Origin: Anaerocolumna aminovalerica
GTDB lineage: Bacteria; Bacillota; Clostridia; Lachnospirales; Lachnospiraceae
Reading direction: 5' to 3'
NCBI RefSeq assembly: GCF_900115365.1
Contig: NZ_FOWD01000046.1
Span: forward strand, 1-32,434
Length of the DNA stretch: 32,434 nucleotides
Shown here one piece after another: positions 1 through 32,434 of this stretch. The notes beneath the pieces were generated by a model that was not told the origin of the DNA, ran no database searches, and saw nothing but the letters and a program-made list of their open reading frames with translations. Position 1 is the stretch's first letter; each line of letters opens with the position of its first letter. The position numbers and the translations under genes are program-made.

Positions 1-12
1 TCTTTTTGCCAC
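1..12 (-). CDS. Start of an unidentified gene (5' partial)
   Basis: Only the first codons lie in the window. On the minus strand a strong ribosome binding site (AAAGGAGG, 22-29) is followed by ATG at 18-16, only 3 bases away, and by an in-frame GTG at 12-10, 9 bases away. The GTG is the better-spaced start and gives M-A-K-R. The gene follows a terminator-type hairpin and a GC-rich leader (64-305), so it may be attenuated. Too little is visible to name a product. Confidence 0.5.
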
Positions 13-64
13 GATCATGAGCCTCCTTTCGAATGAAAAATGTTTACAAGTTGCCCCAAGCACG

Positions 65-104
65 AAAAAAGGCACCTACTCTAGATTTCTCTAAAGTAAG
101 TGCC
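65..104 (-). terminator. Intrinsic terminator with GAAA loop
   Basis: On the minus strand a 15-bp stem (90-104 pairing with 71-85, two U.G wobbles) is capped by GAAA and followed by six Ts (plus-strand As 65-70). The wobbles only pair in the minus-strand transcript, which fixes the direction. It lies about 50 bases before the start of the gene at the left edge, so it could end lysS transcription, end a small RNA, or act as an attenuator. Confidence 0.85.
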
Positions 105-305
105 TGTGAAACCATCCAAAAGCTGTCCTCTGGATAATTTACCTGTTCAATTTACAGCCAAATCCGTGCTCTACATCACGTTCCGTGACGATGCACGAAG
201 CATTTTTCCACTCTTACATGAGGCTTCAAGAGACCTCACTTTTCGGCTCAGAAAACGCGACTTTTTGCGTCTACATGCCGTTGTCCATACTTGTCCGTAG
301 TGTGA
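105..305 (-). ncRNA. Possible structured leader or small RNA, family unknown
   Basis: This 200-base stretch between lysS and the terminator at 65-104 has no credible reading frame and is GC-richer (about 47% by eye over 121-300) than its AT-rich neighbours, which is typical of structured RNA in such genomes. Minus-strand helices include CGTCACG-GAA-CGTGATG (175-191) nested inside GTGC/GCAC arms, GAGG/CCTC around 220-237, and GCTGT pairing with ACAGC across 122-158. I could not match it to a riboswitch, 6S, SRP, RNase P or tmRNA consensus. With the terminator and the ribosome binding site just beyond, a cis-regulatory leader is the leading reading; a stand-alone small RNA is the alternative. 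Confidence 0.35.
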
Positions 306-340
306 CGAAGCGTGACAAGGAATGACAAGGAGCGACGAAA
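302..340. repeat. Imperfect 10-bp tandem repeat (about 4 copies)
   Basis: Plus-strand units TGACGAAGCG, TGACAAGGAA, TGACAAGGAG and CGACGAAATT run end to end and finish at the lysS stop codon. The 10-bp period would place the motif on one face of the helix. No function is known to me. Confidence 0.5.
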
Positions 341-1828
341 TTAGATACTCTTTAACGTTGGGAATAATAATACGTCCCTAATAGCTGCTGAATCCGTCAA
401 CAGCATTACAAATCTGTCGATTCCGATTCCAATACCCCCTGTAGGTGGCATACCATATTCCAAAGCATTTAAGAAATCTTCATCCATGGAATTAGCTTCA
501 TCATCACCTGCTGCACGAAGTGCTTCCTGTGCTTCAAAACGTCCTTTTTGATCAATCGGATCATTTAATTCAGAGAAGGCATTTGCCATTTCTCTCTTCG
601 TAATAAATAATTCGAAACGTTCTGTAAAATTAGGATCCGATGGTTTTCTCTTGGCAAGTGGTGAAATTTCAACGGGATGATCCATAATAAAGGTAGGTTG
701 AACCAGGTTCTCCTCTACATATTCTTCGAAGAATAAGTTAATAATATCACCTTTCTTATGACGGTCTTCATATTTAATATGATGCTGGTCTGCCAATGCT
801 TTTGCCTCTTCTTCCGTGTTAATGGATGTAAAATCAACACCGGAATATTTTTTAACAGCGTCCAGCATAGTCAATCTTTCAAATGGTTTCGCAAGATCGA
901 TCTCAACACCATCATAAGTAATTGTAGTAGTTCCCAGAACCTTATTTGCTACTGTTCTGAATAGTTCTTCTACTAAATCCATCATTCCGTAGTAATCAGT
1001 ATAAGCCTGATATAGTTCTAACAAAGTAAACTCCGGATTATGTCTTACGGACAAACCTTCGTTTCTAAATACTCTGCCAATTTCGTATACTCTTTCCAAA
1101 CCACCAACAATCAGTCTCTTTAAATATAACTCAAGAGATATTCTTAAATGTAAGTCCTCATCCAGAGCATTGTGATGTGTATTAAATGGCCTTGCAGCCG
1201 CTCCACCTGCATTTGGTACTAATACAGGGGTTTCCACTTCAATAAAATCCTTATTGTCTAAATAGTTACGAATTTCTCTAATAATGAGTGAACGTTTAAT
1301 AAAGGTATCCTTTACTTCAGGATTTACAATTAAGTCCACATAACGCTGTCTGTAACGAATATCAGTATCTTTTAATCCATGGAACTTTTCAGGAAGAATT
1401 TGGAGGCTTTTGGTCAAAAGAACAACTTCCGTAGCTTTTACAGATACCTCACCTGTATGGGTTCTAAATACTTGACCTTTGATACCTACGATGTCGCCCA
1501 CATCGAACTTTTTAAAGTCAGCGTAAACCTCATCTCCTACTTCATCTCTTTTTACATAAATCTGAACTTTGCCTTTTTTATCCTGAATATTACAAAAAGA
1601 AGCTTTTCCCATTACTCTTTTTGACATGAGACGACCGGCAATAGATACTTCCTTGCCTTCCAATGTTTCAAACTGTTCTGCAATTTCTGCTGAATGATGG
1701 GTTACATCATATTTCATGATTTGAAACGGGTCTTTTCCATTGTCTTTTAAATCAGCTAATTTTTCTCTTCTAACTTTTAAAAGCTCATTCAAATCCTGTC
1801 CATCTTGTTGCATTTTTTCTTCCGCCAC
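341..1828 (-). CDS. lysS: Lysyl-tRNA synthetase, class II
   Basis: Cytosolic class II lysyl-tRNA synthetase that charges tRNA-Lys with lysine at the expense of ATP. The 495-residue length is normal for the bacterial enzyme. After a short basic helix comes the OB-fold anticodon-binding domain (about 60-150), then the catalytic core with the RYRQRYVDL segment, motif 2 ([14 protein letters not shown], near residue 255) and motif 3 ([13 protein letters not shown], near 470). The start is GTG at 1828, with a GGAAGG ribosome binding site 5 bases upstream; the next Met is five codons in. It lies about 110 bases downstream of greA with only a weak hairpin between, so the two are probably co-transcribed from the greA promoter, a common clostridial arrangement. 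Confidence 0.97.
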
Positions 1829-1936
1829 AATATCCTTCCTTTCTGTCCATTACCAATACAATTCTTCTTTTAAAACACGCTGCCTTATTCAGACAGCAAG
1901 TATTTTTCTTATATTAACAAGTTACATCTCAAAGAA

Positions 1937-2419
1937 TTAATTGGATCTTTGAATTTCTAAAATCTTGTACTGTATCGTTCCTGAATGTGTCTCAACATTA
2001 ACAATATCGCCAATCCTTGCACCGAGAAGTGCCTGACCAACTGGCGATTCATTCGAAATTTTTCCTTTTAAACTGTTTGCTTCTGTAGAACCAACGAGTT
2101 TGTATTCCATCTCTTCGTTGTATTCCAAATCAAGAATCTTAACTTTACATCCTATATTAATAACGTCTACATCGACTTCGTCTTCTACAACTACTTCTGC
2201 ATTTTTTAGAATTCTCTCTATTTCTTCAATTCTTGCTTCAATATCCCTTTGTTCATCTTTCGCTGCATCGTATTCAGCATTCTCCGATAAATCGCCCTGT
2301 TCTCTAGCTTCTTTAATTTTCTCAGCAACTGCTTTTCTTCTGTTGACTTTCAAATCCTGAAGCTCTTCCTCTAGTTGTCTTAAACCCTCATAGGTCAATA
2401 TGTTCTTTTTGTCTACCAT
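1937..2419 (-). CDS. greA: Transcription elongation factor GreA
   Basis: GreA enters the secondary channel of RNA polymerase and stimulates cleavage of backtracked RNA, rescuing stalled complexes. The 160-residue protein shows the N-terminal coiled coil (about 1-76) with the acidic tip GDLSENAEYD, where D43 and E46 correspond to the catalytic carboxylates of the family, then the C-terminal FKBP-like domain ending in the usual VGQALLGARIGDIVNVET segment. The ATG follows a GGAGGAAGGG ribosome binding site. A consensus sigma-A promoter lies about 50 bases upstream, and lysS follows, probably in the same transcript. Confidence 0.97.
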   Translation of the reverse strand: MVDKKNILTYEGLRQLEEELQDLKVNRRKAVAEKIKEAREQGDLSENAEYDAAKDEQRDIEARIEEIERILKNAEVVVEDEVDVDVINIGCKVKILDLEYNEEMEYKLVGSTEANSLKGKISNESPVGQALLGARIGDIVNVETHSGTIQYKILEIQRSN

Positions 2420-2469
2420 ATTATAAACACCCTTCCTCCGTTTAATCAGTATTACGATACATTCAAAGT

Positions 2470-2498
2470 ATTATAACTTATGAAATGTCCCTTGTCAA
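2470..2498 (-). promoter_or_regulatory. Consensus sigma-A promoter for greA-lysS
   Basis: Minus-strand TTGACA (2493-2498) and TATAAT (2470-2475) are separated by exactly 17 bases, a full match to the housekeeping consensus, placed upstream of greA. Confidence 0.9.
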
Positions 2499-2979
2499 CA
2501 ACTTAACTTAGATTTCCTATTATAAGGGGTATCGCTTATTATTTGTATTTAATGCAGTATAATTATATGAAATATAGATGTATAATGTTAAATAAATTTA
2601 ATGTTATATATTTCAAACAGTAAAAAAAGAAAGGTAAGATTTTACCTCAGTTTTCTTGGCGAAAATATAAACTTCCTTTTATAGACCTCCTATAAACTAT
2701 TGTATATAATATCATCCCATAGACAAAAATATACCTTGAAAATAGTATAAATAACTACTAATTTCTTTTTAACATTAAAAATTTAATCAAATTCTAATAT
2801 TTTTTTTACTTTTTATTTCTAATAAAGACTTTACACAACATCTCTTTAGTGGTACTCTATTAATGGATATTTTATTTAATATTTTAACCGTGATTGAGGC
2901 GCAAAAGGTGACTCTTTTCTTTTGTTGTCTTTTTACTTTGTAACTCAATTACTTATTTTTACAAGGAGGATAATATAAC
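2499..2979. other. AT-rich divergent intergenic region greA / nifJ
   Basis: No credible gene. A perfect hairpin AGGTAA-GATT-TTACCT (about 2632-2648) has A-rich sequence on its left and T-rich on its right, and is followed on the minus strand by a T-rich run, so it resembles a weak bidirectional terminator. TTTACA near 2831 might be the -35 of the nifJ promoter, but the matching -10 (TACTCT) is poor. No Rex-type TTGTTAA...TTAACAA operator was seen. The nifJ ribosome binding site (AAGGAGG) sits about 10 bases before the ATG. Confidence 0.5.
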
Positions 2980-5900
2980 ATGGCTAGAAAAATGAAAACC
3001 ATGGATGGAAATAACGCTGCTGCTCACGTGTCATATGCATTTACTGATGTTGCAGCAATCTATCCAATCACACCTTCTTCAGTTATGGCTGAAGTAACAG
3101 ATGCTTGGGCTGTCCAAGGAAGAAAAAATATCTTCGGTCACGAAGTTCATGTAACTGAAATGCAATCAGAGGCCGGTGCTGCTGGTGCTGTACACGGATC
3201 TCTATCTGCTGGTGCATTAACCACAACATTTACTGCTTCCCAAGGTTTATTATTAATGATTCCTAATATGTACAAAATGGCTGGTGAATTATTACCATGT
3301 GTTATTGACGTTTCTGCACGTACCGTTGCTAGTCACGCATTATCAATTTTTGGTGATCATTCTGATATTTATGCTTGCCGTCAAACTGGTTTCGCTTTCC
3401 TTTGCTCCGGTAATGTTCAAGAAGTTATGGATTTAGGTGCCGTAGCTCACCTTACTGCAATCAAAGGACGTGTTCCATTCGTACACTTCTTTGATGGTTT
3501 CAGAACTTCTCATGAAATTCAAAAAGTTGAAGCTTGGGATTATGAAGACTTAAAAGAATTAGTAGATATGGATGCTGTTAATGCTTTCCGTCGTAATGCT
3601 AACAATCCGGAACATCCAGTAACTCGTGGTACTGCTCAAAACGCTGACGTTTTCTTCCAAGCAAGAGAAGCAAGCAACAAATACTATGACGCAGTTCCTG
3701 GCTTAGTGGAAGACTATATGAATAAAGTAAATGCCAAAATTGGTACTGACTATAAATTATTTAACTATTATGGTGCAGAAGATGCTGAACACGTAATCGT
3801 TGCAATGGGTTCCGTATGTGATACCATTGAAGAAACTATTGATTACCTATTAGCTGCTGGTAAAAAGGTTGGTCTTGTAAAAGTTAGATTATACAGACCG
3901 TTCAGTGCAAAACATTTAATTGATGCAATTCCTGCTTCTGCAAAACAAATCAGTGTATTAGACAGAACAAAAGAACCGGGTGCACTTGGTGAACCTCTAT
4001 ATCTTGATGTTGTTGCAGCATTAAGAGATTCCAAGTTCCATAATACACCTATATTCTCAGGACGCTATGGTTTAGCATCCAAAGATACCACTCCTGCACA
4101 AATTATTGCAGTATACAAGAATACTGAGAAAAAACAATTTACAGTTGGTATCGTTGATGATGTTACTAATCTTTCTCTTGATATTACAGAGAATCCTAAT
4201 ACAACTCCGGAACACACAATCAGTTGTAAATTCTGGGGACTTGGTGCTGACGGTACTGTTGGTGCTAACAAGAACTCTATCAAAATCATCGGTGACCATA
4301 CAGATATGTATGCACAAGCTTATTTCTCATATGATTCAAAGAAATCCGGCGGTGTAACTATCTCTCACTTACGTTTTGGTAAAGATCCAATTAAAGCAAC
4401 TTATTTAATTAACAAAGCTAACTTTGTAGCTTGCCACAATCCTTCTTACATAAGAAAATACAACATGGTTCAAGACTTAAAGGATAATGGTACTTTCTTA
4501 CTTAACTGCAGCTGGAATATGGATGAAATCGAAGAACATCTTCCAGGACAGGTAAAACGTTACATAGCTAAACATAATATTAAGTTCTATACTATTGACG
4601 GTATTCAGATAGGTAAGGATGTTGGTCTTGGAACTCGTATTAACACAGTACTTCAAGCTGCATTCTTTAAATTAGCTAATATTATTCCTGTAGAAGATGC
4701 TGTTAAATATATGAAAGACGCTGCAACTGCTACTTATGGCAGAAAAGGTGAAGCAGTAGTTAAAATGAATCACGATGCTATCGATCGTGGTATCGCTGGT
4801 TTAGTAGAAATTAAAGTTCCTGCTTCCTGGGCAGATGGATCAGATGAAAGCCTAGCTATAACTGCATCCGGTTCCAGAAAAGAACTTGTTGATTATGTAA
4901 ATAATGTACAGAATGCTATTAATGCACAAGACGGTGACAGCCTTCCTGTATCCGCATTCTTAGATTATGTTGATGGTACAGCTCCTGCTGGTTCTTCCGC
5001 ATATGAAAAACGTGGTGTAGCAGTTGATGTATCTACTTGGAATCCAGATAACTGTATCCAATGTAACTTCTGTTCTTATGTTTGTCCTCACGCAGTTATT
5101 CGTCCAATTGCTGCAACAGAAGAACAAGCTGCAAAAGCTCCTGAAGGTTCAAAATTCCTTGACTTAACAGGTATGCCAGGTTATAAATTTGCAATATCCG
5201 TATCTGTACTTGACTGTACCGGTTGTGGTTCTTGTGTAAATGTATGCCCTGGTAAGAAGGGTGAAAAGGCATTATCCATGCAGCTATTAGAAGAACAATT
5301 AGAAGCTCAGAAGTTATTCGATTATGGCGTAGAAATTGGAAATCCTGATGAAGTTGTTGAGAAATTCAAACCTACAACTGTAAAGGGAAGCCAATTCAAG
5401 AAACCATTACTTGAATTCTCCGGTGCTTGTGCAGGATGTGGTGAAACTCCATATGCTAAACTTGCAACACAATTATTCGGTGATAGAATGTACATTGCTA
5501 ATGCTACAGGATGTTCTTCTATTTGGGGTGGTTCATCACCATCTACACCATATACAGTAGATAGAAACGGACGTGGTCCAGCTTGGTCTAACTCCTTATT
5601 CGAAGATAACGCTGAGTATGGTTATGGTATGTCACTTGCTCAACAAGCTTTAAGAGGACGTTTAATCTCTTCCGTTGATGCACTTGCAAAAGTTGTTGAT
5701 AATGCAGATGTAAAAGCAGCTTGTGAGAAATACCTTGAAACAAAAGATTCCAGCACATTAAATGCTCCAGCTTCCAGAGAATTAGTAGCTGCATTAGAAG
5801 CATGTAATTGCGATAATGAATTTAAAGCTGACATCTTAACTAACAAAGACTTCTTATCTAAGAAATCTCAATGGATCTTTGGTGGTGACGGATGGGCTTA

Positions 5901-6507
5901 CGATATCGGATTTGGTGGTTTAGACCATGTAATTGCAAGTGGTCAAGACGTTAACATCCTTGTATTCGATACAGAAATTTACTCCAATACAGGTGGTCAA
6001 TCTTCTAAAGCAACTCCAACTGGTGCTATTGCTCAATTCGCTGCTGGTGGTAAAGAAGTTAAGAAGAAAGACTTAGCGGCAATTGCTATGAGTTATGGTT
6101 ATGTATACGTTGCTCAAATCGCACAAGGTGCTGACTATAATCAATGTGTAAAAGCATTTATTGAAGCTGAAAGCTATCCAGGACCATCCATCATCATCGC
6201 TTATGCTCCATGTATCAGTCATGGTATCAAAGGTGGTATGAAGGGTGCTCAGACAGAAGAAAAACGTGCTGTTCAAGCTGGATACTGGCATTTATTCAGA
6301 TTCGATCCACGTCTTGCAGAAGAAGGAAAGAATCCATTCCAGTTAGACTCTAAAGCTCCAACTGCTGATTACCAAGAATTCTTACAGAATGAAGTTCGTT
6401 ATAGTTCACTTGCTCGTTCTAACCCAGATAAAGCAGCTCAATTGTTTGCTAAAGCTGAGCAGGACGCAAAGGCTAAATACGAAAAATTAGTTAAATTAGC
6501 AGAATAA
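2980..6507 (+). CDS. nifJ: Pyruvate:ferredoxin (flavodoxin) oxidoreductase
   Basis: Homodimeric cytosolic PFOR: pyruvate plus CoA gives acetyl-CoA, CO2 and reduced ferredoxin, the central step of pyruvate breakdown in anaerobic clostridia. The 1175-residue one-chain form contains the pyruvate-binding domain I (YPITPSS near 27), the transketolase C-like domains, a two-[4Fe-4S] ferredoxin insert (CIQCNFC near 692 and CTGCGSC near 746, each followed by the fourth Cys in CP), the proximal-cluster cysteines (CAGCGE near 817 and a further Cys in PCISHG near 1078), and the thiamine diphosphate site GGDGWAYDIG (near 967) with YSNTGGQSSK. All key residues are present. It is monocistronic, with its own ribosome binding site and a long hairpin behind it; codon use looks like that of a highly expressed gene. 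Confidence 0.98.
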   Translation: MARKMKTMDGNNAAAHVSYAFTDVAAIYPITPSSVMAEVTDAWAVQGRKNIFGHEVHVTEMQSEAGAAGAVHGSLSAGALTTTFTASQGLLLMIPNMYKMAGELLPCVIDVSARTVASHALSIFGDHSDIYACRQTGFAFLCSGNVQEVMDLGAVAHLTAIKGRVPFVHFFDGFRTSHEIQKVEAWDYEDLKELVDMDAVNAFRRNANNPEHPVTRGTAQNADVFFQAREASNKYYDAVPGLVEDYMNKVNAKIGTDYKLFNYYGAEDAEHVIVAMGSVCDTIEETIDYLLAAGKKVGLVKVRLYRPFSAKHLIDAIPASAKQISVLDRTKEPGALGEPLYLDVVAALRDSKFHNTPIFSGRYGLASKDTTPAQIIAVYKNTEKKQFTVGIVDDVTNLSLDITENPNTTPEHTISCKFWGLGADGTVGANKNSIKIIGDHTDMYAQAYFSYDSKKSGGVTISHLRFGKDPIKATYLINKANFVACHNPSYIRKYNMVQDLKDNGTFLLNCSWNMDEIEEHLPGQVKRYIAKHNIKFYTIDGIQIGKDVGLGTRINTVLQAAFFKLANIIPVEDAVKYMKDAATATYGRKGEAVVKMNHDAIDRGIAGLVEIKVPASWADGSDESLAITASGSRKELVDYVNNVQNAINAQDGDSLPVSAFLDYVDGTAPAGSSAYEKRGVAVDVSTWNPDNCIQCNFCSYVCPHAVIRPIAATEEQAAKAPEGSKFLDLTGMPGYKFAISVSVLDCTGCGSCVNVCPGKKGEKALSMQLLEEQLEAQKLFDYGVEIGNPDEVVEKFKPTTVKGSQFKKPLLEFSGACAGCGETPYAKLATQLFGDRMYIANATGCSSIWGGSSPSTPYTVDRNGRGPAWSNSLFEDNAEYGYGMSLAQQALRGRLISSVDALAKVVDNADVKAACEKYLETKDSSTLNAPASRELVAALEACNCDNEFKADILTNKDFLSKKSQWIFGGDGWAYDIGFGGLDHVIASGQDVNILVFDTEIYSNTGGQSSKATPTGAIAQFAAGGKEVKKKDLAAIAMSYGYVYVAQIAQGADYNQCVKAFIEAESYPGPSIIIAYAPCISHGIKGGMKGAQTEEKRAVQAGYWHLFRFDPRLAEEGKNPFQLDSKAPTADYQEFLQNEVRYSSLARSNPDKAAQLFAKAEQDAKAKYEKLVKLAE

Positions 6508-6540
6508 TAAAACTAAATATATAAGTATAAATACAAGCAA

Positions 6541-6584
6541 GGGGCTTTTGCTCCATAGTTGAAAAGCTATGGAGTAAAAGCCCC
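6541..6584. terminator. 18-bp hairpin between convergent genes, no U-tract
   Basis: Arms 6541-6558 and 6567-6584 pair over 18 bp with one G.T wobble and an 8-base loop. It lies between nifJ (plus) and the aldolase gene (minus), so it could end both, yet neither strand has a clear T-run after the stem. It may be a non-canonical terminator or an mRNA 3'-end stabiliser. Confidence 0.6.
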
Positions 6585-6620
6585 TTATATTGATCAATCA
6601 TAGCTATGAAGTAAGGGCTA

Positions 6621-7355
6621 CTATTGAACAATTTCCTGTATGATTTTATATAAAACCTTTATGTCTTCTATTCTAGTAGCACCCGTTTCCTTATCAATAA
6701 TAGAGGAATAAACATGAGGAATAATTTTTTTAACTCCAGCATTTAATGCAATGCTAAGTATTTCCTTAAAGTTATCTAAATCAATTCCTCCTGTTGGTTC
6801 TAGATTAAATTCATTTTCTGCACAGGCATTTGCTACTGCTTTAAATTCTTCAATTGTTTTTAATCCTCCCATTGGGAAATACTTTAGGGAGTTTGCTCCT
6901 AATTCTTTTGCCATGGCAATTGCAGTTTCAACTGGTACAATAGCAGGATTTTGTTCTTTACTGAAAGGACCTGTAGAAATTTTGACATAGCCAACTTTAC
7001 CACATGGTGATACCATAGAGTTCATAAAAGGTTCATCACCTGCTTTCGCTCTCGTATATCCTCCTGCTGTAAAAGTCTGATTTATATGTTTGGGTTTTAT
7101 TTGTCCGGATATCTCAGCTACAGCCTTCCATTGGTTCGGATTACCAGCTCCAAGGCCTACTGATATATTATTATCAACAGCTTCCTGATATTTCTTCATA
7201 TCTTTTACTGCACTTTCTATATCCGGATAATTAGATGATAGAATTCCCACAACTACATGGGTTTGTGTAGCTTCTATAATTGCTTTCGCATTCTCAATTG
7301 AGTTTGTTAGACAATTTAAGCAAACTCTACCTTCATAAAAATTAATGCCGTTCAT
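6621..7355 (-). CDS. dgaF: KDGP aldolase family protein (DgaF-like)
   Basis: Probable 2-dehydro-3-deoxy-6-phosphogluconate aldolase of the DgaF/EF_0839-type family, cleaving KDGP to pyruvate and glyceraldehyde 3-phosphate in the cytosol. The 244-residue chain reads as a small TIM barrel; conserved-looking segments are NISVGLGAGNP, the repeated aldolase-like strands, and SLKYFPMGG, whose Lys158 resembles the Schiff-base lysine of KDPG aldolases (FPA/E-type motif). The ATG follows AAAGGAGAG by about 6 bases, and the gene begins 3 bases after the dgaE stop. It is the last gene of the PTS operon, matching the order of the Salmonella D-glucosaminate locus (PTS genes, DgaE, DgaF). The sugar itself is inferred from family, not proven. 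Confidence 0.85.
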   Translation of the reverse strand: MNGINFYEGRVCLNCLTNSIENAKAIIEATQTHVVVGILSSNYPDIESAVKDMKKYQEAVDNNISVGLGAGNPNQWKAVAEISGQIKPKHINQTFTAGGYTRAKAGDEPFMNSMVSPCGKVGYVKISTGPFSKEQNPAIVPVETAIAMAKELGANSLKYFPMGGLKTIEEFKAVANACAENEFNLEPTGGIDLDNFKEILSIALNAGVKKIIPHVYSSIIDKETGATRIEDIKVLYKIIQEIVQ

Positions 7356-7358
7356 ATC

Positions 7359-8477
7359 CTACTCTCCTTTTCCTATCTCAATTAACCTAGTTAATATAAA
7401 ATTCAATTCATCTATACTATTTAATGGTCTTGGATCAATAGCGATAGAACCAATATTTGCTTGATAATCTCTTGTAAAAATAGCAGGGGTGCCTTCTTGT
7501 AACTTTTTTACTACCTCCATAGCATCAAGGCCGTATTCATCTTTATTAAAGTTAATCTTACAGCGATATATTTCTCTTCCTGCTTCGTCCTGAATAATGG
7601 AAGCTTTGCAACCATTTATCTTATTAACAATTTCCATAAAGTTTTCTAAATCATTTTTAGAAATTACTTGAACATTCTCTCCTGCCAAATAGCATTCTAT
7701 GGCTTTTACTAACCCCATGGTACATTCTTTTCCAACTTTCATAGCACGTCCAATACCTTTATATTGTAAACGCATATTATCTGCATATTCTTTCGTTTTA
7801 CAAGCTACAAATCCGCTTGTTGGGCCTTCGATAGCCTTTGCACCACTATAACATACAAAATCGGCACCCATGGCTGCATATATTTTTAAATCTTCTTCTG
7901 CTGCTGCATCAACGATGCAAGGAATCTTTAGTGTATTGGCTAATTGAATAACGGACTGTACATCCACCATATCTTTTTGTACGCAGTGATGAGATTTTAC
8001 AAAAAAGATAGCAATTGTATTATCATTTACAGCATTTTCTATATCTGAAAGATTAGAACCATTGGCGTAGCCAACCTCCACTATTTTCCCACCCCCAAGC
8101 TGAATCATCTCAGCAATTGGAGCTCCAAAATCAACATTATGACCCTTAAGTAATATTACTTCCCTTCTGGATAGTTCTGGTATAATATCACAAATATGTT
8201 GCACTTTCTGTAAATTGTTACCGCAGATTAAGGAAGCAACGGATAGTGCAATACCCGCTGAAGCACTTGAAGTAACACAGGCATCTTCGGTACCAATCAT
8301 CTCACCAATTTTTCTTCCCGCGAATTGGTATAACTCATTCATAACTACATAATTACTTGCTGCTTCTACTACGGTTTTGCCCACTGCTTTATTTATCGTA
8401 GATACGCCTAGTTTTGTCATACGACCGGATGCATTGATTACTGGTCTTATTCCATTTCTACTATATATATTCTCCAA
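7359..8477 (-). CDS. dgaE: DgaE-family PLP-dependent ammonia-lyase
   Basis: Probable PLP enzyme of the SelA-like DgaE family, which in Salmonella removes ammonia from D-glucosaminate 6-phosphate to give 2-keto-3-deoxy-6-phosphogluconate. The 372-residue protein has the family N-terminus (RPVINASGRMTKLG), an acidic PLP-ring partner region (IPCIVDAAAEEDL, Asp190) and the likely PLP lysine in CYSGAKAIEGPTSG (Lys214). The only in-frame start consistent with the length is TTG at 8477; an in-frame stop lies a few codons upstream, and the ribosome binding site (GTGGTGG) is weak, so translation may be modest. A hairpin (8502-8537) separates it from the PTS genes; dgaF follows after 3 bases. The exact amino-sugar-acid substrate is unproven. 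Confidence 0.85.
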   Translation of the reverse strand: MENIYSRNGIRPVINASGRMTKLGVSTINKAVGKTVVEAASNYVVMNELYQFAGRKIGEMIGTEDACVTSSASAGIALSVASLICGNNLQKVQHICDIIPELSRREVILLKGHNVDFGAPIAEMIQLGGGKIVEVGYANGSNLSDIENAVNDNTIAIFFVKSHHCVQKDMVDVQSVIQLANTLKIPCIVDAAAEEDLKIYAAMGADFVCYSGAKAIEGPTSGFVACKTKEYADNMRLQYKGIGRAMKVGKECTMGLVKAIECYLAGENVQVISKNDLENFMEIVNKINGCKASIIQDEAGREIYRCKINFNKDEYGLDAMEVVKKLQEGTPAIFTRDYQANIGSIAIDPRPLNSIDELNFILTRLIEIGKGE

Positions 8478-8501
8478 TTTACCACCACTTTCATAATATT
8501 A

Positions 8502-8537
8502 GGGGCTGTTGCAAAACTGTCATTCTGCAAAAGCCCC
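8502..8537. other. Intercistronic hairpin inside the PTS operon
   Basis: Arms GGGGCTGTTGCA (8502-8513) and TGCAAAAGCCCC (8526-8537) pair with one mismatch around a 12-base loop. In the direction of the operon no T-run follows, so it is more likely to stabilise the 3' end of the PTS part of the mRNA, or be a partial terminator, than a full stop. It resembles the hairpins at 6541 and 17421. Confidence 0.6.
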
Positions 8538-8543
8538 TTTCAT

Positions 8544-9380
8544 TTATAATATTCCTAATAGGGAACAAATAATTGAGAATACAACAACGGATAATAAAAT
8601 TCTGTTGTAGTTTGGCCCTTTTTTCTTTAGATATGTATAGATTACAAAGACTGCTGTTAATGGTAATATTCCTATCACTACAGAGTCTAGTATATCCTGG
8701 ATTACTATCTGAGTACCGCTGGTAAATTGAAATACCAAAGGTGTACTTATTGTGACATAACTAGCTGACAATGCACCCATCATAATCAAACCGATTACAT
8801 TGGCTGTGAAAATGATTTGTTTCATTTTGCCACCATGCAACATAGAGACAACTGATTTCTTACCCAGGGTATATCCATTATGTATCAGATAATAAGAAAT
8901 TAATATTGTAATCAACGGATATAATATTAATGGCATAATACCACCCATAGCAGAACCATTGGATGCAAATGGAAGGAAGATGGATATCAGTATTGGCATT
9001 AATGCCGCCCATATAATAGCATCACCAATTCCTGCCAAAGGGCCCATTAATCCAGTTTTAATACCTGTTATAGCATCATCTGTTATATCTTCCCCTTTTG
9101 CCTTTTGTTCTTCCATTGAAATAGTAATACCTTGAATAACAGCACCAATAATTCCTTCTGTGTTAAAGAATACTAAGTGACGTTTTAATGCTGCACTTAA
9201 TTCTTCATCTGTTTTGTACAATTTTTTCAGAATTGGAGTCATGGAAGCACAGAAAACTAAACTTTGAAGACGCTCATATGAGTTTGATAATTCTGCCCCG
9301 GCATAGTAAATCCACATGGATTTGGTAACATCTTTTTTAGTTATTTTATTCGTACTATTTTCTATTTTATTGTTTCCCAT
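8544..9380 (-). CDS. PTS system mannose/fructose/sorbose family IID component
   Basis: Membrane subunit of a mannose-class PTS permease; with IIC it forms the translocation unit in the cytoplasmic membrane. The 278-residue protein has the IID hallmarks: N-terminal TKSMWIYYAGAELSNSYERLQ (split here: TKKDVTKSMW then YERLQSLVF), the KRHLVFFNTEG segment, GIKTGLMGPLAGIGDAIIW, and several hydrophobic C-terminal segments. It starts 1 base after the IIC stop with AAGAGGTGG as ribosome binding site. The partner lyase and aldolase suggest an amino-sugar acid such as D-glucosaminate as substrate. Confidence 0.93.
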   Translation of the reverse strand: MGNNKIENSTNKITKKDVTKSMWIYYAGAELSNSYERLQSLVFCASMTPILKKLYKTDEELSAALKRHLVFFNTEGIIGAVIQGITISMEEQKAKGEDITDDAITGIKTGLMGPLAGIGDAIIWAALMPILISIFLPFASNGSAMGGIMPLILYPLITILISYYLIHNGYTLGKKSVVSMLHGGKMKQIIFTANVIGLIMMGALSASYVTISTPLVFQFTSGTQIVIQDILDSVVIGILPLTAVFVIYTYLKKKGPNYNRILLSVVVFSIICSLLGIL

Positions 9381-9381
9381 G

Positions 9382-10131
9382 TTATACCACCTCTTCCTTC
9401 ATCTTAAATAAACCTAATAATAATGCAATACAAATTGCAAATATAGCAACTGCCATTGTATTAAGTTCTAAGTACAATACTGCAAAGAATCCAATAATGT
9501 AGAATGGTATAAGCTTTTTCTTACCTATTACTGTAAGAGTAATGGCAAAACCAAGAGCTGGCAAAATTCCTCCCATGATTTCAAATGAATGCATCAGCCA
9601 TTGAGGTATTATATCTATAATCTTTTGCGCTGCTGATACACCAAAATAATCAATAATAAAAACGATTGGGAAACGAATAATAAAGCCTGCTATAGCTGGA
9701 TAAAGGAATGCCGCTCTCAAGATTCCTTTCGTATCCGCCTTTTCTGCATAGTTATCCGCCATATGTATCCAAATTGCATTGGTTGTTCTTCTTAGCTGAT
9801 CTACAAAGACCCCAATCACACCAAAAGGAATTGCCAGTGCAATTGCTACTTCAGGAGACATGTTTGCTAAAACACCAATAGGAATAGCAATACATCCTGC
9901 TAAAGCAGGATCACTTGGAACATTTCCGCCTGGTGTTGATGTAACGCCTAGATAAACAAGTTGCAAACCTGCTCCTATTTTCATGGAAAGTTCCATGTTA
10001 CCTGTAATAAGACCTACAAATACTGACATTGTAACCGGTTGCAGCAGCATACTTGAAAAAGTATATCCCAGTCTTAAGCGGCTGAACCAATAATATACCC
10101 CCATAAATATAGAAATACCTAAAACGCTCAT
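9382..10131 (-). CDS. PTS system mannose/fructose/sorbose family IIC component
   Basis: Integral membrane sugar channel subunit of the mannose-class PTS. It has many hydrophobic segments, the family-typical LQPVTMSVFVGLITGN (about residue 30) and a GAGLQLVYLGVTSTPGGNVPSDPALAG segment seen as GAGLQLVYLG followed by GGNVPSDPALAG. An ATG at 10137 directly abuts the AGAGG ribosome binding site; the second ATG at 10131 is 7 bases from it and is taken as the start, giving 249 residues. It lies between IIB and IID in the operon. Confidence 0.93.
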   Translation of the reverse strand: MSVLGISIFMGVYYWFSRLRLGYTFSSMLLQPVTMSVFVGLITGNMELSMKIGAGLQLVYLGVTSTPGGNVPSDPALAGCIAIPIGVLANMSPEVAIALAIPFGVIGVFVDQLRRTTNAIWIHMADNYAEKADTKGILRAAFLYPAIAGFIIRFPIVFIIDYFGVSAAQKIIDIIPQWLMHSFEIMGGILPALGFAITLTVIGKKKLIPFYIIGFFAVLYLELNTMAVAIFAICIALLLGLFKMKEEVV

Positions 10132-10152
10132 TCTCATACCTCTTTTCTTATT

Positions 10153-10644
10153 TTATTGATTATATTTTTTTATAATACTATCAAAGCTTTGAGGAATATC
10201 TTCAGGAATCGTTTGAAAAATAATATTAACTCCTTGCTCTTTTAAATAAGTAAGTATGCTTACATCTGCGTTATCCAAAGTAATATTTTGAAATACTACC
10301 TTACGATTAGGAGCTCCACCCAAACCACCAATTTGAATGTTGGGTACTTTTATTCCTCCATCATAAACCACTTTCATACTTTCAAGATTAGGTAATAGTA
10401 GTAATACCTTACCATTTCCAAACTGATCCTCTTTCCAATTTTTCACTGCATCTGATTTGCTGTAGCATTCTACTTTCACTCCTGCTGGAGCTGACAGTAG
10501 GTAAATTTCCAGCATAAACTCATCTTTTGCAAGTTCATCGCTTACAACTACTATTTTATTAGCATTTGACTGATTAACCCACTTAGTCATTACCTGGCCG
10601 TGAATCAGTCTGCTATCAATTCTTGTTAATACAATATCAGCCAT
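10153..10644 (-). CDS. PTS system mannose/fructose/sorbose family IIB component
   Basis: Cytosolic phosphocarrier that passes phosphate from IIA to the incoming sugar. The start MADIVLTRIDSRLIHGQ (ATG at 10644) is that of the family; His15 in RLIHGQ is the phosphorylation site. A longer frame starting at 10665 would add seven residues unlike the family. The ATG overlaps the IIA stop by 8 bases (ATGGCTGA junction), so the two are probably translationally coupled. The 163-residue length is normal. Confidence 0.94.
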   Translation of the reverse strand: MADIVLTRIDSRLIHGQVMTKWVNQSNANKIVVVSDELAKDEFMLEIYLLSAPAGVKVECYSKSDAVKNWKEDQFGNGKVLLLLPNLESMKVVYDGGIKVPNIQIGGLGGAPNRKVVFQNITLDNADVSILTYLKEQGVNIIFQTIPEDIPQSFDSIIKKYNQ

Positions 10645-11062
10645 TATTGGTAGCCTTCCCTTCAAGTGATTTCATTATTTCGCTTACTACATCTTTTACA
10701 GATTGTTGTCCCATTTCTAACACTGAATTAAAGTCAATCTCTCCTGTAAATTTAATTTGTGAACAAGCTTCAATTAACAGTGGAGCATTTAAACCTGAGA
10801 TTACCTTAATATTTTTTTCCTTTCCAACTTTTGCTCCAACATTAGTTGTTGTACCTCCAAATAAATCAGTTAAAATGATTGAATTTGATGGAACTTTTTC
10901 CACATAATTTTTAACCTCTAAGTAGTATTCTGAAAAAGTAACTTCGGGTGTTAATGGTATCTCATGAACAAAATCAACTGCTCCGATAATCATTTTAGTA
11001 CTTTCTACTAGCCCCATTCCCCACCCGCCATGAGTAAGTAGTAACACTTGTGGTTTCTCCAT
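10637..11062 (-). CDS. PTS system mannose/fructose/sorbose family IIA component
   Basis: Cytosolic phosphocarrier that accepts phosphate from HPr. MEKPQVLLLTHGGWG carries the active histidine at position 11, and TDLFGGTTTN (Asp-Leu-Phe-Gly-Gly) is the second family signature. The ATG at 11062 follows GGAGGGG closely and fits the family start; an upstream in-frame start at 11116 would add 18 poorly matching residues. First gene of the operon; promoter and operator lie at 11131-11159. Confidence 0.94.
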   Translation of the reverse strand: MEKPQVLLLTHGGWGMGLVESTKMIIGAVDFVHEIPLTPEVTFSEYYLEVKNYVEKVPSNSIILTDLFGGTTTNVGAKVGKEKNIKVISGLNAPLLIEACSQIKFTGEIDFNSVLEMGQQSVKDVVSEIMKSLEGKATNNG

Positions 11063-11130
11063 ACAGCCCCTCCATTTCTTGTGTTTTTTTGTAATGTAAA
11101 TGTCCGGAACATTCATATTATCATATAATT

Positions 11131-11159
11131 ATAGTAGCACACTACATTATTTATGTCAA
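11131..11159 (-). promoter_or_regulatory. PTS-dga operon promoter with internal inverted repeat
   Basis: Minus-strand TTGACA (11154-11159) and TACTAT (11131-11136) are 17 bases apart. The inverted repeat GTAG-CACA-CTAC (11134-11145) overlaps the -10 and the spacer, where a bound repressor would block polymerase. The nearby RpiR-type gene is the obvious candidate regulator (inference). Confidence 0.7.
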
Positions 11160-11282
11160 TATTGAATATTTATTTCTTTAATACTAATTATTTTTTAGTA
11201 AATTTCACTTATCTGTATTTTTTTTATAACTCAGAAAGAAATATTTATAAAAAACATGGTTCTTTATCTAGTTTTATGGTAT

Positions 11283-11302
11283 TCTACTAATTATGTAGTA
11301 GA
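11283..11302 (+). promoter_or_regulatory. Palindrome upstream of the RpiR gene
   Basis: TCTACT (11283-11288) and AGTAGA (11297-11302) form a 6-bp inverted repeat with an 8-base spacer, just before the AAGGGAG ribosome binding site of the regulator. It shares CTAC/GTAG half-sites with the operator at 11134-11145, though in the opposite order, and may be an autoregulatory site. Confidence 0.4.
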
Positions 11303-11321
11303 TTACAAGAAGGGAGAAAAA

Positions 11322-12152
11322 ATGAATAAGGATAACGGTTTATTTTCAATCATGTCAAGAATAGATTGCATGTCTAATCAATTTACAAAAACAGATTGGA
11401 AAATTTTTAAATTTATAAAGAATAATACGAATCAGTTTCTTTCATTAAATGCGCAAGAACTTGGTAAAGTAATAGGTACTTCAGATGCCAGTGTTATACG
11501 ATTTTCTCAAAAAATAGGTTTCTCTGGGTTAAATGAAATGCGTTATTCCTTGCAGAGTGAAATGGTTAAAAATACTTCTGTAAGTCATCATACAGATTAC
11601 TCAACATTAATGCGTGAAACCCAGCTGGTAATAGAAAATATTTATCATACAACAAGCCAATCTTTAGTCAGCAGGTTACGATTAAAAGTTAAAAGTTCGA
11701 AAAGGTGTTTCCTCGTTGCACTAGATGATAAGAACATTGCAGATATCATTTCAGAAAAGTTTATGGCAATCGGTATCAATATCATCCCATTAACCAATAT
11801 AAATGCCTTAAAAATGTACGGTTCCCATTCAGAAAGCGATGATTTGTTTATCGTAATTTCTTATACTGGGAATAGTAAGGCATTATCTTCTGTACTAGAG
11901 GATATAACTGATCATGGTAGCTATGTTGCCTTAATATCCAATTATGAAAAATCGTTGTGTGCCGATAATAGTGATATTGTTATGTTAATTCCTAAGACAA
12001 ATTTATTAATAAGTTCTGCGGTTATTTCTAAAGAACTGATTATTCTTACATTATTTGATTTAATATTTCAAAATTTTATTACAGAAGATACGGATTATTT
12101 TGATATGCTTCAAAAAACTGTTTCTTATATCAATGATGGTGATGATATATAA
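11322..12152 (+). CDS. RpiR/MurR family transcriptional regulator (HTH plus SIS)
   Basis: Predicted DNA-binding regulator of sugar-phosphate metabolism. The 276-residue protein has an N-terminal RpiR helix-turn-helix (about 1-80; LGKVIGTSDASVIRFSQKIGF is the recognition region, seen in two parts around residues 50-70) and a C-terminal SIS domain (about 120-260, with FIVISYTGNSKAL) that would bind a phosphosugar. The ATG at 11322 follows AAGGGAG by about 5 bases; an upstream frame start at 11256 lacks a ribosome binding site. It is divergent from the PTS-dga operon, so it probably senses the phosphorylated substrate or KDGP. The Salmonella dga locus uses a sigma-54 activator instead, so this is a different wiring. 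Confidence 0.88.
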   Translation: MNKDNGLFSIMSRIDCMSNQFTKTDWKIFKFIKNNTNQFLSLNAQELGKVIGTSDASVIRFSQKIGFSGLNEMRYSLQSEMVKNTSVSHHTDYSTLMRETQLVIENIYHTTSQSLVSRLRLKVKSSKRCFLVALDDKNIADIISEKFMAIGINIIPLTNINALKMYGSHSESDDLFIVISYTGNSKALSSVLEDITDHGSYVALISNYEKSLCADNSDIVMLIPKTNLLISSAVISKELIILTLFDLIFQNFITEDTDYFDMLQKTVSYINDGDDI

Positions 12153-12244
12153 CCAGATGACAATTATAATACGATATCGGATACCGTGGTTTGCAAAAGT
12201 AAAATACAAAAAATTAGTTAGTTAGCTAAATATCAGTACTATAA

Positions 12245-12271
12245 AAAAGTAGGACTGAGAGTCCTACTTTT
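12245..12271 (+). terminator. Terminator of the RpiR gene
   Basis: Perfect 12-bp stem (12245-12256 with 12260-12271), GAG loop, ending in TTTT-C-TT. The A-rich left arm could also let it work on the minus strand. Confidence 0.85.
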
Positions 12272-12427
12272 CTTATATATTCCAGTCTAAATTTAAATAT
12301 TCTCTATAAAACATTGCTATAATAGGTATAATGTTTCATTATCACCTGCTCCAACTCCTGCAAAATTGAGCCGCACATGAATAATCTTGATATTGCCATC
12401 AGTCTTTTTCTGTTTTCGTGCATAAAA
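12272..12427. other. Intergenic, no supported gene
   Basis: Between the two facing terminators. The minus strand has a 39-codon frame (12304-12423, beginning M-H-E-N-R-K-R) with a protein-like composition but no ribosome binding site; a second frame with M-F-Y-R-E-Y-L-N-L-D-W continues just beyond its stop. It could be a decayed small gene, but the evidence is thin. Confidence 0.3.
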
Positions 12428-12474
12428 AATAGGCTACGTCTGTAGGTTTTTAAATGACCTAAAACTTGCCTATT
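12424..12474 (-). terminator. Terminator behind the first GNAT gene
   Basis: On the minus strand ATAGGC (68-73 side, 12468-12473) pairs with GCCTAT (12429-12434), with an inner TAGGT/ACCTA helix, followed by six Ts (plus-strand As 12424-12429). It lies just after the stop of the GNAT gene at 12508. Confidence 0.75.
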
Positions 12475-12507
12475 GATTTTATATTAAGTCTTATGAACAT
12501 TTACTCA

Positions 12508-12978
12508 TTATGTAGTATAAAGCATAATATAAAAAACATGTTTAGATATAGCATGATGAACGCTCATGCTATATTTGAACCCAATTCTCTCATATACTTT
12601 AATAGCTCTTTGATTAAATGAAGCGACAGTAAGCCTATAATTACTTGCGTTAAACTTCTGCTTTACAAAAGAAATACAATCCGTTAAAAATTTACTACCA
12701 AGCCCATTTCCGCATAGCGCTGGGTTTAATCCAAGTCCAATGTCTAAAGCCGTTTCGTCTATATATATCTCTTTCTCTAAAGTTGGTATCTGTGCAGATT
12801 TTCCAATGCAGATGAAACCTATAATTTTATTTTCATTATCGAAATCCACAAAATATTCACCATTCATAAGCTCGGTTATTATTTCACTACTACCATCAAA
12901 GCTATAACAAGAATATATATCTGGATATGTCCATTGTGATATTTCAAATGCAGATTTTTTTGTCATTAAAGTAAACAA
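12508..12978 (-). CDS. GNAT family N-acetyltransferase
   Basis: Predicted acetyl-CoA-dependent N-acetyltransferase; substrate unknown. The 156-residue protein has the GNAT acetyl-CoA loop as CGNGLGSKFL (about residue 100; the usual first Arg/Gln is Cys here) after the DIGLGLNP strand, and the C-terminal NQRAIKVYERIGFK motif typical of RimI-like enzymes. The start is TTG at 12978, 11 bases after AAGGAG; an internal ATG at residue 5 is possible. It has its own ribosome binding site and terminator, and a 97-base gap separates it from the next GNAT gene upstream, so it may be the last gene of the c-di-GMP operon or independent. Confidence 0.85.
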   Translation of the reverse strand: MFTLMTKKSAFEISQWTYPDIYSCYSFDGSSEIITELMNGEYFVDFDNENKIIGFICIGKSAQIPTLEKEIYIDETALDIGLGLNPALCGNGLGSKFLTDCISFVKQKFNASNYRLTVASFNQRAIKVYERIGFKYSMSVHHAISKHVFYIMLYTT

Positions 12979-13075
12979 GTCTTTTCACACTCCTTCGCGT
13001 TATTTATTTTACCAGGTACTTTAGATTAGTAAATATATAACAAATTCCAATAACTGGTTACATTCTGACAGTTTA

Positions 13076-13666
13076 CTATTTCTTTAATGCCACTTTGTCA
13101 TAATCATCTTTTAACATCCCATATATATGTGTATCGATATACATGTCATTGTATCGGAAAGCTTCGCGTTTAACCCCTTCCAATATAAAACCATTCTTGC
13201 GGTAGACTCTTTCTGCCCGGGGATTAAAGCTGTAAACCTCCAGCTCAACCTTATGAAGACCTAATACTTCAAATCCATAGCGCAAAAATATTTCAGTTGC
13301 TTCCGTTCCTAAACCCTTACCACGACCTGCTTCTCCAATTAATATACGAAAGTTTACATTACAAGTAGCTTCGTTATATTCATTAAAAACAACCTCACCT
13401 ACTAATGCTTCCTTTTCTTTTTCTATAATCGCCAGATCCAAACGGTCTGTTTGATGATTGCGGCTTAGATACCATTCTTTTATTTTCTCCATTTCTTCTA
13501 TGCTAAAAGCCCCACCGGCTTCCTCGTCATTAACAACTGATCCGGTTAAATGGTTGACCTCTGGCTCAGCTAAAATGGGCAGCATCTTTTCCCAATCCTC
13601 TATATCAAATGGCCTTAGTATCACCTTTTTACCTTCTAAAACAGGTTTCGTTTTAAAATCTATCAT
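13076..13666 (-). CDS. GNAT family N-acetyltransferase, RimJ/RimL-like
   Basis: Predicted N-acetyltransferase of the RimJ/RimL subgroup, which acetylate protein N-termini, antibiotics or other amines; substrate unknown. It shows the group N-terminus (GKKVILRPFDIEDWEKML), the acetyl-CoA loop GEAGRGKGLGTEA (near residue 115) and FNPRAERVYRKNGF near the C-terminus. The ATG at 13666 (196 residues) follows GAAAGGA at 11 bases and fits the family start; an ATG at 13705 would add 13 atypical residues and has a ribosome binding site 17 bases away. It begins close behind the diguanylate cyclase stop (13708), so it is probably co-transcribed with the c-di-GMP riboswitch operon. Confidence 0.87.
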   Translation of the reverse strand: MIDFKTKPVLEGKKVILRPFDIEDWEKMLPILAEPEVNHLTGSVVNDEEAGGAFSIEEMEKIKEWYLSRNHQTDRLDLAIIEKEKEALVGEVVFNEYNEATCNVNFRILIGEAGRGKGLGTEATEIFLRYGFEVLGLHKVELEVYSFNPRAERVYRKNGFILEGVKREAFRYNDMYIDTHIYGMLKDDYDKVALKK

Positions 13667-13707
13667 TACTTTTAATATCCTTTCATTGTCACAGTACTCT
13701 TCCATAG

Positions 13708-14631
13708 TTAATAATAAATATCCTCGTCATTTCTCTTGGCAATATACATAGCTTTATCGGCTTTCACAATTAGCTTGTCAATATTATCACCGTCATTAGG
13801 ATAAATACTTATTCCTATACTAAATGAAAGTTTTATTTCTTTATCTTCCATATAAACAACATTTTCATTCAAATTATTAATTTTAGAAGCTACAATTTTA
13901 TAATCAGATATATCTTTCATATTAGGCAGGATAACTACAAATTCATCTCCACCATATCTTACCACAATATCAGTTTCTCTTGTAGCTTTTTTTAGAATAT
14001 TAGCCGCTTTGATAATTATTTTATCTCCAACCTGGTGCCCATAGGTGTCATTTATACTTTTAAACTTATCTATATCAATAAACATGATACCTAATAAGCT
14101 ATTATTTCGCTTAGCCTTTTGAATATATTTTTCAGCAAGGATATAAAATAGAGTTCTGTTTGCAACACCTGTCAATTGATCATAATAAGCCAGATCTTCA
14201 ATCTCTTTTTCTTTCTCTTTTAACTCTTTATTTACATGGTACAATTCTTTAATATATTTTTTAAGCTGTTTGATCTGAGCCATCTGCCCGGTAACATTGT
14301 GAAATTCCAGAAGGATAGATGTCTTGTGTTCGTCCTGAATTCTGCTGATTTTTATGTTAAACCTTTCCTCCGTATCCAACAGATCCTGATGCATAGCAGC
14401 AGAAAAAAACATAGCATACCCATCATTTAATATGTTTTTTACTACGTTTTTGAAATAGTTCTTATTCAGGCTTGGTAACACTGTATATAAATTACTTCCT
14501 ATTGCATTTGAACCTTTAATATTAGTAATGGTTTCCATATAACTATTCCAAAAAAAAACATCGAAATTCTCGTTTACTATGATAATACCTTCATTTACAT
14601 TATTTAATACTTCGTAACAATAGTTAATCAT
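13708..14631 (-). CDS. PAS domain diguanylate cyclase (GGDEF)
   Basis: Makes cyclic di-GMP from two GTP. The 307-residue protein has an N-terminal PAS-like sensor (about 5-115, beginning NEGIIIVNENFDVFFWN), a charged coiled coil (about 117-147) and a full GGDEF domain (about 148-305) with the DQLTGVANR start, metal site FIDIDKFKSIND and intact GGDEF at 227-231. RETD at 218-221, five residues before GGDEF, is the RxxD inhibitory I-site, so the enzyme is predicted active and subject to product inhibition. No membrane segment: cytosolic. It overlaps cheC by 8 bases and lies in an operon preceded by a c-di-GMP-I riboswitch, so the product may control its own gene. No EAL or HD-GYP partner is in the window. 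Confidence 0.94.
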   Translation of the reverse strand: MINYCYEVLNNVNEGIIIVNENFDVFFWNSYMETITNIKGSNAIGSNLYTVLPSLNKNYFKNVVKNILNDGYAMFFSAAMHQDLLDTEERFNIKISRIQDEHKTSILLEFHNVTGQMAQIKQLKKYIKELYHVNKELKEKEKEIEDLAYYDQLTGVANRTLFYILAEKYIQKAKRNNSLLGIMFIDIDKFKSINDTYGHQVGDKIIIKAANILKKATRETDIVVRYGGDEFVVILPNMKDISDYKIVASKINNLNENVVYMEDKEIKLSFSIGISIYPNDGDNIDKLIVKADKAMYIAKRNDEDIYY

Positions 14632-15256
14632 AAATATCAGCCTCGATCAGATCAATTTTTCTCATTATCTCATTTAAGGATTGCAGTGCCAAATCAACTA
14701 TGATAGTACCTTCAATTTCTGTACTATCTATAATAAAAGTTATGTATAAGACTAAAATATGCTGATATTCTTTTTCATCAATATCTTTCCTGAAATTAAT
14801 ATGGTTGTATATTTTAACTTCCGGTAAAGAATACTGAAGTTTGATATTAAGTAAATTACCGGTCTCTCCCAAAATACAATTTAAAATAATGTTTCCGATT
14901 TCTTTAATTACGTCAAAATCTATATCAGTAAAATTTAAATCGTCCTCTTCATGTACATCTTCATTTAGACATAGGTGTATAAAAGCTTTCATTTTCTCAG
15001 CCGGGAAAATCAGATTAGCTTTTCCAGTTAAATTTTCTTTAAAAGAAATAGTGGAGACCATTAATGCTCCAGTGAATTTAATTGGTAAATATTCTGTTAA
15101 TTCTATATTATTTGTTGTTCTATCTAAAATTGTTACATCCGGAATTTTTAATAATATTTTTTTACCGGTAATCTCTGAAAGCAGATCAGCAGCTTTACCT
15201 ACACTTATGTTAAATACCTCTTTTAATATATCATATTTGAAACTGGACCTATCCAT
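14624..15256 (-). CDS. cheC: CheC-family CheY-P phosphatase
   Basis: CheC proteins dephosphorylate CheY-P. The 210-residue protein has both copies of the CheC active-site pattern D-x3-E-x2-N-x22-P: Asp9/Glu13/Asn16/Pro39 and Asp115/Glu119/Asn122/Pro145, so it should be active, unlike single-site CheX relatives. It starts with ATG 8 bases after GGGAG and overlaps both neighbours by 8 bases (receiver upstream, diguanylate cyclase downstream), so the three are translationally coupled. No other chemotaxis gene lies nearby, so it probably resets the adjacent receiver protein. The name cheC reflects family; a role in chemotaxis is not implied. Confidence 0.87.
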   Translation of the reverse strand: MDRSSFKYDILKEVFNISVGKAADLLSEITGKKILLKIPDVTILDRTTNNIELTEYLPIKFTGALMVSTISFKENLTGKANLIFPAEKMKAFIHLCLNEDVHEEDDLNFTDIDFDVIKEIGNIILNCILGETGNLLNIKLQYSLPEVKIYNHINFRKDIDEKEYQHILVLYITFIIDSTEIEGTIIVDLALQSLNEIMRKIDLIEADIYD

Positions 15257-15623
15257 GGATCTTCTCCCTCATTAAATTGCATATTAACTGAGCTTTTTCA
15301 TCCTGTAACGGTTTATTTAGGAAAGACAATATATTATAGGCCTCTACTTCTTCGCGAATATTTTTTTGAACATCAGCAGAAACCACAATTATTTCTGCAA
15401 ACTTATCATGTGCTTTTATGCGACGTATCAGTTCCTGTCCGCTTAATTTTGGCATGAGCAAATCAGTAATAACAAAATCCGGTTTTAATTTTTCATATAA
15501 TTCAATTCCTTCTTCACCATCATTTGCAAAGCTAAGTTCAACATCGCCCATGTACTTTTTAATTAAATTAGCAGCAATTTTTTGGGAAAATACAGAATCA
15601 TCAACGATTAACACTTTTGTCAT
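15249..15623 (-). CDS. Single-domain CheY-like response regulator
   Basis: A 124-residue stand-alone receiver domain with no output domain. Catalytic residues are all present: Asp8/Asp9 (IVDDS), phospho-acceptor Asp54 (ITDLLMPK), Ser82 in VVSAD (the usual Thr/Ser switch) and Lys104 in NKPL. It would work by binding a partner when phosphorylated. The ATG follows AAGGAG by 8 bases. First gene of the operon under the c-di-GMP riboswitch and next to CheC, its probable phosphatase; the kinase is not in the window. A role in linking phosphorylation to c-di-GMP output is inferred from the context. Confidence 0.93.
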   Translation of the reverse strand: MTKVLIVDDSVFSQKIAANLIKKYMGDVELSFANDGEEGIELYEKLKPDFVITDLLMPKLSGQELIRRIKAHDKFAEIIVVSADVQKNIREEVEAYNILSFLNKPLQDEKAQLICNLMREKIHG

Positions 15624-15681
15624 TCATAACACTCCTTCTAACTAATACACTTTATTTTCATTTTAATAATAAAAAGTATTT

Positions 15682-15731
15682 AAAAAATAAAAAAACAACT
15701 AAGCAAAATCATACCGATTCTACCCTAGTTG
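15682..15731 (-). terminator. Riboswitch terminator
   Basis: Minus-strand CAACTAGG (15724-15731) pairs with CTTAGTTG (15696-15703), followed by T7-A-T6 (plus-strand 15682-15695). The left arm lies inside the 3' part of the c-di-GMP aptamer, so aptamer folding and this terminator exclude each other. Confidence 0.8.
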
Positions 15732-15817
15732 CAACTGAACTACCATAGGAATTACACATTATTTTTCCGACAGGCTCTAGCTTTGCGTCCCTATCTTTCA
15801 ATAGGTTTGCCAAAATC
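15716..15817 (-). promoter_or_regulatory. Cyclic di-GMP-I (GEMM-I) riboswitch
   Basis: The minus strand shows the GEMM-I consensus in order: P1 arm GATTTT (15812-15817), GGCAAACC, stem with GAAA tetraloop (CCTATT-GAAA-GATAGG), the near-invariant GGGACGCAAAGC, a P3 helix with AGCTA/TAGTT and GCAA/TTGC pairing, and the closing P1 arm AGAATC (15716-15721). This is the c-di-GMP-I class, well known in clostridia. It precedes the receiver-CheC-GGDEF operon. The terminator at 15682-15731 takes its left arm from the aptamer 3' part, so ligand binding should prevent termination (an ON switch; inference). The transcription start was not located; a TTTACA-17-TATATA pair at 15818-15846 is placed too close. 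Confidence 0.93.
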
Positions 15818-16235
15818 TATATATAACATCTTAATCATTCTGTAAACTGTTAAAAATAATATTATGATCCATGTTCTATAAAATATATAAATATTAAAAT
15901 TAAACACTAATTATTAAATATCTAAATACATTTATTAATAATAATACATATTCTATTAATTATGAACTAATTTTCAACAATTTTCAATCCATATCTTGCT
16001 TTTTTTACAACTTTTTTTTGCTTATCATAATTTGGAAATAACTTTGCTGAGAAAGCTTACAATTTTGATTTAACAGAAAGGCTAACATTTGTACAATTTT
16101 CTGGATTATAAGTTGCATTTTTTTGTAATAAATGCTAATATTTACTATGACCCTATAAATAATAATAGATTGCAAGGCTATTATTCATAGTCATCCATAT
16201 CTTCTTGCAAATACTGATGTATAAGGAGAATAACA
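15818..16235. other. AT-rich divergent intergenic region
   Basis: Holds the promoter of the riboswitch operon (not resolved) and that of the YibE/F gene. No gene is visible. A long imperfect hairpin occupies 16144-16191 just before the YibE/F ribosome binding site. Confidence 0.5.
16144..16191 (+). other. Leader hairpin upstream of the YibE/F gene
   Basis: ACTATGA (16144-16150) plus ATAATAG (16162-16168) together pair with the uninterrupted arm 16178-16191, giving 14 bp interrupted by an 11-base one-sided bulge, and a 9-base loop. No T-run follows. Might be a leader structure or operator. Confidence 0.4.
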
Positions 16236-17411
16236 TTGGATAAGAGAAAAACACTGATTATTAAGGTAGCAGCAGGAGTAATATTTATAGCATTTTTTTC
16301 AATACTTCTATTTCTTGCTAACCAAGATAATCCGGAAAATTACAAAACCGGTACTAATTCACCTGTCAAATATGTGAAAGCAAAAGTAATTGAGGTTTTA
16401 CAGGATAATACACAAACCGATGAGAATTCAGAAGGACTAAAGCGTGGACACCAATTGCTTGAAATCATGATTTTAAGCGGTGAACATAAAGGTGAAACAC
16501 AAATCATAGATAACTATCTGGGACTGCTGTATAACGTTTATGCAAAGGAAGGAACCAGGATTATTGCCAGATTAGATACTCATGAGGGAGAATTTATTGC
16601 ATCCATTTATAATTATGACCGCTCCTTTTTAATTTATGGTATAATTATACTCTTTTCTGCTCTTTTATGTATAATTGGCGGGAAGAAAGGGTTTATGGCC
16701 TTGCTAGGATTAGTTTTTACTATTCTTTGCGTAATGAATATTCTAGTACCCATGATTTCAAAAGGAGTTCCGGTGCTTCCATTAACAATACTAATCGTTA
16801 TAGTAACCACCATAGTATGTCTGGTATTACTGGACGGAATCAATCCCAAGACTTTCTCTGCTATCACGGGTACCATATTAGGGGTTCTGGTGGCGGGGAT
16901 TCTGGCGTACATAATAGGTAAATTAGCCCATATTAGTGGATTGAATATGGAAGAAGCTGAGTCTATGCTGTTGGTAGCTACCGATAACGGTTTGAAGATC
17001 AGGAACTTACTGGTTGCCGGAATACTTATATCTGCTCTTGGTGCAGTTATGGATACCGGAATGAGTATATCTTCTGCAATTTATGAATTGCATACAGTGA
17101 ACCCAACAATGAAAGCTTTGGCATTGTTTCAATCGGGAATGAATATTGGTAAAGATGCAATGGGTACAATGGCAAATACATTAATATTAGCATTTGCAGG
17201 TTCCTCCTTAAATCTTGTACTTATGATATTTGCATATGGAATTCCATTTTCACAAATCATTAATACCGATTTAATAGCTATTGAAATAATAAGAGCTATA
17301 ACAGCAAGTATAGGCATTATTTTATCTGTGCCAATTGTGGCATTTATCGGTTCACGGGTTATGACAAGAAAAGATAAGGAACATATCGTTAAGTTAAAAA
17401 AGAATCTATGA
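16236..17411 (+). CDS. YibE/F family membrane protein
   Basis: Belongs to the YibE/F-like family of membrane proteins of unknown biochemical function. The 391-residue protein has an N-terminal membrane anchor (about 8-27), an extracytoplasmic beta-rich domain (about 30-125, with VKAKVIEVLQDN and a GEHKGETQ segment) and about seven hydrophobic segments in the rest, including the PLTILIVIVTTIVCLVLLDG region (about 187-206) and the GAVMDTGMSISSAIYEL motif that is strongly conserved in the family. The start is TTG at 16236, 8 bases after AAGGAG. It stands alone behind an AT-rich region, with a U-tract-free hairpin 10 bases after its stop. Some Firmicutes carry two such genes; only one is here. 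Confidence 0.88.
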   Translation: MDKRKTLIIKVAAGVIFIAFFSILLFLANQDNPENYKTGTNSPVKYVKAKVIEVLQDNTQTDENSEGLKRGHQLLEIMILSGEHKGETQIIDNYLGLLYNVYAKEGTRIIARLDTHEGEFIASIYNYDRSFLIYGIIILFSALLCIIGGKKGFMALLGLVFTILCVMNILVPMISKGVPVLPLTILIVIVTTIVCLVLLDGINPKTFSAITGTILGVLVAGILAYIIGKLAHISGLNMEEAESMLLVATDNGLKIRNLLVAGILISALGAVMDTGMSISSAIYELHTVNPTMKALALFQSGMNIGKDAMGTMANTLILAFAGSSLNLVLMIFAYGIPFSQIINTDLIAIEIIRAITASIGIILSVPIVAFIGSRVMTRKDKEHIVKLKKNL

Positions 17412-17420
17412 TAAAATATG

Positions 17421-17452
17421 GGTTGTTGTAAAACATTCATTTTGCAACAACC
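17421..17452 (+). terminator. 13-bp hairpin after YibE/F, no U-tract
   Basis: Arms 17421-17433 and 17440-17452 pair fully (one wobble) around loop CATTCA; GGTTGTTG...CAACAACC. No T-run follows on the plus strand. Similar core to the hairpins at 6541 and 8502. Confidence 0.65.
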
Positions 17453-17585
17453 TTACTAAACTTCTTTACCCTTTCCCGATGTATTTTATATCTCAAATAA
17501 AGCTTCATATATTTTAATATATACCCTCATATCTTTAAGTTGAATTTGCCAATATATAATAATATTATTTTTTTAAAAATAGTGC

Positions 17586-17614
17586 TTGAAAAGTAGGACA
17601 GCATTTGTTATAAT
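17586..17614 (+). promoter_or_regulatory. Sigma-A promoter of the tRNA-Gln gene
   Basis: TTGAAA (17586-17591) and TATAAT (17609-17614) are 17 bases apart, about 43 bases before the tRNA. Confidence 0.88.
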
Positions 17615-17656
17615 ATCATTCGTGGCTATGAAGTGGCTGTATATAGAATTAAATAA

Positions 17657-17728
17657 TGGGCTATCGCCAAACGGTAAGGCACTGGACTCTGACTCCAGCA
17701 TTTCAAGGTTCGAATCCTTGTAGCCCAG
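17657..17728 (+). tRNA. tRNA-Gln (anticodon CUG)
   Basis: A 72-base cloverleaf: acceptor TGGGCTA/TAGCCCA with discriminator G, D-loop with AACGGTAAGGC, anticodon stem CTGGA/TCCAG around loop CTCTGAC giving anticodon CUG, and T-arm CAAGG-TTCGAAT-CCTTG. CCA is not encoded. The U1 start and weak first pair are usual for tRNA-Gln. Single-gene unit with its own promoter and terminator. It reads CAG, the minor-use Gln codon in AT-rich genomes. Confidence 0.97.
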
Positions 17729-17732
17729 TTTG

Positions 17733-17759
17733 AACCCTTGATTTTCAAGGGTTTTTTTA
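17733..17759 (+). terminator. Terminator of the tRNA-Gln gene
   Basis: AACCCTTGA (17733-17741), TT-type loop, TCAAGGGTT, then seven Ts; 4 bases after the tRNA. Confidence 0.93.
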
Positions 17760-17899
17760 TATTTGAATTATCATCTCCACTTTATTCAGGAATTTAATGT
17801 CTCACTAATAATATTTAGCTTATGTTAAATTTTTCTCTGAAATTTTTTTATTTTTAGCTTAGTTCTAATTAAATAAAAAACTAAATATTTGAATTTCAA

Positions 17900-17940
17900 A
17901 ACAATAGATGTTTGACTTTTAAAACAATATTTGTTAGTAT
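17900..17940 (+). promoter_or_regulatory. Candidate regulated promoter of the AEC carrier gene
   Basis: TTGACT (17912-17917) and TAGTAT (17935-17940) are 17 bases apart. Two copies of AACA-N5-TGTT (17900-17912 and 17923-17935), 23 bp apart, overlap the -35 and the spacer up to the -10. A second possible -10 (TATAAT near 17983, with TTACCA 18 bases before) could be an alternative start. Confidence 0.5.
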
Positions 17941-18009
17941 CTATTAGATTTTATGATTTTTACCAAACTGTGAATAAGTAGCATATAATGTGTCAGGAGT
18001 AATATAATT

Positions 18010-18981
18010 ATGTCTGTTAGTAGTATTTCATTAAATCAAATTGTAGTTATGTTTATCATAATCTTAATTGGCTTTATCTGTTATAAAATTAAGCTGATTG
18101 ACTCAGAGACCAATAAACAACTGTCAAATCTTTTATTAATGCTTGTAAATCCCCTTGTTATTTTTATCTCATATCAGAGAGAATTTACAAAAGAATTACT
18201 CCATGGGCTGCTTATCTCTTTACTTTTGGCAGCTGTTACACATGCTGTTGCTATCTTTGTCTCTTATGTTTTATTAAGAAAAAGGTCTTTATTTTTTAAG
18301 GGGAAGAATTCCGATTTGACAGATGAAGATCCAGCCAATCCGGATGTTGCTATTGAGCGTTTTTCTGCAATATATTCCAACTGCGGATTTATGGGTATTC
18401 CATTAGTAAGTGGCGTCTATGGCAGTGAAGGGGTATTTTATTTAACTGCCTATATGACTATCTTTAACATTCTTATATGGACCCATGGCATTGTTATGAT
18501 TGCAGGAAAGCAAGATAAAAAAACAACAATTAAAATGTTAATGTCACCTACTATTTTTGCAACTGTCTTAGGCTTTGTATTATTTATAATTCAAATTCAA
18601 TTTCCTGCTGCCGTTTTAGAAGCTTTTACATATGTTGCTGGTATTAATACTCCTTTAGCTATGCTTGTTGCAGGTGTAACTATTGGGCAGACTCAAATTG
18701 CAAAAGCATTTGCTAAATTTAGAGTGTATTATACAACATTGATTAAATTATTAATTATACCACTATTGTTGTTGCTTCTATATAGTAGATTTTCTATTGA
18801 TAAGCCTATATTAATTACCGCCGTACTTGCTGCTGCTTGTCCGGCTGCTGCAACAGGTACTCTGTTTGCCCTTCGATTTGATAAAAATGCTTTATATGCT
18901 TCTGAATTATTCGCCATAACAACTATATTCTCATTAGGTTCTATTCCTTTGCTTATGGCCATTGCAGAGCTATTAACTTAA
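18010..18981 (+). CDS. AEC (auxin efflux carrier) family transporter
   Basis: Secondary carrier of the AEC family, whose bacterial members move organic acids such as malate or malonate; substrate here unknown. The 323-residue protein has about ten hydrophobic segments, a family-like N-terminus (NQIVVMFIIILIGFICYK), the conserved SNCGFMGIPLVSGVYG segment (about residue 125) and the C-terminal AAACPAAATGTLFALRFDKN signature seen as ACPAAATGTLFA near 280. ATG follows AGGAG by 9 bases. Single gene with tandem candidate operators upstream and a strong terminator. Confidence 0.92.
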   Translation: MSVSSISLNQIVVMFIIILIGFICYKIKLIDSETNKQLSNLLLMLVNPLVIFISYQREFTKELLHGLLISLLLAAVTHAVAIFVSYVLLRKRSLFFKGKNSDLTDEDPANPDVAIERFSAIYSNCGFMGIPLVSGVYGSEGVFYLTAYMTIFNILIWTHGIVMIAGKQDKKTTIKMLMSPTIFATVLGFVLFIIQIQFPAAVLEAFTYVAGINTPLAMLVAGVTIGQTQIAKAFAKFRVYYTTLIKLLIIPLLLLLLYSRFSIDKPILITAVLAAACPAAATGTLFALRFDKNALYASELFAITTIFSLGSIPLLMAIAELLT

Positions 18982-19001
18982 AAATTTAAAAGAGAACTTA
19001 A

Positions 19002-19045
19002 AAAGAGACTGTCACAAAACAAAGTTTTAAACAGTCTCTTTTTTA
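19002..19045. terminator. Bidirectional terminator between AEC gene and minus-strand neighbour
   Basis: AAAGAGACTGT (19002-19012) pairs perfectly with ACAGTCTCTTT (19031-19041), followed by TTTT on the plus strand; the minus strand also ends in a T-run. It separates convergent genes. Confidence 0.88.
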
Positions 19046-19115
19046 TATACTTAACCCTCATAGAAATCTAAGGTACTAATATGATTTTTTCCTAAAATCT
19101 CTATATCTTAATTAT

Positions 19116-20981
19116 CTATTCTAACATAAAGTTACGTACACCAACGTTTTTCAAAGTTACGATTGGCTTACATTTCTCTGCGTTTTTATAATGAGATGCC
19201 GGACATATCTCTAATATATAGCATCCATCATATGGAACCTCGAACTCAAAACATCCGCAATTTGCAATAGTATCACAGTAGAGTAACGTTTTAGTATTAT
19301 CAAATAATTCATATAATTTAATTTCCCATTCATGACATTTACAGCAATTGCACCCCCAGATACATCCATATATAATTCCTGCTTCAATCAGACATTCCTC
19401 ACATGGGGGACATGGCGGACATGGTGGGCAGGGACGAGGTGGCGGGCATGGCGGGCATGGTGGTGGTTCCGGGCATGGCATTTGAATAGGGAATGGAATA
19501 AGTTCTATTTCCCTCGTTGCCTCCGGACATTCCGGGCATGGCGGACATGGACGTGGTTTCGGACATTCCGGACATGGTGGGCAAGGGCGAGGTGCCGGAC
19601 ACTCAGGACATGGCAGCGGTTCCGGGCATGGACGGGGTGGAGGGCATGCTGGGCATGGTGGTGGTGCCGGACATGGGCGCGGTGCCGGACACTCAGGACA
19701 TGGCGGCGGTTCCGGACATGGGCGCGGTGCCGGACACTCAGGACATGGTGGTGGCTCCGGACATGGACGGGGTGCCGGACATGGGGGTGGTTCCGGACAT
19801 GGGCGTGGTGCCGGACATTCCGGACATGGTGGCGGTGTTGGCTGAGGTGCCGGTGGCGGCGTTGGCTGTGGCGCCGGTGGCGGTGTAGGACGAGGTGGCG
19901 GTGGCGGTGTTGGCTGTGGCGCCGGTGGCGGTGTAGGACGAGGTGGCGGTGTTGGTGCTAGTCCTCTGCATACAACTCTTCCTCTAAATGGTAATGCGTG
20001 GAACTCAAACCCGCTTCCTGCGCTTACTGCAAAAGAGTTAAATGCTACGTTACCACTTACTTGGCCTCCTGTAGGGTGTGCATGAAACATAGCCTGAGGT
20101 GCTAATATACTTCCCCATATTGCTGCCGGTACTTCCATATGAATATCCGTTGCATCTTCAAATACATACAGAGTACGATCAGCCCGTCTTTCTTCTCCGA
20201 TTAATCCATACTGAAGGTGAGCGTGATTACCGGTTCTTATTTTTACAATTACTGTGCTGCCTTCTGGTACTTCTGCCCGTATTCCTTTGTTTAGTACTCC
20301 ATTTGGCCTTGCGTCAATTAAAAATACGTTTTGTTGCGGATTGGTTCCCCGAAGAATCCATTCATGAATATTGTCTACAACAGTGCCATTTTCGGGCAGA
20401 TTCATTATACAATTCTTCATATTCATGAGACTTTCTCTTGCAGCTTGGAAGAATGCCTGCAGATTTGCTCCTACTCTTCTTGCCGGAATATAACGGGGAA
20501 CATCATAGCTGGAGATTAAATAATGATTTCCTTTATCTGTTGGTGCCCAATAAGGGCTTCCCCCTGGTGCTTCATATAAGAATCTTAATTCTTCAAGCTG
20601 ATTAGGTGTACCATCTTTTCCAATTAAATAAGTACTTCCTTTAGCAACATTGAAACTTCCGCCTCCCATAACATGGCCGCGTACTACTAAAGGGCCTCTT
20701 ATTGCTGTATTTCCACCAACTAAGAATCTTACCCCATTCGCTGTATATTCGGTAGGCCTTCCTTCTCTTCCAAAACCAACAGTTAATCCTCTTGGACTGG
20801 AGAAATTTCTTCCTACTGCCATATTACCAGTAACATCTACAATATTATTAGCATCCTGTAATATAAAAGCATTATATTGAGAAGCCGCCCCAAATGGCTG
20901 CCCCTCTATATCAAACCAGCGAATATTATCGTAAGGTAAACCAACATTTGTTTGATTATTTATTCTATTAACATTATCCAT
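19116..20981 (-). CDS. Choice-of-anchor-A domain protein with Pro/Cys-rich repeats
   Basis: A 621-residue protein. Residues about 30-340 form a choice-of-anchor-A / adhesin-type domain: QYNAFILQDANN and VTGNMAVGRNF at the start, and the hallmark block IWGSILAPQA, VSGNVAFNSFAV and FEFHALPFRGRV near 285-340. Residues about 342-526 are a Pro-rich repeat: first Cys-free PPPAPQPT units, then many CPECPAPRPCPEPPP-type units. The last 95 residues are Cys-rich (GCIWGCNCCKCHEW, then a beta-sandwich-like domain with CFEFEVPYDGCYILEI). No signal peptide, membrane segment or LPXTG signal is visible, unlike most relatives. ATG follows AGGAG by 5 bases. Monocistronic. A spore-coat or other disulphide-linked assembly made inside the cell is conceivable, but function is unknown. 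Confidence 0.82.
   Translation of the reverse strand: MDNVNRINNQTNVGLPYDNIRWFDIEGQPFGAASQYNAFILQDANNIVDVTGNMAVGRNFSSPRGLTVGFGREGRPTEYTANGVRFLVGGNTAIRGPLVVRGHVMGGGSFNVAKGSTYLIGKDGTPNQLEELRFLYEAPGGSPYWAPTDKGNHYLISSYDVPRYIPARRVGANLQAFFQAARESLMNMKNCIMNLPENGTVVDNIHEWILRGTNPQQNVFLIDARPNGVLNKGIRAEVPEGSTVIVKIRTGNHAHLQYGLIGEERRADRTLYVFEDATDIHMEVPAAIWGSILAPQAMFHAHPTGGQVSGNVAFNSFAVSAGSGFEFHALPFRGRVVCRGLAPTPPPRPTPPPAPQPTPPPPPRPTPPPAPQPTPPPAPQPTPPPCPECPAPRPCPEPPPCPAPRPCPEPPPCPECPAPRPCPEPPPCPECPAPRPCPAPPPCPACPPPRPCPEPLPCPECPAPRPCPPCPECPKPRPCPPCPECPEATREIELIPFPIQMPCPEPPPCPPCPPPRPCPPCPPCPPCEECLIEAGIIYGCIWGCNCCKCHEWEIKLYELFDNTKTLLYCDTIANCGCFEFEVPYDGCYILEICPASHYKNAEKCKPIVTLKNVGVRNFMLE
19415..19955 (-). repeat. 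Pro/Cys coding repeat region
   Basis: Degenerate tandem repeats inside the gene at 19116-20981: units encoding PPPAPQPT/PPPRPT (about 19825-19955), then units encoding CPECPAPRPCPEPPP (about 19400-19825) in several near-identical copies. It is much GC-richer than the surroundings. The opposite strand has long open frames that are artefacts of the repeat. Slippage or recombination here could change the copy number. Confidence 0.8.
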
Positions 20982-21088
20982 TTGGTCTCCTGAATTTACC
21001 TGGATTTTAATCCTTATTCTTAGTTCAGTTTATTCATATAGGGATAAAATAGTGCAAGTTTTTTCTTCAAATTATTGAAAATATATCA

Positions 21089-21117
21089 TTGACAAATTCA
21101 GTTCTCCGTATTACAAT
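21089..21117 (+). promoter_or_regulatory. Sigma-A promoter of the trpXYZ leader
   Basis: TTGACA (21089-21094) and TACAAT (21112-21117) are 17 bases apart, just upstream of the T-box leader. Confidence 0.9.
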
Positions 21118-21134
21118 GTTTTTAATTAATAAGT

Positions 21135-21385
21135 GAAACCTTTGAGAAAGAAGAGTAAGCTTTAATACAACATTACAGAGAGTCGCAATTGGTGGAATGC
21201 GATATGGAGTTTTAGCTGAATGGACTTTTGAGGGCAACCCGAACTAATAGTAGGCGTTGACGGAAACCATAACCGTTATTAGTATGGCATATATGTTTGT
21301 ATATGATAAAGTGGACTTATGTCAAATTGAGTGGTACCGCGGATTTTATTCGTCTCAAGTATATTTTATACTTGGGATTTTTTTT
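21135..21385 (+). promoter_or_regulatory. T-box leader, tryptophan-specific (UGG specifier)
   Basis: Full T-box riboswitch: Stem I start AGAAAGAAGAGTAAGC (about 21143-21158), AGAGAGTCGC and GGTGGAATGCG arm, specifier loop CTGAA-TGG-ACTTTTGAG with TGG at 21221-21223 (Trp codon), and the T-box proper AGTGGTACCGCGG (21330-21342). Uncharged tRNA-Trp would pair with the specifier and T-box, stabilise the antiterminator and allow transcription. The terminator follows at 21353-21385. The downstream genes are a tryptophan-type ABC importer, in line with the specifier. Confidence 0.95.
21353..21385 (+). terminator. T-box terminator
   Basis: TCTCAAGTATA (21353-21363) pairs with TATACTTGGGA (21367-21377, one wobble), loop TTT, then a run of Ts to 21385. 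Confidence 0.92.
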
Positions 21386-21442
21386 ATGGATAAAAATCAC
21401 TGAATTGACTAATACAAATTAGGCGAAATCAAACATATTCAC

Positions 21443-21579
21443 TTATTAAGTATTAATCCGGAAGATGAGAGTAAAACTTAATAATGGAGCAAATGGATAG
21501 TTGAAAAATATCTTTTTCAACCGGCAATTTGTGCTGAAGCATAAGATTGCTGTCGTTATTTATAGGCGCTCAAAGCGCC
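21443..21579 (+). other. Three further hairpins before trpX
   Basis: Between the T-box terminator and the trpX start: TTATTAAGT/ACTTAATAA (21443-21451 with 21476-21484), GTTGAAAAA/TTTTTCAAC (21500-21508 with 21513-21521), and GGCGCT-CAA-AGCGCC (21565-21579). All are perfect; none is followed by a T-run. The last ends 7 bases before the ribosome binding site and could affect initiation. Confidence 0.6.
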
Positions 21580-21594
21580 AGAATCGAGGATAAT

Positions 21595-22587
21595 ATGAAA
21601 AAAAATATTTCTTTAATAATTGTATTAGTATTAGCACTTAGTTTGTTTACAGGATGCGGGAAAAAAGAGGATGGAAAAATTACAATTGGAATCGCCCAGT
21701 TTGCGGAACACGGTTCCTTGGATAATTGCCGCGAAGGTTTTTTGGCAGGATTGGCAGAAGAAGGTTACGTAGAGAATGAAAATTTAAATGTAATATATGA
21801 AAATGCACAGGCAGATGGTGGTACTGCTGCCCAAATCTCCAGCAACCTTGTGGCAAAAAAAGCAGCCCTAATCGCAGCCATTGCTACACCTATGGCACAA
21901 AGTGCTTATGGGGCTGCAAAAAAGAAAAACATTCCTGTTATATATACAGCAGTGACAGACCCAATTTTAGCTGAGTTAGCAAAGGAAGACGGCACTCCTG
22001 CCGGCCAGGTTACCGGAACTAGTGATAAACTTCCTGTTGAACAACAACTGAAAATGATTCGTTCCATTTTACCGGAAGCTAAGAAAATTGGCATTCTTTA
22101 TAGCACCAGCGAAGTAAACTCCATATCGGCCATTAAAGAATATAAAGAAAAAGCTGCTGATTATGGTTTTGAAATCATAGAAAGCGGAATATCTGCCCCT
22201 GCTGATATTCCACTTGCAACTGATAATTTATTAGGTAAAGTAGATTGTCTCACTAATTTAACAGATAACACTGTTGTAAGTTCTCTTCCAACCATATTAA
22301 ATAAAGCAGGTAAGAAAGGTATCCCCGTATTCGGAAGCGAAATAGAGCAAGTAAAAATCGGATGCCTTGCTGCTATGGGACTTAACTATTATGAACTGGG
22401 TGTTAAAACCGGTAAAATGGCAGCCAAAGTGTTAAAAGGTGATAGTAAGGCAAGTGAAATGAATTTTGAAGTATTTAAAGAAGCTTCTTTTTATGGAAAT
22501 ACCTTTGTAGCAGAAAACCTTGGAATAACTTTACCAAAGGATTTGGTAAGTTCTGCTGCTGAAATGTTCAGCTCTATAGAAGAATAA
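21595..22587 (+). CDS. trpX: Tryptophan ABC transporter substrate-binding lipoprotein
   Basis: Extracellular lipid-anchored binding protein that delivers substrate to TrpYZ. The 330-residue protein begins with a lipoprotein signal (MKKN, hydrophobic core, LFTGC lipobox with Cys21) and continues as an ABC_sub_bind (DUF534) family domain: IGIAQFAEHGSLD, GFLAGLAEEGY, TAVTDPILAEL and VFGSEIEQVKIGCLAAMGL segments. The ATG at 21595 follows GAGGA by 4 bases; an upstream frame from 21547 lacks a ribosome binding site and would spoil the signal peptide. Controlled by the Trp T-box, which fits tryptophan as substrate. Sequence family alone would not specify the ligand. Confidence 0.92.
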   Translation: MKKNISLIIVLVLALSLFTGCGKKEDGKITIGIAQFAEHGSLDNCREGFLAGLAEEGYVENENLNVIYENAQADGGTAAQISSNLVAKKAALIAAIATPMAQSAYGAAKKKNIPVIYTAVTDPILAELAKEDGTPAGQVTGTSDKLPVEQQLKMIRSILPEAKKIGILYSTSEVNSISAIKEYKEKAADYGFEIIESGISAPADIPLATDNLLGKVDCLTNLTDNTVVSSLPTILNKAGKKGIPVFGSEIEQVKIGCLAAMGLNYYELGVKTGKMAAKVLKGDSKASEMNFEVFKEASFYGNTFVAENLGITLPKDLVSSAAEMFSSIEE

Positions 22588-22603
22588 TAAGAAAACGAGA
22601 AGT

Positions 22604-22660
22604 GTGAAAGATAAATCTTTCACTGAGCAGGTTTGTGTCTGCGCTGTGAGCACAAACCTG
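22604..22660 (+). other. Intercistronic hairpins trpX-trpY
   Basis: GTGAAAGA-TAAA-TCTTTCAC (22604-22623) is followed by CAGGTTTGTG...CACAAACCTG (22628-22637 with 22651-22660), both perfect. No T-run follows. Such hairpins often protect the binding-protein mRNA, giving more binding protein than permease. A CTGCGC/GCGCAG pair (near 22638 and 22675) could form an alternative fold. Confidence 0.65.
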
Positions 22661-22694
22661 AGATGCACAAAATCGGCGCAGAAATGAGGTAAAC

Positions 22695-23594
22695 ATGATA
22701 GAATTTATATTTGACTTAATTCTAGGTGTGTTAGAAGAAGGCTTTGCTTATGCAATCATGGCTCTTGGAGTATACATTACCTATAAAATATTGGATTTTC
22801 CGGATCTGTCGGTAGACGGGACTTTCCCGTTAGGAGGTGTAGTATCCGTGGTGTTGATTATTGCAGGTGTAAGCCCTGTTTTAACCTTGCTTATCTCCTT
22901 CTTAGCTGGTGCCCTGGCAGGAACTTTTACCGGGCTCATTCATGTAAAATTAAGAGTAAGAGATTTATTTTCCGGTATTATCATGATGACTGCGCTATAC
23001 TCCATTAATCTAAGAATTGCAGGCTCACCTAACGTACCTATCTTTTCAAAAGAAACCATCTTTGAAAATAGTTTTTTAGAAAAATTTATTTCTGATAAAT
23101 TTAAACCTTATATTACAGTTACTATTTTGCTTATTATCCTACTGATTATGAAATTAATCTTAGATTTTTACTTAAATACCAAATCAGGTTATTTACTACG
23201 AGCTGTTGGTGATAATTCAACCCTAGTAACCTCTCTGGCCATTGATAAAGGTAAAGTAAAAATTATTGGTCTTGCATTGGCAAATGGTTTAGTTGCCTTA
23301 GCTGGTGCTATTTATTGTCAGAAATCCGGATACTTTGAAATTTCCATGGGAACTGGTACAATGACCATTGGACTTGCAAGTGTAATCATAGGAACCAACC
23401 TGTTTAGAAAGGCTTCCTTTATAAAATCAACATCAGCAGTCATTATCGGTTCCTTACTATATAAGCTTTGTGTTTCCATTGCTATTTCCTTTGGACTGGA
23501 GAATTCCGATTTAAGACTTATTACCGCTATTCTATTCTTAGGTATCCTGGTAGTAAGTAACGACCGAAAAAGGAAGGTGAAATCAAATGCTTGA
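22695..23594 (+). CDS. trpY: Tryptophan ABC transporter permease
   Basis: Membrane permease of the importer. The 299-residue protein has about eight or nine hydrophobic segments and the branched-chain-like ABC permease pattern (YKILDFPDLSVDGTFPLGG near residue 30, LRAVGDNSTLVTSLAIDKGK near 172). The ATG follows GAGG by about 5 bases, 107 bases after trpX, with two hairpins between. It overlaps trpZ by 8 bases. Substrate assigned by context (T-box, DUF534 partner). Confidence 0.9.
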   Translation: MIEFIFDLILGVLEEGFAYAIMALGVYITYKILDFPDLSVDGTFPLGGVVSVVLIIAGVSPVLTLLISFLAGALAGTFTGLIHVKLRVRDLFSGIIMMTALYSINLRIAGSPNVPIFSKETIFENSFLEKFISDKFKPYITVTILLIILLIMKLILDFYLNTKSGYLLRAVGDNSTLVTSLAIDKGKVKIIGLALANGLVALAGAIYCQKSGYFEISMGTGTMTIGLASVIIGTNLFRKASFIKSTSAVIIGSLLYKLCVSIAISFGLENSDLRLITAILFLGILVVSNDRKRKVKSNA

Positions 23595-24360
23595 ATTACG
23601 CAATATAAATAAATTCTATAATCCCGGAACTATCAATGAAATGTGCCTGTTTGACAGGTTTAATCTAACCATTAAAGACCATGAATTTGTGTCCGTTGTT
23701 GGTAGCAATGGTTCCGGAAAAACCTCCTTGCTAAATATTATCTGTGGCAGTATACCCATTGACAGCGGCGGAATTATCATAAACGATAAGGATATCAGCA
23801 ATATTCCTGAATTCAAACGGGGCCGCCACATTGGCCGTGTTTATCAGAATCCTTCTATGGGCACCTGCCCTAATATGACAATCTTAGAGAATATGTCCTT
23901 GGCAGATAATAAAGGAAAACCTTTTAATTTACGTAAAGGAACTACTAAAAGCAGAATTGATTATTACCGTGAATTACTTCGCTCTCTGAATCTAGGTCTT
24001 GAAGATAAATTAAATATACCGGTTGGCTCCCTGTCCGGGGGACAAAGGCAGGCTATGTCTCTTCTCATGTCCACTATGACACCCATTGAATTCTTAATCT
24101 TGGATGAACATACTGCTGCCCTTGATCCCAAAACAGCTGAGATTATTATGGAATTAACCGATAAAATTGTAAAAGAGAAAAAATTAACTACTATTATGAT
24201 AACTCACAATCTTCGTTATGCCGTTGAATATGGAAACCGTCTTATTATGATGCATCAAGGAAATGTAATTATGGATAAATCCGGTGAAGAAAAGAATAAT
24301 TTAAAGGTAGATGATATTCTTGATAAGTTTACTGAAATTAGTATTGAACTTGGAAATTAA
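23587..24360 (+). CDS. trpZ: Tryptophan ABC transporter ATP-binding protein
   Basis: Cytosolic ATPase that powers TrpY. The 257-residue protein has Walker A GSNGSGKT (39-46), Q-loop VYQNP, signature LSGGQRQAM, Walker B FLILDEHTAAL with the catalytic Glu, D-loop ALDP and H-loop MITHNL. Start ATG overlaps the trpY end by 8 bases. Last gene of the operon, ended by the terminator at 24420-24476. Confidence 0.93.
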   Translation: MLELRNINKFYNPGTINEMCLFDRFNLTIKDHEFVSVVGSNGSGKTSLLNIICGSIPIDSGGIIINDKDISNIPEFKRGRHIGRVYQNPSMGTCPNMTILENMSLADNKGKPFNLRKGTTKSRIDYYRELLRSLNLGLEDKLNIPVGSLSGGQRQAMSLLMSTMTPIEFLILDEHTAALDPKTAEIIMELTDKIVKEKKLTTIMITHNLRYAVEYGNRLIMMHQGNVIMDKSGEEKNNLKVDDILDKFTEISIELGN

Positions 24361-24419
24361 TAATCTATTTTTCATGTAATCAGCACTATAGATTAGTTAT
24401 AAAATAATAAGAATACTTT

Positions 24420-24476
24420 AAGAATGCAGCATTTATTTTGGAATGACCGAGAAGGCATTATTTGCTGCATTCTTTT
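24420..24476 (+). terminator. Terminator of trpXYZ
   Basis: AAGAATGCAGCA (24420-24431) pairs perfectly with TGCTGCATTCTT (24463-24474) across a 31-base loop and is followed by TT-C-GTT. A smaller TAATCTAT/ATAGATTA hairpin (24361-24368 with 24388-24395) sits before it. Confidence 0.75.
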
Positions 24477-24867
24477 CGTTGTTTTATTTATTTATTGCTT
24501 TGTTTACTTTATTCTTCTCACATATTTTACCCCCTCACTCCTACTCATTGGTTTCTATTTTTTAGTTTTATACTATCTCAGCGGTTCATTCATTTTTACA
24601 GCCTCATTCCTTCTCCATAAATCAGGTCTTTTTATAGATTCATAATTTATCAATATTTCATTTTTTCTCAATGAGTATTTCCACTTACTACTTATTTCTT
24701 CTTTCTCTTAATAAATTTATTAAGCATTTTCTTCTATACGTTCACTATTAAATGTGGTAAAATATACAATACTATTCCTATATAAGATGTATATGAATGA
24801 ACATTCTTGTATAACTATTACATCATAAACATTAATATCTTCTTATAATATACTATCTTATAAATTG
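24477..24867. other. Intergenic, T-rich, no supported gene
   Basis: A hydrophobic frame at 24424-24645 overlaps the terminator, has no ribosome binding site and mirrors the T-rich composition, so it is not taken as a gene. TATAAT at 24845-24850 is about 18 bases before the next start codon; no clear -35 was found. Confidence 0.5.
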
Positions 24868-26553
24868 ATGAAAAATACTGGGAAGAAAGGTTGGTTATAC
24901 ACAGTGAAAGAACTTCTCTTAAAAAGGGGAAACAAGTTTATACAATATTTGTTTGCAACTTTTATGTTTATCGTAGAGCATTTTGCCAGAATGGGTGTAT
25001 TTGCATTAATCTTAGGTGCATTAGAAAAGAAAGATTTAGGTTATTATAAATTTGTTGTAACAGTAACCATTCTTTTTATTCTATACTCTCCACTGAACTT
25101 TCTAATCTCACGTATGCTGCGTATTCGTTACATGAGAGATACCATATTAGATGTCAGACAGCAAGCCTTTGATAAAATTATGAATATGACTTTTAAGCAA
25201 TATTCTCAAAAATCAAAAGATATATACATATCAAACTTAATCAATGATGTTAATACTTTTGAGAATAAATTTTTTATCAGTCTGCTTAATTTTCTAATTA
25301 ATGTAGGTATGTTCTTACTATCCTTCATCTTTTTAATATGTATGGATTATAAAATTGCTCTTGGCATGATAGCTGTATCCATTGTTTTATTTGCATTAGC
25401 AACTTTATTTTCAAGAAAAACCACTAAGTTGGAGCAAGAAATCTCCTCTTCCAATGAACGATTTACCACAGATATCTCCAACACCTTTAATGGTATGGAA
25501 ATATTAAAACTTAATAATATGGAAGATAAATTTCTAAAGAAAAGCCTTGGAACCATCCAGCAGGTGGAAAAGAGTAAATTTGCAGCTAATGTATTCAGTG
25601 AATTACAGAAAAATGTAATCCATGTTTTAGCCTTTTTCGTATCCATGGTAGTTTTACTCTATCTGGCAAGTCAGATGGGAAATGGTGTTACCCTGGGAAA
25701 AGCAGGTTTTATATTTCAGTTAACTATGTCCATGAGTAATTTTTTAATCAATGCATTTCCTATGTGGAACCAGACGAAAGCATCCATTACCATTTATGAG
25801 AAGATTGCAAAACCGGAAAGCTATGGTACAAGTGACCATAAAGGAACAGTGCCTTTTCAGTTTAACAATTGCATTGAAGTATCCCATGTAAACTTTTCTT
25901 ATGATAATAAAGAAGTTTTAAAAGATGGGTCCTTTACCATTGAAAAGGGAAAAAAATATTTAATTAAAGGTGTCAGCGGTGCAGGTAAAACAACACTGAT
26001 GAATCTATTGGCTATGGCCTATGATAACTATCAGGGGGACATACTTGCAGACGGTGTAAGTTACAAAGATGTCTCCGAAGAATCCTTTCATGAAAAAGTA
26101 GCTTTTATTTTTCAGGATGTATTTTTATTCGAAGATACTATCCGCAATAATATATCCTTGTATAAAGATATCCCGGATGAGCAGATTGATTATGCTGTAA
26201 AGGTATGTGGCTTGGAATCCATTGTTAAGGATAAAAAGAATGGCCTAAATGAACGGTTAAGTGAAAATGGCAAGAACTTATCCGGTGGACAGCGCCAAAG
26301 AATATCCATTGCCAGAGCTATTGCAAAGAATGCAGATATTCTATTTGTAGACGAAGGTACTTCCAGCTTAAACGAAGAACTTGGAAGAGAAATTGAGAAA
26401 GTGTTCTTAAAACTTAATAGCACGGTAATTGCTATCAGCCATAGATTTTACGAAGGTGTTACAGACCGTTATGACTATGTTATCGAAGTCAAAAATGGTC
26501 ATATTCATACTTTCCCTGCAAAAGAGTATTTTGATGAGGTGATCACATGTTAA
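24868..26553 (+). CDS. ABC exporter half (transmembrane plus ATPase), first subunit
   Basis: Type IV (MsbA-like) exporter half of about 561 residues. Residues about 1-310 carry six transmembrane helices; about 340-550 form the ATPase domain with Walker A GVSGAGKTT, Q-loop FIFQDVFLFEDT, signature LSGGQRQR, Walker B ILFVDEGTSSLN and H-loop ISHR. The catalytic Glu is present, but the D-loop reads SSLN rather than SALD. It overlaps the next gene by 7 bases and almost certainly forms a heterodimer with it. The start is uncertain: ATG at 24868 has no ribosome binding site, TTG at 24865 and GTG at 24904 are alternatives. Substrate unknown; no peptide or immunity gene is adjacent. Confidence 0.88.
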   Translation: MKNTGKKGWLYTVKELLLKRGNKFIQYLFATFMFIVEHFARMGVFALILGALEKKDLGYYKFVVTVTILFILYSPLNFLISRMLRIRYMRDTILDVRQQAFDKIMNMTFKQYSQKSKDIYISNLINDVNTFENKFFISLLNFLINVGMFLLSFIFLICMDYKIALGMIAVSIVLFALATLFSRKTTKLEQEISSSNERFTTDISNTFNGMEILKLNNMEDKFLKKSLGTIQQVEKSKFAANVFSELQKNVIHVLAFFVSMVVLLYLASQMGNGVTLGKAGFIFQLTMSMSNFLINAFPMWNQTKASITIYEKIAKPESYGTSDHKGTVPFQFNNCIEVSHVNFSYDNKEVLKDGSFTIEKGKKYLIKGVSGAGKTTLMNLLAMAYDNYQGDILADGVSYKDVSEESFHEKVAFIFQDVFLFEDTIRNNISLYKDIPDEQIDYAVKVCGLESIVKDKKNGLNERLSENGKNLSGGQRQRISIARAIAKNADILFVDEGTSSLNEELGREIEKVFLKLNSTVIAISHRFYEGVTDRYDYVIEVKNGHIHTFPAKEYFDEVITC

Positions 26554-28163
26554 AACGATTATATAAAATGATACCCTGGCTTGTATTGGCACTTATAATA
26601 TCTGCTATATCTGCCACCTTCGACGGCTGGGTTAATATAAAAATTATGGGGATTTTAGATGATGCTTTAGCCGGTAATATTACCATGATAAAATCAAAAT
26701 CTGTTACTGTATTACTCTTTGCTGCTCTTCTTGTTCCCTTGGGTATTTTAGTGGCAATGTCTAATAATTATTTTAAAAAGAAAACCAATCTTTTATTAAA
26801 GAAATATTATTTAAGCAAAACCTTTCAAAAGGATATTGCTGAATTTCACAAAGAAAATAACGGAAAATATATATCAGCCTTAACCAACGACTACTCCACT
26901 CTGGAGGCAAATCTAATTACCGGCATCTATAGTGTTTCCAATGGTATAATAAACTTTTTAGTTGGAATATGGGTAATATCTTCTGTGGATATCCGAATGT
27001 TGTTAGTGGGATTAATCATAATCGGAATAAATCTGATTGTAAGCATTGTAACTGCAAAGCCTATACAAAAGGCATACAAAGAGCGAAGCGATATGTTTAG
27101 TGAGTATACTTCCTATATAAAAGAGGTGTTGTCCGCTTTCCACATTGTGAAGAATTATAATTTAAAAGAAAAGGTTACAAAAGATTACTATGAGAAAAGT
27201 GAATCCATACAGCAAAAAGGCTTCTTTATTGAACGAATGCTTTCCTTTATCAATAGCTTTCAAAATTTCCTGATGCAAGGTTCTTTTTATGGTGTTCTTT
27301 GTATTATCGGTTATTTTACCTTAATAGGAAAAATAACTCCAGGGGGTCTACTCCTTGTAGTAACCGGAATTGAGCGTATGGCATGGCCCCTGTTTGAGGT
27401 CAGTGAAATATTCCCCAAATTATTTTCCTCAAAGGATTTAATCCAAAAGATTGAAAAAACTCTTGAGAATGAGAATACATATGAAGAAACCGTAGATATC
27501 AGGTCATTTAATGATAAAATTGAATTTAAAGATGTTGAATTTCACTATGAAAATAATGAGCAAATTATCTTATCGGATATAAACTTAACCTTTAAGAAGA
27601 ATGGCAAATATCTTATTGTTGGGCCCAGTGGAGGCGGTAAATCTACCCTTTTAAAACTTTTACGTAAATATTTTAACCCTACCAAAGGTCAAATTACTAT
27701 TGATGGACACGATTTAAAGGATATAAAAAAGGAACAATACTTTTCCTTAGTTGCAAATATCGAACAGCAAGTATTTATATTTGAAGATACGGTTAAAAAT
27801 AATCTTACCTTATATAAAGAATACACCGACGAAGATATTAATGAGGCTATTGATGCTTCTGGATTAAGGGAGTTTGTTAATAATCTCCCAGAGGGTTTAG
27901 ATACTGTAATCTATGATAATGGTAAAAATATATCAGGTGGGGAACGAAGCAGATTGGTAATTGCCAGGGCGCTATTAAGCAAAGCAAGTATTCTTTTTAT
28001 GGATGAAGCTTTTGCATCCCTGGACATGGAACGGGCCAGAGAAATTGAGAAGACAATTCTTGCCCTTAAAAATATTACTGTAATTAACGTAAGCCACGTA
28101 ATTTTCAGAAATACCAGGGATTTATATGACCGTGTTCTGACTGTAAAAAAGAATATTTCTTAA
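26547..28163 (+). CDS. ABC exporter half (transmembrane plus ATPase), second subunit
   Basis: A 538-residue type IV ABC exporter half: six transmembrane helices in about 1-300, then an ATPase domain with Walker A GPSGGGKST, Q-loop IEQQVFIFEDT, signature ISGGERSR, Walker B ILFMDEAFASLD with catalytic Glu and normal D-loop Asp, and H-loop VSHV. Its ATG lies within the end of the preceding gene after a GAGGTG ribosome binding site, so translation is coupled. Expected partner of the first half; together they would export a drug, lipid or peptide. No terminator was recognised behind it. Confidence 0.9.
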   Translation: MLKRLYKMIPWLVLALIISAISATFDGWVNIKIMGILDDALAGNITMIKSKSVTVLLFAALLVPLGILVAMSNNYFKKKTNLLLKKYYLSKTFQKDIAEFHKENNGKYISALTNDYSTLEANLITGIYSVSNGIINFLVGIWVISSVDIRMLLVGLIIIGINLIVSIVTAKPIQKAYKERSDMFSEYTSYIKEVLSAFHIVKNYNLKEKVTKDYYEKSESIQQKGFFIERMLSFINSFQNFLMQGSFYGVLCIIGYFTLIGKITPGGLLLVVTGIERMAWPLFEVSEIFPKLFSSKDLIQKIEKTLENENTYEETVDIRSFNDKIEFKDVEFHYENNEQIILSDINLTFKKNGKYLIVGPSGGGKSTLLKLLRKYFNPTKGQITIDGHDLKDIKKEQYFSLVANIEQQVFIFEDTVKNNLTLYKEYTDEDINEAIDASGLREFVNNLPEGLDTVIYDNGKNISGGERSRLVIARALLSKASILFMDEAFASLDMERAREIEKTILALKNITVINVSHVIFRNTRDLYDRVLTVKKNIS

Positions 28164-28281
28164 CAAAATTTAATTGGTGTTTTAAATACATTTATTAAAA
28201 TTCCCATTGGAAGTATTCATTTGAATTATATCAATAAATTCATGGTTGTCAGTAAAATGTTATTTTTTTAACTATTCATTA

Positions 28282-28309
28282 TTGACCTATATGAAGAATA
28301 TGGTATAAT
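28282..28309 (+). promoter_or_regulatory. Sigma-A promoter of the FMN-binding lipoprotein gene
   Basis: TTGACC (28282-28287) and TATAAT (28304-28309) are 16 bases apart; the leader of about 80 bases contains an ACAGT/ACTGT hairpin before the AGGAGG ribosome binding site. Confidence 0.75.
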
Positions 28310-28400
28310 ATAGTTGCAAGTTTGTTAATTACTTGACGCTTTAGACATTATATTTACAGTTTTCTTTCTATAAAGACTGTAAGAAATTTTAGGAGGGCTT

Positions 28401-28790
28401 ATGAAAAAAGTATTATTATCTTTATTATGCTTAGTGGCAATTACTAGTATGGTTGCATGTTCTAAAGACAAGAAGGGGACTGAAGATGGTAAAACATCTG
28501 AAACTTCTAATGAAGCAGTAACATTAACAGGAACAGGTAAGGGTTTTGGTGGACCAATCACAGTTACGGTTAAGAAAGAAGGAGATAAGATTATCTCTGT
28601 TGAAGCTGTTGGCGAAAAAGAAACCGAAGGTATCGGTACCAATGCTATTGATCAGCTTCCTAATAAAATCGTAGAAGCTAACTCAACTGATGTTGATGTT
28701 GTTACATCTGCTACTGTTACCAGCCAGGGTATTATCGATGCTGTTAATAACGCATTAGATCCTGACAAATATCCAGCTCCACAAGAATAA
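28401..28790 (+). CDS. FMN-binding domain lipoprotein
   Basis: A 129-residue exported lipoprotein: signal MKKVLLSLLCLV...MVAC with lipobox Cys20, a Ser/Thr/Lys-rich linker (21-40) and a small FMN-binding domain (about 41-118, PF04205 type: GKGFGGPITVTVKKEGDKI). The DVVTSATVTS segment (99-108) matches the flavinylation motif (D-x2-S/T-G/S-A-T/S-x-T/S), so Thr105 probably carries covalent FMN attached by an ApbE enzyme, which is not in the window. Such proteins pass electrons on the outer face of the membrane in extracellular redox systems. Own promoter and AGGAGG ribosome binding site; not linked to a partner here. Role is inferred from the domain. Confidence 0.88.
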   Translation: MKKVLLSLLCLVAITSMVACSKDKKGTEDGKTSETSNEAVTLTGTGKGFGGPITVTVKKEGDKIISVEAVGEKETEGIGTNAIDQLPNKIVEANSTDVDVVTSATVTSQGIIDAVNNALDPDKYPAPQE

Positions 28791-28900
28791 TCCAAGGAAT
28801 TAGAACATTTCAAGAAGTAGAGGAACGTATTACTAGAGGAATTAAAAATCCTTCGAAAATTGAGCTGATATTTTTTACAATCAAATAATGAATAACTAAT

Positions 28901-28983
28901 GTCATTCTGAGCTTGTAAAGGGAAGAATCTTTTGAAAAAGAGGATTCTTCGGGTATAATTACAAGATTTGCTCTCAGAATGAC
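28901..28983. repeat. Fold-back inverted repeat element
   Basis: GTCATTCTGAG (28901-28911) and CTCAGAATGAC (28973-28983) are perfect 11-bp terminal inverted repeats. Nested pairs CTTGTAA/TTACAAG (28912-28918 with 28959-28965) and GAAGAATC/GATTCTTC (28922-28929 with 28943-28950) extend it to a long cruciform. The terminal motif resembles a dispersed TCATTCTGAG...GAAGAATC repeat known from many genomes; a MITE- or REP-like element is likely. Confidence 0.75.
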
Positions 28984-29108
28984 ATCTTTATATCTGAATA
29001 CTGTAATATACTATTCTAATATATTTTAATCTTCCTTATGCTTTCTGCAACTTATATTTTTCTCTTTATCCCTATATGTTTAGTTCATGTAAATATTATC
29101 CTTACCCA

Positions 29109-29137
29109 TTGTTTGTGCATGGAAGACGTGATATAAT
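29109..29137 (+). promoter_or_regulatory. Sigma-A promoter of the MFS transporter gene
   Basis: TTGTTT (29109-29114) and TATAAT (29132-29137) are 17 bases apart, upstream of a GAGGAGG ribosome binding site. Confidence 0.75.
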
Positions 29138-29169
29138 TATGTCATAAAATTTAATGAGGAGGAGTACCT

Positions 29170-30462
29170 TTGAAAGCTACGAGACTAAATTATGTACGTA
29201 CTTTTTTTATTGGTTTTGCATTTTTATCAATCTGTGCTTTTTGGCAGCTCTACGATAATATTATTCCTTTGATATTATCCAACACCTTTCATCTGGATGA
29301 GATTTTAACCGGTGTAATTATGGCTCTGGATAATATTCTAGCATTATTTTTATTACCTCTATTTGGTGCATTTTCCGATAGAATCAACACAAGATTAGGT
29401 AAACGAACTCCATTTATTATTATGGGTACTTTTTTTGCAGTGGTATTTATGATGTTTATTCCATTTGCAAATAAGACACACAACTTTATGTTGTTTTTCA
29501 TATCATTAGGAGTAGTACTAATAGCTATGGGATCTTACCGTTCCCCTGCCGTAGCTCTTATGCCGGATGTTACTCCAAAACCTTTAAGGAGTAAAGCAAA
29601 TGCTATTATAAATCTAATGGGTACTTTGGGAGCAATCTATACTTTAATTATGGTTAAACTGACAATTCCTAAGGTAGAACATCCTGATTATACTTTGGCT
29701 TTCATAGCAATTGCTATCGTTATGGTAGTTGCCATTATTATATTGGTTACTAATATCAAAGAGAATGCCTTAGCAAAAGAAATGGTTGAAATCAATAGGA
29801 ATGAGGAAGCAATTGGGGAAGCAGAAACTGTCTCTTCTGTTAATGAAGATTCGAAAACCCTTCCGCCGGAAGTAAAGAAAAGCTTATTCTTTATACTTGC
29901 CTCTATATTCTTATGGTTTACTGCCTACAACGCGGTAATTACAGCATTCTCACGATATGCTATGAAAGTTTGGGGGTTAAAAGGCGGAGGCTTTGCAGAT
30001 GCTTTAATAGTAGCTACCGGTGCTGCTACAATTAGTTACATACCCATTGGTTTTATTTCCAGCAAATTTGGCAGAAAGAAAACCATACTTGGTGGTATTA
30101 TATTAGTGACCGTTTCTTATTTATGCGGCACTTTATTCATAACCTACTCACCCCTTATTAATGTTGTATTTGCTGTAACGGGAATTGGATGGGCAGCCAT
30201 TAATGTAAATTCTTATCCAATGGTTGTAGAAATGGTCAGTGGAGCCGATGTAGGAAAATATACCGGATTATATTATATATTTTCAATGTTGTCACAAACA
30301 TTAACACCCATTATGTCCGGTGCTTTCCTTAAAATTTCGTACCGTACCCTATTTCCATATGCTTTTATATTCTCCGTACTATCATTTTGTACCATGCTAT
30401 TTGTAAAACATGGAGATTCAAAGCCTATAAGAAAGGCAAGTACATTAGAAGAATTTGACTAA
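29170..30462 (+). CDS. MFS transporter, SLC45/GPH-like
   Basis: Cytoplasmic membrane secondary transporter with about 12 hydrophobic segments in 430 residues, with a hydrophilic central loop (about 200-235). The GAFSDRINTRLGKRTPFI motif (about 76-93, after TM2) resembles the sugar-H+ symporter/SLC45-type (GKRTPFI); an equivalent segment (FGRKKTILGG) follows TM8. Substrate unknown, a sugar or glycoside being plausible. The start is TTG at 29170, 8 bases after GAGGAGG. The GDPD gene starts 31 bases after its stop at its preferred ATG, so they may form an operon. Confidence 0.85.
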   Translation: MKATRLNYVRTFFIGFAFLSICAFWQLYDNIIPLILSNTFHLDEILTGVIMALDNILALFLLPLFGAFSDRINTRLGKRTPFIIMGTFFAVVFMMFIPFANKTHNFMLFFISLGVVLIAMGSYRSPAVALMPDVTPKPLRSKANAIINLMGTLGAIYTLIMVKLTIPKVEHPDYTLAFIAIAIVMVVAIIILVTNIKENALAKEMVEINRNEEAIGEAETVSSVNEDSKTLPPEVKKSLFFILASIFLWFTAYNAVITAFSRYAMKVWGLKGGGFADALIVATGAATISYIPIGFISSKFGRKKTILGGIILVTVSYLCGTLFITYSPLINVVFAVTGIGWAAINVNSYPMVVEMVSGADVGKYTGLYYIFSMLSQTLTPIMSGAFLKISYRTLFPYAFIFSVLSFCTMLFVKHGDSKPIRKASTLEEFD

Positions 30463-30493
30463 AATAATTGGTTTTATTTACTCAGGAGGAATT

Positions 30494-31318
30494 ATGTTTA
30501 TTTATATTTTACTTGTTATCCTTATTATCTTATCCATACTGTATTTAATAGCTATAGCACCTAAGTTAATTCACAGGCATGACTTTACGCCTTGGCAAGG
30601 CAGGCTTTATGCACATAGAGGTCTTCATCAAGACAATAGCAAATCACCGGAGAATTCTATGGAAGCTTTTCGGCTGGCTGTAAAACATGGATATGGTATT
30701 GAAATAGATATTCAACTAACGAAAGATAACATTCCGGTTGTATTTCACGACTATTCCTTAACCAGAGTATGTGGTATTAATAAAAGAGTAAACGAACTTA
30801 CTTATGAGGAATTACAAAATATAAAGCTTTATCAATCACAAGAGACTATTCCTACTTTACAAAATGTATTGGATTTGGTGAATGGGCAAGTTCCATTGAT
30901 TATTGAATTCAAAGTAGAAAGTATTAATACTACTTTATGCAATATGGCAGCCCCAATACTGGATCACTATAAAGGACTATACTGTATTCAGTCTTTTAAT
31001 CCATTAGTGTTGCAATGGTACCGTAAAAACCGTCCTGCCGTAATGAGAGGGCAATTAGCCAGCAATCTAATCAAAGATAAAGAAAAAGGGAGCTCATTTT
31101 TGCAGTTTATTTTACAGAATTTATTATTTAATTTTATTACAAAGCCGGATTTTATTTCTTATAATCATATTCATCATTATATGTTGTCATTAGTAATATG
31201 CCGCAAATTATACAGTACACCAACCTTTGCATGGACTATTAATTCTCAGACGGAATTAAATAAAAGTAAGAAATGCTTCGATTTCTTTATTTTTGAACAA
31301 TTTATACCAGAACAATAA
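30494..31318 (+). CDS. Glycerophosphodiester phosphodiesterase, membrane-anchored
   Basis: Hydrolyses glycerophosphodiesters to sn-glycerol 3-phosphate and an alcohol. The protein (274 residues) has an N-terminal membrane anchor (about 2-25) and a GDPD TIM barrel with YAHRGLHQD, ENSMEAFRLA, the metal-binding EIDIQLTKDNIPVVFHD (His near the end is conserved) and LIIEFK, and the family C-terminal FAWTINSQTEL region. The ATG at 30494 follows AGGAGG closely; the frame from 30455 lacks a ribosome binding site. Probably co-transcribed with the upstream MFS gene. The active site probably faces outward or is membrane-tethered; topology is uncertain. Confidence 0.93.
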   Translation: MFIYILLVILIILSILYLIAIAPKLIHRHDFTPWQGRLYAHRGLHQDNSKSPENSMEAFRLAVKHGYGIEIDIQLTKDNIPVVFHDYSLTRVCGINKRVNELTYEELQNIKLYQSQETIPTLQNVLDLVNGQVPLIIEFKVESINTTLCNMAAPILDHYKGLYCIQSFNPLVLQWYRKNRPAVMRGQLASNLIKDKEKGSSFLQFILQNLLFNFITKPDFISYNHIHHYMLSLVICRKLYSTPTFAWTINSQTELNKSKKCFDFFIFEQFIPEQ

Positions 31319-31383
31319 TAGGAATGTTTTTGAGTTAACTGAAATAGTTTTTAAATATAAAAATTAGAAATCCATAAAATATA

Positions 31384-31447
31384 CTCTTCATAGAGATTCT
31401 ATAACGTTGAAATATTCTAAATTTCTCTATGGAAGAGTTGTTAATAT
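31384..31447 (+). other. Hairpin behind the GDPD gene, no U-tract
   Basis: CTCTTCATAGAGA (31384-31396) pairs with TCTCTATGGAAGAG (31434-31447), with one bulged G and a 37-base loop. No T-run follows. Confidence 0.45.
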
Positions 31448-31464
31448 TAATGTTTAATCAATAT

Positions 31465-31511
31465 AAAGCCCCTTTGTGTTAGATAAAACTCTACCTCAAA
31501 GGGACTTTTTT
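31465..31511 (+). terminator. Intrinsic terminator
   Basis: Arms 31465-31476 and 31497-31508 pair over 11 of 12 positions (one mismatch), then six Ts (31506-31511). Ends the plus-strand GDPD transcript. Confidence 0.85.
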
Positions 31512-31601
31512 ATATACATTAATAATTCAAAAGGTCATACATAACTTAAATGATTGATCTGTGTTAGTATTTTTAGCAGGTTTAATTGCTGTTTTTTCAA
31601 A

Positions 31602-31778
31602 TCAGCTATATTCTGATTTAGGAATTGGGATAGATGTAAAATCAAGCAAGGGTTCATCTGGTGTAAAGATCATTTCGCCTTTTATATTTCCATATATCAC
31701 TTGTCTCTTATACTTTGGCGCAAACACTATATGATATTTGCATTCCCATGTTGTATGTGATAATGTATTCTTATCCAA
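31602..31778 (-). pseudogene. tnpA: IS200/IS605 TnpA transposase, truncated
   Basis: A 58-codon frame starting TTG at 31778, 7 bases after AAAGGAGG. Residues 1-33 (MDKNTLSHTTWECKYHIVF, then APKYRRQVIYGNIK) are the canonical N-terminus of the IS200/IS605 Y1 transposase. From about residue 34 the sequence (GEMIFTPDEPLLDF, then TSIPIPKSEYS) no longer resembles TnpA, and the stop comes at 58 instead of about 150; the HUH motif and catalytic Tyr are missing. In-frame translation beyond the stop continues about 24 codons to a second stop. Probably an inactive remnant whose tail is of other origin. Confidence 0.85.
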
Positions 31779-31799
31779 TTGGATGCCTCCTTTGTTGTT

Positions 31800-31895
31800 T
31801 TAGTGCGGTTTAGGACCCTCACTTATAACATTGGAGGTTTTTTATCTTAGCTCTTAAAGCCGGTTAGGGTCCACTTGCATAGCAAGTGGTTATTT
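31800..31895 (-). mobile_element. Left-end region of the IS200/IS605 remnant
   Basis: Upstream of the tnpA start, CCACTTGC-ATA-GCAAGTGG (31871-31889) is a perfect 8-bp hairpin like the subterminal hairpins of the IS200/IS605 ends. Related motifs GCGGTTTAGGACCC and GCCGGTTAGGGTCC flank the intervening sequence. The other end was not identified, so the element is broken. Confidence 0.6.
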
Positions 31896-31906
31896 GTATT
31901 GGTATA

Positions 31907-31951
31907 CAGAAAAGACTATACAGCTAACTACTTCTTTTAGCTGTATAGTCT
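31907..31951 (-). terminator. rRNA operon terminator
   Basis: AGACTATACAGCTAA (31913-31927) pairs perfectly with TTAGCTGTATAGTCT (31937-31951) over 15 bp; on the minus strand it is followed by TTTT-C-TG. About 120 bases beyond the 23S end; the natural end of the rRNA transcript. Confidence 0.8.
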
Positions 31952-32069
31952 ATATTCTTATACATTCAAAACTGCACATTCAATTATTATAAACTTACAT
32001 CTTATTTAATCCATTTACCATAGACAAACTTTTAACTTTTACTGAATACCAGTATTTAAAAATTGTCTT

Positions 32070-32434
<365 letters not shown>

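Follow-up and report, generated by a model that had tools for sequence, protein, structure and literature searches.

Two unrelated c-di-GMP riboswitch classes with a predicted ON design at a CheY-CheC-diguanylate cyclase operon

The DNA analyzed here (the window, 32,434 nucleotides of an Anaerocolumna aminovalerica contig, NZ_FOWD01000046.1) carries a c-di-GMP riboswitch candidate ahead of an operon that includes a predicted diguanylate cyclase gene. The question is whether such an operon could be switched on by the very signal that its cyclase is predicted to make. Feedback on c-di-GMP is usually treated at the protein level, through I-sites, trigger phosphodiesterases and transcription factors. 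Because GEMM RNAs are already recorded upstream of certain diguanylate cyclase and phosphodiesterase genes in the available part of a review (PMC12564702), a riboswitch ahead of a cyclase is not new in itself.

The Rfam scan of the window gave a match to RF01051 (c-di-GMP-I, GEMM-I) at 15821-15727 on the minus strand, over the full model (1-87), scoring 62.0 bits where 35 is the gathering threshold (E 5e-10). The preliminary description had named a textbook GEMM-I aptamer and proposed the RF01051 search, and this full-length match bears it out. In the Vc2 aptamer, G20, A47 and C92 contact c-di-GMP (PMC11218506, seen in part). We transferred these residues to the window through the Rfam alignment, and they correspond to G15811, A15784 and C15731. 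A GAAA tetraloop lies at 15796-15799 (minus). The window has in common with RF01051 riboswitches the full-length match, the ligand-contact bases, the GNRA loop and the terminator platform. A class II aptamer was ruled out in the window, since the Rfam scan showed no match to RF01786 (c-di-GMP-II) at the gathering threshold.

We infer that c-di-GMP is the ligand. In the GEMM-I fold, a G at position 20 confers a preference for c-di-GMP, and the equivalent in the window is G15811, as in c-di-GMP binders. The cyclase of the operon retains N194 and D203, the guanine contacts of canonical GGDEF domains, and homologous loci carry class II c-di-GMP aptamers at the equivalent place. It is therefore very improbable that the window RNA senses 3',3'-cGAMP, even though GEMM-Ib members with the same fold prefer that ligand; the A20G variant is named as c-di-GMP selective (PMC6456294, in the part available). 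A pairing of a GEMM-Ib cGAMP aptamer with a Hypr cyclase is likewise disfavored by G15811, N194 and D203.

An intrinsic terminator hairpin of 16 pairs (about -15 kcal/mol) was found at 15695..15732 on the minus strand, followed by the U tract T7-A-T6 (15682..15695, minus). Read from 15732 to 15695, the hairpin is GCAACTAGG-G-TAGAATC / GGTAT / GATTTTG-CTTAGTTGT, with one G bulged; its energy was -15.1 kcal/mol alone and -15.6 kcal/mol with flanks. An equally stable hairpin at this site appeared in 0 of 300 dinucleotide shuffles, in which the last 12 bases (the T tail) were held fixed, and the best shuffle reached -9.9. A simple consensus terminator scan of the minus strand from 9000 to 18000 listed none, probably because the stem is bulged and its unbroken parts are poor in G-C pairs. 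The left arm (15732-15716) shares 6 nt with the 3' end of the aptamer match, and C15731, the C92 equivalent, is among them. It had previously been placed at 15724-15731, as a piece of the aptamer 3' part; the overlap is real, but the true start is 15732, one base further. The arm opens with G15732, and C15731 forms the second pair. As far as the sequence goes, we are sure that the aptamer is present and overlapped by the terminator. Since the left arm contains the ligand-contact C15731, the full terminator and the bound aptamer should be mutually exclusive.

The first gene behind the terminator (15249..15623, minus) encodes a CheY-like single-domain receiver (PF00072, 3.8e-20), with an RBS-like AGAAGGAG located 8 nt 5' of the ATG. 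Its phosphoacceptor, assigned by position, is D54, which is invariant in 12 of 12 aligned rows. The second gene (14624..15256, minus) encodes a CheC/CheX-type CheY-P phosphatase, which exceeds the Pfam cut-offs for CheC (PF04509, 30.8 bits against 22) and for CheX (PF13690, 29.6 bits against 27). The NCBIfam CheC equivalog matched at 1e-12 and 48.4 bits, well under its cut-off of 250; therefore, we regard the protein as a divergent CheC member. By eye, the motif D-x3-E-x2-N-x22-P occurs in it twice (residues 9-39 and 115-145), and we take this pattern to be the active-site consensus of CheC-type phosphatases; CheC/FliY phosphatases share it. The third gene (13708..14631, minus) encodes a predicted PAS-GGDEF diguanylate cyclase (PF00990, 4.3e-48, 163.5 bits against a cut-off of 23.8; PAS, 2.9e-7). 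The GGDEF active-site motif (residues 227-231; 13939..13953, minus) and the inhibitory I-site RETD (residues 218-221; 13969..13980, minus), an RxxD five residues before GGDEF, are both present, and the earlier statement of an intact GGDEF domain with an I-site stands. The protein is thus predicted to be enzymatically active, and product inhibition through the I-site is plausible.

Receiver and phosphatase genes overlap by 8 nt, as do phosphatase and cyclase genes, and the operon genes are presumed to be co-transcribed. Although the operon was initially thought to end with the GGDEF gene, a GNAT acetyltransferase ORF (13076..13705, minus) starts 2 nt past the GGDEF stop, so the operon probably continues and the GNAT gene is likely to be co-transcribed with it. 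This gene is absent from the equivalent position in a second Anaerocolumna locus (L006), and thus looks like a local addition. The promoter search returned 57 sites against 50.8 expected (sd 7.2), and none is named. Receiver-cyclases of the PleD type also combine a receiver and a cyclase in one regulatory unit; in the window, however, the receiver, the phosphatase and the PAS-GGDEF protein are three separate products of one operon. The three may be physically linked.

We consider it reasonably probable that a class I ON riboswitch controls the receiver/phosphatase/PAS-GGDEF operon, and that the cyclase product feeds back on it within the limit set by the I-site. In the ligand-free RNA, C15731 and the next bases would join the terminator hairpin, and transcription would stop ahead of the first gene. 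When c-di-GMP is bound, the ligand would hold C15731, and its neighbors would be kept close to the aptamer junction. The terminator stem could then not close at its lower end, beside the U tract, and the polymerase would read into the operon. The cyclase would raise c-di-GMP further, which amounts to positive feedback at the RNA level, until the I-site finally limits its activity. Feedback bounded in this way is plausible. It also requires that the window cyclase feeds the pool sensed by the RNA; the genome encodes 11 GGDEF domains, among which that of the window cyclase scores best. ON is the likely direction and the best-supported reading of the window switch, because C15731 and its neighbors should be mutually exclusive between the ligand-bound aptamer and the terminator. 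It stays a prediction, since the C. difficile precedent is ON for class II but OFF for the class I switches with demonstrated function. The sequence-level evidence covers the aptamer, the terminator, their overlap, the gene order, the motifs and the strand-sharing in homologs of two classes.

Folding of the window leader with the aptamer constrained, as the preliminary description had suggested, gave a mixed picture. When P2 and P3 were forced, the terminator was still intact (-30.1 kcal/mol in total). With P2/P3 forced, blocking C15731 cost 4.3 kcal/mol and a 14-pair hairpin persisted, whereas blocking 15732-15727 cost 6.9 kcal/mol and left a residual hairpin separated from the U tract. The P1 closing stem is weak in both class I leaders (computed for L006, by eye for the window), and that of the window is not preserved in L006. 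For this reason the ligand may hold only C15731 and one or two neighbors.

The heptamer GATTTTG at the 5' edge of the aptamer (15811..15817, minus) is identical to 15710-15704 in the right arm of the terminator, and both copies are able to pair with TAGAATC (15722-15716). In nascent folds ending at 15716, 15711 and 15706, the 5' copy pairs with TAGAATC and forms a closing helix around the aptamer. According to these models, an antiterminating closing helix is possible. The GATTTTG closing helix was absent from the nascent folds of L006, whose minimum-energy folds ending at 396-404 lose the aptamer P3. A conserved antiterminator of this kind was dropped, as it has no counterpart in L006.

These folds also bear on the opposite direction, in which ligand would promote termination and exert negative feedback on the cyclase. 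Between 15716 and 15706 the nascent folds pair part of the left arm upstream, which makes an antiterminator on paper; however, this pairing encloses the aptamer helix P2 and does not break it. An OFF switch is also the precedent in C. difficile, where the class I switches with demonstrated function are OFF and class II switches are uniformly ON (PMC6200980, in the sections available). In its discussion, all but one class I switch are OFF in the first transcript analysis. We took the directions from PMC6200980, whose abstract and results are concordant, over a legend in PMC3649979, which reverses them (flgB 'positively' and type II genes 'negatively' regulated); both sources were available in part. 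In contrast to the C. difficile class I switches, which tested OFF, the window is predicted to be ON, its left arm containing the C92 equivalent.

Class I leaders were compared in 34 Lachnospiraceae loci (four from the window's genome and 30 others, from a larger match set), among which L023, L025, L028 and L034 are near-duplicates. In nine of the 34, the best left arm begins no later than the end of the model: L004 (the window), L010, L012, L016, L021, L022, L024, L029 and L035, the terminators of L010 and L016 being long imperfect stems. The overlapping ON layout is thus neither rare nor confined to the window. In the remaining loci, 22 terminators start past the model end and in three none was found, so that 25 of the 34 have the best terminator clear of the aptamer or lack one, as would suit an OFF switch. 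An OFF window switch is nevertheless unlikely, because its left arm includes the ligand-contact C15731, which should make the bound aptamer and the full terminator exclusive, and because homologous class II leaders show an ON design. The ON reading proposes a loop that is the opposite of what is seen in C. difficile at raised c-di-GMP, where cyclase genes as a group show no trend and GGDEF-EAL phosphodiesterase genes tend upward, which is buffering (PMC6200980, from the same sections).

Relatives of the operon were collected by a contig scan with the CheC protein, which gave 11 loci, and by whole-genome profile searches at E <= 1e-30 in overlapping genome sets. The CheC profile matched 9 of 391 genomes at the level of the class, 4 of 344 of the order and 2 of 15 of the genus; it also matched 19 of 206 genomes in the family of G562 and 2 of 6 in that of G461. 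The cyclase matched at E <= 1e-60 in 2 of 61 genomes, namely the window's own and G013. After duplicate removal, 31 distinct CheC loci remained, and all were scanned with Rfam: two carry class I, 11 carry class II, and 18 have neither over threshold. Since these 18 loci lack a c-di-GMP aptamer over threshold, RNA control is dispensable for the module. The two class I loci, the window and L006 (Anaerocolumna sp.; on the same contig as L037), are both in the window's genus. The class II loci are L038, L039, L041, L042, L044, L046, L056, L061, L065, L067 and L076.

The order CheY-CheC-GGDEF, with all three proteins near full length, was found in 26 of the 31 loci, L077 with a cyclase split over two frames being counted. 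In the other five, L054 has a different order, L073 shows no CheY match, L045 leaves the contig, and L056 and L069 are broken or cut. L056 is thus one class II locus of the 11 in which the operon is not intact; there (1501-1940) the class II aptamer and CheY remain, but CheC and the cyclase are disrupted or truncated. The GGDEF motif was found in 28 of the 31 loci and is preceded by RxxD in 26 of these 28, being without it in L055 and L072. The cyclase scored in L054 is an upstream gene in a different order.

The CheC protein of L006 is 85% identical to that of the window. Its leader retains GCAACTAGGG with a terminator on GCAACTAGGG, and the closing pair is changed from G-U to G-C. Two class I leaders are too few for covariation.

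In the class II loci, terminator hairpins were searched in two ways. When 330-nt leaders were searched without a positional constraint, the hairpin picked out overlapped the aptamer end in 8 of the 10 class II leaders; in the other two, L042 and L046, a different stem was preferred (L076 was not in that set). The confined search, which allowed hairpin starts only between 16 nt ahead of the aptamer end and 2 nt past it, gave a T-rich-tailed hairpin in 11 of 11 leaders with overlaps of 9-13 nt, those of L042 and L046 being weaker (-8.8 and -9.6). As the confined search favors overlap by design, we put weight on covariation.

In alignment A4, made with MAFFT without structure input, columns 81-85, which form the shared strand, are paired with the 5' strand of the aptamer (P1) in 92.7% of cells, and both sides are changed in three of the five pairs. 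For the terminator (columns 81-92), the paired fraction is 94.7%, and seven of 12 pairs are changed on both sides. Slid versions reached pairing maxima of 72.7% (P1) and 42.6% (terminator). For P1, 0 of 500 shuffles reached the pairing or covariation score, while the count of two-sided pairs was reached by 27 of 500 and that of further pair types by 185 of 500, so that part of the P1 controls is weak; for the terminator, any measure was reached by at most 1 of 500. At columns 83-85, some rows show concerted change on all three strands, as at column 83, where U-A-U becomes G-C-G in L041 and L044. L041, L044 and L065 each lose P1 pairing at column 84 or 85, and basal terminator pairs are missing in L042 (one) and L046 (two). 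Because L038, L039 and L061 are near copies, the independent events are fewer than the cells. The covariation shows that class II leaders share a strand between aptamer and terminator, the same predicted ON design as in the window. That the class II operons are ON is supported by the uniformly ON class II switches of C. difficile (PMC6200980, in its available sections).

Class II remnants noted by eye in L047 and L051 were rejected, as a model trained on 10 class II leaders without their terminators did not find them there. The sole match of this model at the right place was in L040, and it was weak (14.3 bits, E 0.16). At this C. algifaecis locus (L040:3490-3670), a terminator is kept ahead of the homologous operon, possibly as part of a decayed riboswitch. 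L040, L047 and L051 are labelled 'rem' in the operon tree and counted as having no aptamer over threshold. In L047, from a Herbinix MAG, no c-di-GMP aptamer over threshold precedes the operon. A class II aptamer overlapped by a terminator is located behind the operon (3051-3153); in its vicinity are a periplasmic-binding-protein ORF (3110-4279) and, at 4301, a HAMP/CHASE3 protein.

Retained terminators of the L040 kind, with a weak class II-like leader match, would also suit a further reading of the window, in which the aptamer binds c-di-GMP but barely alters transcription, as a fixed attenuator or a decaying switch. It is suggested by the shortness of the overlap and the stability of the terminator, which is much greater than that of any closing helix, and it has a precedent in the Bacillus class I switch Bc1, which showed no in vivo response to c-di-GMP (PMC11218506, seen in part). 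Against it stand the retention of aptamer, overlap and terminator in both operon-bearing genomes of the genus (2 of 15) and the covariation of the shared strand in the class II group; we judge it rather improbable, somewhat more so than the OFF switch. The ON switch proposed in the preliminary description, with termination blocked by ligand, is supported in part: the C92 equivalent in the terminator, the overlap kept in L006 and the strand-sharing of class II leaders speak for it, but the OFF class I switches of C. difficile and the weak closing helix do not.

A tree of 26 concatenated operons places the two class I rows in one clade (100/100). This clade is nested in two larger groups, of 13 rows (85/88) and of 11 rows (82/72), which include class II rows, and class II also occurs in the other group, of nine rows (92/95). 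On the simplest reading of the tree, class II would be ancestral and class I would have arisen afterwards in the lineage of the window. Support for the inner branches is moderate, the root depends on two outgroup rows, one of which (L055) sits on a very long branch, and change counts on this tree cannot separate gain from loss. Separate gains of the two classes are possible. The distribution of the operon, with 2 of 15 genomes carrying it in the genus and 4 of 344 in the order, would fit horizontal transfer.

At the level of sequence, two unrelated aptamers stand at a homologous operon with the same predicted wiring, and this is the most interesting part of our results. RF01786 riboswitches have the same ligand, a homologous operon and strand-sharing with a terminator in 11 of the 31 loci, whereas their fold is unrelated. 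The broader claim is that one CheY-CheC-cyclase module has come under two unrelated c-di-GMP riboswitch folds, class I having probably replaced class II in the lineage of the window, with an identical ON wiring in each case, and that this is evidence for selection of positive feedback. We advance it tentatively, at somewhat less than even confidence. The new part is the exchange of riboswitch classes at one kind of operon. We found no description of the three-gene operon under either c-di-GMP riboswitch class among the open-licence papers listed, with most subscription journals outside them, and the available sections of PMC6200980 do not mention CheC.

If the broader claim is true, it would provide RNA-level evidence for selection of positive feedback on c-di-GMP synthesis, and the operon would act as a latch in the change from motile to sessile life, with I-site inhibition as its limit. 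An operon whose transcription is predicted to depend on what its own cyclase makes, and in which one or the other of two non-homologous sensors for this product is found according to species, offers a clean test of whether positive feedback through RNA renders c-di-GMP signalling switch-like. Testing is feasible, because class II versions sit in worked-with acetogens, C. ljungdahlii and C. ragsdalei, which we take to be in use as production organisms; in C. ljungdahlii the leader is L038:3484-3602.

Other Lachnospiraceae loci show a related arrangement. In L013 and L031, as in the window, a class I aptamer is followed by a GGDEF ORF within the visible 1.5 kb; they differ from the window in the proteins encoded and in their best terminators, which begin 18 and 5 nt past the aptamer model. 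Proteins encoded 3' of the cyclase operon are type IV pilin-like in L041 (5701-6252, C. tetanomorphum) and a prepilin peptidase A24 in L044 (5576-6382, C. liquoris).

The window's genome contains three further class I aptamers and four CheW-domain matches. One aptamer (L001/L079) lies ahead of a methyl-accepting chemotaxis protein. Another (L002) has an RBS directly behind it and then a transglutaminase-domain protein. The third (G000:C27:17128-17039; L003/L078, about 8129-8040, minus) lies with a terminator about 70 nt past the end of a GGDEF gene. No ORF of at least 70 aa follows it on the same strand for about 2.5 kb; it either is without an obvious target or acts at the 3' end. A class II aptamer (58.7 bits) is also present in this genome, at G000:C42:13717-13800 (L081 1218-1301, plus); the next same-strand ORF (L081:1495-2154, 219 aa) had no Pfam match.

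Two other features of the window were observed. On the minus strand, near the c-di-GMP operon, 19116-20981 encodes a protein of 621 aa whose putative adhesive domain is of the ice-binding-like type (PF20597); this gene has no c-di-GMP aptamer of its own at the gathering threshold in the Rfam scan of the window. On the plus strand, a T-box leader (21133-21360, 129 bits) precedes an ABC transporter with a substrate-binding protein (21547-22587) and a permease (22695-23594).
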